A program made the position numbers and the translations under genes. Source: Streptomyces sp. H39-S7 (GTDB lineage: Bacteria; Actinomycetota; Actinomycetes; Streptomycetales; Streptomycetaceae). Taken from it: a stretch of DNA of 64,000 bases. A model generated the notes under the pieces. That model had not been told where the DNA came from and ran no database searches. It saw only the letters and a program-made list of their open reading frames with translations. Numbering within the stretch: position 1 is the first letter of the stretch; every line of letters begins with the position of its first letter. Where the stretch lies: contig NZ_JAPVLU010000005.1 in NCBI RefSeq assembly GCF_027158205.1, positions 1,251 through 65,250 of the forward strand, given 5' to 3'. This document shows positions 1 through 64,000 of the stretch, piece after piece.

Positions 1-1395
1 CGGCGTCCGGACGCCGCCGGCAGCGCGGACCATGACGTCCCGGCCACGACCCGGCAGGCGCTGTTCACCCAAGCCGGAGTCATCGCCACCCGCACCCTTG
101 GCGAACTCCTCGACACCGCGGCCATGCTCCACTCCCAACCACTGCCGCCCGGCACCAACGTCGCCGTGGTGTCGAACTCACGCGGCGCGGGCACCATGGC
201 AGCCGACGCCTGCCAAGCGGCCGGACTGACCGTCCTCGAACTCCCCGCCGCTTTGACCGCCGAGCTTGTCGGACTGCTTCCACACGGCGCGCAGGCCACC
301 AATCCCGTCGACGTGACCGTCGCCGTGAGCGAGCCCGCGCTCCGTGCGTGCGTCGACCGACTCGCCGCACACGGCGCCCTGGACGCCGTCATGGTGGTCC
401 TGGTGCCCACCGCGCTGTCCGAGGCGACCGGCGACGACCTCGTCAGAGCACTGACGCAGTCCACGACGATCCGACGCTCGCGGACCGTTACCGCCGTCCT
501 CCTCGACCAGCCGGAGCCCGTCCGCCTGTTGCACGCGACCGGCGGAGCGGTGCCCGCGTACTCCGCCCCGCACTCCGCCGCCCGAGCACTGGCACACGCC
601 GCGGCCCGCGGCCGCTGGCTCGCGCAACCGTCCGGCACGACGCCGGAGCTCCCGGACATCGACACCGCCGGAGCGCACGCACTCGTCGACGCCTTCCTGG
701 CCGTCAACCCGCACGGCGGCCGGCTCGATCCGGAAGCCTGTTCGGAGCTGCTGGACCGCTACGGAATCCCGCGTCCGCCCGAGGCCCGGGCGGACGGCGA
801 GCAGTCGGCCGCCGAGGCGGCCGTCCGGCTCACCGGGCCCCGCGGACACGTCGCACTGACGGCGTACGGTCCCGGTCTTCCGCCCGGGAGCGGCCACGAC
901 GCTGTCCTGCTCGGCCTGGTGGGCGAGACAGAAGTGCGGGCCGCGTACCGAGAGCTCAAGAGCCGCTTCGGTGACGCCATGACCGGTGTCCTCGTCCGCC
1001 CCATGGTCGAACGCGGGATCGAGCTGATCTCCGGAATCAAACAGGACGACGTCTTCGGTCCCCTGATCCTGTGCGGGCCCGGTGGTATCACCTGCGATCC
1101 GCCCGCCGAACCGGCCGCCCAGCTCGCCCCACTCACCGAGCGTGACGCGCGAGCGATGCTCGCCGACCCGCGCTGCTCCTCGCTGCTCCTCGGGCGCCAC
1201 GGCGGTAGCGCGGACATCGAGGGGCTGAAGACGCTACTGCTGCGATTGTCCCGGATGGCCGAAGACCTGCCACAACTCGCGGAAGCCGCCCTTGTGACGG
1301 TCGTCGCCGGGCCCAGCGGCGTCACCGCGCTCGACGCCCGCATCCGCCTGCTGCCCCATCTCGTCCACGATCCGTACCTGCGCCGGCTGCGCTGA
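1..1395 (+). CDS. NDP-forming acyl-CoA synthetase, C-terminal part (Pat-like), 5' end outside window
   Basis: The frame is open from the first base, so the gene starts upstream and only its last ~464 residues are seen. The first visible part carries a CoA-ligase/Rossmann-like region (ALFTQAGVIATRTLGEL, then VVSNSRGAGTMAADAC) and an ATNPVDVT motif typical of succinyl-CoA-synthetase-like subdomains. The C-terminal third has an ATP-grasp_5-like stretch with GVLVRPMVERGIELISGI and a glycine-rich CGPGG motif. Such domains form ADP-forming acetate-CoA ligases, and in Streptomyces they are often fused to a GNAT domain (protein acetyltransferase Pat). Whether a GNAT domain is present cannot be seen. 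It converges on the MgtA gene across a strong palindromic terminator. Family assignment is firm; the acetyltransferase role is inference. Confidence 0.8.
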   Translation, partial: RRPDAAGSADHDVPATTRQALFTQAGVIATRTLGELLDTAAMLHSQPLPPGTNVAVVSNSRGAGTMAADACQAAGLTVLELPAALTAELVGLLPHGAQATNPVDVTVAVSEPALRACVDRLAAHGALDAVMVVLVPTALSEATGDDLVRALTQSTTIRRSRTVTAVLLDQPEPVRLLHATGGAVPAYSAPHSAARALAHAAARGRWLAQPSGTTPELPDIDTAGAHALVDAFLAVNPHGGRLDPEACSELLDRYGIPRPPEARADGEQSAAEAAVRLTGPRGHVALTAYGPGLPPGSGHDAVLLGLVGETEVRAAYRELKSRFGDAMTGVLVRPMVERGIELISGIKQDDVFGPLILCGPGGITCDPPAEPAAQLAPLTERDARAMLADPRCSSLLLGRHGGSADIEGLKTLLLRLSRMAEDLPQLAEAALVTVVAGPSGVTALDARIRLLPHLVHDPYLRRLR

Positions 1396-1449
1396 ATCCG
1401 GGTCCACGAAAAGGCACTCCACGGACCTGAGGAGTGTGGCCGGTCAACT

Positions 1450-1481
1450 TGTGCGGATGAGCCCCGGGGCTCATCCGCACA
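1450..1481. terminator. Perfect 32-bp palindrome, bidirectional terminator
   Basis: A near-continuous inverted repeat centred on CCCCGGGG lies between the convergent Pat-like and MgtA genes. It can fold identically on both strands and so probably ends both transcripts. There is no long U-tract, which is common in Streptomyces. Confidence 0.7.
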
Positions 1482-1498
1482 GGTCCGACCTTCCCTGT

Positions 1499-4168
1499 TC
1501 AGCCGCCCCGTACGAGGTGCCGGCGATGGCTCAACCGGCCGGGAACACTGAAGCCGGCCCCACGACGCCGCAGATGCCGCCAGGGGTCCCGCTTGCGGAT
1601 CGGATCGGCCGGAGCGGTCGGAGCGGCGGACTCCTGCCGGTAGAAGAGCCGTTTCCCGATCTCGATGAGACCCAGATAGCAGACCACCATGGCCACCAGT
1701 GCGGCGAAGAAGCCCAGCGGAAGCGGCGCGAAGCCGAGTGTGTGTGCCAGGGGTGTTGCCGGCAGTACCGCTCCCACCGCGACCACCCCGAAGGCGGCCA
1801 TTGTCAGCGGCAGGCTGGGACGGCTGCGCCAGAACGGGCTGCGACGGGTGCGGATCGCGAAGATCACCAACGCCTGGGTGGCCAAGGACTCCACGAACCA
1901 GCCGGTGCGGAACTGGACCGGTCCGGAGTGGAAGACCCACAGCATGACGCCGAACGTGGCGAAGTCGAACACCGAGCTGATCGGACCGAAGCAGACCATG
2001 AAGCGGCGGATGAACCCGATGTCCCAGTGCGAGGGCCTGCGCAGCTGCTCCTCGTCGACATGGTCGGTGGGGATCGCCAGCTGGCTGGTGTCGTAGAGCA
2101 GGTTGTTGAGCAGGATCTGGGACGGCAGCATCGGCAGGAAGCCCAGGAACAACGACGCACCGGCCGCGCTGAACATGTTGCCGAAGTTGCTGGACGTGCC
2201 CATGAGGACGTACTTGATGGTGTTGGCGAAGATTCGCCGCCCCTCCACCACACCGTCCGCGAGCACGTCCAAGTCCTTCTCCAGCAGGATCACGTCCGCG
2301 GCGTCCTTCGCCACATCGGTGCCGGACTCCACGGAGATGCCCACGTCGGCGGCGTGCAGAGCCAGCGCGTCGTTGACACCGTCGCCCAGGAACGCGACGT
2401 CACCGCCGGTCGTCCGCTGGATCCGGACGATACGTGCCTTGTGCTCAGGGCTGACCCGGGCGAAGACGGTGGTGCGCACGATCGCCGCGGCGAGTTCGGC
2501 GTCGTCCAGCGCGTCGAGATCCACACCGGTCAGCCCCCGTCCGGCCGGCAGTCCGAGGTCGTCGCAGACCTTGACCGCGACCGCGGGATTGTCCCCCGTG
2601 ACGACTTTGACCGTGATCCCGAGACCGGCCAGCCTCAGCAGCGCCGCGGCCGCGTCGGGTTTGGGCGGGTCGAGGAAGACCAACAGGCCGGCGAGACGCA
2701 GGCCTCGTTCATCCACGGCAGTGGGCCGTTCCTCACCCACCGGGGTACGAGTGGCCACGGCGACCACGCGGTTCCCTGCGGCGAACTCGGCGGCCAGCGC
2801 TTCGCGGGCCGCGTCGGGTACGTCCACGCAGCGCTCCAGCACGCTCTCAGGAGCGCCCTTGGTGACCAGCGTCGTCACACCCGCGCTGTCACGCACCACG
2901 GCGGAGACCATGCGCCGGTCGTGGTCGAACGGCAGCAAACCGAGCCGAGTACTGCCCGCCAGGGTCCCGCGCAGGCTCTGCGACGCGGCCGACTCCCACA
3001 GGGCCGCGTCCAGCGGATTGCCTCCCACCGCCGGACCGCCCGCACCGCCGCTCTCCGTGCACAACAGTCCCCAGCGCAGCAACTCGTCCGCCGTGGAGCC
3101 GTCGGCGGGCAGCGCCCGCATGAAGTCGATCCGGCCTTCGGTCAGCGTGCCCGTCTTGTCGGTGAACAGCACATCGACGTCCCCGAGGTCCTCGATGCAC
3201 ACCAGCCGCTTGACCAGCACCTTCCGTCGGCTCATCCGCCGGGACCCGGCGGCCAGACTCGTCGACACCACGGCCGGCAGCAACTGCGGCGTGATCCCGA
3301 CGGCGATCGCCAGCGAGAACAACAGCGCTTCCAGAAGCGGTTTGTGCAGCAGGACGTTGACGGCGAAGATCGACGTGGTCAGCGCACCCGCGACGTAGAC
3401 CAACAACATCGAGAACCGGCGCAGTCCGACTTGGAACTCGGTCTCCAACTGGTGCGTGCCCAGGCCCGCCGCGATCTTCCCGAACTCCGTAGCGGCGCCG
3501 GTGGTCACCACCACTCCCCGGCCGCTGCCGGCATGCACGACCGTGCCCATCAGAGCGCAGCCCGACAACTCGGCCAGCGGAGTACCGGACGGCACCGCAG
3601 ACGTGCCCTTGGGCAGCGGAAGCGACTCACCCGTCAGGACCGACTCGTCGCACTCCAGACTGACGACGTCAAGAAGCCGGATGTCGGCCGGAACGATCTC
3701 CCCGAGCCTCAGCTCGACCACATCGCCCGGCACCAGCTCGGTGACGTCGACCTTGCAGGGGTTTCCGTCCCGCAGCGCCACCGCCTGGTGGTGGATCTGG
3801 CCGTGCAGCGCCTCGGCGGCCTTCTCCGCGCGGTACTCGTTCACGAAGCCGAGCCCCACCGACAGGGCCACGATGGCGCCGATGATCACGGCATCACCGC
3901 GTTGCCCGACGAAGTAGGAGGCCGTCGCCGCCGCGAGCAGCAGCCCCAGCAAGGGAGAGCGCAGCTGACGCCACAGCACCGCCGGCAGCCTGGCCCGGTG
4001 GGAGGTGACCGCATTCGGCCCCCAGGTGCGCAGCCGTTCGGCCGCCTCGCGCGCCGACAGACCGTCGCGCGTCGTATCCGCCGCCCGGAGGGCGTCGTCG
4101 CCGGACCGGCCGGCCGCCGCGGTGATTCCGGAACCGGTGGCCCGCGGTGCGGATGCGAGAACGGTCAC
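1499..4168 (-). CDS. mgtA: Magnesium-translocating P-type ATPase (MgtA/MgtB type)
   Basis: This 889-residue protein is the usual length for P-type (IIIB) Mg2+ importers. It has an N-terminal cation-ATPase domain, paired membrane helices at about 65-110, the actuator-domain motif LTGES, and the phosphorylation motif FTDKTGTLT with the phosphorylated Asp near residue 337. The hinge motif GDGVND lies near 594, and the last third is a multi-helix membrane domain. Its sequence in the NNLLYDTSQLAIPTD region is characteristic of the MgtA subgroup rather than Ca2+ or Na+/K+ pumps. It starts at an ATG that overlaps the stop of the upstream CBS-BON gene by 4 bp, so the two are translationally coupled. 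In Streptomyces such pumps often sit in redox/dormancy clusters; that role is inference. Confidence 0.93.
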   Translation of the reverse strand: MTVLASAPRATGSGITAAAGRSGDDALRAADTTRDGLSAREAAERLRTWGPNAVTSHRARLPAVLWRQLRSPLLGLLLAAATASYFVGQRGDAVIIGAIVALSVGLGFVNEYRAEKAAEALHGQIHHQAVALRDGNPCKVDVTELVPGDVVELRLGEIVPADIRLLDVVSLECDESVLTGESLPLPKGTSAVPSGTPLAELSGCALMGTVVHAGSGRGVVVTTGAATEFGKIAAGLGTHQLETEFQVGLRRFSMLLVYVAGALTTSIFAVNVLLHKPLLEALLFSLAIAVGITPQLLPAVVSTSLAAGSRRMSRRKVLVKRLVCIEDLGDVDVLFTDKTGTLTEGRIDFMRALPADGSTADELLRWGLLCTESGGAGGPAVGGNPLDAALWESAASQSLRGTLAGSTRLGLLPFDHDRRMVSAVVRDSAGVTTLVTKGAPESVLERCVDVPDAAREALAAEFAAGNRVVAVATRTPVGEERPTAVDERGLRLAGLLVFLDPPKPDAAAALLRLAGLGITVKVVTGDNPAVAVKVCDDLGLPAGRGLTGVDLDALDDAELAAAIVRTTVFARVSPEHKARIVRIQRTTGGDVAFLGDGVNDALALHAADVGISVESGTDVAKDAADVILLEKDLDVLADGVVEGRRIFANTIKYVLMGTSSNFGNMFSAAGASLFLGFLPMLPSQILLNNLLYDTSQLAIPTDHVDEEQLRRPSHWDIGFIRRFMVCFGPISSVFDFATFGVMLWVFHSGPVQFRTGWFVESLATQALVIFAIRTRRSPFWRSRPSLPLTMAAFGVVAVGAVLPATPLAHTLGFAPLPLGFFAALVAMVVCYLGLIEIGKRLFYRQESAAPTAPADPIRKRDPWRHLRRRGAGFSVPGRLSHRRHLVRGG

Positions 4169-4854
4169 GGGGTCGCCGGCAGCGCGGCCGACGGTTCCAG
4201 GGGGGCCGGGGCGTCGTCGACGTCGAAGAGCATCAGATCGTGGACGTTCACCACCCCGTCGACGCTCTCCGAGAGCCGGACCACGAGCAGGCCCAGGCTG
4301 CGCAGGCCGAGCGTTCCGCGGAGGGTGACCACGCCCTCCTGCACCTGGACCTGGACCGCGCCCTCGGCGATCTGCAGCGTTCTGCCGAGGACATCGCTGA
4401 CGATCTCCTCCCGGATGAAGCGGTCGGTGCGCAGGAAGACACGCAGTAGGTCGCTCCGGCTCACGATGCCCGCCAGTCGCCCGATCTCGTTGACAACCAC
4501 GAGGCGCTTCACTCCGTCACGCTCCATCGCGCGGGCGGCCTCGACGACCGACCATTCCGGCCGGGCGGTGAGCGCAGGGCCGGTCATCAGGCCGACGGCG
4601 GTCTCGGGCTGGACACCTGTCCGGCCCGAGGGGCCGGCGAGCTGCCCGTGCCCCAGCGGGTCCGGCCGGGAGGCCTGATTCTGCAGCAGATCCCCCTCGG
4701 AGACGACACCGACCGGCCTGCCCTGGCCATCGACCACCGGCACAGCGCTGATGTCGTTGTCGGCCAGCATGCCGACAAGCTCCTTGACGGAACACTCTGC
4801 GTCGGCGCTCACAACCTGGTGGGTCATGACATCTCGTACGGTGCGGTGCTGCAC
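4165..4854 (-). CDS. CBS-pair and BON domain protein
   Basis: Two CBS domains come first (DVMTHQVVSADAECSVKELV, then LMTGPALTARPEWSVVEAARA), followed by a C-terminal BON domain (EEIVSDVLGRTLQIAEGAVQV and TLRG). The reading frame extends further upstream, but homology begins at VQHRTVRDVMTHQVV. I therefore choose the GTG at 4854, preceded by a purine-rich GAGAAGA stretch. CBS pairs bind adenine nucleotides. CBS-BON proteins are common in actinobacterial stress/dormancy clusters, and the 4-bp overlap with mgtA suggests it regulates or accompanies that ATPase (inference). Confidence 0.85.
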   Translation of the reverse strand: MQHRTVRDVMTHQVVSADAECSVKELVGMLADNDISAVPVVDGQGRPVGVVSEGDLLQNQASRPDPLGHGQLAGPSGRTGVQPETAVGLMTGPALTARPEWSVVEAARAMERDGVKRLVVVNEIGRLAGIVSRSDLLRVFLRTDRFIREEIVSDVLGRTLQIAEGAVQVQVQEGVVTLRGTLGLRSLGLLVVRLSESVDGVVNVHDLMLFDVDDAPAPLEPSAALPATP

Positions 4855-4955
4855 GGTCTCACGTCTTCTCGGCAGATGGATCAGGGGGCGACACGACCCG
4901 GCGGGAACCGGTCCCACCTTCCACATTGAGGCAGCCGGAGTGGGCGCAGCAGGGC

Positions 4956-5503
4956 CTACCAGGACCCTCCGGAGGTCCGACCGACCCCATCGACGGACGG
5001 TAGGGTGTTCACCCCACTCCACAAGCCGCCGCGCCGTCCGACCCGCACCGGCAGCGGCAGCGGCAGCACCGGCAAGGGATCAGATGGACGGTCGGGTCCT
5101 TCAACCGACTTCGGGTGTTTGCGGGTCTTGCTCGTACGTCGCCGGTCGCGGTGCCTCTTCCAGGCCAGGGCGCGCTGGATTTCCAGGTGGCTGAGGCCGG
5201 GGGCCGCCTTCAGGTCATCACGGGTGAGCGCCTGGGGCTGAAGTGCCAGTGCGCGGTCGATCTGCCCGGCCCACAGCTCCTCGGGCACATACGGACGGTT
5301 GCGGTACTCCTGCCGCAGGACGGCCAGGTGCTCGGGGGAGCAGGCGACGACCAGTCGCCGGCCGTCGCGCGCCGGGCTCTGGGCGTGGATCACGGAGGAG
5401 TCCGGGACGACGCCCAGCTGGCACCCCTCGGTGAGCCGTCGGCGCACAGGTCGCAGGTGCCCACCGGTGAGCGTCCCTTCGCATGCCCGTACTCCTGCAC
5501 CTT
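4956..5503 (-). pseudogene. Conserved Streptomyces hypothetical, apparently frameshifted
   Basis: The downstream frame encodes a recognisable conserved stretch (GCQLGVVPDSSVIHAQ... VVACSPEHLAVLRQEYRNRP... EELWAGQIDRAL). Its expected Cys-rich beginning (KGRSPVGTCDLCADG, with a CxxC) is in another frame just upstream. The two join cleanly if a 1-nt change is made around 5431-5445. Either the gene is decayed or the assembly has an indel here. The function of this family is not known to me. Confidence 0.5.
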
Positions 5504-5873
5504 CCGTGCCCTGACGCACTTTCTGATCGTGCCGGTAGGGAGCAGTATGCCTGCCCCCCATCGGCACGAAAATCTGCCCTGGCCTGCTCTCGCCGGTGAG
5601 GCGGCGGACCATGAGGTCGGCCATGGCAGGTGGATCACGGCTTCGCAGCGGTGGGAAGGGTTTCGTAGTCACGCGCGAGACGCCGGTGGAGCATGGGCCT
5701 TCCATAGGTCTACTCGACAGCCCACCGTTTTCGGGATCGGGGCGAAGCCCCTGGTCCCGGCTCGGCCTGGAGTTCAGGATCTCTGAAAGGTTCTCCGTGG
5801 GAACTCGGGCTGTTACCTGCCGTTGTGCCGGGTTGTGACTTTCGGTTCGGCTCCTGATCGGTTCGAAGAGGAG

Positions 5874-6055
5874 TTACCGGGCGGGGATCGCGTACTTCAC
5901 GGCGTGGTCTCGGAGAGGTCGAACAGCGTGCTCAGGTGGACTGGGTCGGCTCCGGTGGCGAGAGCCTCGCTGAGGACACGGTCGGCGCGGACCCGGTCGA
6001 AGCTGACACCGTGCAGGGTCAGTTGGCGTTTGAGGAAGTAGGTGCTGACCGGGAG
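5874..6055 (-). pseudogene. Recombinase/integrase-like C-terminal fragment, frameshifted
   Basis: A short minus-strand piece reads TALPVSTYFLKRQLTLHGVS then FDRVRADRVLSEALATGADP and HLSTLFDLSETT. It continues after a shift of frame as AVKYAIPAR and a stop at 5874-5876. This resembles the C-terminus of plasmid or ICE tyrosine-recombinase-like proteins, but only about 60 residues survive. It is probably a remnant of a mobile element. Confidence 0.4.
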
Positions 6056-6080
6056 TGCCGTTCGCGCAGCCGCCTCGTCG

Positions 6081-6300
6081 TACATCACCGACCACGCCGA
6101 CGCCATCCGCTGGCCAGCCGCAGGCGAGGCACGCCTAGAGGAGTACCTCGCCCGCATCGATGACTCCCTGAACTCTACGTGCGGGATCAGATCGAGCGAG
6201 TGGCCCGCCTCGAGCGCGAGCGTGACGAACTGACCAGCCGGATGGAACGCACCCACCACAGCGACGTCGGCGTGGCGACTCGCCTCAATCACCTGTACAC
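6081..6300 (+). other. Degenerate mobile-element fragment (coiled, frameshifted)
   Basis: The plus strand here reads coherent protein in two frames: GEARLEEYLARIDDSL, then after a shift LYVRDQIERVARLERERD and ELTSRMERTHHSDVGVATRL. No start or complete domain is present. Its position between a recombinase scrap and a transposase tail suggests it is mobile-element debris. Confidence 0.3.
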
Positions 6301-6381
6301 CACGACCCCTGGCCCCGCTCTGAAGCGCGTTGCAGATCTCCGCGTATGGACAGGTCAGGGCTCATTTGCGGAGGGTCTTGG

Positions 6382-6628
6382 TCAAGCGGCGAGGGCGAGG
6401 TTGTGCATGGGGCTACGGCTTGTACAGCGTGGTGGAGTCCGTCGCCGCGCTGTCGGCAGTCCCGGAGGATCTTGTAGTTCTTCATGCGGGCGAAGGCGTG
6501 CTCGACGCGGGCGCGGAGTTTTCGGTGCTCAGCATTGTCGGTCTCCTCACCCGGCAACAGCGCCCGGCCCGGCCGTTTGCGATGTGGGACGACGAGTCCG
6601 GTGTTGATGTACGCGCCGGGGTATGGAT
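6382..6628 (-). pseudogene. IS5-family transposase, 3' fragment
   Basis: The minus strand encodes the hallmark C-terminus of IS5-type DDE transposases. It reads YINTGLVVPHRKRPGR, then AEHRKLRARVEHAFARMKNY and KILRDCRQRGDGLHHA, then after a 1-nt shift MHNLALAA and a stop. The catalytic Glu-containing helix (RARVEHAFARMK) is retained, but the 5' two thirds are missing, cut off near 6630 just before the NACHT gene. It is inactive. Confidence 0.75.
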
Positions 6629-6662
6629 GAGGCGGGATACGCGTGAATTGGGGGATGATGGG

Positions 6663-9600
6663 ATGTCCAGACCGCTGCGATACGCCGACGCCGTCCGACT
6701 GCTCGGGGGTAGCGGGCCGGTGGCGGCCGCTCTGGAAGGGGCGGTCGGAGAGGCGCTGACCATTACCGCAGGGCCCGTACCGGGCCTGGTTCTTGGCTTG
6801 TTCGGGGCTGAATCGCAGATCATTTCACTCAGCAGATCGCTGGTCAGCGGGCTTGGCGAGCGCTTGAGCGGTCTGGGCCGGTTCGGCCGCACCGAGCGCC
6901 TCGCCGCCGCGCACGCGGTGATCGTCGTGGCGGCGTACGGCGAGGCGCTTGCGGAGACCCCCTTCCCCTTCGACGTCGGCCAACTCACCGTCGGCCGGTT
7001 GGACGCGGTGCGGCTGGCAACAGGCGACGCACCACTGGACAGGCGGCTGGTAGACGTGGCCGACCACTTGTTGCGCACCGGGGTGCCGTTACCTGCCCCC
7101 CACCAGCCCTATGAGTCCACACTCCTTGCCCTCCGCGACTTCTACCACGCGGCATCCCGGCGGATGAGCGCCTTCGTGGCCGGCTGCGCGGTCTGGGACA
7201 CCCTGAACGCAGCGGACCGGCAGCGGACCCAGGACCTGTTCGAGGGCCAGGTGCTGGACAGAGCGCTGGTCCGCTATGAGGAGCTGTACCGCCAACTGGC
7301 GGCACAATTCACTGAGCTGACGTTTTGGACGGACCGCACGGATCACCGGGCGACCCGCGAGAGCGTGCGGAGCCTGACCGACATCGTCACCCGCCTCGCC
7401 GAGGGCGGCGTTCCGCCCGCACGGCTCGCGGGACTGGGCCATGCCGGCGCCGCTGCGCTGGATGCTCCGGTGCTGGGCGTTGAGGAGGGCGCCGATGGGA
7501 TGGCCATCCCCACCCTGCGCGAGGCCTATCTGAGTCCAGACTTCCGGATCCGTGAGTTCACCACAGGCGACGACCTGACAGTCGAGGAGGAGTGGGCGGC
7601 CCGTGACGTTCGACCGGGGCTCGACGCCTTCCTTGCTGATTTCCTCACCGCGCCCCAGGCCGTCGCCGCACCTGTACTCCTGCTGGGACAGCCCGGCGCT
7701 GGCAAGTCCCTCCTGACGAAGGTCCTGGCCGCCAGTTTGCCCGCTGCCGACTTCCTCGTGGTCCGGGTCACTCTGCGCGCGGTCCCTGCGGACGCCGACA
7801 TCCAGCGGCAGATCGAAACAGCAGTGCGACAGTCCACCGGCGAGCGCCTCGACTGGCCGGACCTGGTGCGTGCCGCCGGGAACGCGCTGCCTGTGGTGCT
7901 GCTCGACGGCTTCGACGAACTCCTGCAGGCGACCGGCCTGAACCAGTCCGACTACATGGAACGAGTCGCCGACTTCCAGCGCCGGGAGGTCGGCTGCGGC
8001 CGGCCGCTCGCCGTCCTGGTCACCAGTCGGACAGCGGTCGCGGACCGGGCCCGGCTGACTCCCGACGGCGTCGCCATCCGAATCGAGCCCTTCACCCCCC
8101 GCCAGACCACCCAATGGTTGCAGATCTGGAACGGCCGCAACGCCGCCTACTTCGCCGATCGCGGTCTGCTGCCGCTGACACCACGCCCTCGTCCAACCCG
8201 ACTTGGCCAGTCAACCACTACTGCTGCTGCTGCTCGCCCTCTACGATGCTGAGGACAACGCGTTCCAGGGACAGACCCACCATCACCTGGCCAGTTACGA
8301 GCTCTACGAAAGGCTCCTCGCGCGCTTCGCCCGGCGCGAGGTCATCAAGCACGGGCCATCGCTTTCGGAGCAAGCGATAGCGAAGGCGGTCGAACTCGAA
8401 CTGCTGCGGCTGTCGGTGGCCGCGCTGGCCATGGCCAACCGCGGACGCCAATGGGTCACGGGTGACGAACTCGACACCGACCTGAAGGCGCTGCTGCCAG
8501 AGGAGTCGCTCCCCGCGGCGGACGCGGGGCTGCGAGCAGGCCTCAGCCGCGGCCAAGTGACCGTCGGACGCTTCTTCTTCGTCCACCGGACCGAGGCCCT
8601 TCGCGATGCCGAGACACTGCACTCCTACGAGTTCCTGCATGCCACCTTCGGCGAGTACCTTGCAGCCCGGCTCATCGTCAGCGAGCTGACCGCCTTGGCG
8701 GAATCGGAGCGGGCGCAGGCTGGCCGCGTCCGAAAGCCGGCACTCGACGACACCTTCCTGCATGCGTTGTTGTCGTTCTCCGCGCTGTGTACCGGCCGTT
8801 ACCTCCTCGGCTTCCTCGAGCAGGGGCTGCACGACCGTGCGGGCCACGTGGCGGACGAGACGCTGTCGCTGCTCCTGTCCTTGTTCAGGGAAGCGATGCA
8901 GGAACGCATAGCGGATGTCTACACCGACTACCGTCCGGCCCCACGCACCATTCCCGCACGGCATGCGCTGTACGCCGCGAACCTCCTCCTGCTGGTGCAC
9001 GCCTTGGACAGGCATGTAACGGGGTGCGATCTCTTCCCGGACGCCCGCGACCCGGTGGCCGCGTGGCGCGGCATCGCTTTGCTGTTCAAGTCTCAGATGC
9101 TGCCGTCGGAGTGGACCGCGTTCGCCGGCCTGGTAGACGTGCGGCGGGTGTGGCAGGGCGAGCGCCGTGAGATCCAGGTGCGGCGCCTCGACCCCGCTGA
9201 CGACGAGCGGCCTCTGACCGACTGTGCGGATCCGGTCACCCGCACACCCCCTTCCGCCCCGGATGTGTACTGGAGCCAGGGCTGGGGACCCTCCCACCGC
9301 TACCGTGACTTCTGCGGTTGGCGTCACCGCGACCACAGCCGTCTGGTTCACGACGCCGACCTGCTGTGTGACGAGGACACAGACGCGCTGCTGAACTTCG
9401 CCCGGGGCCTGGTGGACGCCGGTGACGGAGTCCTCCTCACCAGTTTCGCCGGGGTGAAAAGCGGCCGGGCACGCTCCGCCGCACAGGTACTGGTGGAGTT
9501 GTGGGAGACGGGCGAGTCGTTCTCCGCCTGCCACAGCGAGGCACTGTGGATCTGCCTGCACAGCCTCAGCCCACGCTCGCCGGGCACCCGCCATCGCTAC

Positions 9601-9759
9601 CTCGACGTGGTCGGACAGCAATGGCGTAGGGCGGGTCGACCGCTGGACCCGCACTGGCTCGAAACGGCCCACTCCGTGATCGAGGCGGACGGCCGCACCG
9701 CGCGGCCGCGGCATGACCACGAAGCCATGACCCTGCTATACGAGCAGGCCCTTCAATAG
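6663..9759 (+). pseudogene. NACHT-domain STAND NTPase, interrupted by one frameshift
   Basis: The gene starts at ATG 6663 after a GGGGGA Shine-Dalgarno (MSRPLRYADAVRLLGG). The N-terminal ~330 residues match a helical NACHT-associated domain of the kind seen in actinobacterial NACHT proteins. The NTPase core has Walker A LLGQPGAGKSLLTK (about 7678-7720) and Walker B PVVLLDGFDELL. The frame breaks near 8182-8205 (LPLTP, then RPRP). The expected continuation, ALVQPDLASQPLLLLLLALY and on through YEFLHATFGEYLAARLI, runs in another frame to a stop at 9759. Both halves together give ~1030 aa, a normal length. NACHT proteins act as nucleotide-driven sensors and many are antiphage. The break is either a true inactivation, an assembly error or, less likely, recoding. 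Confidence 0.8.
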
Positions 9760-10527
9760 AGGTCCAGCGCCGACCCGTCCCACTGCCTCAAGCGGCTGAC
9801 GGCAGCATGATCAGGGAGCGGGTGATGCGGAGGAAATGCGTCGCAAGGCCGATACCCTCCCGCCGTCTTGCCCGACTGCGGCCGTAGGCTCCGGATCTCA
9901 TTTCCGGCCACCGGTTTCCCAGCGAAGTGCAGCAACTGTGATCACACGATGCCGACCTCCGCGCACGTGTCGGGCTCGTAAAGTCATCGCTGCAGGTGGG
10001 CGCTGCTCTGAGCTAGTGGTGGGAGCTAGGATGCTGCGCTGGTGATCATCGCGCTGCTGTACGAGCTGCCCGGGGTCGCCATCCGGGTTTCCGCCATCCC
10101 AGGGTCTGAGCACCCCCACCGGAGGGCATCGTCTGGGCGTTCACGCCCTGCAATCACGTCCCCGCTCCTGACCCTGCCCCGGACCTGTTTTTCCCCCACC
10201 TTGTCGGCGCAGACGGCGACCGGCGCGGTCCGCCGGTGGCGCAGACATGGCGGCGAAGACTGCCTTGCAGACCCTGAGAGGTTCGGAGCTACGGGCCTGC
10301 GGCGAGCGGAGCGAGACGCCCTGATCTAGTAGAGAAACTCTGTCCCAAAGCCAACGGGCTTCCTAGCGGGAGCCGTTGAGAGCGTCCACGGCTTGGATCG
10401 CCACCCGGTGGTTACCTGCAACGAATCAAGTGAATCCCCACCCGAAGGGGCCCTGACCTGCGGAAAGACGGCAGCACACCGCGCCTCTCACAAGCTCTCA
10501 CATTTGAGATCCGACAATACAGACATC
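9760..10527. other. Non-coding stretch with an old duplicated segment
   Basis: No ORF here has convincing coding features. From about 10058 to 10352 the DNA is clearly similar to 18268-18595 (see repeat entries). The rest shows no recognisable gene. Confidence 0.5.
10058..10352. repeat. Diverged ~300-bp repeat, copy A
   Basis: It shares blocks such as CGGGTTTCCGCCATCCCAG, TTCCCCCACCTTGT, GACGGCGACCGGCGCGG and GATCTAGTA..GAAACTCTGTCCC, in the same order and orientation, with the segment at 18268-18595. On the minus strand both copies offer the same short ORF beginning MAETRMAT, so the repeat may be a promoter plus 5' gene end. Copy A lies just outside the tRNA-Pro island; copy B lies inside it. 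Confidence 0.6.
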
Positions 10528-10560
10528 AGAGGCCGCCTCCGCAATGCGGAGACGGCCTCT
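10528..10560. terminator. Hairpin downstream of the attL tRNA-Pro 3' end
   Basis: An inverted repeat (AGAGGCCG...CGGCCTCT) corresponds in place and partly in sequence to the hairpin at 22221-22250. It is most likely the original chromosomal tRNA-Pro terminator, displaced when the island integrated. Confidence 0.55.
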
Positions 10561-10576
10561 GACCTGCGCAAACACC

Positions 10577-10619
10577 GTCGGGACGACAGGATTTGAACCT
10601 GCGACCCCTTGACCCCCAG
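10577..10619 (-). repeat. attL of tRNA-Pro island (43-bp direct repeat, copy 1)
   Basis: These 43 bp are identical to 22271-22313, the 3' part of the tRNA-Pro(GGG) gene from anticodon loop to acceptor end. Only the tRNA 3' portion is present here; the sequence diverges at 10620, inside the anticodon region. This is the classic footprint of tyrosine-integrase insertion into a tRNA 3' end. Confidence 0.88.
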
Positions 10620-10849
10620 CGTTCGACCGAGCTTGACGGTCTGTCATTGCCGGTCCCGTGCAGTCCAGGTAACCCAGGTCAGGTCCCGTTCTACGAGGAC
10701 CACCATGACGACCATTCCGGATCCATGACGACTCGTCCGTGAGACGCCTGTGAGATCCAGGCGGATGCAACCCCGGATGGAGACCCGAGCCCGCTCCGCT
10801 CAAGGCCGCGTGCCTACATCAGACAACATGACCGGTCGGCAACCGTGCT

Positions 10850-11265
10850 CCGAGGCGTCTGGACGTTGATGTCAGGAGCAGCCTGCCGGTCTCGGCTCGC
10901 ACAGCCGAAATCCTCGGCGATCAGTCGCACCGGCCGCACAAGTATTCGCGCGGCAAGGAGGACCGCGGATTGGCCACCCCCGGCACGGGGGCCCACCGGC
11001 CGCGGTGCGCCCGGTGCGACGGTGGACCGTACGGCGACTGCCACGCCGGCCGGTCACCTCGACCCGAGAAACCCAGGCCGCGGCGCCGCACGACCGGGTC
11101 CTGGAGCGGTTCGGCTGCCAGGCTGGGGAGCCAGGCGTCGAAGAGCTTGTGGTTGGCGTTGACGCGGAAAGTGCCGTGCGCCCGGAAGCGCCCGGAGGGG
11201 CACCTGTGGCAACGGCGGAGAACAATCGGCAGGCAGGTGGGAACTACCACCCAGGTTCTGGACAT
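10850..11265 (-). pseudogene. DUF1062 family protein, internally deleted and frameshifted
   Basis: The 5' end reads MSRTWVVVPTCLPIVLRRCH and SGRFRAHGTFRVNANHKLFD, the normal start of DUF1062 proteins. It then jumps directly to AAEPLQDPVVRRRG, losing roughly 40 residues with the second Cys motif. The expected C-terminal stretch AARILVRPVRLIAEDFGC follows in another frame. It is a clear remnant; function is unknown. Confidence 0.65.
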
Positions 11266-11612
11266 GGAGATACACCGGTTCCAGTGAGAAGACCACAGCG
11301 AAAAGGAGCACGGCGCACAGGTGCGACGCGCGACGGTTTCAGCGCTCGGGGTGTCTCACTTGGTGTACATTGCCACGTCCTTGCCAGGGGCGACTGCGGG
11401 CGGGAGCACGCTAACCGCCCACGGGAGTACAGGTCCACTGAATTCCGGGCGCGGGCGGCGACGCCCCCGCGGCGAGCGACCGTGAGCGGCACTCACATCG
11501 GGGCCTCAGTCATAGCGGCAGGCTACGACCAGGCCCAGCCCACCACCTCGCAGGGTCCTCGAAGAGGAAATCCGGGTGCGCTGACCGGGCACGCAACGGG
11601 CACGGTGTTCGG
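11266..11612. other. Intergenic, nothing recognised
   Basis: No convincing ORF, RNA or repeat was found between the DUF1062 remnant and the next leftward gene. Confidence 0.4.
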
Positions 11613-11873
11613 CTACTCGTAGATCTCCGCGGCGCTCAATGCCCGTGCGAAGAAAGTCCAATCGCCGTCGACCGGCATCTCCTGGCCGAAGTTCCGATAC
11701 CAGTTCGGCGAGGACCTGATCCAGGGCGCCAGCGCTTCCAGGTACTGCTCAAGCGTGGGGTTCTCCCACTCGTCGCCGCGGCGGAGGAAATCCGCCCGCA
11801 GGTCGAGGATGTGCGCCACCAGAGCTTCCCTGCTGTCGACTTCATTGGCCGGATTCGCTGGCAGCTCCATCAT
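11613..11873 (-). CDS. Small acidic hypothetical protein (DUF7660-like)
   Basis: The 86-residue product from the double ATG at 11873/11870 has the pattern SREALVAHILDLR, GDEWENPTLEQYLEALAPW, a central tryptophan-rich part and an FARALSAAEIYE end. This W-E-N/LEAL/IYE layout is seen in small accessory, possibly immunity-type, proteins next to other orphan genes. No catalytic residues are evident. It is leftward and followed at 12006 onward by similar small leftward genes. The start is uncertain because the Shine-Dalgarno is weak. Confidence 0.55.
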   Translation of the reverse strand: MMELPANPANEVDSREALVAHILDLRADFLRRGDEWENPTLEQYLEALAPWIRSSPNWYRNFGQEMPVDGDWTFFARALSAAEIYE

Positions 11874-12005
11874 GTCGGCACCGTACCGTGCTGTCGGCAT
11901 AAGCGCCTGCGGCTCCGGAGGCAGGAGGGGTTCCAGACATCCCCGCTGGTCACCGCGATGCTGACGCGCCAAGTTCATGTGCCATCCCGCAAATACGCCG
12001 TGAGG

Positions 12006-12197
12006 CTACGAGTAGGGATGCCCCTTGCCGAGGGCGTCTGCCAATGACCGAATGATCTGGGCAAGCCGATCGCTGGTCTGGTTTGGCATAGCTGGGATGG
12101 GCGCGCCGGCTGCGATATGTTCGCCTACGAGCCAGAGAACTTCGTGAAGATCCTCGGCGCTGGCGTGATCCAGGTGCAGAACGATGTCGTTGGTCAT
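12006..12197 (-). CDS. Hypothetical small protein (63 aa)
   Basis: The protein (MTNDIVLHLDHASAEDLHEV...) has a balanced, helical composition, high GC3 and no predicted membrane segment. It ends 9 bp after... no overlap with its neighbours; the upstream gene's stop lies 10 bp before its start region. I do not recognise a family. It is probably co-transcribed with the gene ending at 12207. Confidence 0.5.
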   Translation of the reverse strand: MTNDIVLHLDHASAEDLHEVLWLVGEHIAAGAPIPAMPNQTSDRLAQIIRSLADALGKGHPYS

Positions 12198-12206
12198 GGC
12201 CGCAAC

Positions 12207-12533
12207 CTAGCTGCCCTGACTGCGCGACGGCCCGTCATCCGCGTCGGCCATGGTCTCGATCAACCGTTGTCGCGCCTGCTCCAGCCGTCCGTTGTAGTCC
12301 GGCATGAGGACCTCGGGCAGTGTCGTTTCCAACGTGCCAGAGATCGCATGGATTCCGGACCAGACCGCACGATCGGGCACGATGGCATCCAGCTTGTCCG
12401 ACCGCATCATGACCTCGTACAACCAGTCGGACAGGACGAACGCCTGGTCGTGTGTGAGCTTGATGATCACCGGTTCCTCGTCCACGCGGTCACGGTACAG
12501 CGGAGGCCGGCTTTGCGGCTTCGGGATAGTCAT
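12207..12533 (-). CDS. Hypothetical protein (108 aa)
   Basis: This soluble acidic protein has central sequence IIKLTHDQAFVLSDWLYEVM and a C-terminal helix LEQARQRLIETMADADDG. It is the first gene of a two-gene leftward pair with the 63-aa gene. A 31-bp element shared with the gene at 15564-16124 lies ~40-70 bp upstream of its start, so the two may share regulation. No family is recognised. Confidence 0.55.
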   Translation of the reverse strand: MTIPKPQSRPPLYRDRVDEEPVIIKLTHDQAFVLSDWLYEVMMRSDKLDAIVPDRAVWSGIHAISGTLETTLPEVLMPDYNGRLEQARQRLIETMADADDGPSRSQGS

Positions 12534-12574
12534 CTGAAAGAGCTGCCATGCGCTGCCCCGACCCCCTCGATGCC

Positions 12575-12605
12575 GAACTACCGGCGCGACGGTCGCTGAG
12601 GTCTG
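12575..12605. repeat. 31-bp exact repeat, copy 1 (upstream of leftward gene)
   Basis: It is identical to 16198-16228 and in the same orientation. Both copies lie 40-75 bp upstream of the start of an otherwise unrelated leftward gene (starts at 12533 and 16124), a placement that suggests a shared promoter/operator or a cassette boundary. Confidence 0.6.
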
Positions 12606-12687
12606 CCGGGCGGTCAGCCGGTCGTCTGAGGTGGTGACGGCCGGCTGTGGTCGGCGTGGTTGCTGTACGGAGGCGGGCGAGGATCGC

Positions 12688-13035
12688 TTACAGCTCTACC
12701 CGTTCCTCAGCGACCGTGGGATCCGATGCGGATCCGTAGCGCAGAACGACGTGCGCCGGCCGAAACGGAAGCCCGCGCAAGGTCGGCTCCATGACACCGA
12801 AGAGCGCTCCAGCATCGGGACCGTAGGCATAAAGGACCACCTCGCCGCCCCCGAACTCGTTCCCGTCAAACTCACCGACTCCCGCGCGCTCGATAGCCTC
12901 GGTCAGCATGCCCTGGGCCTCTCGGACGGTCACTCGATCACCCAGCGCACCAAACCCATCGTCAGCAAGCCGAAACCGCGCGATGACCGCCTGCTCAGCG
13001 TCGCCATCCTCAAGGGCGCTATCCACGTCAGCCAT
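12688..13035 (-). CDS. Conserved Streptomyces hypothetical (115 aa)
   Basis: The most conserved-looking part is GEFDGNEFGGGEVVLYAYGP followed by MEPTLRGLPFRPAHVVLRYG. This glycine-rich turn and beta pattern recurs in small cytoplasmic Streptomyces proteins. The N-terminal half is acidic and helical. No enzyme motif is visible. It is a leftward gene in the island's cluster of orphan accessory genes. Confidence 0.6.
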   Translation of the reverse strand: MADVDSALEDGDAEQAVIARFRLADDGFGALGDRVTVREAQGMLTEAIERAGVGEFDGNEFGGGEVVLYAYGPDAGALFGVMEPTLRGLPFRPAHVVLRYGSASDPTVAEERVEL

Positions 13036-13086
13036 ACGAGAACCATCCCATCAGGGACTGACATCGTCGCCAAGGGTCACCTCTGC

Positions 13087-13217
13087 TTTAGGAGCACAGG
13101 CGTCGATGATCCGCGCTGACCTGCGCTAGGCGGGCGCTGGGCACGATCTGGCTCCGGCGCCGCCCTCTACCGCGATTCCCCGTGAGTCCCCGCCCGATCA
13201 GGCACGGCTGTGGCACG
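13087..13217. repeat. att-like repeat, copy 1 (without tRNA part)
   Basis: About 130 bp starting TTTAGGAGCAC aligns with 15007-15127, with ~10 bp extra here. The shared region includes GTCGATGATCCGCGCTGACC, CGCGATTCCCCGT and GGCACGGCTGTGGCACG. Similarity begins exactly at the tRNA-Arg(CCT) anticodon loop sequence, as expected of a recombination crossover. Confidence 0.65.
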
Positions 13218-13252
13218 GCGACATTCTGATCCGTAGCTCTTGGCCAGACCAG

Positions 13253-13660
13253 TCACCAGTCGCGCCAGCAGTCCGTGATCTCCAATCGATTGATGCTCTG
13301 CCTCGCAGCCAGCATGGCCACGTCCACACCGAGCTCACTCAGGGTGAGGTCGATGTACTGGCACAGCTGCTCCCGCTCCTCCGTGCAAAAGCCAGCGCCG
13401 CCATGCTGGCCGTCCCCGTCGATCGCGTTGGGTGCCAGAACCACCCTTTCGACAGTTCCGAAGACAGCTTCGTCGGACGGCTCCCGCAGCGCGTGCGCCT
13501 CCCTTTCAAACGCCTCCAGGGCGGCGTCTGTCGCCCGCAGCAACGACTCGGGGTAGAGATCCGCGACGCTGGCGCACTCCGGGGCCAAGGTCCCGGCCGC
13601 CACCTCGCGGGCTGTCTCGGCCATATAGGCACGCCAGTTGTCAGAGGGTCTATTCGCCAT
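13253..13660 (-). CDS. Hypothetical protein, paralogue of the next gene
   Basis: This 135-residue protein starts at ATG 13660 (MANRPSDNWRAYM). It shares with the 13864-14265 product the W-R-x start, ASVADLYPESLL versus CMAELFPEGLL, VERVVLAPNAI versus VERVVRALNSV, the EEREQLCQYID block and a TDCWRDW/TDQWRDW ending. The two are tandem duplicates in the same direction. No catalytic signature is seen. Adjacent diverged duplicates of small acidic proteins are common among immunity genes, but that is inference. Confidence 0.6.
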   Translation of the reverse strand: MANRPSDNWRAYMAETAREVAAGTLAPECASVADLYPESLLRATDAALEAFEREAHALREPSDEAVFGTVERVVLAPNAIDGDGQHGGAGFCTEEREQLCQYIDLTLSELGVDVAMLAARQSINRLEITDCWRDW

Positions 13661-13863
13661 GGGCCAGACGGTATGCCCGAGCACTGACAGCCCACCGTCC
13701 CGCACGCCTTTCAAGTCTGTTTGCCCTGGTCAGGGGCCGATCCACCTGCGTTCACCAGCGTTCAGACCGATCCTGGGCCCCAGTCGCGACGGCGATCCGT
13801 ACGCCCCTGAACCGAGCCGTACGGCAGCGAATGAGACGGAGACTGAGACGGCCAGGGAGTCGC

Positions 13864-14265
13864 TCACCAGTCCCGCCACTGGTCCGTGACCGCGTACCGG
13901 TCGAGCCCATGCCTGGCGGTCAGGGCTGCGACGTCGACTCCTTGCTCGGTGAGGGCCTCATCGATGTAGGCACACAACCGCTCGCGCTCATCGGTCTCGA
14001 AGGCGCCTTCGTCGTGCGCCTCGTTCACGGAGTTCAGGGCTCGGACGACGCGCTCCACCACGGCGAAGATCTGCGCGTCGCCTCCTCCGGCGACCGCGGT
14101 CAACTCGGCCTCGAACGTGTCGAGGACGGCATCGGTCTCTAGCAAAAGTCCTTCGGGGAAGAGTTCGGCCATGCACGCGCAGTCGGGATCCAGGGTGCCG
14201 GTGGCAAGTTCTGCGGCCTCCTCGGCTACGCCCCTGCGCCAGTGCGTCGTTGGTCTCTCCGTCAT
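13864..14265 (-). CDS. Hypothetical protein, paralogue of the preceding gene
   Basis: The 133-residue product begins MTERPTTHWRRGVAEEAAEL and ends RYAVTDQWRDW. It aligns over its full length with its tandem neighbour at 13253. It is strongly acidic, probably all-helical, and has no signal peptide. Upstream lies a third small leftward gene (14320). The function is unknown. Confidence 0.62.
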   Translation of the reverse strand: MTERPTTHWRRGVAEEAAELATGTLDPDCACMAELFPEGLLLETDAVLDTFEAELTAVAGGGDAQIFAVVERVVRALNSVNEAHDEGAFETDERERLCAYIDEALTEQGVDVAALTARHGLDRYAVTDQWRDW

Positions 14266-14319
14266 GGAGCGGACCGTATAGCGCACGTCTGACAGCGAAG
14301 CCCGCTCCCGCAGCTCAGC

Positions 14320-14787
14320 TCATGGCTGCGGCGCGCCGGCCGCGATCTCGAACCCGGAGGACTCGTCCCACGGAACGGCCTTCCAGATGCTGACCGCTGC
14401 GGCCCATATTCGATTCACCAGGGGCCAATCCGGCTTGTCTCCGCTGAGGGTGACGATGGCTAGCAGGTCGCATCCCCAGATGCCATGCTCATCGTTGGGG
14501 GACGTGTCGATCACCGACTCTGCGATCTCCGCAACGCCCACGTGTACTTCAAGCATCAGCAAGTCCGCGACTGACCAGTCGGTGGTACTGCTCTTAGTTC
14601 CGAGTCTGAACGCGGCCACCGAATCATCGAACGGGCCTAGCGACTCGCCTACCAGAGGTTCGCCGGTATCCAGCAGGTAGTCCAGCAGGCGATCAAGTGC
14701 CTCGTCTCCTCTCGCTTCTCCAGAGCGGCAGAAAAAGCTGAGCTGGTAGGCCACGGGTCCCCCGTCGTCCGACGAATGCTCGCGCAT
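14320..14787 (-). CDS. Hypothetical protein (155 aa)
   Basis: The chosen ATG at 14787 gives MREHSSDDGGPVAYQLSFFC. The longer frame upstream runs into the tRNA-Arg scar and is not coding. The protein has a ferredoxin-like beta start, ALDRLLDYLLDTGEPLVG, and a Trp-rich C-terminus (KPDWPLVNRIWAAAVSIW). This resembles small cytoplasmic proteins found beside polymorphic-toxin or phage-defence genes, but I cannot name a family. Confidence 0.55.
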   Translation of the reverse strand: MREHSSDDGGPVAYQLSFFCRSGEARGDEALDRLLDYLLDTGEPLVGESLGPFDDSVAAFRLGTKSSTTDWSVADLLMLEVHVGVAEIAESVIDTSPNDEHGIWGCDLLAIVTLSGDKPDWPLVNRIWAAAVSIWKAVPWDESSGFEIAAGAPQP

Positions 14788-14970
14788 CGTAGTCTCCGCT
14801 CCATGGCACTGAACGACCGGTGGCTGCTTTCGGCAACCACAACGATGTCTGCACTGCACCCGACATCGGGGTACCCAGGGGGCGTTTCCGCGGCATATGG
14901 CTGGAGACACGCGGAGGCCCCGTTCCCAGCGTTTCGCTGGTGGCGTGGTCCTCTGACACCTTTGCCAAGG

Positions 14971-15014
14971 TGCCCCAGGCAGGATTCGAACCTGCGACAC
15001 CAGATCTTTAGGAG
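14971..15014 (-). pseudogene. tRNA-Arg(CCT) 3' half (attachment scar)
   Basis: The minus strand reads the anticodon loop CTCCTAA, then GCAGGTTCGAATCCTGC (T-arm), CTGGGGC (acceptor 3' strand) and the discriminator A. The 5' half is absent and is replaced by unrelated sequence. This is the mark left when an integrase recombines into a tRNA gene's 3' end. Confidence 0.7.
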
Positions 15015-15127
15015 CACGGGTGTCGATGATCCGCGCTGACCTGCGTGGGGCGGGTGCGGGGCATCGCCCGGTTCAGGCGCCGTCCGCTACCGCGATTCCC
15101 CGTCCGATGTGGCACGGCTGTGGCACG
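15007..15127. repeat. att-like repeat, copy 2 (joined to tRNA-Arg 3' half)
   Basis: It aligns with 13087-13217. The join to the tRNA-Arg fragment occurs at TTTAGGAGCAC. The two copies bracket the three genes at 13253-14787, suggesting a nested, older integration or a duplication of att arms. Confidence 0.65.
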
Positions 15128-15182
15128 CCCGTCGCACCGATCAGCCCCCTTTGGTCGAGCCGTCATGTCCGTCTGTGCGGAC

Positions 15183-15347
15183 TCATCGAATGTCGCGGTC
15201 CGTTCGCTGGTCCGCGATCGCTGCCGCGAGTGCGAGAAGCGCCTCGACCTGCGCGGCCGCAATGCCCCACTCTGAGTGGGCGCGGCTGAATTTCATTCCT
15301 GCGAGCAGCTCTCGGGCCTTGTTTGCGTGCGTGTCGTAGTCCGCCAT
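15183..15347 (-). CDS. Hypothetical small protein (54 aa)
   Basis: Start ATG 15347 gives MADYDTHANKARELLAGMKF and a helical tail VEALLALAAAIADQR. The sequence is compact, helical and soluble. Small proteins of this type are frequent in Streptomyces accessory regions. No function can be assigned. Confidence 0.45.
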   Translation of the reverse strand: MADYDTHANKARELLAGMKFSRAHSEWGIAAAQVEALLALAAAIADQRTDRDIR

Positions 15348-15563
15348 GCAGCCCCCGGTGTCTGTGGTCCGTACGTGGCCCAATAGCTCTGTGGAGCTGG
15401 CATGAGGCGAGACCAAGCCGCCCGCGGCGACGTGAGGCCCGAAGACACGCGGTTCCGGAGGGCCCTTCGCTCCCAGACGTGCGTGCAGGTCACGGGCACA
15501 TAACCGACCTGCGAGCGAGTGCTCGTCCACAGATGGTCCATGAACTGCCTTCTGATCTATTGT

Positions 15564-16124
15564 CTACCTGCGACGCCAAGGCCCTACGCGTCTTGGCCGG
15601 GGAGCCGTCCATATCACCTCCCGTGTCACGGCTAGGAACCCCCGTCGGGCCGTGTCCATGAAGCCCTTCGCTGTTCGGTACAGCTCGAGGTTCGGCCAGG
15701 GAGCATCGCCCTCGTGGAAGCACACCACCGTTTTGACGTCGGCGAGTCGGTTATCCACCTCAACGGCAGCCGCGTTCACTTTTTCCGGACCGAGCAGGTA
15801 GACGCGCTCGAGTGGCTTGCGAACCAAATCCCAGGCCTCTTCCCCGCGAGTATCGATGCTCTCGTAGATCTCGTACCACTCGTGCCCCTCGTTGGCGGCC
15901 TCGTCGTAGCGGTCCGCACTGTTGATGATGTCGGCGAGCTGCGTCAGCCCTTGATCGACCGCATCTAGATACGTGACGTACGCCTCTTGGCGTTGCCCGC
16001 GGAGCCACTGCTCGTGTTCCACTTGCGCCTCGTCCGTGACCTGTCGGCGGCCCATGAGTACGCCTGCTAAGGCAGCGGCTGCTGCGATGAGTGCCGCGAC
16101 AACCGTCCCCCACTGTTCGGTCAT
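15564..16124 (-). CDS. Membrane-anchored hypothetical protein
   Basis: From ATG 16124 the protein starts MTEQWGTVVAALIAAAAALAG, one N-terminal transmembrane helix. A soluble ~150-residue helical domain follows (WLRGQRQEAYVTYLDAVDQG, NRLADVKTVVCFHEG). The frame is open further upstream, but there it overlaps a repeat element and is not convincing. The layout (one helix, then W..RQ.AY..YL) is common in Streptomyces proteins of unknown function. The 31-bp shared element lies ~75-105 bp upstream. Confidence 0.6.
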   Translation of the reverse strand: MTEQWGTVVAALIAAAAALAGVLMGRRQVTDEAQVEHEQWLRGQRQEAYVTYLDAVDQGLTQLADIINSADRYDEAANEGHEWYEIYESIDTRGEEAWDLVRKPLERVYLLGPEKVNAAAVEVDNRLADVKTVVCFHEGDAPWPNLELYRTAKGFMDTARRGFLAVTREVIWTAPRPRRVGPWRRR

Positions 16125-16197
16125 AGCGACCATCATGCTCAACGCTCGGCTCCGCCAACGCCTCCACGGGCCTTTCAACTGCCAGACCTCTCGATGC

Positions 16198-16228
16198 GAA
16201 CTACCGGCGCGACGGTCGCTGAGGTCTG
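16198..16228. repeat. 31-bp exact repeat, copy 2
   Basis: It is identical to 12575-12605 and also preceded by TCGATG. It lies upstream of the leftward gene starting at 16124. Confidence 0.6.
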
Positions 16229-16283
16229 TTGGGCTGGTCAAGCTCGGCGTAGTCGCTCCAACAGACGATGCTGCCGTCATCGT

Positions 16284-16502
16284 TCAGACTGCCCTGTACC
16301 AGTCGTCGTCACCGATGGCCTTGACGATGGCGAGGCCGTGGAACCCGAGAACGATCTCAGGCACGAGCACCTCTTCGGGAAGATCGCCGACCGGGCAGTG
16401 GATCACTCTGCGGTCCGTACTGAGCGCTGTGGCTTGCAGGTCGCCGGAACGATCGCGAATCTGCTGAAGGCTCCATCCGGCTGGCAACTGCGCGTCTTCC
16501 AT
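16284..16502 (-). CDS. Hypothetical small protein (72 aa)
   Basis: From ATG 16502 the product begins MEDAQLPAGWSLQQIRDRSG and ends DDDWYRAV. It overlaps no coding sequence and is leftward like its neighbours. The start is placed at the first Met with protein-like composition. No family is recognised. Confidence 0.4.
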   Translation of the reverse strand: MEDAQLPAGWSLQQIRDRSGDLQATALSTDRRVIHCPVGDLPEEVLVPEIVLGFHGLAIVKAIGDDDWYRAV

Positions 16503-16656
16503 GCGGCTATCGTCGCACCCCGTGCCGGCCAGTACCTCAACGCTGCTGTACTGCAAAGGCTCCGGAGGCCGGAGGCGTCCTATCTGTTTGCACAGGGCAG
16601 ACCTCATGCCCTACGTCCTGCGCCCCGGTGTCAGTCCCTCGTGTCATCATCCTCCC

Positions 16657-17370
16657 GTGCTGAAGATCCCCGGATACGAAGACGGCCCTCTGGCCCAGGG
16701 CAGCGCCTACTTGGACGATCCGCTGTTCTGGCCGGTACACCTAGGAAGCTGCTTGCGCGGTGAGGACGCGCAGCGCGCCGCGTTCGGTGCCGACTGGGAC
16801 GCGGCCATGCAGCTCTATCGCGTGTTGTCCTCAGAGCGTGAGTGGCCGGTGTTCAGCGTGCCTTTGTCCTCCGGGCACACCATCCACGTCGTCTACCGCA
16901 ACATCGAGGGCGACCGCGGGGTGGACTACCTGATACATGACCCGGCGTGGTCCGCAGCGGAAATCCTTGCCGTGGATGACGGTCACTTCATGGGGCCCGG
17001 CATGGCCTGGCCGGAGTTGCTGTCCGCTGCTCGACAGCCGGCAACAGAGGGCGTTGACGACGCCGACGCCCGTCTCTTGCTGCTTTTCCCGACACTCGGC
17101 GACGCGGGACTGCCCGACGACGCGGCCGCCGCTACCATCACTGCCGCGCTCACCGCTCTCACGTTGATCGAAGAGCCCGCTGAAGTGGCGAACACGCTCC
17201 TTGAGAACCAGGGCCAATGGGCTCCTGCTCACTGGAGGCAGGCGGACGGCATCTACATCAACGACGGCGGGCACTCATACCGAAACCCCAGCAACGCCTT
17301 TGCTCTGCCCGAGGAACATCTTCGAGAGATCAGTAAGGCACTGAACGGCGGGCAAGCGACCGCGCACTAG
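16657..17370 (+). CDS. Hypothetical protein (237 aa), possible immunity-type protein
   Basis: The GTG at 16657 starts VLKIPGYEDGPLAQGSAYLD. The frame extends upstream, but without protein-like sequence. Conserved-looking features include DPLFWPVHLGSCL, SSGHTIHVVYRNIEGDRGVD and a C-terminal half rich in Ala/Leu helices. It is the only rightward gene in this part of the island. Proteins with this HTIHVVYRN pattern occur in many Streptomyces as single orphan genes. A catalytic function is not evident. Confidence 0.6.
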   Translation: MLKIPGYEDGPLAQGSAYLDDPLFWPVHLGSCLRGEDAQRAAFGADWDAAMQLYRVLSSEREWPVFSVPLSSGHTIHVVYRNIEGDRGVDYLIHDPAWSAAEILAVDDGHFMGPGMAWPELLSAARQPATEGVDDADARLLLLFPTLGDAGLPDDAAAATITAALTALTLIEEPAEVANTLLENQGQWAPAHWRQADGIYINDGGHSYRNPSNAFALPEEHLREISKALNGGQATAH

Positions 17371-17567
17371 ACATCCGGCTGAAGCCCTGAGCTTGGGAAT
17401 CACGGGTCTATCACCAAGGAATACCACCTCTGACCTATGGGAACAGGTCATGTCATGTGCTGGATAGCTGACCGCTGACCTCCTCTGTTCCGCGTCATTG
17501 CCCGCCGTATCGGGCACGCATCGGGCACGGTTGGTCTTCCGTATTGACGGCGACGGCGCGGAGGGCC

Positions 17568-17990
17568 TCATCCCCAACAGCGTCGTACCCACCACCCGTC
17601 GTCGGGCGAGGCGAACGGGTCGGGCCAGGTGCGGGCAATGTAGAGGTCATCGAGCGGGACCACCAGGTGGCGAAGTTCCCGCGCGGCCCGTGGCGGAAGG
17701 GCATGGATGGCCATTTCTAGGACAGCGCGCTCGTCCGTTGTGTAGAAGGGATTGCACAACGGGCAACCACAGCCGCCTGACAGGGCCTGCTTGGGTTGGT
17801 GGGCCGTTCGCGACCACTGCTGCAGGGCGTGGGCTATCGCACCAGGCCAGAGTCGGTCATGTTCGAGGCGCGAGACCGCTCCGGCGAGCTTTCCGGAGCC
17901 ACGGGGTAGCCCAGGCAACCGCATTTCATGCGGCTGCCGCCTGGGATGACTTCCGGCTACGCGGACTTGGGACGGCCGATTACGCGGCAT
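17568..17990 (-). CDS. Hypothetical protein with CxCxxC motif
   Basis: The ATG at 17990 has AAGGA four to five bases upstream. The 140-residue product has a long helical N-terminus and then a GGCGCPLCNPF cysteine cluster that could bind Zn. It is followed by ERAVLEMAIHALPPRAAREL and a DDGWWVRRCWG tail. The Cys cluster and PPRAARELR segment are conserved-looking, but the function is unknown to me. Confidence 0.55.
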   Translation of the reverse strand: MPRNRPSQVRVAGSHPRRQPHEMRLPGLPRGSGKLAGAVSRLEHDRLWPGAIAHALQQWSRTAHQPKQALSGGCGCPLCNPFYTTDERAVLEMAIHALPPRAARELRHLVVPLDDLYIARTWPDPFASPDDGWWVRRCWG

Positions 17991-18267
17991 TGTCCTTCCT
18001 GATTTGGCTGTTCACGGGCTCAGCATGCCAGATCAGGGATTTCCTCGCGCCCCTGATTCCGCGTGCGATGTGCCCGCGCCCTCGCCACGATGCTCCTGGC
18101 TGCCATCCCGTCTGCCGTCGTCCCGCACACCGTGGAGCGGGCGTGGTTCGGGGCGTCAAGGTGGAGCGCGCCACTGTACGAACGGCCTTGACGCCCTGGG
18201 CCGCGACTGCTCGGCTCTGCCGGGAACGACGGTGGACGGGACGGCAGCTCCCACCTCCACCACGAAC

Positions 18268-18595
18268 TGCCCGCGGTCGCCATTCGGGTTTCCGCCATCC
18301 CAGAGTCTGAGCGCCCCCGCCGGAGGCTGTCTGTGCCTGCTCGGCTGGCAATCCGCGCAACCGCCCCTGGCCCAGCCCGGACCTGTGATTCCCCCACCTT
18401 GTGGGCGCGGACGGCGACCGGCGCGGCCAGCCGGTGGCGCAGACCGCGCCGGGCGACGGCCGGCACCGCCGCGCTGTGCGCGGCCCTTTCCCTCTGAGGA
18501 AGACTGCCCTGCCGACCCTGAGAAGCCCGGAGCTACGGGCCAGCGGCGAGCGCAGCGAGTCGCCTTGATCTAGTAAGAAACTCTGTCCCCAAGGT
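18268..18595. repeat. Diverged ~300-bp repeat, copy B
   Basis: It matches copy A (10058-10352) in the same direction, with an extra ~40-bp block in the middle. No intact gene lies in it, and 17991-18267 upstream also shows nothing recognisable. Confidence 0.6.
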
Positions 18596-18703
18596 CGCTG
18601 AGGCGCCGAGGAACTGCGGTCCTGTACCGATCCGAAGGATGAGCGGCGTACCGGTACTCCACGGGCTACGATCCAGCAGCGACGACGGGGTGAACGGAAC
18701 ATC

Positions 18704-19141
18704 ATGGCGAGTACCAAGGCAGGCCGGACCCGGTGGCGGATCGTCACTGCCATCACTGCGGTGCCCCTGGGCCTGACAGGCCTTCTCATGGCATGGTTCA
18801 TCACAGACAGTGCAGGGCACGAGGAGCCCACCGACATCAGTTGCGCTGCGGCCATGACGTTCGCGCACGGCACCCTCCCCACAGGAACGACGAACGAGCA
18901 CTGCCAGTCGTTCTACTGGCAGGAAACCGAAGTCAACGGCACCTTCCACATGCCCCGGGCCGACGTCGAACCCTGGCTCAGCGCCACGTACCCGCAGTTC
19001 GAACCCGACGCCGACTGCGCCGAAGACAGGTGCCTGACCTACGCGTTCGGAACATCAGACCTGGCCGACACCGTCAAGCTGTCCATACGGTTCGAACCTG
19101 GGACAAGCGCCCGAATCACCCTGCTCGCCCGACAGAGCTAA
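18704..19141 (+). CDS. Membrane-anchored or secreted hypothetical protein
   Basis: The 145-residue protein has an N-terminal positively charged stretch and one hydrophobic segment (WRIVTAITAVPLGLTGLLMA). The extracytoplasmic domain contains four cysteines (ISCAAAM, EHCQSF, DADCAEDRC), which could form disulfides. The ATG at 18704 is preceded by a weak GGAAC. Its substrate or partner is unknown. Confidence 0.62.
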   Translation: MASTKAGRTRWRIVTAITAVPLGLTGLLMAWFITDSAGHEEPTDISCAAAMTFAHGTLPTGTTNEHCQSFYWQETEVNGTFHMPRADVEPWLSATYPQFEPDADCAEDRCLTYAFGTSDLADTVKLSIRFEPGTSARITLLARQS

Positions 19142-19336
19142 TCCCCCCGGCAACGATGAAGCGTGAGATTCGACAGACCGACCGAACCTCCACCACTCGG
19201 TAGAACCGACACCCCACATGCCCTGTCAGAGCCGGATCCCACCTACCGGGTCACGGCCAGCGAGGCAATCGTTCACAGAACTCCGGTGAGAGCCGATTTC
19301 AGAGATCCCCATCAACCCGACCAGGAAGGACTGCCC

Positions 19337-19627
19337 ATGCTCCCCTTACCCTCCCCCGCTCTGGCGGACGAGGACCGCCCAACGCGGCTGACCGACCCCG
19401 AACTTGCCGCGCTGCGGCACCGCGCCCGCCGTGAGGCCGGGCCGTTCGTGGACCCGAAGGCTCACAGACGGTCGGACCTATTGCTCCCAACAGGTCCGAC
19501 TCGGTCGGACCCCGGTGAGGGCGCCCGCACGCACTTCCTTCATGCACCCGCTTTGCGGGCGGCGGCCGCCGCGGTGCAGGCGAGCAAGTCGGCGGGTTCG
19601 GCCGGCAGCCTGGCGGCTTTGCAGTGA
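19337..19627 (+). CDS. Hypothetical small protein (96 aa)
   Basis: ATG 19337 follows a very good Shine-Dalgarno (AGGAAGGA). The product (MLPLPSPALADEDRPTRLTD...) is polar, proline/arginine-rich and low in complexity toward the C-terminus. It may be a truncated gene. No domain is recognised. Confidence 0.4.
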   Translation: MLPLPSPALADEDRPTRLTDPELAALRHRARREAGPFVDPKAHRRSDLLLPTGPTRSDPGEGARTHFLHAPALRAAAAAVQASKSAGSAGSLAALQ

Positions 19628-19670
19628 GCGCGCTCCCCGATCGCGGGGCCTTCGAACAGAGAGCCCTGCG

Positions 19671-20015
19671 TCAGAGCCCTGCTGCTTCGCGCAGACCGGC
19701 CGCCGTCTGCGAGGAGTCGTAGTCGGCGGGGACGCCCTCGACCAGAATGACCTCGCCCGCGATGTGGCGGGTGCGCAGCGGGAGTATGGCCTGGTAGGCG
19801 TCGGAGGCGTACCAGGCACGAGCCCGCTCGATGTCCGGGAAGCCGATCACGACGACGGTGCCGGGGAAGGGGCCCTCCACCACCTCGACCTCCTTGCCGT
19901 GTACGAGGAAGCGGCCCTCGTAGGCGTCCATGGTCGACTGGATCCGCTCGATGTATTCGAGGATGTCCTCGTTCATCGTTTCGGGGCGGATGTGGGCGAT
20001 GGCGTACGCGGTCAT
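19671..20015 (-). CDS. DUF1330 domain protein
   Basis: ATG 20015 gives a 114-residue protein with the DUF1330 dimeric alpha-beta barrel pattern. It reads MTAYAIAHIRPETMNEDILE, then YIERIQSTMDAYEGRFLVHG, GPFPGTVVVIGFPDIERARA and WYASDAYQAILPLR. These small cytoplasmic proteins resemble EthD/monooxygenase-like barrels but have no proven reaction. The frame is open for 29 further codons upstream, but homology starts at this Met. Confidence 0.85.
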   Translation of the reverse strand: MTAYAIAHIRPETMNEDILEYIERIQSTMDAYEGRFLVHGKEVEVVEGPFPGTVVVIGFPDIERARAWYASDAYQAILPLRTRHIAGEVILVEGVPADYDSSQTAAGLREAAGL

Positions 20016-20837
20016 GGTCTGCTCCCCGTTCGGCGGCCCGTCGGTCCGGGCCCGTTGATCCAATTCTGTCAGCGCGGCCGCGGCGATTACCTCCGGGGTC
20101 ATGGCACCACGGGATGGAAGATGCGCCGGTAGGCGATCGTTCCGATGTTCCCCGACCCTCTAAGGGCCCTCGGCGCGGTGGCCTTCCGGTTCCTGGCCGG
20201 TATCGACAAGGGGCCCGGGGATCAGCGGATGAGCCTGCGCCGGCAGGAATGGAACGGCTAGCGTGTCTGGCGGCTGCGGGAACACCGCCCGCAGCGCCCG
20301 CCATCGCAACCCCGCGGACGCCGCAAGCCCGGGTCAGTCACCCGCGGCCCATTCACTGGGCTGGGCTGCAACTGTGCACGCGTGGTGAAACCACGGACCA
20401 AGCCAACAGCTCCTTCTCCAGACCCAGCATCCGAGTCGAACAAACGCCGCGGCTGCCGTCCCAGCGACCACGGACCAGGCGAGTCTCTCCTCTCATGGGC
20501 AAGGAGCAATACTCGGTCGCCATCGACGACTACCAGCGGACGGCTCCATCCCCGCAGCCGGGGACACACGCGCGCAGCGATCACCGCGGCCAGTTCACTT
20601 TCCATGAGGCCGACCAGTTCAGCCTCGGAGTGCGCGAGCTGTCTGGGCAGCGCTACCAAGTCGTGGCGCCCGGCAAATGCGACCAGTGCACTTGACGCCC
20701 CGCCAAGGGATCCCCGCAGGTCAGCACTCGCTGAGCGTGGTGGTGAGAGCAGGATGAGTGCAGATTGCTCGCTTTTCGTGGCCTTTCACCGAATGATAGG
20801 AATGCCAGTTCCATTCTCGGCTTTGGAAGCGATCATC
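20016..20837. other. Non-coding/degenerate stretch upstream of integrase
   Basis: No complete gene is supported. On the minus strand near 20480-20690 a protein-like stretch reads ALVAFAGRHDLVALPRQLAH then SEAELVGLMESELAAVIAAR. It has no good start and fades out, so it may be a gene remnant. Confidence 0.35.
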
Positions 20838-22139
20838 ATGCGCTCCGCAGCCCGTCGCGGGCACACCTACCGACGGTGCGGCTGTCGCGATCATCACGGC
20901 AAGCAGCTGGGGGCTCGCTGCCCCCAGCTCGATGCCGATCCCGGTCACGGCAGCTGGACCTTCTCTCTCGACCTCCGCTCCCCCGATCACCGACGCCAGG
21001 TGGTGCGCCGAGGAGGCTTTCGCGATCAGGAAGCCGCCCGAGCCTCCCTGTACCGGATGCTCGAAGGCCAGGCCGCCGGCTTCACCGCCGACCCCAACGA
21101 GACCGTCGCCGACTACCTCACCGCCTGGCTTGAGGACAAGCAGCTCGTCTTCAAGCCCACCACCTACGTCCGCTACCGCGACTACATCGCCCACGACCTG
21201 ATCCCAGCCCTGGGACAGGTGAAACTCGACGACCTCGCCTACTCCCACATCGCCGCGTTCGCCCACACCCAACTCGACGCCGGACGCGGCAAGGTGACCG
21301 TCCACCGCTGCCTCGCTACGCTCTCCAGCGCCCTGGGTGAAGCCGTCCGCCACCACCGCCTCCCCGGCAACCCGGCCCGCCCCACCGTCATCCCCCGCCC
21401 GGCAGCAACCGAACGTCACATCTGGACCGTGGCGGACGCCGTCCACTTCCTGTCCTGCTGCCGCACCGCGGATCCCGCCTTCGCGGACTTCATCGAAGTC
21501 CTGATCGGCTCGGGGCTGCGCAAAGGAGAGGCTCTCGCCCTGCACTGGGACGACATCCACCTCGACGAACGCGTCCTCTATGTCCGCTACACGCTCTCCG
21601 CAGTCGACAACAACCGCCTCGCCATCACCGCACCTAAGACCCGCAGCAGCAAAGATTGGGTCGCCATCTCCCGACGCGTCGCCGACGCCCTGCAACACCG
21701 CGCTTACGACAAAGGTTCCGCAGCCACTCGCGCGCCGCACGGCGGCTTCGTGTTCCACCGCCCCGACGGCCAGCCCCTCCACCCGCAATACGCGCTGAAC
21801 CACTTCCACGACCTCTGCCGGGCGTTCGGCGCGCCCCGCACCACACTCCACGACCTGCGTCACCTCGCCGCCACGATCTCCATCAACGCCGGCGTGCCCC
21901 TGACCGTCGTCTCCAAGACCCTGCGCCACTCAACGCTCTCCACCACCGCCAACATCTACAGCCACCTCACCGCCCCCGCAGCCCTCGACGCCGTCAACAC
22001 CATCGACCGTGCCCTCACCACAGCAAGCGACGCCCCGGCCCAGGGCCCCCACCGGCCATCGATCTCACCAGCCGACCACACACCCCGCAGCCACAATCAA
22101 CTCACCGTCACCAACACCCCACTGCAGAACGCCGCGTGA
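20838..22139 (+). CDS. int: Tyrosine site-specific integrase of the tRNA-Pro island
   Basis: The ATG at 20838 has GGAAG eight bases upstream. The 433-aa product starts MRSAARRGHTYRRCGCRDHH, a basic Cys-containing N-terminal arm-binding segment typical of actinobacterial island integrases. A SAM-like core-binding domain follows (TVADYLTAWLEDK... YVRYRDYIAHDLIPALGQ). The catalytic domain shows the first Arg in GSGLRKGEALAL, the HDLRH box in TTLHDLRHLAAT, and the final His and Tyr in LRHSTLSTTANIYSHL. It lies beside the intact tRNA-Pro carrying attR, as in pSAM2-like elements. It should catalyse integration and excision of the 11.7-kb island. Confidence 0.92.
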   Translation: MRSAARRGHTYRRCGCRDHHGKQLGARCPQLDADPGHGSWTFSLDLRSPDHRRQVVRRGGFRDQEAARASLYRMLEGQAAGFTADPNETVADYLTAWLEDKQLVFKPTTYVRYRDYIAHDLIPALGQVKLDDLAYSHIAAFAHTQLDAGRGKVTVHRCLATLSSALGEAVRHHRLPGNPARPTVIPRPAATERHIWTVADAVHFLSCCRTADPAFADFIEVLIGSGLRKGEALALHWDDIHLDERVLYVRYTLSAVDNNRLAITAPKTRSSKDWVAISRRVADALQHRAYDKGSAATRAPHGGFVFHRPDGQPLHPQYALNHFHDLCRAFGAPRTTLHDLRHLAATISINAGVPLTVVSKTLRHSTLSTTANIYSHLTAPAALDAVNTIDRALTTASDAPAQGPHRPSISPADHTPRSHNQLTVTNTPLQNAA

Positions 22140-22220
22140 CCCCACGACGCCGGCGACCCCGGAGGCCGGCACTCACCACCGATATCACCCCGCCCTCACC
22201 GGACGCAGAAACGCGGAAAA

Positions 22221-22250
22221 GGCCGTCTTCGCATTTCTGCGAAAACGGCC
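22221..22250. terminator. Hairpin downstream of tRNA-Pro
   Basis: An inverted repeat (GGCCGT...ACGGCC, loop near TTTCTGC) lies directly 3' of the leftward tRNA-Pro and 3' of the rightward integrase, so it may serve both. It resembles the hairpin at 10528-10560. Confidence 0.6.
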
Positions 22251-22268
22251 TCCGACCTGCGAAAACGC

Positions 22269-22345
<77 letters not shown>

Positions 22346-22528
22346 GTGCTCGGTCGTTCTGGGGTTTTTTTTCCCCGGACTGACCGCGCATGAGAACAAT
22401 ACCGCACTTGGGGCGGTGCCTGCTCACGCCTTTGGGTCGGCGGGGCGATCTTGGTGAGTAGGGGGGTGGGGGGAAGTTTGAGTAGGTGTACTCATGTGGC
22501 GTGGGCCACAGTTGTTCAGGCTGGGGGC

Positions 22529-22819
22529 ATGACGAATCCGATACAGCAGCAGACGACGGCCGCGTACTTCGCGCAGGCGGCGATCTCGTTCGCGATCGCC
22601 CTGGGCAGCATGGCGGTGGGGGTGGCGTATCTGCCGGTGGGGGCGTGGGTGCGAGCGTTTCTGGGGGTGGGGTTGCTGTACCTCGTGACCTCGGCGTTCA
22701 CGCTGGCCAAGTGCGTGCGGGACCGGCAGGAGGTGGGGCAGGTGGTGAGCCGGGTGGATCAGGCGCGGCTGGACAAGCTGCTCGCGGAGCATGATCCGTT
22801 CCGGGTGGACGGGGTCTGA
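22529..22819 (+). CDS. YiaA/YiaB-type two-helix membrane protein
   Basis: The 96-residue product from ATG 22529 has two predicted transmembrane helices (YFAQAAISFAIALGSMAVGV and WVRAFLGVGLLYLVTSAFTL). They are joined by a short PVGAW loop and followed by an acidic cytoplasmic tail. This matches the YiaA/B two-helix domain. The function is unknown; it is often found singly in Streptomyces. Confidence 0.8.
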   Translation: MTNPIQQQTTAAYFAQAAISFAIALGSMAVGVAYLPVGAWVRAFLGVGLLYLVTSAFTLAKCVRDRQEVGQVVSRVDQARLDKLLAEHDPFRVDGV

Positions 22820-22897
22820 GACCGGGCCGCGGCGGCCGGGCGGGCGTTTCCGGGGTTGGGGCCGGGGCAGACGCCCGTCCGACGAGGGAGGTCGGGC

Positions 22898-23743
22898 GTG
22901 GATGCTTCGATAGGGCGGGCTCGGGCAGCAGGCCGGGGCGCCGCGAACGGTAGTGCGGTCGAGTGGGCGGCACGATGGGGGATCGCCACCCGCGGGGTGA
23001 TCTACCTGCTGGTCGGCGCGCTGGCGATCCAGGTCGCCGTGGGCGGCAGCGGGAAGCAGGCCGACCGTGGCGGCGCCGTGGAGCAGATCGCCGGGCAGCC
23101 GTTCGGCAGGGTCATGGTGTGGGTGGTCGGGCTCGGGCTCGTGGGCATGGCGCTGTGGCGGCTGTCCGAGGCGCTCTTCGGGGCTGCCGGGGCCGACGGG
23201 CACAAGGCCACGAAGCGGCTGGCCTCCGGTGGCCGGTTCGTGTTCTACACGTTCGCCGCCTATTCGGTGATCGCTTTCGCGCTGGCGAAGTCCGCCTCCG
23301 AGGGCGCCAGCCAGGGTGGGTCGAGCGACAAGCAGTCCAAGGACTGGACGGCGAAGGTACTGGACTGGCCCATGGGCCAGTGGCTGGTGGGAGCCGCGGG
23401 CGTGGCACTCGCCGCGGCCGGTCTGTGGATCGCGGTCCGGGCGGTGCAGCGGAAGTTCCGCAAGCACCTGAAGCTGGGCGAGATGTCCCAGCGCACCCGC
23501 CAGGTGGTCGAGGTCCTGGGTGTGGCCGGTGGGGTCTGCCGGGGCATCGTCTTCGCCACGGCCGGCGGGTTCGCCGTGGCAGCGGCCGTGAAGTACGACC
23601 CGAACCAGGCCAAGGGGCTCGACGACACCCTTCGGACCTTCCGGGAGACACCGGCCGGGCCCTGGCTCCTGGTGGCCATCGCGGTGGGGCTGGTGCTGTT
23701 CGGCGTGTTCTCCTTCGCCATGGCACGGTGGCGCAAGATCTGA
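22898..23743 (+). CDS. DUF1206 integral membrane protein
   Basis: The GTG at 22898 has GGGAGG upstream. The 281-residue protein contains three repeats of a two-helix unit, each with a TRGVIYLLVGALAI / GGRFVFYTFAAYSVIAFALA / AGGVCRGIVFATAGGFAVAA beginning and a GxxLxxxG-type helix following. Six membrane helices in all fit DUF1206. The role is unknown; it may be envelope stress related (inference). Confidence 0.88.
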   Translation: MDASIGRARAAGRGAANGSAVEWAARWGIATRGVIYLLVGALAIQVAVGGSGKQADRGGAVEQIAGQPFGRVMVWVVGLGLVGMALWRLSEALFGAAGADGHKATKRLASGGRFVFYTFAAYSVIAFALAKSASEGASQGGSSDKQSKDWTAKVLDWPMGQWLVGAAGVALAAAGLWIAVRAVQRKFRKHLKLGEMSQRTRQVVEVLGVAGGVCRGIVFATAGGFAVAAAVKYDPNQAKGLDDTLRTFRETPAGPWLLVAIAVGLVLFGVFSFAMARWRKI

Positions 23744-23933
23744 CGCAGTGTGGGTCGGGACGATCCGGTGGCGGTTTCCGCGCCGGGTCGTTCTGCGTTC
23801 GCCGTACCTCTTGTGGCTGACGGGCGTCCGTCTCAAGAGGGGGGCCTCAACCGTTCTCGCGGGCGATCCCCTGGGCCCTCGCGGCGTTCAGGATGGGCGG
23901 AAAGAGTTCGCTCACCCGGAAGGACACCTCCGC

Positions 23934-24395
23934 ATGCCCACCAAGAAGCCCGTCGTCCTCGGACTCGCCGTCGGCGGTGTCGGACTGGTCGTGGCGGCGG
24001 CACTCACCGTGCCGCAGGTTGTGGACTGGTACCAGGGGCGCCACCTGGCGGAGGCCGAGTACTCCTCCGGCGGCGAGGCGAAGAAGGCCCGGGACTCGGT
24101 GCCGCGCTGGCTGCCCGACGAGGCCACGGCCGTGAAGTACCGGATGTCGACCACGGGCGGCGACCGGCTGCTGAAGGCGACGCTCGCCGACGGAAAGCTG
24201 CCGGCCGGGTGCAGGGAGGGCGCGGGCGGCGGGCGGGCCCACCTCCGGGCCGACTGGTTCCCGAAGGGGACGGATCGGGAGGGAACCGCGGCGTGCGGGG
24301 CCTACAACGTGGTGCTCAAGGGCAACGATCTGTACGCCTGGCAGGACCATGCCGACTGGGTCAAGGCGAACCAGGCCGGTTCCGACGCGCCCTGA
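23934..24395 (+). CDS. Membrane-anchored extracytoplasmic hypothetical protein
   Basis: ATG 23934 follows GGAAGGA. The product starts MPTKKPVVLGLAVGGVGLVV, a signal-anchor helix. A ~125-residue soluble part follows with two cysteines (PAGCREG, TAACGAYN) and PRWLPDEATAVKYRMSTTGG. This is a Streptomyces-specific secreted type; no catalytic motif was recognised. Confidence 0.65.
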   Translation: MPTKKPVVLGLAVGGVGLVVAAALTVPQVVDWYQGRHLAEAEYSSGGEAKKARDSVPRWLPDEATAVKYRMSTTGGDRLLKATLADGKLPAGCREGAGGGRAHLRADWFPKGTDREGTAACGAYNVVLKGNDLYAWQDHADWVKANQAGSDAP

Positions 24396-24416
24396 AGGCT
24401 CGCCCCATGGGGCCCG

Positions 24417-25034
24417 TCAGGCCTGACCGCGGGGAGACGGGAGCGGCGGGCTTTCCGGGGCCGGCGGCGTCTTCGCGTCGGGTGCCACCGGCGGATCCGG
24501 CGCCGGGGGGCGGACGTCGTCGCCGGCCTGGGGGCCCGCCGGGTCCGCGGCCCGGGCGCGGGTGCGGTTGGCGCGGCGGACGGCGTCGTCGGCGCTGTTC
24601 TGGGCGCCGAGCGAGCCGAAGTAGAAGCCGGCGACGGTGGCGAGCACCGTCATCAGCGACGTGACGATGGTCTTGCGCAGGTCGCCCGCGTCGCCGCCCG
24701 AGGAGAGCATCGCGACGGCCAGGGCGAAGCTGACGAGGGCGAGGATCAGTACCGCGATGATGCTGCGGGTCAGACCGCGAATCCCGCGCGGTTCGCGCAT
24801 GTCCCGCAGCAGTTCGCGGACGTCGCTGTTGGTGGCCGCCTGGCCGATCAGTTCGTCGGTGAGCTGGCGGCGCCATGCGGTGGCCTGGCGGATGTCGATG
24901 ATCAGGGGCAGCACCGCGATCACGGCGATGACGATGACGACCACCGCGATGAGGACGAATGCCCACGGCCCCTTGAGGCCCGGAATCGGTTCGGCCGCGA
25001 TCATCCCCGCGTCCGCCAATTCATCCATGCGCAT
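24417..25034 (-). CDS. Membrane protein with three predicted helices
   Basis: With ATG 25034 (GGGGG upstream) the product is ~205 residues. One helix lies near the N-terminus (PWAFVLIAVVVIVIAVIAVL), then an RRQLTDELIGQAA helical linker, then a second and third helix (IIAVLILALVSFALAVAML; TSLMTVLATVAGFYFGSLGA). A Pro/Ala-rich C-terminal tail ends the protein. Two further Met codons upstream are possible starts. The function is unknown. Confidence 0.65.
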   Translation of the reverse strand: MRMDELADAGMIAAEPIPGLKGPWAFVLIAVVVIVIAVIAVLPLIIDIRQATAWRRQLTDELIGQAATNSDVRELLRDMREPRGIRGLTRSIIAVLILALVSFALAVAMLSSGGDAGDLRKTIVTSLMTVLATVAGFYFGSLGAQNSADDAVRRANRTRARAADPAGPQAGDDVRPPAPDPPVAPDAKTPPAPESPPLPSPRGQA

Positions 25035-25124
25035 ACCTGTCGCCCCCATACCCACTGTGACCGAGCCTTCACCCCTGGTTCCCGAGTGGGGGATGATCCC
25101 AGCGCTGGACGTCAATCGTCAAGC

Positions 25125-26399
25125 TCAGAGGGGGAGTTGGTGCGCGGCGAAGTAGGCGACCAGCTCGGCGGCGGGCGGCTGCACAGTGCGCGGGGTGCCC
25201 CCGTCGCGCAGCGAGGCGGTCGCCTGGGCTCCGGCGGCGACCGCCATGCGGGCAGCGATGGGTGAGGTGTCGGTGGGACCGCCGTCGCGGGCGAAGCGCA
25301 GGAACTCGTCGATGAGGAGCGGGTCGGCGCCGCCGTGGAAGGCGTTGTCCTGGAGGTCGGGTACGGGGTGCACGGCGTCGGCCTCCGGGCGGTAGTCCGA
25401 GCGGCGGGTGTTCCAGACCTTGACGACGGCCCCGGGCCCGTCGCCGAAGTTCTCCAGGCGGCCGGCATCCCCGATGACGGTGTAGTTGCGCCAGTAGTCG
25501 GGGGTGAAGTGGCACTGCTGGTAGGCAGCGAGGACGCCGTTGTCGAGGCGCAGGTTGACGAGCGAGACGTCCTCGACGTCGATCACGGGATTGAGGTCCC
25601 GCTGGGCGCGCGGCGGCCAGTTGTCGTCGCCGAGCCAGTCGGCGGCCTTGGGCTCGCCCAGTGCCCGGCGGTCGGCGTCCGGCCCGCCGTAGACCATGAG
25701 GTCGCCCAGCGCCTGGACCTGGCGGGTGTAGCCGCCGGCGAGCCAGTGCAGGACGTCGAGGTCGTGCGCGGCCTTCTGCAGCAGCAGACCGTTGGTGTAC
25801 TGGCGCTCGGCGTGCCAGTCCTTGAAGTAGAAGTCGCCGCCGTGCCCGACGAAGTGCCGCACCCAGACGGTCTTGACCTCCCCGATGTCCCCGCGGGCGA
25901 TGAGGTCGCGCATCAGCCGGACGACGGGCATGTGGCGCATGTTGTGACCGACGTAGAGGCGGGTGCCCGTCTCGTACGCCGTCCGCAGGATCTCGTCGCA
26001 GCGCTCGACGGTGATGTCCAGCGGCTTCTCGACGAAGACGGGCTTTCCGGCGCGCAGCGCCTGGCAGGCGAGGTCGGCGTGGGTGTGGTCGGGCGTGAGG
26101 ATCAGGACGGCGTCGATGTCGGGCGAGCCGAGGATCGTACGGTGGTCGTCGGTCACGACCGCGCCCGGGAAGCGGGCTGCCGCCCCGGCGCGGACGGCGG
26201 GGTCGAGGTCCGCGACGGCGGTGACGCGCGCTCCGGCGTCGGGGCGGTGCGCGGTCTCGGCGAGGCTGCCGCGCAGGCCCAGCCCGATGACGCCGATCCG
26301 GAGGTCGCTGGAGGGGCTCGAAACCGACCGGGCCGAACGGTCCTGGGCCGCGAGGGGGGCGTGGGAAGCGTTGGCGTCCTTCGTACCTGCTTCGGTCAT
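25125..26399 (-). CDS. Gfo/Idh/MocA-family NAD(P)-dependent oxidoreductase
   Basis: The 424-residue protein has an N-terminal Rossmann fold (RIGVIGLGLRG, GxGxxG at 39-44) and the family catalytic EKP motif at 124-126. The C-terminal alpha/beta substrate domain includes GHNMRHMPVVRLMRDLI and a lysine/histidine-bearing segment (LLLQKAAHDLDVLHWL). These enzymes oxidise or reduce sugars and cyclitols. It is divergently transcribed from the DUF2264-LacZ-GNAT operon across a ~210-bp region with a palindrome, so it probably handles a sugar released by that operon (inference). Confidence 0.9.
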   Translation of the reverse strand: MTEAGTKDANASHAPLAAQDRSARSVSSPSSDLRIGVIGLGLRGSLAETAHRPDAGARVTAVADLDPAVRAGAAARFPGAVVTDDHRTILGSPDIDAVLILTPDHTHADLACQALRAGKPVFVEKPLDITVERCDEILRTAYETGTRLYVGHNMRHMPVVRLMRDLIARGDIGEVKTVWVRHFVGHGGDFYFKDWHAERQYTNGLLLQKAAHDLDVLHWLAGGYTRQVQALGDLMVYGGPDADRRALGEPKAADWLGDDNWPPRAQRDLNPVIDVEDVSLVNLRLDNGVLAAYQQCHFTPDYWRNYTVIGDAGRLENFGDGPGAVVKVWNTRRSDYRPEADAVHPVPDLQDNAFHGGADPLLIDEFLRFARDGGPTDTSPIAARMAVAAGAQATASLRDGGTPRTVQPPAAELVAYFAAHQLPL

Positions 26400-26563
26400 G
26401 GGCGGGTCCCTTTCGGAGAGAGCCCCGCGTGAGCCGGGCCGGAGCGGCGGCGGGGGAACGGCGTCGGCGCGGAGCTGCGGCGGGACACACCCGGCGCCCC
26501 GCCGCTCCCCCGCCCTCCGACAAGCCGCGATCCACAGTCGGAAATAACGCTTGGCCTCAACCT

Positions 26564-26577
26564 AGTAACCGCTTACT
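26564..26577. promoter_or_regulatory. Palindromic operator in divergent promoter region
   Basis: AGTAA-CCGC-TTACT is an inverted repeat with 5-bp arms and a 4-bp centre, 32 bp upstream of the DUF2264 start and ~165 bp from the oxidoreductase start. Such sites in divergent sugar loci usually bind LacI/GntR/ROK regulators; no regulator gene lies adjacent. Confidence 0.5.
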
Positions 26578-26608
26578 ATCACGGTCAACACCTCACCCGG
26601 GAGCTGAT

Positions 26609-28570
26609 GTGACCTTGCCGCCCTTCCTCACGCTGCCCCCCACCGACCGCGTGCAGTCGCCCCGCACCGGTTGGACCCGCGCGCACTGGGAGGCGGTGGC
26701 GGACCGGATGCTCGACGGGCTGGTGCCGTATGCCTCCCCCGGCTTCGCCCAGTACCGACTGCCGGGTCGTAACAGCTGGTCGGGGGTGGTGTCCGACGGG
26801 CTGGAGGGGTACGCGCGCTCCTTCCTGCTGGCCGCGTTCCGGATCGCGGGGGCGGGCGGCGAGGTGGACGCGCGGCTCATCGAGCGGTACGCCGCCGGGC
26901 TCGCGGCCGGCACCGATCCGGACAGCGGTGAGGCGTGGCCCGCGCTGACCGACTGCTCGCAGCAGATGGTCGAGGCGGCGTCGGTGGCGATCGCGCTGCA
27001 CGAGACGCGCCCGTGGATCTGGGACCGGCTCGACGCACGGGTCCAGGCGCGGGTGGCCGACTGGTTCTCCGGGTTCGTCGGGCACCGCACCCACGACAAC
27101 AACTGGCGGCTGTTCCAGGTGGTGTCCGAGCAGTTCCTGGCCTCGGTCGGGGCGCCGTTCAGCCAGGCCGACATCGACGGCGGCCTGGACCGTATCGAGG
27201 ACTGGTACGTCGGCGACGGCTGGTACACCGACGGGGACGGCCGCAACTTCGACTACTACATCGGCTGGGCGATGCATCTGTACCCGCTGCTGTGGGCGCG
27301 GATAGCGGGCGACCCGGACGGGGAGCGCGCCAAGGTCTACAAGGAGCGGCTCTCCCAGTACCTGACCACCTATCCGCACTTCTTCAGCGGCGACGGCGCC
27401 CCGGTCCACCAGGGGCGTTCCCTGACGTACCGCTTCGCCGCCGTCGCCCCGGTATGGATGGGGGCGCTCACCGACGCGACCCCGCTCCGGCCGGGAGCGA
27501 CGCGGCGGCTCGCCTCCGGGGTGCTGCGGCACTTCGTGGAGCGCGGGGTGCCCGACGAGCGCGGGCTGCTGTCGCTCGGCTGGCACGAGCCGTTCCTCCC
27601 CACCACGCAGGGGTATTCGGGCCCCGGGTCCCCGTACTGGGCGAGCAAGGGCTTCCTCGGTCTGCTGCTCCCCGCCGACCACCCCGTATGGACCGAGCGC
27701 GAGGTCGCGCTCCCGGTGGAGGAGGCCGACCAGTACACAGCGCTGCCCGCGCCCGGCTGGCTGCTGCACGGCACGAAGCACGACGGGATCGTCCGGCTGG
27801 TCAACCACGGCAGCGACCACTACGGTTTCGAGCCGTCCGGCGGCGCGGATGACCCGCACTACGCGCAGCTCGGCTACACCACCCACACCGCCCCGAACGC
27901 GGCCCCGCACGCCTGGCGACACCGCGTCGACAGCCACCTGGCCCTGGTCGGCGCCGACGGCACGCCGTCGCGGCGCGGCCGCATCCACCCGCTCACGGCG
28001 ACGGGCAGAACCGCGTCCTCCTGGCACGCCGTCACCTTCCCGGAGCCCGCGGAGCCCGCGGAGCCCGCGGAGCCCGCGGAGCCCGCAAGTGACGCGCAAC
28101 CCGCAGGATCCGCGGAACCCGCCGAGTACCGGATGGAGACGACGAGTCTCCTGCACGGGCCGTGGGAGGTACGGGTGCACCGGGTCGAAGCTCCGGCCGG
28201 AGTGACGGTCCGGGAGGGTGGTTACGCGGTCGCTGGGGCGGAGCCGCCGCGGGGCGAGAGCGGCCGGGGGTGGGCGATGGCCCGTACCGCGGCCGGTCTC
28301 TCCAGCGCGCTGGTCGGCCTGTTCGGCTGGGATGACGCGAGCGGCTTCGTTCACCGGGAGGTGGAGGCCAACGCGTTCGGGCCGCACTCGGCCACCCCGT
28401 GTCTGAGCTCCGGTCCGCACCCCGGCGGGAAGAGCGTCCATGTCACCCTCGTCGCACTCGCGGGCGACACCGTCCATCCTCGGGCGTTGCGCGACGCGAT
28501 CACGGCGACGGTGACGGAGCCCGCCGACGTGCGCGTCTCGTTCCCCGACGGAACCGTCCTCACCGTCTGA
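26609..28570 (+). CDS. DUF2264 domain protein (putative glycan-degrading enzyme)
   Basis: The GTG at 26609 has GGGAG seven bases upstream; the open frame reaches further but without homology. The 653-residue protein has the DUF2264 (alpha/alpha toroid) features RNSWSGVVSDGLEGYARSFL, HDNNWRLFQVVSEQFLASVG, WYTDGDGRNFDYYIGWAMHL and an Arg-rich QGRSLTYRF turn. About 15 residues of Glu-Pro-Ala repeat near the C-terminal third are encoded by a 9-bp tandem array. DUF2264 proteins resemble polysaccharide lyases or hydrolases acting on uronate or galactose-containing glycans. It is first in an operon with a GH2 beta-galactosidase. Confidence 0.85.
   Translation: MTLPPFLTLPPTDRVQSPRTGWTRAHWEAVADRMLDGLVPYASPGFAQYRLPGRNSWSGVVSDGLEGYARSFLLAAFRIAGAGGEVDARLIERYAAGLAAGTDPDSGEAWPALTDCSQQMVEAASVAIALHETRPWIWDRLDARVQARVADWFSGFVGHRTHDNNWRLFQVVSEQFLASVGAPFSQADIDGGLDRIEDWYVGDGWYTDGDGRNFDYYIGWAMHLYPLLWARIAGDPDGERAKVYKERLSQYLTTYPHFFSGDGAPVHQGRSLTYRFAAVAPVWMGALTDATPLRPGATRRLASGVLRHFVERGVPDERGLLSLGWHEPFLPTTQGYSGPGSPYWASKGFLGLLLPADHPVWTEREVALPVEEADQYTALPAPGWLLHGTKHDGIVRLVNHGSDHYGFEPSGGADDPHYAQLGYTTHTAPNAAPHAWRHRVDSHLALVGADGTPSRRGRIHPLTATGRTASSWHAVTFPEPAEPAEPAEPAEPASDAQPAGSAEPAEYRMETTSLLHGPWEVRVHRVEAPAGVTVREGGYAVAGAEPPRGESGRGWAMARTAAGLSSALVGLFGWDDASGFVHREVEANAFGPHSATPCLSSGPHPGGKSVHVTLVALAGDTVHPRALRDAITATVTEPADVRVSFPDGTVLTV
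28041..28086. repeat. 9-bp tandem repeat within DUF2264 gene (~5 units)
   Basis: About five near-perfect units of GAGCCCGCG encode Glu-Pro-Ala repeats. In-frame length variation between strains is expected. Confidence 0.75.
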
Positions 28571-28711
28571 CGGACACGCCCACCCATCGCCGATTCCACG
28601 ATCGGGTTCCGCACCGCCGGTCGAACAGGCAGGCTTGCCCTGTGCCCTCGATCGGCGGGCAGCCCAGGGGCCCGCCCCGAAGTCCGTTGTCGCCAGATGA
28701 GGAGCAACCCC

Positions 28712-31636
28712 ATGCACGAGGCGCGGCGTCCCGCGGCCGTCCCCTACTACGAGGACCCCTCCCCCGGCAGCGGCGCGTTGCCACCGCGCGCCTGGTGGAG
28801 CACGTCGGACGCGCGCTACGTGAGCCTGAACGGGGCATGGCGGTTCCGGCTGGCGCCGACCGCCGACGCGCACGACGACGGCTTCGCCCGGCCGGAGTTC
28901 GACGCCACCCGCTGGGATCTGCTGCCGGTGCCCGCGCACTGGCCGCTGCAGGGCCACGGCTCCCCCGCGTACACGAACGTCGTCTACCCCTTCCCCGTCG
29001 ATCCGCCGCGCGTTCCGACCGAGAACCCGACGGGTGACCACCGGCGCGCCTTCGACCTGCCGGACGACTGGCCGGGTGGGGCGGCGCTGCTGCGCTTCGA
29101 CGGCGTGGAGTCGTGCGCGCGGGTGTGGCTCAACGGGATGGAGCTGGGCACGTTCCAGGGCAGCCGGCTGCCGGTGGAGTTCGAGGTCGGGGAGCTGCTG
29201 CGGCCGCGGGGCAACGTGCTGGCGGTGCGCGTCCACCAGTGGTCGTCCGGCAGTTACCTGGAGGACCAGGACATGTGGTGGCTCCCGGGGATCTTCCGGG
29301 AGGTGACGCTGATCGAACGGCCGGAGGGATCGGTCGCGGACTTCTTCGTGCACGCCGGCTACGACCACGTCACGGGCACCGGCACGCTGCGCGTCGACTG
29401 CGAGCCCGCCGGCAGCGTCAGCGTCCCGGAGTTGGACCTGGACCTGGCGACCGGGGAGAGCGCGACCGTGCCCGTCGAGCCGTGGTCCGCCGAGATCCCG
29501 CGCCTGTACGACGCCGAACTGGCCACGGAGGGCGAGCGGATCCCGCTCCGGATCGGCTTCCGGACGGTGGCCGTCGAGGACGGCGTGTTCAAGGTCAACG
29601 GCCGGCGGATCCTGCTGCGGGGCGTCAACCGGCACGAGTTCCATCCCGACCACGGCCGGGTGCTGGATCTGGAGACGATGCGGCAGGACCTGCTGCTGAT
29701 GAAGCGTCACAACATCAACGCCGTTCGCACCAGCCACTATCCGCCGCATCCGGCCTTTCTCGACCTCTGCGACGAGTTGGGTATGTGGACCGTCGACGAG
29801 TGCGATCTGGAGACGCACGGTTTCGAGAAGGTGGGCTGGCGCGGCAACCCGGTCGACGACGAGCGCTGGACCCCCGCGCTGCTGGACCGGGCAGCGCGCA
29901 TGGTCGAGCGCGACAAGAACCATCCGTCCGTCGTGATGTGGTCGCTCGGAAACGAATGCGGGACCGGTCGGGGGCTGTCGGCGATGGCGTCGTGGATCCG
30001 CGACCGCGACCCGGACCGCCCGATCCACTACGAGGGCGATCCGTCGTGCGCGGACACCGACGTGTACTCGCGGATGTACGCCGACCACGCCGAGGTCGCG
30101 CTCATCGGGCGGCGGAATGAACTCCCCCTCGCCGATGCCGAGTCGGACGCGAAGCGACGCACCCTGCCTTTCATCCTGTGCGAGTACGCGCACGCCATGG
30201 GCAACGGGCCCGGCGGGCTGAGTGAGTACCAGAAGCTCTTCGAGACCTACGAGCGGTGCCAGGGCGGCTTCGTCTGGGAGTGGATCGACCACGGGTTGCG
30301 GCAGCGCACCGGCTCCGGGGTGGAGTTCTTCGCCTACGGCGGCGACTTCGGCGAGGAGCTGCACGACGGCAACTTCGTCTGCGACGGGCTGGTCTTCCCC
30401 GACCGCACGCCGTCGCCCGGCCTGATCGAGTACAAGAAGGTCATCGAGCCGGTCAGGATCGACGGCGACAGCGCGGCCGGCACCGTGCGGATCACCAACG
30501 GGTACGACTTCGCCGACCTGTCGTCGCTGTCGTTCCGCTGGGCGTACGAGGTGGAGGGTGAGGCCGTCGACCACGGCGAGCTGGACGTCCCGGCTCTGGC
30601 GGCCGGCGCTGCCGTCGAACTGGAGCTTCCACCGGTGCCGGAAGGCAAGGGGGACGGGGAGGCCTGGTGGACGGTGCGGGCGACCCTCGCCGACGACACC
30701 GGGTGGGCGCCGGCCGGGCATGAGGTGGCCTGGGGGCAGTTCGCCGCGGCGCCGACCGCGCGCGCTGCCGTGTCGGCTGCGCCGCGGGCCCCGCGCCGCG
30801 CCGAGGGCGGCGTCGTCCTGCTCGGGCCCGGCACGTTCGACGCCGTCACCGGCGCGCTCAAGTACCTGGGCCACTTCGAGATCGCCGGACCGCCGCGGCT
30901 CGACGTGTGGCGCGCGCCGACCGACAACGACGCGGGTTCCGGACGGCACCCCGGCATTCAGCTGGACCGGCGGTGGCGGGAGGCCGGACTGCACCGGATG
31001 CGGCACCGCCTCGACGGGGTCGAGCTCGGCGCCGACACGCTGACCGTCGCCACCCGTGTCGCGCCGGCGGCCGAGGACCTCGCCCTGCGGACCGTCTACA
31101 CCTGGACCGCGACCGGCGAACGGCTGCGACTCACCGTGGACGTCACCCCGGAGGGCGACTGGGCCGTCCCGCTGCCGCGGATCGGGTTGCGGCTGGGCGT
31201 CTGCGGGAGCCTGGACGGCGTCGAGTGGTGGGGCGGCGGTCCCGGCGAGGCGTACCCCGACTCGCGGGCAGCGTCCCGGATCGGGCGGTACAAGAGCACG
31301 GTCGACGCGCTGCAGACGCCCTACGTCAGGCCGCAGGAGAACGGCGCGCGGGCCGACGTCCGCTGGGCACGGCTTCGTCGCGAGGACGGGCAGGGCGTGC
31401 AGGTCACCGGCGACCCGGACTTCTGGTTCACCGCGCGGCGCTGGACCGGGGAGCAGCTCGACGCGGCCGGCCACACCTACGACCTCGCGCCGTCCGGGAC
31501 GATCTGGCTCAACCTGGACCACGGCCAGCAGGGCATCGGCAGCGGCTCCTGCGGGCCCGGGGCCCTGCCGCAGTACTGGCTCACCGCCGCCCCGATGACG
31601 TTTTCCTTCACGTTCGGCATTCTGGAGACCCCATGA
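28712..31636 (+). CDS. lacZ: Glycoside hydrolase family 2 beta-galactosidase
   Basis: ATG 28712 follows GAGGAG; the 974-residue length fits LacZ-type GH2 enzymes. The order is a jelly-roll sugar-binding domain (SLNGAWRFRLAP... DQDMWWLPGIFREVTL), Ig-like GH2 domains, the TIM barrel and a C-terminal beta-galactosidase small chain (GGGPGEAYPDSRA). The acid/base Glu is E415 in VVMWSLGNECGTG and the nucleophile is E491 in FILCEYAHAMGNGPGG. GVNRHEFHPDHGR is the usual Mg2+/substrate loop. There is no signal peptide, so it is cytoplasmic. It lies between DUF2264 and a GNAT gene, with ATGA coupling to the latter. Confidence 0.94.
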   Translation: MHEARRPAAVPYYEDPSPGSGALPPRAWWSTSDARYVSLNGAWRFRLAPTADAHDDGFARPEFDATRWDLLPVPAHWPLQGHGSPAYTNVVYPFPVDPPRVPTENPTGDHRRAFDLPDDWPGGAALLRFDGVESCARVWLNGMELGTFQGSRLPVEFEVGELLRPRGNVLAVRVHQWSSGSYLEDQDMWWLPGIFREVTLIERPEGSVADFFVHAGYDHVTGTGTLRVDCEPAGSVSVPELDLDLATGESATVPVEPWSAEIPRLYDAELATEGERIPLRIGFRTVAVEDGVFKVNGRRILLRGVNRHEFHPDHGRVLDLETMRQDLLLMKRHNINAVRTSHYPPHPAFLDLCDELGMWTVDECDLETHGFEKVGWRGNPVDDERWTPALLDRAARMVERDKNHPSVVMWSLGNECGTGRGLSAMASWIRDRDPDRPIHYEGDPSCADTDVYSRMYADHAEVALIGRRNELPLADAESDAKRRTLPFILCEYAHAMGNGPGGLSEYQKLFETYERCQGGFVWEWIDHGLRQRTGSGVEFFAYGGDFGEELHDGNFVCDGLVFPDRTPSPGLIEYKKVIEPVRIDGDSAAGTVRITNGYDFADLSSLSFRWAYEVEGEAVDHGELDVPALAAGAAVELELPPVPEGKGDGEAWWTVRATLADDTGWAPAGHEVAWGQFAAAPTARAAVSAAPRAPRRAEGGVVLLGPGTFDAVTGALKYLGHFEIAGPPRLDVWRAPTDNDAGSGRHPGIQLDRRWREAGLHRMRHRLDGVELGADTLTVATRVAPAAEDLALRTVYTWTATGERLRLTVDVTPEGDWAVPLPRIGLRLGVCGSLDGVEWWGGGPGEAYPDSRAASRIGRYKSTVDALQTPYVRPQENGARADVRWARLRREDGQGVQVTGDPDFWFTARRWTGEQLDAAGHTYDLAPSGTIWLNLDHGQQGIGSGSCGPGALPQYWLTAAPMTFSFTFGILETP

Positions 31637-32238
31637 TCCGCCCCTACCGCCCCGCGGACCTTCCCGCGCTCTACGACATCTGTGTCCGCACCGGCCAGGA
31701 GGGCGGGGACGCGCGGCCGTTCTACGACGACCACGACCTGCTGGGAACGCTCTTCGCGGCGCCGTACGCGCGGCTGGAGCCGGAGCTGACCTTCGTCATG
31801 GACGACGGGCAGGGCAACGCGGTCGGCTACGTCCTGGGGACGGCCGACACTGCCACCTTCGTGAAGCGGTTCCGCGGCGAGTGGCTGCCCGAGGTGGCGG
31901 ACCGTTACCCGGCACCCGCCACCCTGGAGCCGACCACCCCGCACGAGATCATGGTGGACCTGCTGCACCGGCCGGAGCGGATGCTCGTGCCCGAGTTGAC
32001 CTCGTATCCGGCGCATCTGCACATCGACCTGCTCCCCGGCTACCAGGGAGCGGGCCACGGGCGGGCGCTGATGGAGGCCTTCCTCGCGGCGCTGGCCGCC
32101 GCGGGCGTCGCCTCGGTCCACCTGGGGATGGTCACGGCGAACGTCCGGGCCCGGCACTTCTACGACCGCATGGGCTTCCATGAGATCGCGGTGGCGGACC
32201 CGGGACCGCTCACCTACCTGGGGCGCGCCACCTCGTAG
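31633..32238 (+). CDS. GNAT-family N-acetyltransferase
   Basis: Its ATG overlaps the lacZ stop (ATGA). The 201-residue product starts MIRPYRPADLPALYDICVRT and has the acetyl-CoA-binding motif A in LHIDLLPGYQGAGHGRALME. Motif B follows as VHLGMVTANVRARHFYDRMG. This resembles O-GlcNAcase-associated or amino-sugar acetyltransferases near glycosidases, so an amino sugar or glycan fragment is a plausible substrate (inference). Its 3' end overlaps the converging metallo-hydrolase gene by ~25 bp. Confidence 0.9.
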   Translation: MIRPYRPADLPALYDICVRTGQEGGDARPFYDDHDLLGTLFAAPYARLEPELTFVMDDGQGNAVGYVLGTADTATFVKRFRGEWLPEVADRYPAPATLEPTTPHEIMVDLLHRPERMLVPELTSYPAHLHIDLLPGYQGAGHGRALMEAFLAALAAAGVASVHLGMVTANVRARHFYDRMGFHEIAVADPGPLTYLGRATS

Positions 32239-32668
32239 TCCTCCGCGCCGTCGGAACCGTCCGTATTGTCCGCAGCGTCCGCAGTGTCGACGCCCGCCGT
32301 GCTCTCCCCGGTGGCCGGGGCTTCGGGCGCGCCATCCGGTACGGCGGCGTCGGAGGCCACGGGTGCGTACTGCGGCCAGCCGCCCGCCGGCGGCACGGCG
32401 ACCGCGCGCCACCACCAGTCGTCGGCGAGATCGGCCGAGGGCTCGAAGGGGGCTCCCGGGCGTGGGGTGGCGATCTTCGCGCCCAGTTCCCTCGCCGCCG
32501 CGAGAGTGCCCTCGGCCGGGTCGGCCCACGGGTGCGGGGCGAGGTTGAACGTGCCCCAGTGGATCGGCAGCATCGCGCCGTGGGGTGTGCCGCCGGACAG
32601 GTCGACGTGCGCCCGCACGCCTTCCTCGGGCGTCATGTGGATGTCGGGCCAGATCCACACGTGTGGGG
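32214..32668 (-). pseudogene. UlaG-like MBL-fold metallo-hydrolase, 3' part, interrupted by prophage
   Basis: The minus strand encodes WPDIHMTPEEGVRAHVDLSG, then AMLPIHWGTFNLAPHPWADP and an acidic tail. These are the C-terminal hallmarks of UlaG-type metallo-beta-lactamase-fold hydrolases (the HWGTF His is a metal ligand). Upstream of the WPDIH residues the protein becomes non-homologous (MSNPNRWFQRVWIWDQSHIR...). This marks the point where phage DNA joins. The N-terminal half with the HxHxDH motif must lie at the far attR end, outside the window. Confidence 0.82.
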
Positions 32669-32800
32669 ACACAACTCTGTCCGCGTACAGATGTCGGAGG
32701 TCCAGAACCACGCTCGTAACCGTCCGTAGCGACGCGTGCGCGCGTATGTGGCTTTGATCCCAGATCCACACCCTCTGGAACCAACGGTTAGGATTCGACA
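32640..32800. other. Prophage left attachment junction (attL region)
   Basis: Chromosomal coding similarity ends around 32655-32668 and the phage integrase starts at 32801. The 12-mer CCAGATCCACAC occurs at 32649-32660 (the junction) and again at 32760-32771 in the phage side. The exact crossover dinucleotide cannot be set without attR or an empty attB. Confidence 0.7.
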
Positions 32801-34432
32801 ATGTTCGAACAGGAGTCCCAGAGCGAGGCCGCGGTCTTGCTTGAAGACAACCCGGGGTATCCCGTTCTCGGCCTGGAATGGTCCGTAGCCGAGCGCACAG
32901 AGCTTGATGACCTCATGCGGCGCATGGCGGCGCTGCCCGCCGAGGCCCCCAGGGCGTTGCTATCCATCCGCCTGTCAGTGCTGACCGACGAAACCACGTC
33001 CCCGATCCGGCAGGAACTCGACCTCTACCGGTTCGCTCTAAACCGTGGTTGCCGTGTCGTCGGTGTCGCACGGGACCTGAACGTCAGCGCCACCAAGGTC
33101 CCGCCGTGGAAGCGTCCAGAGCTGGGCGATTGGATCAACAACCGCGCGCCCGAGTTCGACCAGATTCTGTTCTGGAAGCTGGATCGCTTCGTCCGGCGCA
33201 TCTCCGATCTGCACCTGATGATCGAGTGGTGCAAGGAGTACAGCAAGGTTCTTGCGGCCGACAAGGACCCCATCGACCTTGACAGCGCCTACGGCGAAAT
33301 GATGGTCACGATGATTGCGGGTATGGCCCGCATTGAGGCCGCGAACACCGGCGTTCGTCTTGAGTCGCTGTGGAAGTACGCCCGCACCACCGAACGTTGG
33401 CTCATCGGCAAGCCGGTCTACGGCTACACCACCGAGGAAACCCCACAGGGCCGCAGGCTCGTCCAGGACCCACAGAAGGTCAGAGTTCTCCGCTGGATCT
33501 TCGCCATGCTCAAGCGCGGCAGGTCCATGTACCGGATCACCCAGATAGTGAACCGCGCTGGCATACCCGCGCCGAGCGGCGGCAAGTGGTATGCGCGCAA
33601 CCTGATGTCAATCCTGACGAACCCGGCCCTGAAAGGTGTGCGGACGATCCGGCCCCCCAAGGCCAAGAGCAAGGACATCTCGCGCATCGTCTACGGCACC
33701 GACGGCAAGCCCTTGCAGCTTGCCCCGCCAATCTTCACTGACGACGAGTTCAACGAGATGCAGGCGATCCACGCGCACAACAGCAAGCACGGTAGCCGTG
33801 AGTCCAAGAAGAAACTGTCCCGCTTCCTCGGTGTCGTGAAGCACGGCCACTGTGGCGAGAACATGTACAAGCACACCACCCGGAAAAAGCGCAAATCCGG
33901 CAAGATCGACGTGTACAACACTCTGCGTTGCTCGTCCTACACGCGGGAACCGTGCGGCGGCCCCACTCACCCGGACGCTGACGCTGTGTACGCCAGCCTC
34001 GCCGATACCGTCCTTGAGCAGTTGGGTGACTACGAAGTCATCCACCGCCAGTACACCCGTGGTGCGGAGAACCTGGCACGGGTCAGTGACCTTGAGGCGT
34101 CGATCAAGCACTACATGGATGGCCTCGAACCTGGGGGGTCGTTCGCAGTGGGCGGCTTCATCCAGAGGCAGGCGACAGAGACGCTTCAGCAGCTCGGTGC
34201 CGAGCTGTCGGCGATCGACCCTGACACCACCCAAGACCGGTGGGAGTACAAATCCAAGGGTGTGACCTACGGGGAGCACTGGGCGACCATGGGCATGGAC
34301 CAGATGGAAGACGATCTGGTTCGGGCCGGCATCACGTTCGTGGTCTACGCGGAACATGCGGACCTGCTGATACCTGACGACGTGAAGACACGCCTGGTGG
34401 TGCGGGACGACTACTTCAAGAAGCGCCTATAA
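32801..34432 (+). CDS. int: Large serine recombinase (phage integrase)
   Basis: The 543-residue product has an N-terminal resolvase/invertase domain: SIRLSVLTDETTSPIRQELD with the catalytic Ser in RLSVLTD, then FWKLDRFVRRISDLHLMIEW. A recombinase domain follows (LIGKPVYGYTTEE, IVNRAGIPAPSGGKWYARNL), then a zinc-ribbon domain (VVKHGHCGENM ... LRCSSYTREPCGG). A coiled-coil-containing C-terminus typical of serine integrases ends it. It is the first phage gene at the left junction and is followed by a strong terminator. It inserts the phage into an UlaG-like hydrolase gene. Recombination uses a Ser-linked 2-bp staggered break. Confidence 0.95.
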   Translation: MFEQESQSEAAVLLEDNPGYPVLGLEWSVAERTELDDLMRRMAALPAEAPRALLSIRLSVLTDETTSPIRQELDLYRFALNRGCRVVGVARDLNVSATKVPPWKRPELGDWINNRAPEFDQILFWKLDRFVRRISDLHLMIEWCKEYSKVLAADKDPIDLDSAYGEMMVTMIAGMARIEAANTGVRLESLWKYARTTERWLIGKPVYGYTTEETPQGRRLVQDPQKVRVLRWIFAMLKRGRSMYRITQIVNRAGIPAPSGGKWYARNLMSILTNPALKGVRTIRPPKAKSKDISRIVYGTDGKPLQLAPPIFTDDEFNEMQAIHAHNSKHGSRESKKKLSRFLGVVKHGHCGENMYKHTTRKKRKSGKIDVYNTLRCSSYTREPCGGPTHPDADAVYASLADTVLEQLGDYEVIHRQYTRGAENLARVSDLEASIKHYMDGLEPGGSFAVGGFIQRQATETLQQLGAELSAIDPDTTQDRWEYKSKGVTYGEHWATMGMDQMEDDLVRAGITFVVYAEHADLLIPDDVKTRLVVRDDYFKKRL

Positions 34433-34437
34433 CAAGA

Positions 34438-34471
34438 GGAACCCCCCGCGCCTCTCGGCGCGGGGGGTTCC
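34438..34471. terminator. Strong terminator after integrase
   Basis: An almost perfect hairpin (GGAACCCCCCGCGC / GCGCGGGGGGTTCC, loop CTCTCG) immediately follows the integrase stop. Confidence 0.85.
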
Positions 34472-34474
34472 TGC

Positions 34475-34543
34475 TTAGCGTTCCTTGATCGTGATCAGCT
34501 CGCGCTCTCCATTGGAGCTGACTCGGTATACGAATATTCTCAT
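34475..34543 (-). CDS. Possible 22-aa phage microprotein
   Basis: A leftward ATG ORF (MRIFVYRVSSNGERELITIK, then ER) lies at the end of the early operon. Its YRVSSNGER stretch recalls YRVGPNGER in the 50-aa phage gene at 44840-44992, which is the only support for it being real. Confidence 0.3.
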   Translation of the reverse strand: MRIFVYRVSSNGERELITIKER

Positions 34544-34621
34544 CAGTTCACCAACCAGGCTCAACGGCGGTACCCGCCGGATCGGTTGCGCACTTTGGCC
34601 CGGCGTCTCCGCCGGGGGCGC

Positions 34622-35584
34622 TCAAAAGGAAGCGGATCGGTAGGGCGTCAAATCGACAGGAGCCGCCTGCTTGGCCTTGTCCTTGCTGCGGATGCTGGAT
34701 ACGTACGCTGCATGGGTCTCGACTCCGTTCTGCATGAGCACCTGGACCACCTCCGCGTGACTCATCTCGGGCTGGCGGGAAATCACCAGTCGGATAGCCG
34801 ACGAGACAGGCAGAGCCGACAGCGGCGGTTCCCAGTAGGAATCTGCGGCCGAGTCGGGCACCGGGAACATGGGGGCCGGCCCATCGGGCAGCACACCCCA
34901 CTCATGGTCACCGTCGATGGACGCTAGGCCGGCGACACTCTTGCGCCGCTTCAACCGCTCCACAAGGTGGGCCTCAGCCTTGACGGCCTCAGGCCCTTCA
35001 AGGCCGTGCTGTGCGGCGTCCACGGCCTTGGAGAGTCGCAAGGACAGACGCGCTGCCTTCCGGTTCGAGGTAACCCGAGACAGCTCATCAGCAAGGCGTA
35101 CAGCCCTGTCAGTTGCACGATTCCGAGCGATAGCCGCGGAGTCCGCGCCCCGCGTGCCCAGGCCGAGCCGTGAAACCATCCGCTCCCGGATCTCGACCCA
35201 GGCCCGCTTGAGAAGCCCATCCGCCTTCGTCTCGTGGAGAGCGTCCAACGACAGAAGGAAGTGCAGCAGGACGCCGGCCAGGCCCGGCCCGAGTGCTACC
35301 CGCATGATGCCTCCCCCGCCTCCTGAAACCGAGAACGCGGGGATCGCTTGTAGGGCGACCAGGCCGTAGCTGAACAGAAGTGAAGCCTTGGTTCGAGTAG
35401 CCCAGGCATGCAGTACCAGGGCGACCACGGCCAGTTCTGCGACTCCGGTGAGAACGCCTCGCTCTGTGGTGTCGGTAATGCCCAGATGGCCCCCGACGTA
35501 GCGGTAGCTGGTGTTAGCGCTCATCGCCAGCGCGATCAGTGCTGGGAGTACCAGGCCGGCGGTTGCGACCCTCTCCTTGCTCAC
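34622..35584 (-). CDS. Phage multi-pass membrane protein with long cytoplasmic tail
   Basis: GTG 35584 has GGGGGAA upstream. The first ~115 residues hold about four predicted transmembrane helices (ATAGLVLPALIALAMSAN... GVAELAVVALVLHAWATR... LGPGLAGVLLHFLLSLDALH). The remaining ~200 residues are helical and charged, ending SHAEVVQVLMQNGVETHAAY, a helix-turn-helix-like stretch. The layout recalls Streptomyces plasmid DUF2637/spread proteins. It is the last gene of the leftward early operon, with a GC hairpin at 34597-34615 just beyond. Role is unknown; a membrane or superinfection function is possible. Confidence 0.6.
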   Translation of the reverse strand: MSKERVATAGLVLPALIALAMSANTSYRYVGGHLGITDTTERGVLTGVAELAVVALVLHAWATRTKASLLFSYGLVALQAIPAFSVSGGGGGIMRVALGPGLAGVLLHFLLSLDALHETKADGLLKRAWVEIRERMVSRLGLGTRGADSAAIARNRATDRAVRLADELSRVTSNRKAARLSLRLSKAVDAAQHGLEGPEAVKAEAHLVERLKRRKSVAGLASIDGDHEWGVLPDGPAPMFPVPDSAADSYWEPPLSALPVSSAIRLVISRQPEMSHAEVVQVLMQNGVETHAAYVSSIRSKDKAKQAAPVDLTPYRSASF

Positions 35585-35645
35585 GTTTCCCCCATGGAAA
35601 AGGGCCGGTGAGGATGTCCCACCGGCCCTGCTGTCGTCGTCTTTC

Positions 35646-36068
35646 CTACTCGTCCCAGCTCAGGATCTTGGCTTCCATGCCGGTTTCGGTTCTCCAAACG
35701 ATGCGGTGCACTCCTGCCGCCTCAAGACGAGGCAAACACCGGTAGCAGGGTGCTCGGGTGACGTAGACCGTTCCCCCTGCCAAGTCCTCCCGGCGCGCGT
35801 GGATCAACAAATTCTCTTCGGCATGCAGTGCTACGCAGTTGCCGTAGTCGGCCCCGGCCGGTATTTGGTCGTAGGTCAGCCGACCCCGAGGACAGAAGCC
35901 TTCAAGGCAGCCGGCCTTGCCCGGCACCGTGCCGTTGTAGCCGGTCATGACCACGCGGTGTTTCGTGTCCAGCAGGACCGCCCCGACCTGAGACCGGGTG
36001 CAGTCCCCCCGAGTTGCTACGGCGTCGGCTATCCCGAGTGCCCAGTCATCCCAGCGTGGACGGCTCAG
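35646..36068 (-). CDS. Deoxycytidylate/cytidine deaminase-like enzyme, apparent CTG start
   Basis: The protein carries the zinc deaminase motifs: HAEEN (His ligand and catalytic Glu) in CVALHAEENLLIHAR, and PCYRC in VTRAPCYRCLPRL. Conserved N-terminal sequence (SRPRWDDWALGIADAVATRG, then CTRSQVGAVLL) extends upstream of any ATG or GTG. The frame is closed by a TGA a few codons further up. The only suitable codon is CTG at 36068-36066, which overlaps the upstream stop as CTGA. It probably supplies dUMP/dU precursors for phage DNA together with the phage ribonucleotide reductase. Confidence 0.82.
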   Translation of the reverse strand: MSRPRWDDWALGIADAVATRGDCTRSQVGAVLLDTKHRVVMTGYNGTVPGKAGCLEGFCPRGRLTYDQIPAGADYGNCVALHAEENLLIHARREDLAGGTVYVTRAPCYRCLPRLEAAGVHRIVWRTETGMEAKILSWDE

Positions 36069-36322
36069 AACGGCGGCACCTCGGGATCTATGTGATCAGC
36101 AGCCGCTGAGGCTGCCCAGTCCCGATCCGGCTCCAGCACCCCGTTCAGCTTGAGAGAAGCGATCTCCGATCGGATCTCCTCGGCCAGACAGTGAGCGATG
36201 GCGTCCCATGCCACGGCAACTATCTCGGCAAGCTGGTTCTGACTCAGGGCTGGTAGGCCCAACCAGTCCGGGATGCTGTAGACCGTCTGGGTAACGCTGG
36301 TGGGTACATGCTCCGCTCTCAC
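36065..36322 (-). CDS. Small phage protein (85 aa)
   Basis: The GTG at 36322 overlaps the upstream stop as GTGA. The product starts VRAEHVPTSVTQTVYSIPDW and has a helical middle (QNQLAEIVAVAWDAIAHCLA). It is part of a translationally coupled string of early genes. Family is unknown. Confidence 0.65.
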   Translation of the reverse strand: MRAEHVPTSVTQTVYSIPDWLGLPALSQNQLAEIVAVAWDAIAHCLAEEIRSEIASLKLNGVLEPDRDWAASAAADHIDPEVPPF

Positions 36323-36567
36323 GCTGCCCCCTTTTCGATCTCCTCGGCTGCGTCGTTCAGCGCCTCCCAGGTCCAAAAGCATGCATCGCAGCACTTCGGC
36401 GGCTCTGGCTGCGGGCGAACCTTGTGTACGGCGTCACGCGTGGCTACCTGACTGATGAAAGTGAGTAGGTCGATCACCAGGTCAGCCGCCAAGACCTCCA
36501 GTTCCGGCCGGAAGCACAGTTTCAGGAGACGGAGGGATGCAACGTAGTCCTCTTCGGATTCGATCAT
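36319..36567 (-). CDS. Small phage protein with Cys motif (82 aa)
   Basis: The ATG at 36567 overlaps the stop of the upstream gene (ATGA). The sequence MIESEEDYVASLRLLKLCFR is followed by a PPKCCDACFWTWEAL segment, a possible metal-binding CCxxC. It is coupled to both neighbours. Function is unknown. Confidence 0.65.
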   Translation of the reverse strand: MIESEEDYVASLRLLKLCFRPELEVLAADLVIDLLTFISQVATRDAVHKVRPQPEPPKCCDACFWTWEALNDAAEEIEKGAA

Positions 36568-36797
36568 TCGTCGTCGCCCTCATCGTTCTCGAACGGAATA
36601 GGGGAAATCTCAAGCGTCCAGTACTCAGCCGCAAAGGTTTTGGCGAGATCGGCCGGTACACCGTTGACGATCGCTTGTGTGTAGACAAGGCCGGCAACCT
36701 GGGCTACGAGTACAGCCGCCTGTGCCCGCTGTTTCGTCAGTGCGTCATTGAAATCCTGATTGAGGCCCTGGATCATCTCTTCGAATCCCTCGTCCAT
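36564..36797 (-). CDS. Small phage protein (77 aa)
   Basis: ATG 36797 overlaps the preceding stop by one base (TGATG). The product MDEGFEEMIQGLNQDFNDAL with KQRAQAAVLVAQVAGLVYTQ is mostly helical, with an acidic C-terminus (FENDEGDDE). No family is recognised. Confidence 0.65.
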   Translation of the reverse strand: MDEGFEEMIQGLNQDFNDALTKQRAQAAVLVAQVAGLVYTQAIVNGVPADLAKTFAAEYWTLEISPIPFENDEGDDE

Positions 36798-36946
36798 CAC
36801 AGCACCCTCTTTGCGTCGTTGTCCTCTGCGCACTCGAAACACATGCCGGTTTCAGCGCCATCTAGGTCGTATAGCCCGTTAGCATCGTTTTGTTCGCACC
36901 ATTCACAGTCCAGAGGCCCGTCCGCGTCGTCGTACTCTTCATCCAT
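36797..36946 (-). CDS. Small zinc-ribbon-like phage protein (49 aa)
   Basis: ATG 36946 overlaps the DNA polymerase stop (TGATG). The protein MDEEYDDADGPLDCEWCEQN carries two CxxC pairs, CEWC and CFEC, ~22 residues apart, a zinc-ribbon arrangement. It may bind nucleic acid or protein during phage takeover (inference). Confidence 0.7.
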   Translation of the reverse strand: MDEEYDDADGPLDCEWCEQNDANGLYDLDGAETGMCFECAEDNDAKRVL

Positions 36947-38772
36947 CAGTGCTTCGATTCCTCCAGGTCCAATATTGACCCCCACGAACGCTTACCGATC
37001 TCACCGTCAGCAGGCACGAGCAAACCCTTGAAGGTGAATTCCATGATCTGGGCGGCTTGCTCGGTCAGTTCCGCTGCGCGTTCTTTCGGGAAGCTGAAGA
37101 CAATTTCGTCGTGAATGACCAGACGCATATGAGGAGTGAACCCAGCGGCGTCGAGAAGTAGCACTGCCCGAGCGGTGATGTCCCGGGCCGATGACTGGAT
37201 GTAGTAGTTCAGGGCCGCGTACGGGCGATCCTTGTCCACCGGCAGGCGTCGGCCGGTGGCCGTGTAGATGTAGCCGGTCCGCCTGGCCTCATCCATGAGC
37301 CTGTTCGACAAGGTCTTGGTGCCGGGGTACGCCTCCCAGAAAGCCTTCACGGCCTTCTTGGCGTCGTCCTCGGGGATGTCCCATTGGGTAGACACGGCGT
37401 TCCAGCCTCCGCCAAAGCAGACCGTGAAGTTCGTTCCCTTCCCAGCCTTTCGCTTGGGGTGCTTCTCGACTCCTTCAGGCATTGGCCCGAAGGCCGCTAT
37501 AGCCGTAAGGTTGTGCAGATCCTTGTCGTGGTAGAAGGCGTCCAACATCGTCGGGTCACCGGATGCCGCAGCCAGTACGCGGAGTTCCATGTTTCCGAAG
37601 TCGATGGAAGCCGAGACGTGCTCAATTTCTGCCAGGCAGGACGATCGGACGTATCCGGTGCCGGCCGGAAGGGTCTGAGCTGCCAAGCTCCCGTTGATAG
37701 TCCAGCGCGCAGTTCTGGCCTGAAGAGGGTTCACCGAAGGATGGATGCGGTTCTGCGAGTCCATCCCGTTGATGATGTTCTCAAACCACGTCTTCCGCTT
37801 CTTCGTCGCGGATTTGGCTTTCAGAATCGCATCGGCCAGCGGGTGATCAATCTTGGCAAGGATCTCCTCACCGGTCTTGATTACGCCTTTGGCTGTCTTC
37901 TCGGTGAGCCGAATACCCTCCCTGGCGAAGGCTTCCACGATCTGAGCACCAGATCCCAGAAGTTCAATGCCGAAGGAGCGGACAACCGCCATCCATTTGG
38001 ACTCTTCGATTTTCAGCTCGGCGATCCGAGCCTCTACGTACTCGACGTCCACCAGGTAGCCGGCCCGCTCCATCCTGGCCGTGACGTGCGCCAAGCGGTG
38101 TTCCCATGCGAACAGACCCCTCTGCCGGGAACGGGCCGGGATCTTCGGAAAGGTGATGCGGAACAGCCGGAAGGCGAAAATCGGGTCCATGCCCGCGTAC
38201 AGCAGATACTCGCGGTCGAACGTCTCGACAGTTGGCCAGATCTCTTCCTTCTTGACCTTGTAGCGCTTGGCTATTTTGGTCATGGATCCCTTGACCTCTT
38301 CGGCCAGGGTCCGGTCAATGTAGAACTTGACCAGCTCTTCCAGCTTGAGCCCCGGACCGGCCTCCTTGACCTGCCGAGGGTCAACGAGGTGGGCTGAAAT
38401 TTTGGTGTCCAGCATCTTGGGCGCAAGCTCTTCCAGCGTGACGCCAAGGGTGGACTCGACCACATGCTGATCGAACGTGCCATTGTGCGCTACAAGGCGT
38501 TGTGCGTACCGCAGTGCCCACTTGACGGCTTCGCCGAACTCGGGGTTGATCTCAACCGGGAGCACCCAAGCCTCGGTGGCGTTGCCGAACTGTGCGAGGC
38601 GGATTCGGAACCCCCGGTCCGCGTTCCACCAATCAAGACCGGTGGTCTCCGTGTCGAACCCCATGACAGGGTTGGTTTCTACGAAGTCGATGAACGGGCC
38701 CAGGTCCCAAGTCGTCTCGCAGACGTGGATCTTGACTATCTGATTCTTGATTTTGCATTCAAGGTCGATCAT
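36946..38772 (-). CDS. polA: Phage DNA polymerase I (family A) with 3'-5' exonuclease domain
   Basis: The 608-residue protein starts at ATG 38772, with GGGGGAGG just upstream. The N-terminal exonuclease has the first acidic motif in VMGFDTETTGLDWW and a later YAGMDPIFAFRL (ExoIII-type). The polymerase domain shows motif A SIDFGNMELRVLAAASGD, the O-helix region KRKAGKGTNFTVCFGGG and motif C LVIHDEIVFSFP. Motif A has FGN where SQI is usual (DYSQIELR), a common variation in actinophages. There is no 5'-3' exonuclease domain. It replicates phage DNA. It lies in the middle of the leftward operon, coupled to the small genes downstream. Confidence 0.94.
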   Translation of the reverse strand: MIDLECKIKNQIVKIHVCETTWDLGPFIDFVETNPVMGFDTETTGLDWWNADRGFRIRLAQFGNATEAWVLPVEINPEFGEAVKWALRYAQRLVAHNGTFDQHVVESTLGVTLEELAPKMLDTKISAHLVDPRQVKEAGPGLKLEELVKFYIDRTLAEEVKGSMTKIAKRYKVKKEEIWPTVETFDREYLLYAGMDPIFAFRLFRITFPKIPARSRQRGLFAWEHRLAHVTARMERAGYLVDVEYVEARIAELKIEESKWMAVVRSFGIELLGSGAQIVEAFAREGIRLTEKTAKGVIKTGEEILAKIDHPLADAILKAKSATKKRKTWFENIINGMDSQNRIHPSVNPLQARTARWTINGSLAAQTLPAGTGYVRSSCLAEIEHVSASIDFGNMELRVLAAASGDPTMLDAFYHDKDLHNLTAIAAFGPMPEGVEKHPKRKAGKGTNFTVCFGGGWNAVSTQWDIPEDDAKKAVKAFWEAYPGTKTLSNRLMDEARRTGYIYTATGRRLPVDKDRPYAALNYYIQSSARDITARAVLLLDAAGFTPHMRLVIHDEIVFSFPKERAAELTEQAAQIMEFTFKGLLVPADGEIGKRSWGSILDLEESKH

Positions 38773-38799
38773 GGGCACCTCCCCCGGGTCATACGTGAA

Positions 38800-38976
38800 T
38801 TAAAGGCCCACCTCGCAGAGGTGATCGCGCGTAGCTTGAATCAAATCAGTGATGGTCACTTCGTTGCCGAGGCAGCAGCCGCACCCACCTGTAGCGATCA
38901 GGGCGCCACAAAGTAGGCATTGAAGGTCGACCGCTCCGCCCTCCATGCCGATTACTTGTGCGTGGTCGGGGTTCAG
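38800..38976 (-). CDS. Small Cys-rich phage protein, probable CTG start
   Basis: The product LNPDHAQVIGMEGGAVDLQC then LLCGALIATGGCGCCLGNEV has CxxC and CxCC motifs suited to zinc binding. A perfect AGGAGG lies seven bases upstream of the CTG at 38976. The first in-frame ATG (38946) has no Shine-Dalgarno. A CTG start giving 58 residues is therefore preferred. Function is unknown. Confidence 0.6.
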   Translation of the reverse strand: MNPDHAQVIGMEGGAVDLQCLLCGALIATGGCGCCLGNEVTITDLIQATRDHLCEVGL

Positions 38977-39017
38977 GGGAATCCCTCCTGTTGGACGGGG
39001 GCCAGGCCGAAGCCTGG

Positions 39018-39033
39018 CCCCTAGTAGCAAGTT
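39018..39033 (+). promoter_or_regulatory. Stoperator-like repeat 1
   Basis: CCCTAGTAGCAAGTT between the 39052 and 38800 genes, next to a GGCCAGGC/GCCTGGCC hairpin; preceded on the minus strand by a run of seven T. Confidence 0.6.
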
Positions 39034-39051
39034 TCACCTGAAAAAAAGGGC

Positions 39052-39576
39052 TTACTTGGCCTTGTAGGAGCCGTCCTTCTGGCGCCACAGGGGTTCGCAC
39101 TGGTCCGACTTCTCACGGGCCTGGCAGAACAGGGCCGCCCAGTCGCTCTTCTCGACCAGCTTGCGGCCGTGCTCGCAGTCGTCTGCCTCGCCGGCCGGAG
39201 TTGACTTGGTGGTCACCTTGCCGTTTTCGAACCGCTTGGGGGCCGAGCCAGCCGCAGCAGAGCCGCCCTTGTACTGGGTCCGGGTGTACTCGGCCGCCTT
39301 CGCGGTCAGGTCGATCAGGCCGACGCTCTTCATCGCGGTCAGCAGCTCGGCACCGCGCTGGGCAGTCTCCTCGGCGCTATGGCCGTAGACCCTCGGAGTC
39401 AGCCACTCGGCATCGAATCCGTTTCCCGCCTTGAGGGTGAAACCGATGACGAATGGAGCCGGGCCAAGCAGGGTGCTCTCAACGGTGGGGGTGGTCACAG
39501 GCGCCTCCAGGGCAGTCGGGGTCTTCTCGGGCTCATCCCATGGAGAACGAGAATCGAACGGGTCGGGGTAAGTCAT
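39052..39576 (-). CDS. Phage early protein, unknown (possible ssDNA-binding type)
   Basis: ATG 39576 follows GGAAGGAAG. The 174-residue protein begins MTYPDPFDSRSPWDEPEKTP and has a central beta-rich part (PAPFVIGFTLKAGNGFDAEW). Its C-terminus has a possible zinc cluster (DDCEHGR ... ALFCQAREKSDQCEPLW). It sits between the reductase and polymerase genes where several actinophages carry a conserved protein of the same look. Its role in replication is inferred from position only. Confidence 0.6.
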   Translation of the reverse strand: MTYPDPFDSRSPWDEPEKTPTALEAPVTTPTVESTLLGPAPFVIGFTLKAGNGFDAEWLTPRVYGHSAEETAQRGAELLTAMKSVGLIDLTAKAAEYTRTQYKGGSAAAGSAPKRFENGKVTTKSTPAGEADDCEHGRKLVEKSDWAALFCQAREKSDQCEPLWRQKDGSYKAK

Positions 39577-39618
39577 CCGTGCTTCCTTCCCTCTGTTAAT
39601 CAGTGTGACAGCATTTCG

Positions 39619-39632
39619 CCCTAGTAACAAGT
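39619..39632 (+). promoter_or_regulatory. Stoperator-like repeat 2
   Basis: CCCTAGTAACAAGT between the reductase gene and the 39576 start. Confidence 0.6.
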
Positions 39633-39651
39633 GGTGGCGTGGTGAAACAAA

Positions 39652-41682
39652 TCACACGGGGCATCCACCGCGTGCACAGAATTCCTCGTAAGAGGTGTCG
39701 GTCACGTTGATTCCGAGAGCAAATGCCTTCTCCAGGTACACATCCTTGGAGATACGCTCATATGGAGCTTGGTCCCGGCTCATCTCCGGAAAGATGGTGG
39801 ACCCCTTGAGGACCGGCATGTAGTCGAGAAGGGCTTCCGCTACCTGCTCCACGGTGTACTTGGCGGGGTCCACCGAGGCCGTATACGAGACGGCTTGGTC
39901 CGCCCAGTACTCCTGATAGAGAGCCTGGACAGACAGCATGTCCCGAAGGTCGAGCTGTCCGGTGTGCTGTACGTACTCGTCGTCCAGTACCTGACTGACC
40001 AACGGGTCCATGGTGGGGATTGAGACAACCATGGTGTTGGCCGCGTACATGCACGGCTCCACCTCGTAGCCCTTAGCCCGGTACTCCTCGACCTGCTCCA
40101 CCTCCCCCGGCTCCAGCATGGAGAAGCGGAGACGGCGGACGAAGTAGTCCGCGAACGGCGCGTGGATACCTTCTCCCGAGGCGCCGGCCAACTTGGAAAT
40201 CGTCCCGGTGGGGGCGATGACCCGTGTCTTGATTGGCCGGGGAATCCGTAGCTCGTTGGCGTACTCTGCGGACGCCTGGTCCACGATCACCGCCAGCTCC
40301 ACCAGGTCCAAGATGACGCCTCGGTCAGTCGGGGCGTCGGCGTACCTGATCCCCTGCTTGGCGAGGTAGTCAGCGAAACCGAAGTGGCCGACACCGATCC
40401 GGCGATACCTGGCGATGGCATCGGCAGACTTCGTGTCGGCGACGGCCGCGAACGTGCCGCGGATCAGGTACCGCGTCATCAGCCGGTGAGCTTCGTGAAG
40501 TGCCTCGTAGTCCACCACCCCCGAGATGTCTACGAAGGCACCGAGGTTCACGCTGCCAAGGTTGCACGGCTCCCACGGAGTCAGCGTTGCTTCGCCGCAG
40601 GGGTTCGTAGTGAAGGTGCCGTCGACTTCGCCGTCAGCCGTCAGACTGCTGTTCCAGAAGCCCGGCTCGCCGTTGCGCAGAGCGCCTTGGGCCAGCTTGC
40701 CCAGGACCATTTGGGCCTGTGCGGCCTTCCAGCTCTCCTTGGTCTCCTGGCCGGTCGCGTAGGCGATGAACTCGGTGTCCACCTCCACGCTGAGGTTGGT
40801 GGTCCAGTGCTTAGACATGTCCTGCTTGGAGTACAGGAAGTCTTCGATCTGGGCGTCAGCCCAATGCATGATCGACATGCGGGCGGAGCGGCGGACGCCG
40901 CCGGACACGATGCACTGGGCGATCTCGTGGTCAATCTCCATGGCATCCACGCCAGACAGAGGGAAGGGCGCCGCCTGGGTCAAAATCCACCCCACCCGGA
41001 TGAGCATCTGGGCAAAGGGTGCCGGCCCGCTGGCTGTGCCACCGAAGGCCCGCAGCGGAGCACCCTTCCGTCGGACGCGGGTCACGTCGTACACCCGGTC
41101 CTCGTGCTGGGTACGCGGATCGTGGGCCGTGGTGATCAGGTCACCGAGGGCTGAGGCCCAACCGTCCCTGGAGTCCTCCACGCCGAAGGCGCCGAACCAG
41201 GTGTGCGCGTACTCCGAGCTGAGGAGGCCCGCGGCCTTCATGTCCTCGTAGTCGGGGTGGTCTGGATCGCACACGATGTGGACGCGAACCGCGTTCTCGA
41301 CCTCGGGGAAGTCGCGGAGATAGCTGTTGCTGTAGTTCGAGCCGACACCGCCACCCTCCGCAAGCCGCAGCAGCGTGAAGGTGAAGTGTTCCGCGGGGCT
41401 GGCCGCGTCCCACCCGGCGGCCCAGCAGTTGTTCAGGGCGTAGTCGTTCACACCTGAACTCTTGAGGTGGCGACCAGCAGGCAGCGCCTTGAACGACTCG
41501 ATCAGGGCGACCAGAGCGTCACGCTCGCCCAGCTCGATGTACCGGGCCGGCACCAACTTGAGGTTGCCATCGACCACGCGGCGCACCGTCTCGGGCCATG
41601 TCTCAAGTTCGCCGTTGGGCTTCTCTCGGCGGTAGGTCCGTTCATACACAATGCGTGCGGTGTCAGTGGAGAAAACAGCCAT
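39652..41682 (-). CDS. nrdJ: Class II (adenosylcobalamin-dependent) ribonucleotide reductase
   Basis: The 676-residue monomeric type has the conserved FTTNPCGEATLTPWEPCNLG with the active-site CGE, FALGINVTDTSYEE near the end and the C-terminal redox pair in CARGGCPV. An early Cys occurs in YALNNCWAAGWDA. RVIAPTGTISKLAGASGEGI is the P-x-GT-S phosphate-binding loop. It converts ribonucleotides to deoxyribonucleotides using host B12, as in L5-like phages. ATG 41682 lies after AGGAGA. It is probably part of a nucleotide-supply module with the deaminase. Confidence 0.94.
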   Translation of the reverse strand: MAVFSTDTARIVYERTYRREKPNGELETWPETVRRVVDGNLKLVPARYIELGERDALVALIESFKALPAGRHLKSSGVNDYALNNCWAAGWDAASPAEHFTFTLLRLAEGGGVGSNYSNSYLRDFPEVENAVRVHIVCDPDHPDYEDMKAAGLLSSEYAHTWFGAFGVEDSRDGWASALGDLITTAHDPRTQHEDRVYDVTRVRRKGAPLRAFGGTASGPAPFAQMLIRVGWILTQAAPFPLSGVDAMEIDHEIAQCIVSGGVRRSARMSIMHWADAQIEDFLYSKQDMSKHWTTNLSVEVDTEFIAYATGQETKESWKAAQAQMVLGKLAQGALRNGEPGFWNSSLTADGEVDGTFTTNPCGEATLTPWEPCNLGSVNLGAFVDISGVVDYEALHEAHRLMTRYLIRGTFAAVADTKSADAIARYRRIGVGHFGFADYLAKQGIRYADAPTDRGVILDLVELAVIVDQASAEYANELRIPRPIKTRVIAPTGTISKLAGASGEGIHAPFADYFVRRLRFSMLEPGEVEQVEEYRAKGYEVEPCMYAANTMVVSIPTMDPLVSQVLDDEYVQHTGQLDLRDMLSVQALYQEYWADQAVSYTASVDPAKYTVEQVAEALLDYMPVLKGSTIFPEMSRDQAPYERISKDVYLEKAFALGINVTDTSYEEFCARGGCPV

Positions 41683-41697
41683 GCGGTATGTGTCTCC

Positions 41698-41919
41698 TTA
41701 GAAGGGGGGAAGAGTCGGCAGCTTGGCGAACATCGCCTCGTTGAGGAAGTCCACAAGGGGCTTCAAATCTGGAGAGGAAAGGAGGAATTCGTAGGAACCA
41801 GTGTCGTCGGCGATGTGCACATACGTCTTCGACGTGTCGCAATCGTCGTAGACCACGTCAATCGTGACTTGCTTGTCTACGCCGACTTTGCGCGTGTACT
41901 GCTTACGCGTTTCGATCAT
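41698..41919 (-). CDS. Small phage protein (73 aa)
   Basis: ATG 41919 overlaps the end of the sigma-like gene. The product MIETRKQYTRKVGVDKQVTI is beta-rich (IDVVYDDCDTSKTYVHIADD) with a Leu/Pro-rich end. Function is unknown; position indicates co-expression. Confidence 0.6.
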   Translation of the reverse strand: MIETRKQYTRKVGVDKQVTIDVVYDDCDTSKTYVHIADDTGSYEFLLSSPDLKPLVDFLNEAMFAKLPTLPPF

Positions 41920-42472
41920 TCCAACTCCCCTTCCGATGGTTGCGGTTCATGGCGATGGCCAGGGCATCCACAGCCCGGTTGCACATCTTGCGCTCGGCGT
42001 CGTTCTTCGGCGGTATGCCATAGACGTGAATGCGCATGAGAACTTCCCGGTACCGGTCGGTGAGCTTTCGCAGGCCGGCCGAAGCGTCGATTCTGGCCGA
42101 CGTGATGTTGTCGGTGATCCGGCACCGACTCAGGTCGTCTTCTCTGCCGATGACGGAGGAGATCTCCTCATCGGTGTAGATGAAGGACTTGAGAACACCC
42201 CGGGCCTCGTCGGGCGTGTAGTAGTACCGGTCGTCTGTGAGGTCCCGGTAGTTCTGCTCCTTTGAGGCGTAACTCTTGCCTGCCTTCCAGCAGACCTTTC
42301 GGATGAACTCCTCGTCGCCAGACTTCGGTCCGATGTACTCGGCCTGTTCGGCGATGTGAACCATAATCTCTTGGTGAACGTCGTCAGCCTCAACGACTTC
42401 CCATCGGGCGGCTAGCTCCCTCGAAACCTTGTGAGCAATGTCGTTGACACGCTCCCAGTCCATCCCCGTCAC
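41903..42472 (-). CDS. Sigma-factor-like phage regulator
   Basis: GTG 42472 overlaps the upstream stop (GTGA). The 189-residue protein begins with a region-2-like helical part (VSRELAARWEVVEADDVHQE). It has a C-terminal part that looks like a region 4 helix-turn-helix (ASAGLRKLTDRYREVLMRIH). This resembles the ECF-like proteins in L5-type phage early operons. A role in redirecting host polymerase is inference. Confidence 0.6.
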   Translation of the reverse strand: MTGMDWERVNDIAHKVSRELAARWEVVEADDVHQEIMVHIAEQAEYIGPKSGDEEFIRKVCWKAGKSYASKEQNYRDLTDDRYYYTPDEARGVLKSFIYTDEEISSVIGREDDLSRCRITDNITSARIDASAGLRKLTDRYREVLMRIHVYGIPPKNDAERKMCNRAVDALAIAMNRNHRKGSWNDRNA

Positions 42473-43263
42473 TTTGCAAACCTTCCGTTGATTCGTTTGA
42501 CCTCACCAAAGCGCCTGCCTTCCACGACGAAGGAACCGTCGTCCTCGACCGGAACGGCCTGAGGAGTTGCGCCGTACTTCCCCGCGTAGAGCAGCCCAAA
42601 TCCCTTCTGCCAGTTAGCTGGGCCACCCTTGAGGTAACTGGCCTTCTTGACGTCCATCAGGTGGCCGACCTCAAACCCGTAGATCGTCTTCAACTTCCCC
42701 CCGAACCCCGTGGACTCGGGGGAAACGGCCAGCCGGTGAGTGTGACCCATCACCAGAGACACCCCCGCCTTCTTGGCTTTTGCCGCAGCCGTTCGGCCAG
42801 CCACGTTGTTCAGGCCCGGCGACTCGTGGCCGTGGATCGCAACCCAGCCGGGGGCCGGCTGGTAGTAGGGCTCCAGCTTGGTAATGCCGAACCCCTTGAA
42901 GTCCAGGAGGTTTTCGAACCGGTAGTGGGTGTCCTCTGCCGACAGAGCCGGGGCACGGCTCGCAAGGTACTTTCGCGGGCGCTCATCATGATTGCCTTCC
43001 AGCACGCCAACTGGCCCGTCGTAGACGGCCCGCAGCGGGGCAAGGAAGTTGGCTTTCGTGTACTCGGAGTCCCGTAGCACTCCGTTCTCGAACTCGATCT
43101 TTGTCCCGGTGTGCCAGCGGGACGGAGTGGGGTAGTCGACGAGGTCACCAATCTGAATGACTTCGTCCGGCTGGTAGTCACCGATGAATTCAATGACGTT
43201 CCGGACTGCCCTCTTGTCCTCGAAAGGCGCCTGCACGTCCGACACCACTACGATGCGTTTCAA
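42469..43263 (-). CDS. Calcineurin-like metallophosphoesterase
   Basis: Start TTG 43263 (preceded by GGGGGAAGG) gives LKRIVVVSDVQAPFEDKRAV. The metal motifs are DVQAPF (for DxH), GDLVDY, GNHDE and VAIHGHESPG ... VMGHTHRLA. The protein is 264 residues, as usual for phage members near primase genes. Substrate is unknown; possible roles are phosphodiester or nucleotide hydrolysis. It is coupled to the sigma-like gene. Confidence 0.88.
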   Translation of the reverse strand: MKRIVVVSDVQAPFEDKRAVRNVIEFIGDYQPDEVIQIGDLVDYPTPSRWHTGTKIEFENGVLRDSEYTKANFLAPLRAVYDGPVGVLEGNHDERPRKYLASRAPALSAEDTHYRFENLLDFKGFGITKLEPYYQPAPGWVAIHGHESPGLNNVAGRTAAAKAKKAGVSLVMGHTHRLAVSPESTGFGGKLKTIYGFEVGHLMDVKKASYLKGGPANWQKGFGLLYAGKYGATPQAVPVEDDGSFVVEGRRFGEVKRINGRFAK

Positions 43264-43284
43264 TTCAGCCTTCCCCCTAAACAA

Positions 43285-43311
43285 GGGAGGGGCGGCATGT
43301 TCCGCCCCTCC
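43285..43311. terminator. GC-rich hairpin between early genes
   Basis: GGGAGGGG ... CCCCTCCC forms a strong stem between the 51-aa gene and the phosphoesterase gene. It may attenuate leftward transcription. Confidence 0.6.
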
Positions 43312-43323
43312 CGGACCGACCAT

Positions 43324-43479
43324 CTACTGAGGGATAGTGATGGCCTCGTAGTCGGCCCCGTCCGCACTGTTCAGATCTAGGTACGGTGTTCCGAAGTCCC
43401 CGTCATCGAAGGCGAATCCGTCATCGAAAGCGGCCCGCATAGCCGCTTCGATTGCCTTCACGTGTTCTGCAAGAGTCAT
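43324..43479 (-). CDS. Small acidic phage protein (51 aa)
   Basis: ATG 43479 is preceded by GGGGGATGA. The product MTLAEHVKAIEAAMRAAFDD then GFAFDDGDFGTPYLDL is strongly acidic. It fills the space between the DUF3310 gene and a terminator and keeps coding composition throughout. Function is unknown. Confidence 0.6.
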   Translation of the reverse strand: MTLAEHVKAIEAAMRAAFDDGFAFDDGDFGTPYLDLNSADGADYEAITIPQ

Positions 43480-43480
43480 T

Positions 43481-43735
43481 TCATCCCCCACTGTTGATTC
43501 GTTGGATTTCCCGGGCCAGGTACCACTGCGCCTTTTCCAGATCCAGCACCGCGTCCTCGCTCTTACGGCCAGCGCGGGCGATGTACTTGATGGCGTTGCC
43601 TAGGTTGAAGTTCAGGTGCTCCGTCATGTCGATCACCTCGAAGCCGTTCGGCAACCAGGTGTAGTGACTCGGGTGGTTGACTGGGTTGGAGTCCCCAGTA
43701 GCAAGTTTCGGCCGAAAAAAAGGGCGTTCCCTCAC
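43481..43735 (-). CDS. DUF3310 (SaV-like) small phage protein
   Basis: GTG 43735 overlaps the previous stop (GTGA). After an N-terminal stretch that is co-encoded with one of the repeated operator motifs, the domain reads NPVNHPSHYTWLPNGFEVID, then NFNLGNAIKYIARAGRKSED and LEKAQWYLAREI. These are the hallmarks of DUF3310. It is thought to be nucleotide-metabolism related; no activity is shown here. Confidence 0.85.
   Translation of the reverse strand: MRERPFFRPKLATGDSNPVNHPSHYTWLPNGFEVIDMTEHLNFNLGNAIKYIARAGRKSEDAVLDLEKAQWYLAREIQRINSGG
43693..43707 (+). promoter_or_regulatory. Stoperator-like repeat 3 (inside DUF3310 5' coding region)
   Basis: CCCCAGTAGCAAGTT; again preceded on the minus strand by a T7 run. 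It lies within the first codons of the DUF3310 gene. Confidence 0.55.
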
Positions 43736-43965
43736 TCCTCCTCCAGGGCCTCAAGCTCGTAGTCGGCGAACCAGGCGGGGATGCCCTTCGGCTCACCGTC
43801 GAAGTAGACGGCCGTCGCCTGGGTCTGCTCGCTGTAGTTCTGTCGCTCGACGGTGCCGGCGTGCCCGAAGCAGTCGCCGTCGGCTACGACTCGGACGCGA
43901 TCCCCGTCATTCCACTTGCTCTTGCCGCCGGCCAGCACGATGAACAACATCTCAAGGTTCGTCAC
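43732..43965 (-). CDS. Small SH3-barrel-like phage protein (77 aa)
   Basis: GTG 43965 overlaps the primase stop. The product has DGDRVRVVADGDCFGHAGTV and YFDGEPKGIPAWFADYELEA, a KOW/SH3-like small barrel pattern, with an acidic end. It lies between the primase and DUF3310 genes and could be a nucleic-acid-binding accessory (inference). Confidence 0.6.
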   Translation of the reverse strand: MTNLEMLFIVLAGGKSKWNDGDRVRVVADGDCFGHAGTVERQNYSEQTQATAVYFDGEPKGIPAWFADYELEALEEE

Positions 43966-44663
43966 AGTCCAAGCTTCCTTCTGTACGCGTCCACGCCCTT
44001 GGTGTGAACGAATGAATTGATGTCGTGGTCAGCGCCAAGGAGGATTACCTTGCCGTTCGGCATCTCAGCCGCCATCTTGTCGGCCGCCTTGATACCTGGG
44101 TCATCGCCGTCAGCGATGATGAACACCACCTCGAACCCGACCAGGGCCGGGTAGAAGTAGTCCCGCCAAGCGGACGTGCCCTGCTTCCCCACGCAGGGGA
44201 CGCCGGCCAGTTCTGACGCCTGAGTGTCGAACTCGCCTTCGCTCAGGGCGATGTACGGACTGGGCGCAATGAGTGCGGCCGTGTTGTAGATCCGGGGATG
44301 GTCACCCGGGAGGCTCTGGTACTTCCCGTGCCCCACGTGGTTTTCCCTGCGAGTCGGGGCCAGGTACTCCCCGTTCTCGTCCTTCACGCACTCGTCAGCG
44401 ATGCACCGGAACCGGATGGTTGCCACGAACTCTGCGCCGGCCGGGCGTAGATACGGAATGACTAGCATCCCGGTACTGCGCTCATCCCCAGTGAGAGCCG
44501 AACCGACGTACCCCATCCCGAACCGGTTCGACACTTCCCCCAAACCGCGGGCGGCTAGGTAGGCTTCGGCGGGGCTGCCCTTGTACTGACTGTGATACGC
44601 CTTCGCGGCCTCCGCCGAACCTTTCATTTGCAGATTCTTGGGCTTTTCGGAAGCCAACCTCAT
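43962..44663 (-). CDS. DNA primase, TOPRIM (catalytic) part of split primase
   Basis: The 233-residue product starts MRLASEKPKNLQMKGSAEAA. It contains a DnaG-like core: YLAARGLGEVSNRFGMGYVG, a TOPRIM Glu in YIALSEGEFDTQASELAG and DxD in VVFIIADGDDPGIKAADKMA. The zinc-finger domain is in a separate upstream gene whose 3' end overlaps by ~180 bp in another frame. It makes RNA primers for phage replication. Confidence 0.82.
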   Translation of the reverse strand: MRLASEKPKNLQMKGSAEAAKAYHSQYKGSPAEAYLAARGLGEVSNRFGMGYVGSALTGDERSTGMLVIPYLRPAGAEFVATIRFRCIADECVKDENGEYLAPTRRENHVGHGKYQSLPGDHPRIYNTAALIAPSPYIALSEGEFDTQASELAGVPCVGKQGTSAWRDYFYPALVGFEVVFIIADGDDPGIKAADKMAAEMPNGKVILLGADHDINSFVHTKGVDAYRRKLGL

Positions 44664-44874
44664 CCTCCCTCATGATGACGTCCCACGAATCTTCGGAGAT
44701 GTCGCAGACGAAACAAGACCAGCGGTTTCGCTGAGTGTTGACCGAGGCACTGGGGTTGGAATCCGGATGAAGTGGGCACATGACCTTCTGCCATCCGTCC
44801 CGGCCCCCTAGGTCCAGGCCGTAATAGGCTTGGAAGACCTCAGCGATTGACGGCTTCCATACGGGTTCGCTCAC
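44482..44874 (-). CDS. Primase zinc-finger (CHC2) protein, N-terminal part of split primase
   Basis: GTG 44874 starts a 130-residue protein with the CHC2 zinc motif spread over VMCPLHPDSNPSASV and NRWSCFVCDIS. After DSWDVIMREDEVGFRKA it runs into an Arg-rich tail in a different frame from the TOPRIM gene. The long antiparallel-frame overlap (44482-44663) suggests a split primase rather than a simple sequencing error, since the tail keeps a low-complexity but coherent composition. Confidence 0.75.
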   Translation of the reverse strand: MSEPVWKPSIAEVFQAYYGLDLGGRDGWQKVMCPLHPDSNPSASVNTQRNRWSCFVCDISEDSWDVIMREDEVGFRKAQESANERFGGGREGVSQSVQGQPRRSLPSRPRFGGSVEPVRDGVRRFGSHWG

Positions 44875-44992
44875 CGTTCGGACCTACCCTGTAGACGGTC
44901 ACGGGAAAGTCGTAGCGCCGATAGGCACTGAGGTTCGTTGATCGGTTGCCGATCCACTCTCGCGTGTCCATCTTGATCGTCAGACGAGACAT
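44840..44992 (-). CDS. Small phage protein (50 aa)
   Basis: ATG 44992 lies three bases after the endonuclease VII stop, with a GAGGAAT upstream. The product MSRLTIKMDTREWIGNRSTN, LSAYRRYDFPVTVYRVGPNG overlaps the primase zinc-finger start by 35 bp. Beta-rich and basic; function is unknown. Confidence 0.6.
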   Translation of the reverse strand: MSRLTIKMDTREWIGNRSTNLSAYRRYDFPVTVYRVGPNGERTRMEAVNR

Positions 44993-44995
44993 TCC

Positions 44996-45421
44996 CTATT
45001 CCTCGCGATTCTCTATGTGATACCTCGGCCCGAGGAACTTGAGGGCCGGCGGGTCTTCTAGATAGCCAGCGGCGCTTCGTAGAACGGTTGGGCTGTTTCG
45101 CGCTGCGGGGAGTAGCTTCCGGTTGCACAGGCGGCAGCAGAGCCCGCGTACAAGGCCCGTGATGTGGTCGTGGTCGACATCGAGCCGGGTTCGTCGCGTC
45201 TGGCCGCAGATGGCACAGACGCGCCCCTGGGCGTTGAACAGCTCCTCGTACTCACCCGGACCCAGGCCGTAGGTGACTTGGACTCTGCGGTCGTGGGTGG
45301 TCTTGCTACGAGACTGCTTGCGGCAGTCCGCACACGTCTTGCCCCGAGGAGCGAAGAACCGTTCCGCCCTGTTCCGCTCGCACTTCACACAGCGCCGCTG
45401 GCCCTTACGGGGCTCAGACAC
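44996..45421 (-). CDS. Recombination endonuclease VII-like HNH nuclease
   Basis: The 141-residue product has two zinc-binding Cys pairs (CVKCERN, CADCRKQ) and then CAICGQ. The HNH-type DVDHDHITGLVRGLCCRLCN motif is characteristic of T4 endonuclease VII relatives. Such enzymes resolve branched phage DNA before packaging. GTG 45421 overlaps the stop of the upstream gene. Confidence 0.9.
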   Translation of the reverse strand: MSEPRKGQRRCVKCERNRAERFFAPRGKTCADCRKQSRSKTTHDRRVQVTYGLGPGEYEELFNAQGRVCAICGQTRRTRLDVDHDHITGLVRGLCCRLCNRKLLPAARNSPTVLRSAAGYLEDPPALKFLGPRYHIENREE

Positions 45422-45719
45422 GCGCCCCCCGGAGAGCAGTCTCCAGCCGAAGCATCTGCTTCGCGTCGTGCATGCCGGCTACCAGGTTTCGAAGAACCTG
45501 GATGGACATCAGCTTGACTTCTCCTCCGAACGAGATAGCCACGGACTTGATCCCCTTGCGGGGCTTCGACAGCTCCCGCAGTAGGGACTTTAGATTGAGC
45601 AGTCGAATGCTCGTAATCTCCACTACCAACGAGACGCGCCCGTTTACCCAAGTCTCTTCCTTGCTGACACCCGGAACCATCTCCGTGAAGTCGAGCCCTA
45701 CCGTGTATCCGTTGTTCAT
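45414..45719 (-). CDS. Phage hypothetical protein (101 aa)
   Basis: ATG 45719 follows a purine-rich GGGCGGGGAA. The product MNNGYTVGLDFTEMVPGVSK is beta-rich at first and then helical (RLLNLKSLLRELSKPRKGIK). It is located between helicase-like and nuclease genes, with an operator motif just upstream (45758). Family is unknown. Confidence 0.6.
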   Translation of the reverse strand: MNNGYTVGLDFTEMVPGVSKEETWVNGRVSLVVEITSIRLLNLKSLLRELSKPRKGIKSVAISFGGEVKLMSIQVLRNLVAGMHDAKQMLRLETALRGARV

Positions 45720-45757
45720 TTCCCCGCCCTCCTGTTTCTAAGCTTACGCCGAGATCT

Positions 45758-45771
45758 CCCCAGTAACAAGT
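45758..45771 (+). promoter_or_regulatory. Stoperator-like repeat 4
   Basis: CCCCAGTAACAAGT between the RecA-like ATPase gene and the 45719 start. Confidence 0.6.
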
Positions 45772-45785
45772 GTGAAGCCTGTGAC

Positions 45786-46586
45786 CTAGAACTCAGAGAG
45801 CGAGTCAAGGTCCGTAAGGCGCATGTTGTCCCGGTTGAAGTCATACGAGGAGAATGTTTCTCCGCTGGAGTCCTCGAACCCTTCCCTATTCTTGACCGGG
45901 CTCACGTTGAGAATCCGGCTGTCCATGCCGTCGATCTCTTTGTGGATGGTCAGGATCAGGGACGGGACGCGGCCGATCTTCCCCTTCACGCCGGACAGGG
46001 GAATGGGCTTGAGGCCGTCCGAGAACTCACCAACGACATGGTGTAGAGCGGTCACATGGGCCTTGGTCTCCCGGGCCATCTCGCTCAGGTAGTCGCACAT
46101 GGCTTCGAGGCCGAAGGTGAACCCCTCCGCATCGGTTACCGCCCCGCCGTCCACGTTGGTGATGTTGTCGACCACGATCAGATGCGGAAAGCACCCGAAG
46201 ACCTCGAAGTAGCAGGCAAGGTCTCGCTCCAGATCCCTCGGCGTGGGACGAGCGTCGAAGTTGAAGCGGACCCACCACCGCTTGCCGAGGTGTGCGTGAT
46301 AGGACCCGAAGTCCTCAGCGATCAGCTTGCGCTTGATGGTCCTGACGTTCTCCCCCGTGATGATCGCTGTGGCCCGGGTGATCTGAGTAGCCGCCCCGGA
46401 GTCGGCCGAGAAGTACAAGCAGGGCAGGTTCCCGTACATCGCGAGATTCAGGGCCAGCAGAGACTTGCCCGTACCCGGGCCGGCCGCGATGAGACTGAAC
46501 TCCCCCCTTCGGAACTCGACTTCATGACGTGCGAGGCCGTTGAAGGGGTTGGGGATCGGCTCCCCGGCCGCACCCTTGAGACCCAC
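45786..46586 (-). CDS. RecA/DnaB-like ATPase (phage helicase or recombination ATPase)
   Basis: The product has Walker A IAAGPGTGKSLLALNLAM, Walker B FPHLIVVDNITNV and a sensor-like VTALHHVVGE, with KIGRVPSLILTIHKEIDG. These are features of DnaB/RecA-core ATPases found in L5-type phages. GTG 46586 is the first normal start but lacks a Shine-Dalgarno. Conserved-looking residues AIYSLTQSV continue upstream in frame for nine codons, preceded by AGGGAG. The real start may thus be a non-standard codon near 46607. Confidence 0.82.
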   Translation of the reverse strand: MGLKGAAGEPIPNPFNGLARHEVEFRRGEFSLIAAGPGTGKSLLALNLAMYGNLPCLYFSADSGAATQITRATAIITGENVRTIKRKLIAEDFGSYHAHLGKRWWVRFNFDARPTPRDLERDLACYFEVFGCFPHLIVVDNITNVDGGAVTDAEGFTFGLEAMCDYLSEMARETKAHVTALHHVVGEFSDGLKPIPLSGVKGKIGRVPSLILTIHKEIDGMDSRILNVSPVKNREGFEDSSGETFSSYDFNRDNMRLTDLDSLSEF

Positions 46587-46614
46587 GGACTGAGTAAGGC
46601 TGTAGATGGCATCT

Positions 46615-46629
46615 CCCTAGTAGCAAGTT
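46615..46629 (+). promoter_or_regulatory. Stoperator-like repeat 5
   Basis: CCCTAGTAGCAAGTT just upstream of the RecA-like ATPase gene; its minus-strand end (TAGGGAG) could double as a Shine-Dalgarno. Confidence 0.6.
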
Positions 46630-46686
46630 TGTCCGGCAAAAAAGAGCCCGCACCCGGCGGGCTGACCTACTCGATCGGTGGAGTGT

Positions 46687-46701
46687 CCCTAGTATCAAGT
46701 T
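46687..46701 (+). promoter_or_regulatory. Stoperator-like repeat 6
   Basis: CCCTAGTATCAAGTT at the 3' end of the Cas4-like nuclease gene, 58 bp from repeat 5. Confidence 0.6.
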
Positions 46702-47483
46702 TTTGAGGTCGAAAAAGAGCACGCATGCTTCATGTCGCAGAAACGGCAGGAGAACCCTGGGTTCGGCTCGAAGTCCCCTCGTTTGACTCCCGCGTCCATC
46801 GCGGCGAAACGCTCTCCGACCTGCTCCTCGGTGACCTCGTCAAGCTTCACCGCTCGGGACAGGCCGCCGTTCTTGGCCAGGTACCAGTCACCGCGGTTGA
46901 CCGTGACGCCATACTTCTGCGTCACCGCAACCTTGTACGTCTCAAGCTGGAACTTGGACTTCATGGTCCCGGTCTTGAGGTCCCTCACCCTCACCGAAGC
47001 TTCGTCCTCGGCGATGAGCTGGTCGATGTAGCCACGGACCTTGACTCCCCCCAGTTCGACCATGAAGTACAGCTCAAGGGCCGGCTGATCGTCCGGGGTC
47101 GTCCAGACCTCGGGCTGGGTCTCGTTGACCCACTCCACGTAGTGACGGGTCTGCTCCTGGCCCAGAACGTACCGACGCTCGATGTCGTCACCGCCACTGC
47201 CGCTCGCAGACAGCCAGCGGTCAGTGTTGGGCTCCTTGTCCAAGGCCGCGTTGACCAGGAGGCCATAGCGCTCGCTGAACGCCTCTACGGCCTCATCCGC
47301 GCCCATGGCCCGGTTCGACCTCTCCACCTGCTCCGCAGCATGGTGAAAGGCCGTGCCGTGGTGGCTCCAGGCGGCTGGCAGGGCGGTCACCCGCTCGATG
47401 CGCTGCAACCTGAACCGCTCCCCACACTCCTCCCACTGCTGAGTCTGGGAAACGGAACGCGGCTGTGTAGCTATATCACTCAA
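46695..47483 (-). CDS. Cas4/RecB-like PD-(D/E)XK exonuclease
   Basis: TTG 47483 overlaps the upstream stop (TTGA). The 262-residue protein starts MSDIATQPRSVSQTQQWEEC and has the nuclease core GYIDQLIAEDEASVRVRDLK (D...D-x-K) followed by QLETYKVAVTQKYG. A C-terminal Cys cluster (FSCRFCDMKHACSF), together with the early Cys, could hold an iron-sulfur cluster as in Cas4. It is adjacent to the RecA-like ATPase gene, so end-processing in recombination is likely. Confidence 0.88.
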   Translation of the reverse strand: MSDIATQPRSVSQTQQWEECGERFRLQRIERVTALPAAWSHHGTAFHHAAEQVERSNRAMGADEAVEAFSERYGLLVNAALDKEPNTDRWLSASGSGGDDIERRYVLGQEQTRHYVEWVNETQPEVWTTPDDQPALELYFMVELGGVKVRGYIDQLIAEDEASVRVRDLKTGTMKSKFQLETYKVAVTQKYGVTVNRGDWYLAKNGGLSRAVKLDEVTEEQVGERFAAMDAGVKRGDFEPNPGFSCRFCDMKHACSFSTSKT

Positions 47484-47815
47484 AGGGCAACCTTAGGGCA
47501 GATGCGGATGAACATGAATGACTTGCTTGTGAGGAAATCGGGGTGGGGGTAGCTGAACTCTTCTCGCTCGACCTCAAGTGTTTCAAGCCCGCAGCCCAAC
47601 TCACGGCACAGCTCAACAAGCTGCTCCTGCTCATCCCATGACATGTTGTCCCCGAATACGATGTCGAGGTATTTGCCGACCGGTTCGGCCACGTAACGGA
47701 TGATCAGGAGTTCATCCCAGCAGGTGACTTTCACGCTGAGAATGGTGCTGGCTTCAATCTCGGCTTTCACCGAAGTTGCCTTGGTCGGGCTGGAAAGGCT
47801 AAGGGCTTGGTGCAT
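47480..47815 (-). CDS. Phage hypothetical protein (111 aa)
   Basis: ATG 47815 (GGGGGG upstream) starts MHQALSLSSPTKATSVKAEI. The protein is beta-rich with SVKVTCWDELLIIRYVAEPV and a helical acidic segment (WDEQEQLVELCRELGCGLET). It is coupled to the exonuclease gene and lies ~80 bp downstream of an operator motif. Function is unknown. Confidence 0.6.
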   Translation of the reverse strand: MHQALSLSSPTKATSVKAEIEASTILSVKVTCWDELLIIRYVAEPVGKYLDIVFGDNMSWDEQEQLVELCRELGCGLETLEVEREEFSYPHPDFLTSKSFMFIRICPKVAL

Positions 47816-47897
47816 GTCCCCCCCTGTTGGTACACCGCGCGTGGAGCATCAATACGCGGTCAGAGATCCACAATAGCCCACATCAGAGAGGCTGTCT

Positions 47898-47911
47898 CCC
47901 TAATAACAAGT
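47898..47911 (+). promoter_or_regulatory. Stoperator-like repeat 7
   Basis: CCCTAATAACAAGT downstream of the repressor gene; followed by GAGACCTAGATCAC (see finding on the inverted composite unit). Confidence 0.6.
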
Positions 47912-47973
47912 GAGACCTAGATCACTTACGCACGATACAACCCCATTTTTAAGCAAAGGATCTTGACAAACAA

Positions 47974-47998
47974 AGACCCGCCGGTATACCGGCGGGCC
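47974..47998 (-). terminator. Terminator downstream of putative repressor gene
   Basis: GCCCGCCGG-TATA-CCGGCGGGT followed on the minus strand by TCTTTGTTTG. It insulates the repressor transcript from the early operon. Confidence 0.8.
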
Positions 47999-48030
47999 TC
48001 GTTGTGGTGCAGCCGTACATGCCAGTCAGA

Positions 48031-48522
48031 TCAAGCAACATCACTGGGGAGCTCCAGCGCCTCCAGCCCCGCCCCTGGCGGCTTGGGATGGCCGCTCGGC
48101 CAACGGACGACCAGTCGCCCGTCTGCGGGCAGTCGAGGCACGTAGGAGAAGGGCTTGGGGTCCGTGGACCGATACTGCAACACCGTCCCATCGCGCTGGA
48201 GCCGCCGACCGAAGTTCATGGCGTTGTTGAGTTGAGCGGAACTGAGCGTGTCATCCCCCAGGCGGTACCTCACCCAGACACGGAGGTACTGGATCGCACT
48301 CAGTCCGTGATGGGCGATGGTGTCCGGAGTTGTCCCAATCTTCCAAACTTTCCCAATCAGTTCGTTCGCTTGGGTAGTGAGCGGCCGGCGCTTGATGCCG
48401 AGCTTGTCGAACCGATAGTGAACCGCTTGGGGGGTAACTCCGTACGCGTCAGCAATCTCAACGTTGCCCTTGCCGAGCGCGTACGCCTTCATGAGTTCAG
48501 CGTCACTGGGGAGCGTAGCCAT
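48031..48522 (-). CDS. HTH protein, probable phage immunity repressor
   Basis: ATG 48522 follows GGGAAGGGG. The 163-residue product starts MATLPSDAELMKAYALGKGN, followed by a helix-turn-helix (VEIADAYGVTPQAVHYRFDK, LGIKRRPL). The C-terminal domain contains LSAIQYLRVWVRYRLGDD. Size, one HTH near the N-terminus, own terminator, and location at the end of the leftward operon beside the control region match L5 gp71/Bxb1 gp69-type repressors. Motif copies (47898, 48583, 48645) flank it. The repressor role is inferred. Confidence 0.65.
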   Translation of the reverse strand: MATLPSDAELMKAYALGKGNVEIADAYGVTPQAVHYRFDKLGIKRRPLTTQANELIGKVWKIGTTPDTIAHHGLSAIQYLRVWVRYRLGDDTLSSAQLNNAMNFGRRLQRDGTVLQYRSTDPKPFSYVPRLPADGRLVVRWPSGHPKPPGAGLEALELPSDVA

Positions 48523-48582
48523 CTCTGACCCCTTCCCTGCCTGAGTACATACATCCGTGCGGCAAGAGTAGCCGTACGACCT

Positions 48583-48596
48583 CCCCTGTAGCAAGT
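48583..48596 (+). promoter_or_regulatory. Stoperator-like repeat 8
   Basis: CCCCTGTAGCAAGT ~60 bp upstream of the repressor start. Confidence 0.5.
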
Positions 48597-48915
48597 GGGA
48601 TCGTTCCTGAATTTTGCACTCGGCCTTGATGTGACCTAGGTCTCACTTGTCGTTGGGGAGGGCGTTTGCCCTACCTCAGGACACATAGGACTAGGTTAGA
48701 ACACCAACAGAAACCAAAAGAACAAATGTTTACGGTTGAAGCAACTTCAGGTGGTTCATGAAGTGTAGTCATTTCCTACCTAAATAAATTTCCTCTTAGT
48801 TGATCTCCTTGTTGATGACAGTAGACATCCAAGGATCCGATCCTCTGAGGAGGGTCCTGGCTGCCAGATACGCAGCCAGCCAGGACCCCCAAAACGACGG
48901 AGACGGAGTCACACG
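48597..48915. promoter_or_regulatory. Phage control region between leftward and rightward operons
   Basis: About 320 bp without genes, AT-rich in its middle (48690-48810). It holds the inverted repeat 9, a TGACCTAGGTCTCA palindrome, a small TGAAG-CAA-CTTCA hairpin (48737-48749) and a long stem at 48852-48888 (GGGTCCTGGCTG / CCAGCCAGGACCC) just before the HNH gene. Divergent promoters should lie here. By analogy with L5-like genomes the virion cos ends may also lie here, but no end sequence can be read from the prophage. Confidence 0.55.
48645..48658 (-). promoter_or_regulatory. Stoperator-like repeat 9 (inverted)
   Basis: Reverse-complement copy (minus strand CCCCAACGACAAGT) at the start of the control region, where transcription changes direction. 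Confidence 0.45.
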
Positions 48916-49236
48916 GTGCCCAGAGCCAAGTCAATCTGCCTGCGAGCCGGTTGTACCTCCGTGACTGTCCGGGATGGCCGCTGCGGCGGCCACCAGGTGG
49001 CGAAGAGTTGGGACCGGGTCTCGGCCCGGAACGCCACCAGGCCCCGGGACTGGCTCTCTCGCCGGTCCAAGGTGCTGGCCCGGGATCACTTCGCCTGTGT
49101 TCAGTGCGGTACCAGGACCGAGCTGGAGGTTGATCACATCGTCTCGGTGGCCAAGGGCGGTTCCTGGGAGCTGGACAACCTACAGACCCTCTGCCGGCCT
49201 CACCACCGGCGGAAGACGTACCACGAAGATCGGTGA
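48916..49236 (+). CDS. HNH endonuclease
   Basis: GTG 48916 starts a 106-residue protein with zinc pairs CLRAGC.../CGGH and the HNH core. The core reads CVQCGTRTELEVDHIVSVAK then NLQTLCRPHHRRKTYH. Such HNH proteins at the start of the rightward region commonly assist terminase in DNA cutting and packaging. It is the first rightward gene after the control region, directly before the tRNA array. Confidence 0.9.
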   Translation: MPRAKSICLRAGCTSVTVRDGRCGGHQVAKSWDRVSARNATRPRDWLSRRSKVLARDHFACVQCGTRTELEVDHIVSVAKGGSWELDNLQTLCRPHHRRKTYHEDR

Positions 49237-49240
49237 TCAT

Positions 49241-49312
49241 TCCCCGTTGGTGTAATCGGCAACACGCTGGGCTCTGGACCCGGGGTACGAGGTTCGAATC
49301 CTTGGCGGGGAG
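49241..49312 (+). tRNA. tRNA-Gln(CTG)
   Basis: Acceptor TCCCCGT/GCGGGGA, anticodon loop CTCTGGA, T-loop GGTTCGAATCC. Confidence 0.8.
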
Positions 49313-49388
49313 CGGCGGATGCCTGCGGAAACCCTTACTCCGCTCGGACACCTTCGGGTGTGGTCGTAGTAGGCGGCCCCCGCGTTAA

Positions 49389-49461
49389 TCTCTGATAGCT
49401 CAAGCGGCAGAGCAGCGCACTGTTAATGCGTTGGTTCCAGGTTCGAATCCTGGTCGGAGAG
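49389..49461 (+). tRNA. tRNA-Asn(GTT)
   Basis: Acceptor TCTCTGA/TCGGAGA, anticodon loop CTGTTAA, T-arm CAGGTTCGAATCCTG. Confidence 0.85.
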
Positions 49462-49463
49462 CT

Positions 49464-49541
49464 TTGCCTGTAGCTCAGTCTGGTTAGAGCACGCGCCTGA
49501 TACGCGCGGTGTCACCGGTTCAAGTCCGGTCAGGCAAACCA
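49464..49541 (+). tRNA. tRNA-Ile(GAT), CCA encoded
   Basis: Acceptor TTGCCTG/CAGGCAA, loop CTGATAC, T-arm CCGGTTCAAGTCCGG, encoded CCA. Confidence 0.85.
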
Positions 49542-49596
49542 TGCGGGTCGCACCCGCAGATTCCGAAACTCCCCCTGATCAGGGGACGGAGGGATG

Positions 49597-49667
49597 GTGT
49601 CCTTAGTTTAGTGGCTCAGAACTCCCCCTGCCCGGGGGCGACGCCGGTTTGAATCCGGCAGGACGCA
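49597..49667 (+). tRNA. tRNA-Gly(GCC), unusual
   Basis: Acceptor GTGTCCT/AGGACGC and T-arm GCCGGTTTGAATCCGGC are clear. The anticodon stem has one mismatch; with T33 placed after CCCCC the anticodon reads GCC. Confidence 0.6.
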
Positions 49668-49731
49668 CGTTCGCAGGTGCCCCCTCGCTAGGGGCTTGAA
49701 GAGGGATTGTCGTAGCCCTCGCCTGCGATAG

Positions 49732-49804
49732 CTGGTTGTAGCTCAGTGGGGAGAGCGCCGCATTTGGGATGCGGAGGCCGTAGGTTCGAGACCTGCCAAT
49801 CAGA
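49732..49804 (+). tRNA. tRNA-Pro(TGG)
   Basis: Anticodon arm CCGCA-TTTGGGA-TGCGG, T-arm AGGTTCGAGACCT. Confidence 0.85.
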
Positions 49805-49898
49805 CTTCGACATGGGCACGAGAGACAGCAGCGTGTAAATCCCGTCCACCCGAGGGTGGACGGGTGTCCAGCAGAGCGCCCCGGTCCGTGTCGATCAA

Positions 49899-49972
49899 TG
49901 GCGTGTAGCTCAATTCGGTAGAGCAGCGGTCCTACAAACCGCGGGTTGTCGGTTCGAGTCCGACCGGGCCAA
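49899..49972 (+). tRNA. tRNA-Val(TAC), C33 variant
   Basis: Anticodon arm GCGGT-CCTACAA-ACCGC gives TAC with C at position 33 instead of U; T-arm TCGGTTCGAGTCCGA. The acceptor has one mismatch. Confidence 0.65.
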
Positions 49973-49997
49973 CTGCGGGACGGCAACGTCTCGCCTT

Positions 49998-50069
49998 TGG
50001 GGTGTCGTCTAATGGTCAAGACTGCGGCTTCCAAACCCGCTGATGGGGGTTCGATTCCTCTCACCTCTG
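49998..50069 (+). tRNA. tRNA, anticodon CCA (Trp) or TCC (Gly)
   Basis: D-arm GTCT..AGAC and T-arm GGGGTTCGATTCCTC fit a tRNA. The anticodon arm GCGGC-TTCCAAA-CCCGC has a C-C mismatch; read this way the anticodon is CCA, shifted one base it is TCC. Confidence 0.55.
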
Positions 50070-50073
50070 CTTT

Positions 50074-50147
50074 GTCCCCATGGAGTAATGGCAACTCAGC
50101 AGGTTCTCAACCTGTAGTCGCGGGTTCAATTCCCGCTGGGGGTACCA
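50074..50147 (+). tRNA. tRNA-Glu(CTC), CCA encoded
   Basis: Acceptor GTCCCCA/TGGGGGT, anticodon arm GCAGG-TTCTCAA-CCTGT, T-arm GCGGGTTCAATTCCCGC. Confidence 0.75.
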
Positions 50148-50148
50148 A

Positions 50149-50205
50149 GGGCCCTGATCCGGCCGGGGATAGGTCATGACTCCGGTTCGATGCCGGCCGG
50201 GCCCC
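50149..50205 (+). other. tRNA-like element lacking a D-arm, CAT anticodon-like
   Basis: A 57-nt unit with 6-bp acceptor GGGCCC/GGGCCC, a perfect T-arm CCGGTTCGATGCCGG and a GTCATGA loop, but no D-arm and a poor anticodon stem. It lies head-to-tail between two true tRNAs. It may be a decayed tRNA-Met. Confidence 0.4.
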
Positions 50206-50207
50206 AC

Positions 50208-50278
50208 GTCCTCATGGTGTAGCGGATGCACGTCACCCCGCCAAGGTGACAGCGCCGGTTCAAATCCGGCTGGGGACT
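50208..50278 (+). tRNA. tRNA-Gly(GCC)
   Basis: Acceptor GTCCTCA/TGGGGAC, anticodon arm TCACC-CCGCCAA-GGTGA (C33), T-arm GCCGGTTCAAATCCGGC. Confidence 0.75.
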
Positions 50279-50287
50279 CTTAACCAT

Positions 50288-50361
50288 GCCCGACTAGGCA
50301 AATTGGCAAAGCCGCCTGACTTAGGATCAGGAGTCTCCCGGTTCGATTCCGGGGTTGGGTA
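50288..50361 (+). tRNA. tRNA-Leu(TAG) with short variable arm
   Basis: Anticodon arm CCTGA-CTTAGGA-TCAGG gives TAG (codon CUA). The variable region is only ~5 nt, unlike the long class II arm of normal tRNA-Leu. Confidence 0.75.
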
Positions 50362-50363
50362 CT

Positions 50364-50434
50364 GTGACTGTAGCTCAATGGCAGAGCAACGGAATGTGGC
50401 TCCGTTGATGCGGGTTCAACTCCCACCAGTCACC
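50364..50434 (+). tRNA. tRNA-His(GTG)
   Basis: Acceptor GTGACTG/CAGTCAC, anticodon arm ACGGA-ATGTGGC-TCCGT. Confidence 0.8.
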
Positions 50435-50436
50435 CC

Positions 50437-50507
50437 GGGCGATGTGATGTAACGGAAGCATTCCTCCCTTGCATGGAGGCCGAGCGGTTCGAATCCGACA
50501 TTGTCCA
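50437..50507 (+). tRNA. tRNA-Ala(TGC)
   Basis: Anticodon arm CCTCC-CTTGCAT-GGAGG; acceptor GGGCGAT/ATTGTCC with two G-U pairs. Confidence 0.8.
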
Positions 50508-50682
50508 CGAGTGTTTGAGATAGCAAGAGTACCGGCACCGTGTGCGCACACGACCGGAAGGGTAACTATCGAGCGAGGTACTGCCTCCACGCACACCATT
50601 TGTCACGGAAGCGCGAGACCTAGCGCCATCTAGTGAGCCCGCGGTTAGAGGGTGGCGCCTCGCAGCCACGGCCGTGATACAT

Positions 50683-50759
50683 GCCTCGGTAGCTCAACTA
50701 GGTAGAGCAACTGTTTCGTAATCAGTGGGTTGCAGGTTCAATTCCTGTCTGAGGCTCCA
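50683..50759 (+). tRNA. tRNA-Thr(CGT), CCA encoded
   Basis: Acceptor GCCTCGG/CTGAGGC, loop TTCGTAA, T-arm GCAGGTTCAATTCCTGT, encoded CCA. The ~175 bp before it (50508-50682) contain no clear tRNA. Confidence 0.82.
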
Positions 50760-50760
50760 C

Positions 50761-50833
50761 GCCGATCTAGCTCAGTTGGTAGAGCACCGGAGTGAAATCC
50801 CGGAGGTCCCCGGTTCGAACCCTGGGGTCGGCA
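50761..50833 (+). tRNA. tRNA-Phe(GAA)
   Basis: Acceptor GCCGATC/GGTCGGC, anticodon loop GTGAAAT, T-arm CCGGTTCGAACCCTGG. Confidence 0.85.
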
Positions 50834-50835
50834 CC

Positions 50836-50906
50836 GGCCCATAGCTTAATTGGTAGAGCGCCGGCCTCATAAGCCGGAGTGTCCGGGTTCGAGTCCCGGT
50901 GGTCCC
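50836..50906 (+). tRNA. tRNA-Met(CAT)
   Basis: Anticodon arm CCGGC-CTCATAA-GCCGG, T-arm CCGGGTTCGAGTCCCGG. Elongator Met or lysidine-modified Ile cannot be separated by eye. Confidence 0.8.
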
Positions 50907-50909
50907 ATA

Positions 50910-50980
50910 GGTCCGTAGCTCAGTTGGTAGAGCGGGGGACTCTTAATCCCCGCGTCCCGAGTTCGAGTCTCGGTGGACCT
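50910..50980 (+). tRNA. tRNA-Lys(CTT)
   Basis: Acceptor GGTCCGT/GTGGACC, anticodon arm GGGGA-CTCTTAA-TCCCC, T-arm CGAGTTCGAGTCTCG. Confidence 0.87.
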
Positions 50981-50985
50981 ACCTT

Positions 50986-51059
50986 GCTTCACTAGCTCAA
51001 GTGGTCAGAGCGTCCGCCTGTCGAGCGGGAGGCTACCGGTTCAAATCCGGTGTGAAGCG
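50986..51059 (+). tRNA. tRNA-Asp(GTC)
   Basis: Acceptor GCTTCAC/GTGAAGC, anticodon arm TCCGC-CTGTCGA-GCGGG, T-arm ACCGGTTCAAATCCGGT. Confidence 0.87.
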
Positions 51060-51069
51060 CACATGAGGC

Positions 51070-51127
51070 GGCCCCTCGGTCGTTAATCCGTTTTCTTCTG
51101 CTAAGCAAATGAAAACACCGAGGGGCC
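51070..51127. other. 11-bp stem with 36-nt loop between tRNA array and terminase genes
   Basis: GGCCCCTCGGT and ACCGAGGGGCC are perfect complements. It may be a processing or termination signal at the end of the tRNA transcript. Confidence 0.5.
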
Positions 51128-51223
51128 TACTAACCACGCCATATCGGGCCAGCCCCGCCAGTCTACTTGCTGACCTTCGCCGCCTGCGACTGGGCGTCTT
51201 AATTCATTCATTCAGGAGATCCC

Positions 51224-51403
51224 ATGTCCCACGCGTGCTTCGGTGCGTGCCCGCAGTGCCCCTACGACCTCTGTGTGCCAGCCGTGCCGGCCACCAGGCC
51301 GAGCAAGGCGGCGGAGCGGCATGGCTGGCGGCAGGAAGCCTTGGTAGAGCTGGAAGACCTCGGAGAGTTCTGGGGGATCGACATGAGTCAGGTGAGGCTG
51401 TGA
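51224..51403 (+). CDS. Small Cys-rich phage protein (59 aa)
   Basis: ATG 51224 has a perfect CAGGAG five to six bases upstream. The product MSHACFGACPQCPYDLCVPA carries four Cys in its first 17 residues (a likely zinc site), then a basic helical part ending MSQVRL. Its stop overlaps the small terminase start (GTGA), so it belongs to the packaging operon. Function is unknown. Confidence 0.7.
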   Translation: MSHACFGACPQCPYDLCVPAVPATRPSKAAERHGWRQEALVELEDLGEFWGIDMSQVRL

Positions 51404-51822
51404 CCCGAGGACCCGCACCCAAGGACAACGCTGTACGGCGCAACTCGCACCCCCACGCTACCGAGCTGGTTGCCGGTGCACAGCCCGGCCGGGAACTCCC
51501 CCGGGCGCTCGGCATCACCACGGCGGGGGCGAAGCGCTTCTGGAAGACCTGGAGCGCAGCCCCACAGACCGCCACCTGGGTGGAGACCGACTGGGCTGAG
51601 CTTGAGGTGACAACGAAGCTCGTGGACGCCCTCTACCTCGGTGACCTCAAGTTGGCATCCGAGATCCGCATGAGGGTCGCCAAGTGGGGCGCCACGGTCG
51701 AGGACCGCGCCCGCCTCCGCATGAAGTTCGAGCCTGAGCCCGACGACATCGAGGGCCAGGCCCCCGCTGACTCCGACGAACCCGACCTGGACGAGGAGCT
51801 GTACCAGCTACTGAGTGAATGA
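51400..51822 (+). CDS. terS: Terminase small subunit (P27-like)
   Basis: GTG 51400 (coupled to the preceding small gene) gives a 140-residue protein. It begins VTRGPAPKDNAVRRNSHPHA, a typical small-terminase start, and has a helical core (AKRFWKTWSAAPQTATWVET then DWAELEVTTKLVDALYLGDL). An acidic C-terminal tail ends it. It recognises phage DNA and recruits the large subunit encoded next. Confidence 0.85.
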   Translation: MTRGPAPKDNAVRRNSHPHATELVAGAQPGRELPRALGITTAGAKRFWKTWSAAPQTATWVETDWAELEVTTKLVDALYLGDLKLASEIRMRVAKWGATVEDRARLRMKFEPEPDDIEGQAPADSDEPDLDEELYQLLSE

Positions 51823-51837
51823 ATGAGGTGAGGGCCC

Positions 51838-53409
51838 TTGCAGACCGGCAACCTGCCTGCGGGAGTCCCCAGCCCGAGGGAAACCCTCGGCTACCAGATC
51901 ATTCGCTGGGCCAAGAAGTACCTCGTCACCCCGGACGGCGAAAAGGCCGGTCAACCCTGGGAGTTCACCCCCGAGCAACTGCGCTTCGTCCTCTGGTTCT
52001 ACGCCATCAATCCTGACGGATCGTGGAAGTACGCCGCTGCGACACTCCGCCGCTCGAAGGGCTGGGGCAAGACACCGCTCCTTGCCGCGTTGGCAATCGT
52101 GGAGTTCCTGGGGCCCTGCCGCTTCTCGCACTTCGATGCGTTTGGTCTGCCTGTCGGCAAGCCTGTGCCTCTGCCCGTTGTGCAGATCGGCGCTACCGCG
52201 CTTGACCAGACGGATCAGACCATGGAGTTCATCCGTGGTCAGCTCTCGGAGTCTCCCGCTGAGGCCCACTACGGCCTTGAGATCGGTAAGACCACCATCC
52301 AGTTCAAGTCCGGCAAGCCTGGTTCGATCAAGCCAAGGGCAACAGCCGGCCGCACCAATGAGGGCAACCGCCCGACTTTCGTCCTCATGGATGAAGTCCA
52401 TCACTGGGTGGGCTCGAACGGTGGCCCCGACTTCTATCAGGTCCTCAAGCGCAACGTCGAGAAGACGACGAAGGCCGGCTCTCGTTGGGTGACCACCACC
52501 AACGCGTACAACCCGAACGAGGACAGCGTTGCCCAGCAGATCCACGAATCAGAGATGGTTCGCATGGGGATCTGGCTGTACGACTGCCTTGAAGGCTCAA
52601 TCTCCATTGACGATATCCGGGATGAGGCGGAAGTCCGTAAGGCCCTCATAGAGGCGTACGGAGACGCTACTTGGGCTGACATTGACGGTCTGACACGGAC
52701 GATCCTGTTCGACCGTACGACCCCTGACTCAACGTACTGCCGGTTCTACTTCAACCAGATTGCCGAGTCGTCTAACGGCTGGATGAACAAAGTCGAATGG
52801 GATGCCTGCCTCAGCGAGGAAGACCCCATCAAGCCTGGCGACCAGATCGCAATGGGATTTGACGGATCTATCCGAGGTGACGCGACAGGGCTCGTCGGTG
52901 CCCGCTTGCGGGACGGCAAACTATTCGTTCTCGGTGTCTGGGAGCGCCCGGAGCACGCCAAGCTCGATTGGGAAGTTGACGTTCTCGCGGTCGAGGCCGC
53001 GGTGCTCAATGCATTCAAGACGTACAAGGTCGAGTGGATGTACGGAGACCCGCCCTACTGGCAGGAGGCACTTGGCCGATGGGCTATTGCTCAAGCCAAG
53101 GCCGGTACTGACTACGTGTTCGAGTTCTGGACCAACAAGCCGACCCGCATGGTTCAGGCAGTCGAAAGATTTCGTTCTGCGGTCACGGTCAATGACCTGT
53201 CGCACGACGGCAATGCTGACCTCTCGCGTCATGTGCTCCAAGCCGTGACCCGAGAGGTCCCTCAAGGTCTCCTCATTCAGAAGGATTCCCCCCGTTCAAA
53301 AAGGAAGATCGACCTTGCTGTCTGCGCAATTCTCGCGTTCGAGGCTAGGGCCGACGCGATAGCAGATGGACGCATGAAGGTCCGTCGCTCAAGAGTGATG
53401 GGCTGGTGA
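51838..53409 (+). CDS. terL: Terminase large subunit
   Basis: TTG 51838 lies after GAGGTGAGG. The 523-residue protein has an ATPase with a Walker-A-like LRRSKGWGKTPLLAALA and Walker B TFVLMDEVHHWV followed by a coupling TTT motif (WVTTTNAYNP). The RNase H-like nuclease has GFDGSIRGDATGLVGARL as its first acidic motif and a late CAILAFEARADA. It cuts and translocates phage DNA into proheads. Confidence 0.94.
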   Translation: MQTGNLPAGVPSPRETLGYQIIRWAKKYLVTPDGEKAGQPWEFTPEQLRFVLWFYAINPDGSWKYAAATLRRSKGWGKTPLLAALAIVEFLGPCRFSHFDAFGLPVGKPVPLPVVQIGATALDQTDQTMEFIRGQLSESPAEAHYGLEIGKTTIQFKSGKPGSIKPRATAGRTNEGNRPTFVLMDEVHHWVGSNGGPDFYQVLKRNVEKTTKAGSRWVTTTNAYNPNEDSVAQQIHESEMVRMGIWLYDCLEGSISIDDIRDEAEVRKALIEAYGDATWADIDGLTRTILFDRTTPDSTYCRFYFNQIAESSNGWMNKVEWDACLSEEDPIKPGDQIAMGFDGSIRGDATGLVGARLRDGKLFVLGVWERPEHAKLDWEVDVLAVEAAVLNAFKTYKVEWMYGDPPYWQEALGRWAIAQAKAGTDYVFEFWTNKPTRMVQAVERFRSAVTVNDLSHDGNADLSRHVLQAVTREVPQGLLIQKDSPRSKRKIDLAVCAILAFEARADAIADGRMKVRRSRVMGW

Positions 53410-53413
53410 GTAC

Positions 53414-54865
53414 ATGGCAGACGACAAGACCGCGGTAGTTGCATCTATTCCGAGTACCCCGCTGATGTGGGTCGAGTTCCTATTCAGCAAGCTGGCATGG
53501 GACAGGGACAAGTACCGCCAGTACACGCAGTACTACGACGGCCAGCACCAGAAGCTTGTGTTCTCTCAGGCCCGCCACAAGGGCCAGTTTGCTCAGATCT
53601 TCGAACGGTGGCAGGACAACTTCTGCGGACTGATCATCGACTCTGTCAACGAGCGGCTTGCTATCGACGGTTTCCGAATGACGGAGGAGCCGGAGGCGGA
53701 CAAGGATGCTCGGGACATTTGGCAGAGAAACTTCATGGACTCCGAATCGAACGCCTCGCATATTGACGCCATGGTGCAAGGCGCTGCCTACGCGATCGTC
53801 TGGGGCACCAACGACGGCCAGCCGACCATCAGCATGGAGTCCGCCAACCACGTCGTAATCCAGTACAAGCCTGGCAGCCGCCGGGACATCGAGGCCGGCG
53901 CCAAGTTCTTCATTGACGACTGGGGCCGCGACTGGGCAACCCTCTGGTGGGGCGGGCGTGTGTACGTCTTCGCTCAGGGCACCTTCGGCTGGGCCAGCGC
54001 GGCTCCCGAGGGTATGCGGAACCCGCTCGATCAGGTTCCCATCGTTCCCCTCAACAACCGCAGTCGTCTGGTAGACCACCCGGTCTCGGACCTCCTGAAC
54101 GTCATTCCGCTCCAGGACGCAGTCAATAAGACCGTCAGTGACGCCCTGCTTGCCAGTGAGTTTGCGGCCTGGCCTCAGCGGTGGGTCACAGGGCTGGAGA
54201 TCGTCGAGGACGCTGACGGCCGGCCGATCGAGCCGTTCAAGGTTGCCATTGACAAACTGCTCCAGGCGGAGAACGCCGAGGTCAAGTTCGGTCAGTTCGA
54301 GGCCGCGGATCTTTCCAACTATGTCTCGCTGACGGACATGCTTGTCCAGCACCTAGCGAGCACTTCCCGTATCCCCTTCCACTACTTCCTGAATGGTGGA
54401 ACCGTCCCCTCGGGCGAGTCCATCACGGCTGCGGAAGCCGGTCTGATCGCCAAGACCCGAGAGCGAATGCTCCACTTCGGCGAAGCATGGGAAAGCGTAA
54501 TGCGCCTGTGCTTCAAGGTCATGGGAGATCCCCGCCAAGAGGCTTGGGGAGCTGAGGTCATCTGGCGCGATCCGGAGAACCGGACCGAGAGCCAGCACAT
54601 AGACGCTCTACTCAAGCTCAAGATGATCGGTGTCCCAACCGATCAGCTCTTGTCGGACGCGGGTTACACACCACAGCAGATCGCACGATTTGCCGGTATG
54701 CGCGAGGACGACGCCAAGGCCGCAATGGAACTGGCGAAGAAGTACCCCGCCCTGCTCTCCGAGCAGAACACGAACGACCAGCAAGCCCAGAAGGCAGCCT
54801 CCAAGCTGTCCCAGGGCAATGCAGGTAACACAGCCCGGAAGGCTGTGGACCCGGTGAAGGGCTGA
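53414..54865 (+). CDS. Portal protein
   Basis: The 483-residue product follows terL by 4 bp, with GGTGAG upstream. It has a siphovirus SPP1-type portal layout: WDRDKYRQYTQYYDGQHQKL, then LPVIPLNNR-like (VPIVPLNNRSRLVDHPVSDL) and an ALLASEFAAWPQRWVTGLEI segment. A C-terminal crown rich in Ala/Lys/Gln closes the protein. It forms the 12-subunit DNA gate of the capsid. Confidence 0.92.
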   Translation: MADDKTAVVASIPSTPLMWVEFLFSKLAWDRDKYRQYTQYYDGQHQKLVFSQARHKGQFAQIFERWQDNFCGLIIDSVNERLAIDGFRMTEEPEADKDARDIWQRNFMDSESNASHIDAMVQGAAYAIVWGTNDGQPTISMESANHVVIQYKPGSRRDIEAGAKFFIDDWGRDWATLWWGGRVYVFAQGTFGWASAAPEGMRNPLDQVPIVPLNNRSRLVDHPVSDLLNVIPLQDAVNKTVSDALLASEFAAWPQRWVTGLEIVEDADGRPIEPFKVAIDKLLQAENAEVKFGQFEAADLSNYVSLTDMLVQHLASTSRIPFHYFLNGGTVPSGESITAAEAGLIAKTRERMLHFGEAWESVMRLCFKVMGDPRQEAWGAEVIWRDPENRTESQHIDALLKLKMIGVPTDQLLSDAGYTPQQIARFAGMREDDAKAAMELAKKYPALLSEQNTNDQQAQKAASKLSQGNAGNTARKAVDPVKG

Positions 54866-54883
54866 TCCCTTCATCCGTTTCTG

Positions 54884-54911
54884 AGGCTCACCGAAATGGT
54901 GGGTCTTTTTT
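54884..54911 (+). terminator. Rho-independent terminator after portal gene
   Basis: A 9-bp stem (AGGCTCACC/GGTGGGTCT with G-U pairs), GAAAT loop and six T. It may lower expression of packaging genes relative to the capsid genes, or allow partial readthrough. Confidence 0.65.
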
Positions 54912-54942
54912 CATGCCCAAAATCCGAAATGGATGGATCAAC

Positions 54943-55500
54943 ATGCCCGAAGAGAACACCCCCACTGTCACCCCCGTCACTGCACCGGCCAACGGTCCAA
55001 CCGTCGAGTCGCTACAGGCTGACGTAGACAAGTGGAAGGCAATGAGCCGCACCAATGAGAAGCGGTACGAGGACGCCTCCGCTGAGCGCGATGCACTTAA
55101 GGCAGCAGGTCTCTCCGACTCTGACAAGGCTCTTGAGGCTGCCAAGACGGAAGCGCGTAATGCGGCTTTCTCCGAGTACGGCAGCAAGCTTGCCGAGGCC
55201 GAACTACGAGCCAAGGCGGCCACCGAGGGTGTAACCCTTCCCGATTCTCAGTTCATCAACATCGGCCAGTTCCTCGGAGCTGACGGCACGGTGAACACCG
55301 AGCTGATCGGGACTTTCGTCTCTTCGCTGCCCCAGCCGGCCACGACCCCTACCTACGCACAGGGGATTGGCCTTGGCCGTCAGGGATCTGGAGCTGTCGG
55401 ACAGCTCTCCCAGACGGACCTTTCCAACATGTCCGCAAAGGAAATCAACGAGGCCCGCAAGGCGGGAAAGCTCGATCTCCTTCTGCGAGGCACCTCCTGA
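54943..55500 (+). CDS. Capsid scaffolding protein
   Basis: ATG 54943 gives MPEENTPTVTPVTAPANGPT, followed by a long charged coiled coil (SLQADVDKWKAMSRTNEKRY, KALEAAKTEARNAAFSEYGS). The basic C-terminus (KEINEARKAGKLDLLLRG) typically binds capsid protein. The 185-residue size and position directly before the capsid gene fit. An upstream ATG (54913) sits in the terminator tail and is less likely. Confidence 0.85.
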   Translation: MPEENTPTVTPVTAPANGPTVESLQADVDKWKAMSRTNEKRYEDASAERDALKAAGLSDSDKALEAAKTEARNAAFSEYGSKLAEAELRAKAATEGVTLPDSQFINIGQFLGADGTVNTELIGTFVSSLPQPATTPTYAQGIGLGRQGSGAVGQLSQTDLSNMSAKEINEARKAGKLDLLLRGTS

Positions 55501-55520
55501 CAAAAACGTGAGGTAATCCC

Positions 55521-56588
55521 ATGGCATTTTACAACTCACCCGGCAACAACGCGGGCGCCGGCCAGCTCCAGCAGGCTACCGGCGGGCAATTCATTCCCGA
55601 GATCTGGGAAGCCCAGACCATTCAGGACATTGAGGAGAACCTAGTTCTTGCTCAGTCTCCATTTACCAACCGCACTTACGAGGGTCAGTTCCAGCGTGAG
55701 GGCGATGTCGTGCGAATCCCGCACTTCGTTGACGGAACCGTGACTGACAAGGGTCTCGTGAAGGCGTACGGGACTGTCGGTACTCGTGACCGGGCTCAGC
55801 TTGAGTACATGAAGATGACCGTGGGCAAGGGGTCGAGCTTCAACCTTGAGATCGACTCGCTTCACCAGCTCCAGACCAAGAGCGGCATCGACCTGATGAG
55901 CAACCTGGTTGCCCAGCGGGCCCGTGCTACGGCCCTCGCCATTGACGAGCTGGTAGCGCTCACCGTGCTTGCCGGCCTACAGGGCAAGGACCTGAACGGC
56001 GCGGCCGACCGCAACGCGGCAGTTGCCGGCCTGCCTGCTCTGGAACTCGGTGCGATCAGCACTGTCCAGGCGGCTCAGGTGAACCGTCCGGCCACTGAGG
56101 TTCTGTCCGTGTACGACTACGTCGTTTCGATGCTTGAGGTGATGGACACCCGGAGTGCTCCGCAGGACCGATGGATCTTCGTCTCGCCGCGGATGCGTTC
56201 GCTGCTTCTTCGTGACCCGAAGTTCATCGACGCCAGCCAGCACGGCGGCGGCGGCTCGGTCGTGGCCACCGGCCAGATCGGCACCATCCTCGGCCTACCA
56301 GTGCAGATTGCCAACTCGCTTGGTAACCACACCCGGCCGACTTCGCCCGTCATCAAGAAGGGCAACCTCAAGTTCGAGAGCGTTGACATCTTCATGGGCT
56401 CGACCGCGGCTGTCTCGGTGGTAATGCCTTTCGCCGAGATGATCCCGTATCAGCCGGAGGAGACTTTCACTTCGGCCATCAAGTCCCGTGTCATCTATGA
56501 CGCGAAGATCACGCGTCCCGAGCAGCTTCTTATTGCGCAGGGCGTCGAGGCTGAGATCAACACGCACAACGCTGCTGTGGTGGCCTGA
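55521..56588 (+). CDS. Major capsid protein
   Basis: ATG 55521 follows GAGGTAA. The 355-residue protein begins MAFYNSPGNNAGAGQLQQAT and shows an HK97/P22-fold-like arrangement. It has an N-terminal helix (PEIWEAQTIQDIEENLVLAQ), an E-loop with GDVVRIPHFVDGTVTDKG, and a P-domain. The A-domain reads RWIFVSPRMRSLLLRDPKFI. It is the most abundant virion protein; the codon usage is uniform. Confidence 0.92.
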   Translation: MAFYNSPGNNAGAGQLQQATGGQFIPEIWEAQTIQDIEENLVLAQSPFTNRTYEGQFQREGDVVRIPHFVDGTVTDKGLVKAYGTVGTRDRAQLEYMKMTVGKGSSFNLEIDSLHQLQTKSGIDLMSNLVAQRARATALAIDELVALTVLAGLQGKDLNGAADRNAAVAGLPALELGAISTVQAAQVNRPATEVLSVYDYVVSMLEVMDTRSAPQDRWIFVSPRMRSLLLRDPKFIDASQHGGGGSVVATGQIGTILGLPVQIANSLGNHTRPTSPVIKKGNLKFESVDIFMGSTAAVSVVMPFAEMIPYQPEETFTSAIKSRVIYDAKITRPEQLLIAQGVEAEINTHNAAVVA

Positions 56589-56609
56589 TCCATTTACTGA
56601 CTTGGCCAA

Positions 56610-56633
56610 GCCCCGGAGCCGCCGCTCCGGGGC
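56610..56633. terminator. Bidirectional terminator after capsid gene
   Basis: GCCCCGGAGC-CGCC-GCTCCGGGGC stem between the capsid gene and the converging reverse-strand gene. Confidence 0.82.
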
Positions 56634-56638
56634 CCAGC

Positions 56639-56866
56639 TCAGAGGGTGAGTCCCAACGCCCTAGTGACCTGAAGGAGCACGGTAGCCGCGCTGACGAGAG
56701 TCAGCGCCCCTGCCCCAATCACACCTAGAACTGCCACATGAAGCGCAAGCGAAATAGCCACTGCAACTGCTGCAATTGCTACTGCCGCCACGAATACAAT
56801 GGCCACGGCCCACACCTTGTACGGATGGGATGGTGGTGGTGGTGGAACTGTTGGTGCTAGCGACAT
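56639..56866 (-). CDS. Reverse-strand small membrane protein (moron candidate)
   Basis: ATG 56866 has GAGGATAGGAA upstream. The 75-residue product starts MSLAPTVPPPPPSHPYKVWA, then two hydrophobic helices (AIVFVAAVAIAAVAVAISLA and AVLGVIGAGALTLVSAATVL). It is the only leftward gene within the late operon and ends at a bidirectional terminator. This is typical of moron genes expressed from their own promoter in the lysogen. A role in host-envelope modification or superinfection exclusion is inference. Confidence 0.65.
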   Translation of the reverse strand: MSLAPTVPPPPPSHPYKVWAVAIVFVAAVAIAAVAVAISLALHVAVLGVIGAGALTLVSAATVLLQVTRALGLTL

Positions 56867-57153
56867 TTCCTATCCTCTTCTACGTATCCATATGAGTATC
56901 ACCTGTTTCGGAAGAATGCTTAGGAGACGGCGGATGGCATTTCCTGCCGCTCCGTGGGGCCACCTTCGTTTATGGACCGTTTATCATCACGGATCTTGCT
57001 CCTCTGCGGCGTCGGGCAGTCGTAGTTGCCGCCAGGCGTCGAGGTCCAGTGCTGACTGGTGCCAGCGTTCAATCACCGTAGCGCGCAACCCGTGCGCTGC
57101 GTACGAAGAGTGACGAACTGTTACTCAGACCCAAACCTCACCAGGAGGCCCCC
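56867..57153. other. Intergenic region between moron and connector genes
   Basis: It probably holds the leftward promoter of the moron. A small minus-strand ORF (GTG 57076 to 56987, MIERWHQSALDLDAWRQLRL) has protein-like composition but weak support. No other feature is seen. Confidence 0.35.
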
Positions 57154-57516
57154 GTGTCATTGGCAACCACAGATGACGTGTCGGCCCGCGTGGGACAGTC
57201 CTTCACCGCAACCGAACTGCCCCGAGTGCTCGCCTTCCTGGACGACGCCACCGCGCTCGTCACCGACTACTGCACCGGTACGTGGGATCGGACCAACCCG
57301 CCAGCCGCCTTCAAAGGGGTCGTGTGTGGCGAGGTAATCCGTTGGTTGTCCATCGCGCCGGGAGTAGTCCTAGAAAGAACCGGCGAGATGGAGACCCAGT
57401 ACGGCGTCGCTGCCTCCAATCAGGAGTTGTCTCAGGCAGCCAAGAACTCCCTGAGCAAATACCGGCTGAAGGCCGCGACCATCAACATTCGTGAGCCCGA
57501 CTGCCCGCCAGAATGA
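57154..57516 (+). CDS. Head-tail connector protein (gp6-like)
   Basis: GTG 57154 follows AGGAGG. The 120-residue protein MSLATTDDVSARVGQSFTAT, then VLAFLDDATALVTDYC, has the helical architecture of HK97 gp6/SPP1 gp15 adaptors (DDVxAxxG start). It should bind beneath the portal. Confidence 0.8.
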   Translation: MSLATTDDVSARVGQSFTATELPRVLAFLDDATALVTDYCTGTWDRTNPPAAFKGVVCGEVIRWLSIAPGVVLERTGEMETQYGVAASNQELSQAAKNSLSKYRLKAATINIREPDCPPE

Positions 57517-57525
57517 GGAGACCCT

Positions 57526-57867
57526 ATGAGTCATATGTCGGATTGGGTTGAAGTGCATCGCGCGCCAATTGTCGCGGATGCCTACTCCAATCACCGTGAC
57601 TGGGATTCCGCTGTCATCGTGTGGTCCGGCTGGGCTTCTGTCCAGCCGGCCATCACGCAGCCATCTTCTCGGGGCGGTTCGCGCCTTCCGGCCTCAGAGA
57701 CCGAGGCGGAGCGAGTGAAGGTCTTCCTTCCGCCAACGGCTGACATCCTCGCGAATGATCGAATCTGGGAACGCGACATGGTCTACACCGTGGACTCGAT
57801 ACCCGGTGACTTTCGGAAACGACAGCTCCCTCACATCCGTGTTCTTGCTTGGAGGGCGATCCCCTGA
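57526..57867 (+). CDS. Head closure protein
   Basis: The 113-residue beta-rich product MSHMSDWVEVHRAPIVADAY, with RVKVFLPPTADILANDRIWE and RDMVYTVDSIPGDFR, fits head-closure (SPP1 gp16-like) proteins by its WERDMVYTVDSIP motif and position. It is coupled to the next gene by TGATG. Confidence 0.72.
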   Translation: MSHMSDWVEVHRAPIVADAYSNHRDWDSAVIVWSGWASVQPAITQPSSRGGSRLPASETEAERVKVFLPPTADILANDRIWERDMVYTVDSIPGDFRKRQLPHIRVLAWRAIP

Positions 57868-58214
57868 TGTCCAAGTTCACGCTCCGACTGGATGTGAACT
57901 GGGAGTACGAGGTACTCCGTTCCCCTCAGGCCCGAGAACTCGTCGAGGCAAAGACCGCCGAGGTAACTCACAACGCGATCAAGGAAGCACCTAGGGCCAG
58001 TGCCACCAAGGGCAACTGGAACCAGATCAAGAAGAACATTGACGCATTCGTGGCCGAGGACGAAAGGGGCTGGTACGGGAACGTCGTACTGGAAGCTGAA
58101 AGCCACGTGCGCCATGCTGTACGGCTCGAACTCGGCTGGAAGGACAAGAAGGGCCGCCGGCATCCCGGCCGGCTATACCTAAAGAAGGCACTTGAGAGGA
58201 CGCGGATTGAATGA
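57867..58214 (+). CDS. Tail completion/head-tail joining protein (HK97 gp10-like)
   Basis: ATG 57867 overlaps the previous stop. The product MSKFTLRLDVNWEYEVLRSP, AKTAEVTHNAIKEAP and a GWKDKKGRRHPGRLYLKKAL C-terminus fit the neck/tail-completion family, whose C-terminal basic end is typical. Confidence 0.72.
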   Translation: MSKFTLRLDVNWEYEVLRSPQARELVEAKTAEVTHNAIKEAPRASATKGNWNQIKKNIDAFVAEDERGWYGNVVLEAESHVRHAVRLELGWKDKKGRRHPGRLYLKKALERTRIE

Positions 58215-58600
58215 AGGTCGATCCGATAGGCATCCTCTTCCAATACCTCAACTCCCTCCACGAAATCCCGGACGGCGCTCCGACCGGTGACCTGGTGGGT
58301 CGCAAGGTCGGCGACACCACCATCTATCTCAACCACAGCGGAGGTTACCGCATGGTTCGAGATCGGCTGGACCGAGTCGACATCGAATACGACGTGTACC
58401 ACACGGACCGCGCCAAAGCGGCCGGCCTCGCACTGCTCACACGCGAATTCCTCCTTGAGGATCTGCCGGGAAGGACCCTTTTGGGCGTAACGGTTCTGGA
58501 CGTGGATGACATTTCGATTCCTCGGTACCTGCCCGACGAGGATTCTCGGGAGCACGTGTACGGCGGGGAGGTTGCCATCTTCCTCGTAGAAAGTAAGTAA
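58211..58600 (+). CDS. Tail terminator protein
   Basis: ATG 58211 overlaps the preceding stop (ATGA). The 129-residue product has the tail-terminator pattern MKVDPIGILFQYLNSLHEIP, then ALLTREFLLEDLPGRTLLGV and DVDDISIPRYLPDED. It precedes a terminator and the tail tube gene, the usual position. Confidence 0.75.
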   Translation: MKVDPIGILFQYLNSLHEIPDGAPTGDLVGRKVGDTTIYLNHSGGYRMVRDRLDRVDIEYDVYHTDRAKAAGLALLTREFLLEDLPGRTLLGVTVLDVDDISIPRYLPDEDSREHVYGGEVAIFLVESK

Positions 58601-58629
58601 CCCCCACCAGGCACAAAAGACCTGGACCG

Positions 58630-58654
58630 AAGGCGCCTTCATGGCGCCTTTTTT
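58630..58654 (+). terminator. Terminator before tail tube gene
   Basis: AAGGCGCC-TTCAT-GGCGCCTT followed by a run of T; it is probably leaky since the late genes continue. Confidence 0.7.
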
Positions 58655-58679
58655 GTTTCCCCGCTTGAGGAGTTTCCCT

Positions 58680-59606
58680 ATGGCTAACGACCCCCAGAAG
58701 ATCAGGTTCGCTCCGCATGGCGGCCTCTACATGGCCCCTGCCCCTGACGGCTCGGCTACCGGTACGAAGCTGCCCGAGCTGGTGGGCGACGGTGTCACCG
58801 CGCCGGCCGGCTACAAGGCGTTCGGCTACGTGACCGAGGACGGCGTGACGATCACTCCGGCCATCCAGACCAACCCCGTGACCGTGTGGCAGTCAGCTGT
58901 GCCGGTCCTCTACAACGTGCAGTCCGCAAGCTTCCAGGTGGCCGCGACCCTCCAGGAGGTCAACCAGCTCACGACCGAGCTGTTCTTCGGCGCAAAGTGG
59001 ATCGCAGTCGAGGACAAGGACGGCCAGCCGACCGGTAACTACCGGCTTGACCTGTCCAGCTCGCCGGACCTGACTGAGATTTCCCTTGTCGTGGACTGGA
59101 GCCAGGGCAACATCCTGTACCGCTCGGTGATCCCCCGCGCGATGGTCTCGGAGCGTGGAGCTATTCAGCTCCAGCGCACCAACAACCAGCAGTACCAACT
59201 CACCATTGACGCACTCGACTACAACGGCACCCTTGGCTACGTCCTGACCAACGACGACATCCTTGGGACGAACGGCACTCCGGCGCCGGTCCACAACTTC
59301 GCCGCTGATGTCACCGTTCCTAACTCCACGACCAACGACGGCACCGCGGCTGCTTGGACCGTCAAGGTCCAGACCCACAACCAGACCGGTCCCGTGACGG
59401 TGTCCCTGCTTCGAGCGGACAACTCGGCCTGGGATGTCGTGGGCTCTCCGCTACAGGCTGACGGCTCTGTCACCGTGACTGTCCCGGTGGGCCGTGAGTC
59501 CGCGGAAGTCAAGGTCAACCACGCGGGTCTTGACCTGTGCTACCAGGCCGGCGACAACAGCGCCGTTGCCACCGTCAAGACCTCCTGCACGGTCGCAGGC
59601 GCCTGA
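58680..59606 (+). CDS. Major tail (tube) protein with C-terminal Ig-like domain
   Basis: ATG 58680 follows GAGGAG. The first ~205 residues form a tail-tube fold: MANDPQKIRFAPHGGLYMAP, KAFGYVTEDGVTITPAIQTN, then an ELFFGAKWIAVED segment and RAMVSERGAIQLQRTNNQQY. The C-terminal ~100 residues (WTVKVQTHNQTGPVTVSLLR, GSVTVTVPVGRESAEVKVNH) form an Ig-like beta domain, common on siphovirus tail tubes, possibly binding cell-surface sugars. Confidence 0.88.
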   Translation: MANDPQKIRFAPHGGLYMAPAPDGSATGTKLPELVGDGVTAPAGYKAFGYVTEDGVTITPAIQTNPVTVWQSAVPVLYNVQSASFQVAATLQEVNQLTTELFFGAKWIAVEDKDGQPTGNYRLDLSSSPDLTEISLVVDWSQGNILYRSVIPRAMVSERGAIQLQRTNNQQYQLTIDALDYNGTLGYVLTNDDILGTNGTPAPVHNFAADVTVPNSTTNDGTAAAWTVKVQTHNQTGPVTVSLLRADNSAWDVVGSPLQADGSVTVTVPVGRESAEVKVNHAGLDLCYQAGDNSAVATVKTSCTVAGA

Positions 59607-59683
59607 TACTCCGCACCCCTGCCGGGGAGGGTTCGTAGTCCCCGGCCCCACCCTCTACCCCCTTGCCTTCACTGGAGACCTCC

Positions 59684-59977
59684 ATGCCTACTGCCGCTGC
59701 CAAGAAGACCGCTGCCCGGAAGCCTGTCACTCCTGCCGTCGAGGCGGAGGCTCTGGAACAGCCAACAACGTTCGAGCACGCGGGTATCACCTTCACCGTC
59801 CCGGACCCTCTGAACCTGCCGCTTGCCCTACTGAAGGCCGACGACGAACTTGAGGCCGTGGAACTGGTAGTGGGCGCGGAGACCTGGGCCGCGTACTGGG
59901 CCACCAACCCGACCATCGGCAATTTTCAGGAGCTGACCGCCAAGGTCAACGAAGCACAGGCCGGCTCGGGAAACTGA
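59684..59977 (+). CDS. Tail assembly chaperone, short form (gpG-like)
   Basis: ATG 59684 follows GGAG. The 97-residue product begins MPTAAAKKTAARKPVTPAVE and has a chaperone-like middle (FTVPDPLNLPLALLKADDEL, AYWATNPTIGNFQELTAKV). Its last codons are TCG GGA AAC TGA, carrying a GGGAAAC slippery heptamer. The downstream gene continues in the -1 frame, giving a gpGT-type fusion. Confidence 0.85.
   Translation: MPTAAAKKTAARKPVTPAVEAEALEQPTTFEHAGITFTVPDPLNLPLALLKADDELEAVELVVGAETWAAYWATNPTIGNFQELTAKVNEAQAGSGN
59968..59974 (+). promoter_or_regulatory. -1 frameshift slippery site GGGAAAC
   Basis: The heptamer G GGA AAC is phased exactly as X XXY YYZ in the chaperone gene, immediately before the TGA. 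A -1 slip reads CTG ATG GAG into the next gene without a stop. Confidence 0.8.
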
Positions 59978-60396
59978 TGGAGACCGTCTACGCCATCAGG
60001 GAATACCCGGATGAGCTTGAGGCAGACCTCAAGGAATTCTTCGGGGTGGATCTCCTAGACCTATGGCGCGGACGGCTGTCTCTCCGCAGTATCCATGTCT
60101 ACATCAAGTCCCTCATGCATAAGCCCGGCAGGTCAGTCCTCCTGGCAGTGATGGACGAAACCACTCAGTGGGGTACCACTGAGCACCTACTTGCTCGGGT
60201 CTCCGATGCCCTTGAGCTGTCCAACTACCTGTTCCTCAAAGCGAACATGTCCGACGCGGCTGCCTCGGAGCGCGTTCCCCTGCCCGCGCCTATTCCACGT
60301 CCCGGAGAGGACGAAACAGCGACGACCGAGCCGGCCCTTGATTTTGCGTCGGGATCGGAGGTGTCGGACTTCTTCGTTCAAATGAGCCAAATTTAG
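59977..60396 (+). CDS. Tail assembly chaperone, frameshift extension (gpT-like)
   Basis: The ORF is in the -1 frame relative to its upstream partner. It starts METVYAIREYPDELEADLKE and contains LRSIHVYIKSLMHKPGRSVL and LLARVSDALELSNYLFLKAN. It has a poor Shine-Dalgarno, consistent with expression mainly as a fusion. The fusion and short form together chaperone the tape-measure protein. Confidence 0.85.
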   Translation: METVYAIREYPDELEADLKEFFGVDLLDLWRGRLSLRSIHVYIKSLMHKPGRSVLLAVMDETTQWGTTEHLLARVSDALELSNYLFLKANMSDAAASERVPLPAPIPRPGEDETATTEPALDFASGSEVSDFFVQMSQI

Positions 60397-60407
60397 GGAG
60401 GCCAGGG

Positions 60408-63400
60408 ATGGCTACTACTGGCCGCGCACCTATCAAGGTTGGCTCTGGCTACATCGAGATCAACACCCAGCTCTCCAAGGAGTCGTTGGCGAAGTTCCGG
60501 ACCGACATCACCAAGCAGATGGAGAAGACCGGCAGCGAAGCTGGCAAGGCTTTCTCTGCCTCGGTGGAAAAGGGCCTGTCCACTCTCCCTGGCGCAGTTG
60601 CCACGATTGCCAGGAAGACCAAGGAGAACTTGGAGGCGGCATCCCAGGATTCCGCCGAGACCATCGCCAAAATTGAAGCCAATCTGACGAAGCAGTTCGG
60701 TGCCGAGGCTGCAAAGCGCTTTCAGGAAGCCCGCAAGCTGGAGGAAGAGAAGCAGGCCCTCGCTTCGGAGACCTCCAGCGTCACCATGAAGGCACTGCAA
60801 ACCACTGTGGCCCAGGAGTCGGCGGCTGCCGCCGCCAGGTCCAAGGCCACCGTGACGGCTGAGCGAGCCATGCAGGCTGCCGCGCGGGAGACCGCCACCG
60901 CGCAGGCTCAGGCCGCGCGGGAGGCCGCAGCCCAGCAGCAGGCGGCAATTAGGGAGACCGCCGCCGCACGGCTCACCGCCCAGAAGCGGTTTCTGCAGGA
61001 CCAGATTGAGCAGCAGGTGGCCGTACGTGCCAGCCTGCGGGCCCAGCTCGCCGAGGCGAACGCCACAGCGGCCGGAATCACTGCGGTGCAGACGACAGCC
61101 TTCCGACGGCTCGGCGCCAACGCGGACAAGAGCCTGACCGAAGTTGGCACCCGCATGACTGAGACGGGCGCCCTGATCACGTCCAAGATCACGCTGCCCA
61201 TGACGATTGCAGCGGGCCTCTTCACGAGTTTCGGCATCAAGTCGGCAGACTCCATGATCCAGGCTCAGAAGTCCCTGGAGTCCATCGGTCTGACGATCAA
61301 GGACACAACCAAGCTTCTCAAGGAGATGACTCAGTACGGTATTCAGACCCCGTACTCCGTACAGGATGTCATCACGGCCGGCACTCGTGTCACGCGCTCC
61401 GTTGCCTCGCACGATCCGGGGATCAATTCCAAGAATCCCAAGGTGAAGGCCGCCGCCTCCTCTCGCGTCTCGACCAAGTCCCAGCAGATCACACAGATGA
61501 TCGGTGACCTCGCCGCCTTCGGTGGAATCACTGACCCAACCATCGTGAACAACGGCTACCGCGCCATTGAACTCCTGATGGAGCAGGGCCGCGTAAACAC
61601 GCGTAACGTCCGGCAGCTCACTCAGTCCACCAACCTTCCAACTCAGGAACTCGCCAACCTCCTTGGCTTCGAGGACACGCCGTACACGAAGAAGGAGATC
61701 GAGGAGCTAAAGAAGAACGGCCGCAAGGACCCCCCGAAGGTCAACCAGGCTTCCTCCCAGTTGCTCACCTTCATTGCGGCATCCGCCAAGAACGGCGGCA
61801 TCTCCGGTGACGAACTGACGGACTCACTTCTCCACCGGTGGGACAAGAACCCCGCCCTCAAGGGCGCCGCGGCACGTATTGGCGCTTCCACGATCAGTGG
61901 CCGGCTCGCTCAGTTCAAGGAGCAGTCCCAGTACTCGCTAGGAAAGCTCTTCTACGACAACAAGGGTCCTGGTGGTCAGCTCCAGTATTCCGGCTTCGGA
62001 ACTGCCATCATGGGAACGCGAAACAAGAAGACTGGTCAGTACGAGGGTGGACTACTCGGACAGCTCGGAGACATCGGTAAGAATTCACTGCCAACCATCC
62101 AGAAGCTTCTAAAGGAGTTCATCAGCGGCATCTCCATCTTCGTTGGAGCGCTCGACAAGATCTCCAAGGAACTCAAGGCACACCCCGAGATAGCAAAAAT
62201 CTTTCTGAGTATTGCCAAGTGGGCTGCCCTACTTGCTCCGATCATGATCGGGCTCGGTGCCCTGGCGAAGATCAGTGGCGGTCTGCTCAAACTCAGCAGG
62301 TCGGCTTCCAGGACCGTCACGGCACCTGTCCGGGCTGCCCGAGGTGCGTCCCGAACGGCCTCCCAGGTAAGGGCCGGCCTCGCCAGCCGCCGAGCTGGTG
62401 ACGGGTTCCGCAGTGGCTACCGCGACCGCCGGACCGTAAACCAGACAGGCTCCAGCCCGATAGCGGCAAACGCCGAGGTTGACCGACTCGCCCACCAAGT
62501 CCAAGCCGCTGACGACAACTTGAAGGAACTGCGAGACCGCCTCAAGGAAGTCAACCGAACCAGCCTTGCCGATGTCATCGCACAGATGACGGGCTCTGGG
62601 CACAACAGCGTGGCCGCTGCCGCTCAAACAGCACAGAGCCAGGTACAGCAGGTCCAGACCCAGGGCATAGAACCCCTCAACCGGTCGTCTCTCAGTGCCG
62701 TTCAGCAGGAGATCGACTCCACCCGCACGAAGGTGGACGCCCTCTGCCTCGCGGTCAGGGATGCGGTAGCCGACCTGGGCAAGCTCGACGCAGCCGAACT
62801 GACCAAGCTCAAGTTGACTCTGTCCACCACGCACGGCGTCGTTGATGACCTACAGAACAAGATCAACAACACCGCGTTGTCCGTCGGAGACCTGGACAAG
62901 AAGACGCTCGACAACGTCCAGGCACAAGTCAGGGATCTCGGCTCCACCGTGGACGCCACCTCGGGCAAGGTCGGACTCGGCGAGGGTAACCACCTGGCGG
63001 GCCGCATCCACGCTCTGAACGGAATCAGCCTGGGGAACATTCGCCAGGAGTTTCAGGTCCTAACCGGGGATGTTAACGACGCCTACAAGGCCGTCGGCGC
63101 CACCAAGCTATCCGGAACGTTGGCCGGCCGGATCTATAACCTGAACCGGCTTTCACTCGGCAGCATCAACACCCAGGTCGACAACCTCACCAAGGCACTT
63201 GCCAGGGCAGGAGACGCAGCCAAGGCCCTGGGTGATGACCTCACCAAGATCGGCGACAACGTCAATCTACCCAACAGTGGCGGCGGCAGTAACGACAAGG
63301 GAAAGAAGAAGAAGCTCTCCACGGGTGGCATCCTGCCCGGCTACTCGCCGGGTATCGACACAATTCCCGCGATCCTGTCGCCAGGCGAGGCCGTTCTTCG

Positions 63401-64000
63401 CCCCGAAGTGACAAAGGCGCTAGGGCCAGACCGCATCAATGCCTGGAACCACGCGGCGATGTCCGGAAAGATTCAGCGTTTCTCCGGTGGTGGCATTGCC
63501 CAGCATTCGGGCCTGGACAAGATCCAGACACTTTTGAAGCTGGAGGACATCTGGCCCCTGGTTCCTCCGACTGTCAGCACCATGGCTATGGACGCCTCAT
63601 CCGACGGGATTGGCGGACGGACGCAGGACGGCATCCTTGGTACTGGCAGCCGAACGGCTGTGGGCCTCGGAAATAACATCGCAGGTCGGTTCAGCGGAAT
63701 CTACGACTTCATCACTGACGACATGTGGAAGCTCCTCAAGAAGATTCCCCTTCCGGACGGTCTTTCGCAAGCAGTCGGCATTGTCGGAGGCACATTGGCT
63801 CCGACCCTGGCCGAGTACTTCTCTGACGACGTTTGGCACGGGTCCGGAAACATCATCGAACGTGGTGAACGGTTCCTTGCTGACACATTCTCCGTGAAGA
63901 CCCTGACCTCCTCCGGCAGCAATCTCGTTGGGGGCATATGGGACTCCATCGAGTCCATTTTGGGTGCAGGCAAGGACGTTTTCACGGACCCTCTTGGATC
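60408..64000 (+). CDS. Tape measure protein, 3' end outside window
   Basis: ATG 60408 follows GGGAGG. More than 1190 residues are open to the window end. The sequence opens MATTGRAPIKVGSGYIEINT. Long coiled-coil repeats rich in Ala/Glu/Lys follow (about 20-230), then TGALITSKITLPMTIAAGLF as the first hydrophobic segment. A second hydrophobic part lies near LFLSIAKWAALLAPIMIGLG-like sequence. A glycine-rich GGGIAQHSG/STGGILPGYSPGID region is found later. Length sets tail length. Confidence 0.93.
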   Translation, partial: MATTGRAPIKVGSGYIEINTQLSKESLAKFRTDITKQMEKTGSEAGKAFSASVEKGLSTLPGAVATIARKTKENLEAASQDSAETIAKIEANLTKQFGAEAAKRFQEARKLEEEKQALASETSSVTMKALQTTVAQESAAAAARSKATVTAERAMQAAARETATAQAQAAREAAAQQQAAIRETAAARLTAQKRFLQDQIEQQVAVRASLRAQLAEANATAAGITAVQTTAFRRLGANADKSLTEVGTRMTETGALITSKITLPMTIAAGLFTSFGIKSADSMIQAQKSLESIGLTIKDTTKLLKEMTQYGIQTPYSVQDVITAGTRVTRSVASHDPGINSKNPKVKAAASSRVSTKSQQITQMIGDLAAFGGITDPTIVNNGYRAIELLMEQGRVNTRNVRQLTQSTNLPTQELANLLGFEDTPYTKKEIEELKKNGRKDPPKVNQASSQLLTFIAASAKNGGISGDELTDSLLHRWDKNPALKGAAARIGASTISGRLAQFKEQSQYSLGKLFYDNKGPGGQLQYSGFGTAIMGTRNKKTGQYEGGLLGQLGDIGKNSLPTIQKLLKEFISGISIFVGALDKISKELKAHPEIAKIFLSIAKWAALLAPIMIGLGALAKISGGLLKLSRSASRTVTAPVRAARGASRTASQVRAGLASRRAGDGFRSGYRDRRTVNQTGSSPIAANAEVDRLAHQVQAADDNLKELRDRLKEVNRTSLADVIAQMTGSGHNSVAAAAQTAQSQVQQVQTQGIEPLNRSSLSAVQQEIDSTRTKVDALCLAVRDAVADLGKLDAAELTKLKLTLSTTHGVVDDLQNKINNTALSVGDLDKKTLDNVQAQVRDLGSTVDATSGKVGLGEGNHLAGRIHALNGISLGNIRQEFQVLTGDVNDAYKAVGATKLSGTLAGRIYNLNRLSLGSINTQVDNLTKALARAGDAAKALGDDLTKIGDNVNLPNSGGGSNDKGKKKKLSTGGILPGYSPGIDTIPAILSPGEAVLRPEVTKALGPDRINAWNHAAMSGKIQRFSGGGIAQHSGLDKIQTLLKLEDIWPLVPPTVSTMAMDASSDGIGGRTQDGILGTGSRTAVGLGNNIAGRFSGIYDFITDDMWKLLKKIPLPDGLSQAVGIVGGTLAPTLAEYFSDDVWHGSGNIIERGERFLADTFSVKTLTSSGSNLVGGIWDSIESILGAGKDVFTDPLG

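Follow-up and report, generated by a model that had tools for sequence, protein, structure and literature searches.

The window, i.e., the whole stretch of 64,000 nucleotides that was analysed (C102:1251-65250 of a 9.5-Mb genome in 146 contigs, labelled G000), raises the question of what becomes of a host enzyme when a phage integrates within the coding region of its gene. An earlier note had proposed that a serine-integrase prophage lies inside a metallo-hydrolase gene, that the hydrolase homology ends abruptly at the left prophage end, and that the gene is interrupted. The first two proposals held, and the prophage was found to be 57 kb long with its integrase gene at 32801-34432; the third did not hold in this form.

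The two ends of the prophage

On the minus strand, the hydrolase homology runs from the stop codon at 32214 up to the motif TGGCC (GGCCA on the plus strand, 32647-32651), where it ends, and phage DNA lies beyond. This stretch (32214..32651) is the stranded original 3' part of the host gene, i.e., the displaced tail. In the tree it is found among intact host tails, and its open frame extends into the phage DNA as far as a TTG at 32801. The host flank contains a plus-strand gene for a GNAT-like acetyltransferase (31634..32238), which is located downstream of the hydrolase gene also in relatives (L024, L054, L056, L058).

The large serine integrase (543 aa) is encoded on the plus strand at 32801..34432. 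It has the Resolvase catalytic domain (PF00239, 7.8e-20), the Recombinase domain (PF07508, 6.7e-14) and the zinc ribbon (PF13408, 1.2e-4), the last with 22.8 bits and thus under the cut-off of 25.3. The left 31 kb of the prophage are in the window (32649..64000), and it runs on to C102:90694, which by subtraction gives 56,797 bp between the crossover points. The gene scan covered 20 of the 66 listed ORFs, one of which had no match. PHROGs matches revealed the terminase large subunit, portal, scaffold and major head protein (52099..56588, plus strand), the major tail protein (58641..59606, plus strand) and a region that contains, among other genes, the replication genes for a DNA polymerase, a ribonucleotide reductase, a phosphoesterase and a DnaB-like helicase (36946..46586, minus strand). 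Minor tail and endolysin matches were also found between the crossover points, and structural, packaging, lysis and replication genes are all present between the att sites, as in a temperate tailed phage. Among 50,697 phage records, from which those of the window's own genome were possibly excluded, there was no near match to an 11.5-kb stretch of the prophage. An array of 17 tRNA genes is located inside the prophage (window 49241-51060). A tRNA attachment site was considered and rejected; the sole tRNA gene of the window outside this phage cluster is 10 kb away.

The earlier note had made its case dependent on the hydrolase 5' part at the opposite prophage end, and this part was indeed found, 57 kb away (G000:C102:90.3-91.6k). 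When the stranded tail was used as a DNA query against its own genome, it retrieved itself and one further match of 76% identity at this place. This match belongs to a minus-strand ORF of 422 aa (L002:1298-2566, equal to C102:90294-91562), which opens with the host 5' part and continues through GAYSEFWP and EIHTNCTPGEPCDCKPDPGL into a second WPDIHM... tail. The second 3' part is diverged and phage-borne, and it is joined in frame to the host 5' part. The gene is thus split by the prophage, as had been proposed, but it is not simply interrupted, because the prophage brings an in-frame replacement 3' part at attR and the reading frame is kept.

The hydrolase matches PF12706 (4e-52), and the closest solved structure by sequence is the NAPE-hydrolysing phospholipase D (NAPE-PLD; PDB 4qn9, E 1.8e-49). 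The label "UlaG-like" of the earlier note was loose, as the NCBIfam UlaG lactonase model matched at 2.9e-5 and 23 bits, against a cut-off of 306. The alignment to 4qn9 revealed conserved metal-ligand positions within the PF12706 domain, i.e., HxHxDH in the N-terminal part and IHWGTF of the tail, which aligns over H343 of NAPE-PLD (residue counted by the analyst). We take H343 to be a zinc ligand, and the metal-ligand roles of the other aligned positions are likewise assumed. Since the tail spans this residue, a gene without the tail is predicted to be dead. Unlike NAPE-PLD, the protein is bacterial, and its last part is phage-borne in lysogens.

Attachment sites and the small gene beyond the tail

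The attP site was reconstructed from both halves in seven lysogens or remnants; G027 and Streptomyces sp. NRRL F-5727 (truncated or ambiguous) as well as G001, G015 and G267 (no stranded tail) were omitted. It is an imperfect inverted repeat with its centre one base before the end of TGGCC, and the arms match at 8-10 of 12 positions in the seven sites. Inverted repeats around a central dinucleotide are the layout of short-core serine attachment sites; the palindrome scores of single sites were modest in four of the seven (0.038-0.06 in shuffling), and the other three were at <=0.0015. In the window, the predicted crossover dinucleotide is the GG at 32647..32648, in the centre of the inverted repeat (arms 9/12; a fraction of 0.0015 of 2000 shuffles was as good). 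The attL site was placed at 32622..32676, with the host half at 32622-32646, the shared core, and the phage half from 32652, the outer limits being the analyst's choice. The attL and attR of G000 have about 7 bp in common, TCTGGCC. The attP of S. uncialis reads CTGTGGTTCTGGCC^CAAGAACCACACGGACTGTACC.

The predicted attB would be inside the coding region of the hydrolase, at the Trp-Pro codons just 5' of the conserved IHM. In the hydrolase frame, the right arm of attP reads WPKNHTDCTP, and this is the start of the linker at the joint, which is 14 or 22 aa long. Translation of the attachment site would account for the presence of similar linker peptides in lysogens whose tails are of different origin. 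The att-arm DNA pattern TGGCCNAAGAACCACACNGA was found in 4 of 297 family genomes and its reversed control in none, and all four matches are in frame in this hydrolase gene; the number is a floor, because G000 and other chimeras with variant arms escape the pattern. Among the four, G283 coincides in its coordinates with Streptomyces sp. NBRC 110468, and G267 is a new chimera, in which a second tail was absent at E 1e-8.

Repeats of the att-arm motif (CCAGATCCACAC, CCAGAACCAC) were seen by eye between attL and the integrase gene (32650-32661, 32702-32711 and 32760-32771), and they may be integrase binding sites. A second palindrome in the viral contig L005 resembles them. Immediately 3' of the integrase gene a GC-rich hairpin followed by a few T was noted, also by eye (window 34438-34473), a possible terminator.

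Behind the tail, across attP from the integrase gene, an ORF of 66 aa occupies the place of gp52, the RDF gene of phage phiJoe, and its orientation matches. The product and gp52 share 24% identity over 58 aa, a weak similarity (pairwise E 0.055); the ORF is a likely candidate for the RDF gene. Its start overlaps the tail stop (ATGA or GTGA) in G000, G013, G031 and G027, the own-genus chimeras that retain it, and a small gene starts 1-2 nt after the tail stop in L005 and L083. A coupling of its translation to that of the hydrolase can be conjectured. In a more distant relative without a spare tail, a small ORF adjoins the integrase gene (L007:2627-2959), which looks RDF-like by eye.

Chimeric hydrolase genes in other genomes

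Each of the 35 genus genomes contains one hydrolase match at E <=1e-60. The joint was read in 30 of them. In 24 the gene has no insertion, and GAY..xWP runs straight into DIHM, EIHM or DVHM; six contain a chimera with a linker and the second-type tail (G000, G013, G031, G027, G015, G001). In G006, G025, G008, G014 and G029, in which the joint was not read, the match to the N-terminal part extends to residue 293 and is immediately followed by a single tail match, an arrangement compatible with an intact gene. The empty site in a related strain, which had been named as a check, is thus present. The nearest one is in G007, where the N-terminal part is 95% identical and an intact gene is located beside the same GNAT gene. 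The idea that the chimera is an unrelated second hydrolase was rejected, based on the single match per genome at this threshold and on the host neighbours kept around the gene. More distant hydrolases (44-48%) are also present in the named genomes and are not involved here.

The stranded original tail is retained in G000, at about 2.7 kb in G013, at 7.6 kb in G031 and, truncated, at 6.6 kb in G027; in G001 and G015 none was found at E 1e-10. In G013 and G027 the small gene after the tail was the only further gene of the own phage that was recognised, and in G031 it was accompanied by a few more matches. The host GNAT and beta-galactosidase genes of G015 follow within 6.5 kb; the beta-galactosidase gene of G001 is 14 kb on. 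Altogether 12 chimeras were found, six in the 35 genus genomes and six in other Streptomycetaceae. The frame is open in all 12, and the linker has 22 aa in six and 14 aa in the other six. Three of them lack a stranded tail (G001, G015, G267), and therefore the replacement can become permanent.

An alignment of three related integrases was used to scan named genomes, and seven loci were obtained. Five integrases have 62-77% identity (Streptomyces sp. NRRL F-5727, sp. NBRC 110468, S. cylindrosporus 7R015, S. philanthi 23Af2 and S. uncialis DCA2648), and in these hosts a hydrolase tail adjoins the integrase gene and a full-length chimera with a 14-aa linker is present elsewhere in the genome. In S. 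caeruleatus and S. eurocidicus (46-48%) there is no tail beside the integrase gene and the hydrolase gene is intact. Over all loci, a tail adjoins the integrase gene in 8/8 with an integrase identity of at least 62% (the window, L005, L061, L065-L069) and in 0/9 judgeable ones below 60% (L007, L009-L014, L070, L071); no probability is attached to this difference, because the loci are related and the cut was set post hoc. L006 and L015 were not judgeable, their ends being too near the integrase gene. A portal homologue between both ends was found in S. uncialis (ends 56 kb apart) and in S. philanthi (46 kb apart, portal in two frames). The S. cylindrosporus interval contains none at E 1e-15, and a distant one is located outside it; none was found in NRRL F-5727 and NBRC 110468, where both ends are on different contigs. 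The portal thus appears to link the interval to this kind of phage in only two of the five named lysogens.

The metagenomic viral contig L005 (50 kb, integrase 78%) contains the small gene, the tail, an attP-like joint and the integrase gene in a row, an arrangement that would be expected of the excised, free phage. In L061 (52 kb, integrase 74%) a tail without linker adjoins the integrase gene, and next to it is the pentapeptide-repeat gene that marks the right prophage end in G000. Either L061 has an attP with an attB-like right arm, or a second element has inserted in an attB-like site of the spare tail (attL). The pentapeptide-repeat-like genes, recognised by eye, are at L002:219-902 and L061:4992-5768 and are 64% identical.

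Further arrangements were seen at single loci. In S. cylindrosporus the tail at the integrase side and the chimera are 210 kb apart (G039:C12:132.5-343.6 kb). A TraG/TraD coupling protein is encoded about 15 kb from the integrase gene (L105, G039:C12:134400-154399; PF12696, 1.8e-32), and an NlpC/P60 protein closer to it. This may be a large conjugative-type element that uses the same integration module. NRRL F-5727 (G037) has three hydrolase tails on three contigs (C26:66173, C6:200187 and C23:73607; L077, L080 and L086), and that of L086 has the linker and no hydrolase 5' part; this might reflect a rearrangement or the presence of a second element. The intact gene of G018 (L039) has no linker, and its tail groups with the 22-aa-linker tails; it could be either their source or a seamless replacement.

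Origin of the tails and fate of the target gene

The tail tree contained 47 tails. One duplicate row was omitted, G267 was found later, and the motif filter removed two displaced tails, that of G031 with IHWCTFN and the truncated one of G027. Five 14-aa-linker tails are on one side of a branch together with L005, L061, L065, L068 and L086 (support 100/99). The six 22-aa-linker tails are among the host tails and form one group (99/88) with that of the intact G018 gene; the spare tails thus belong to separate groups. Seven displaced tails were included, six adjoining an integrase gene and that of G013 in its decayed prophage. Five of them cluster with host tails (G000, G013, NBRC 110468, S. cylindrosporus, S. 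uncialis), as would be expected of displaced host DNA. The other two, in S. philanthi (L068) and NRRL F-5727 (L065), are of the phage type with GC3 values of 0.89-0.90, and therefore the host genes were probably replaced earlier in these strains.

The base composition also differs between the parts of the chimeras. In G000, GC3 is 0.70 in the spare tail versus 0.96 in the host part. Spare tails have values of 0.67-0.80 in G000, G013, G031, G027 and the five 14-aa chimeras, and host parts 0.95-0.98 where computed. In G001 and G015 the tail values are 0.98 and 0.96, as if ameliorated. The median dN/dS is 0.138 for the 22-aa-linker tails (15 pairs), 0.218 for the 14-aa and phage tails (21 pairs), 0.410 for the stranded tails (10 pairs) and 0.368 for intact host tails (55 pairs of a chosen set, 11 of 26 rows), all rough values because many dS are near or above 1. 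The spare tails look to be under purifying selection. The stranded tails are close to the intact host tails, and thus there is no clear decay. Any selection on the tail could be limited to the chimera in lysogens, or it could have acted on host copies in the past. Among the 50,697 phage records, with the same possible exclusion of the own genome, the spare-tail protein matched only two records of Acinetobacter phages (41%, annotated as beta-lactamase).

The best explanation, which is considered very probable, is that a temperate phage carries a spare in-frame hydrolase tail beside attP, restores its target gene upon serine-integrase integration, and has this tail kept by selection. The integrase would target an attB inside the coding region of the conserved NAPE-PLD-like gene, and the phage attP would be adjoined by a diverged copy of the remaining part of the gene, whose open frame extends across the right attP arm. 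Recombination by this integrase at the central GG/CC would join the host 5' part, the attP arm, the linker and the phage tail to a full-length chimera in the lysogen, and would at the same time strand the host tail beside the integrase gene; excision would be the reversal. The chimera is presumably an active enzyme, and selection would keep the spare tail because it spares the lysogen the loss of this enzyme. Upon decay of the prophage the chimera would stay, and the linker would be its scar.

Four other readings were weighed against this explanation. The phage tail might alter the activity or specificity of the enzyme beyond preserving it, i.e., lysogenic conversion. It is 58% identical on the protein level to the displaced host tail, and the 22-aa linker is within the metallo-hydrolase domain, but the tails resemble those of related hosts, the shared motif residues are kept and there is no sign of directed change, so that this reading is unlikely. 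That the form with the linker represents an old variant of the host gene, from which a phage captured both tail and linker, would fit G001 and G015, which have the linker, a host-like GC3 and no stranded tail. However, the first ten residues of the linker are the attP arm in translation and are found again in phages whose tails belong to another clade, and the arm differs in G001 and G015, as expected of an ageing scar; an old variant is thus quite unlikely. The same degree of doubt applies to a passenger relic, acquired by aberrant excision and carried without benefit. Imprecise excision is established as a ready source of host DNA beside attP, but the spare tails have low dN/dS values, the frame is kept in 12/12 chimeras, both linker lengths are multiples of three, and two distinct tail sources share a similar attP-arm peptide. 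A plain disruption that leaves the lysogen without the enzyme, as had been supposed at first, has precedents in the accessible parts of PMC8092301 (three serine-integrase sites in M. abscessus within ORFs that are disrupted) and PMC4701971 (gene disruption by all 29 serine-integrase ICE insertions), but with an in-frame full-length chimera at attR in G000 and in 11 other genomes it is highly improbable.

The most fitting description of the locus is gene-restoring integration in a variant form, in which the integrase is of the serine type and the attachment site is coding. In icd-type integration, known from phage 21 and e14, attP carries a replacement 3' part and the target protein gene stays whole. 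The same would apply here, as attP carries a replacement part of the target and the frame is open across the new joint. In contrast, icd-type elements have tyrosine integrases and long attP/attB identity, whereas G000 has a serine integrase and a short core of about 7 bp without extended identity; a diverged tail and an in-frame insertion that starts with the attP arm are further differences. In the available portion of PMC10111431, icd is mentioned and the rule of replacement sequences is stated in the context of tyrosine integrases.

Several features are shared with phiJoe (Camvirus joe; NC_054674.1), as far as described in the available text of PMC5311408, i.e., a large serine integrase (46.5% identical), an imperfect inverted-repeat attP with a central GG, and the location of attP between the integrase gene and a divergent small gene, which in phiJoe is that of the RDF. 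However, in phiJoe a distance of 74 bp separates attB from a radical-SAM gene end, whereas the predicted attB here is inside the hydrolase gene, and phiJoe has no replacement tail between attP and gp52, where about 400 bp of host-like coding sequence are found here. With Bxb1 in groEL1 and other serine-integrase insertions the locus shares an attB inside an ORF and a short core, but in the accessible parts of PMC8092301 and PMC4701971 those are described as ORF-disrupting, and the rumA elements as exchanging the 3' end with a change of frame.

The partial literature search, with most subscription papers outside its reach, returned no report of this hydrolase as a target nor of the restoration of a protein gene by a serine integrase. 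To our knowledge, the hydrolase is not a target of other Streptomyces serine-integrase systems. The suggestion of the earlier note that the target is novel agrees with the passages seen of PMC12924846 and PMC5311408 on Streptomyces attB systems, in which radical-SAM genes are the only targets named.

A more far-reaching reading, which is speculative and rather unlikely, is that the spare tail wires excision to the host enzyme. As the small gene starts on the tail stop, the host hydrolase promoter would then drive the chimera and subsequently the excision factor by translational coupling. Integrase gene, attP and tail would together form a portable cassette that repairs and senses its target, in phages as well as in the conjugative-type element of about 210 kb.

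Taken together, the locus points to a serine integrase that spares its target gene, a role usually credited to tyrosine integrases, and to an attachment site that is translated as part of the protein. For actinomycetes, it provides a predicted set of attB, attP and integrase at a gene that is matched in 35/35 genus genomes, and vectors based on the integrase gene, attP and the tail might integrate without loss of the target gene. It is also a case of phages that have repeatedly exchanged the C-terminal part of a host enzyme, with scars left behind.
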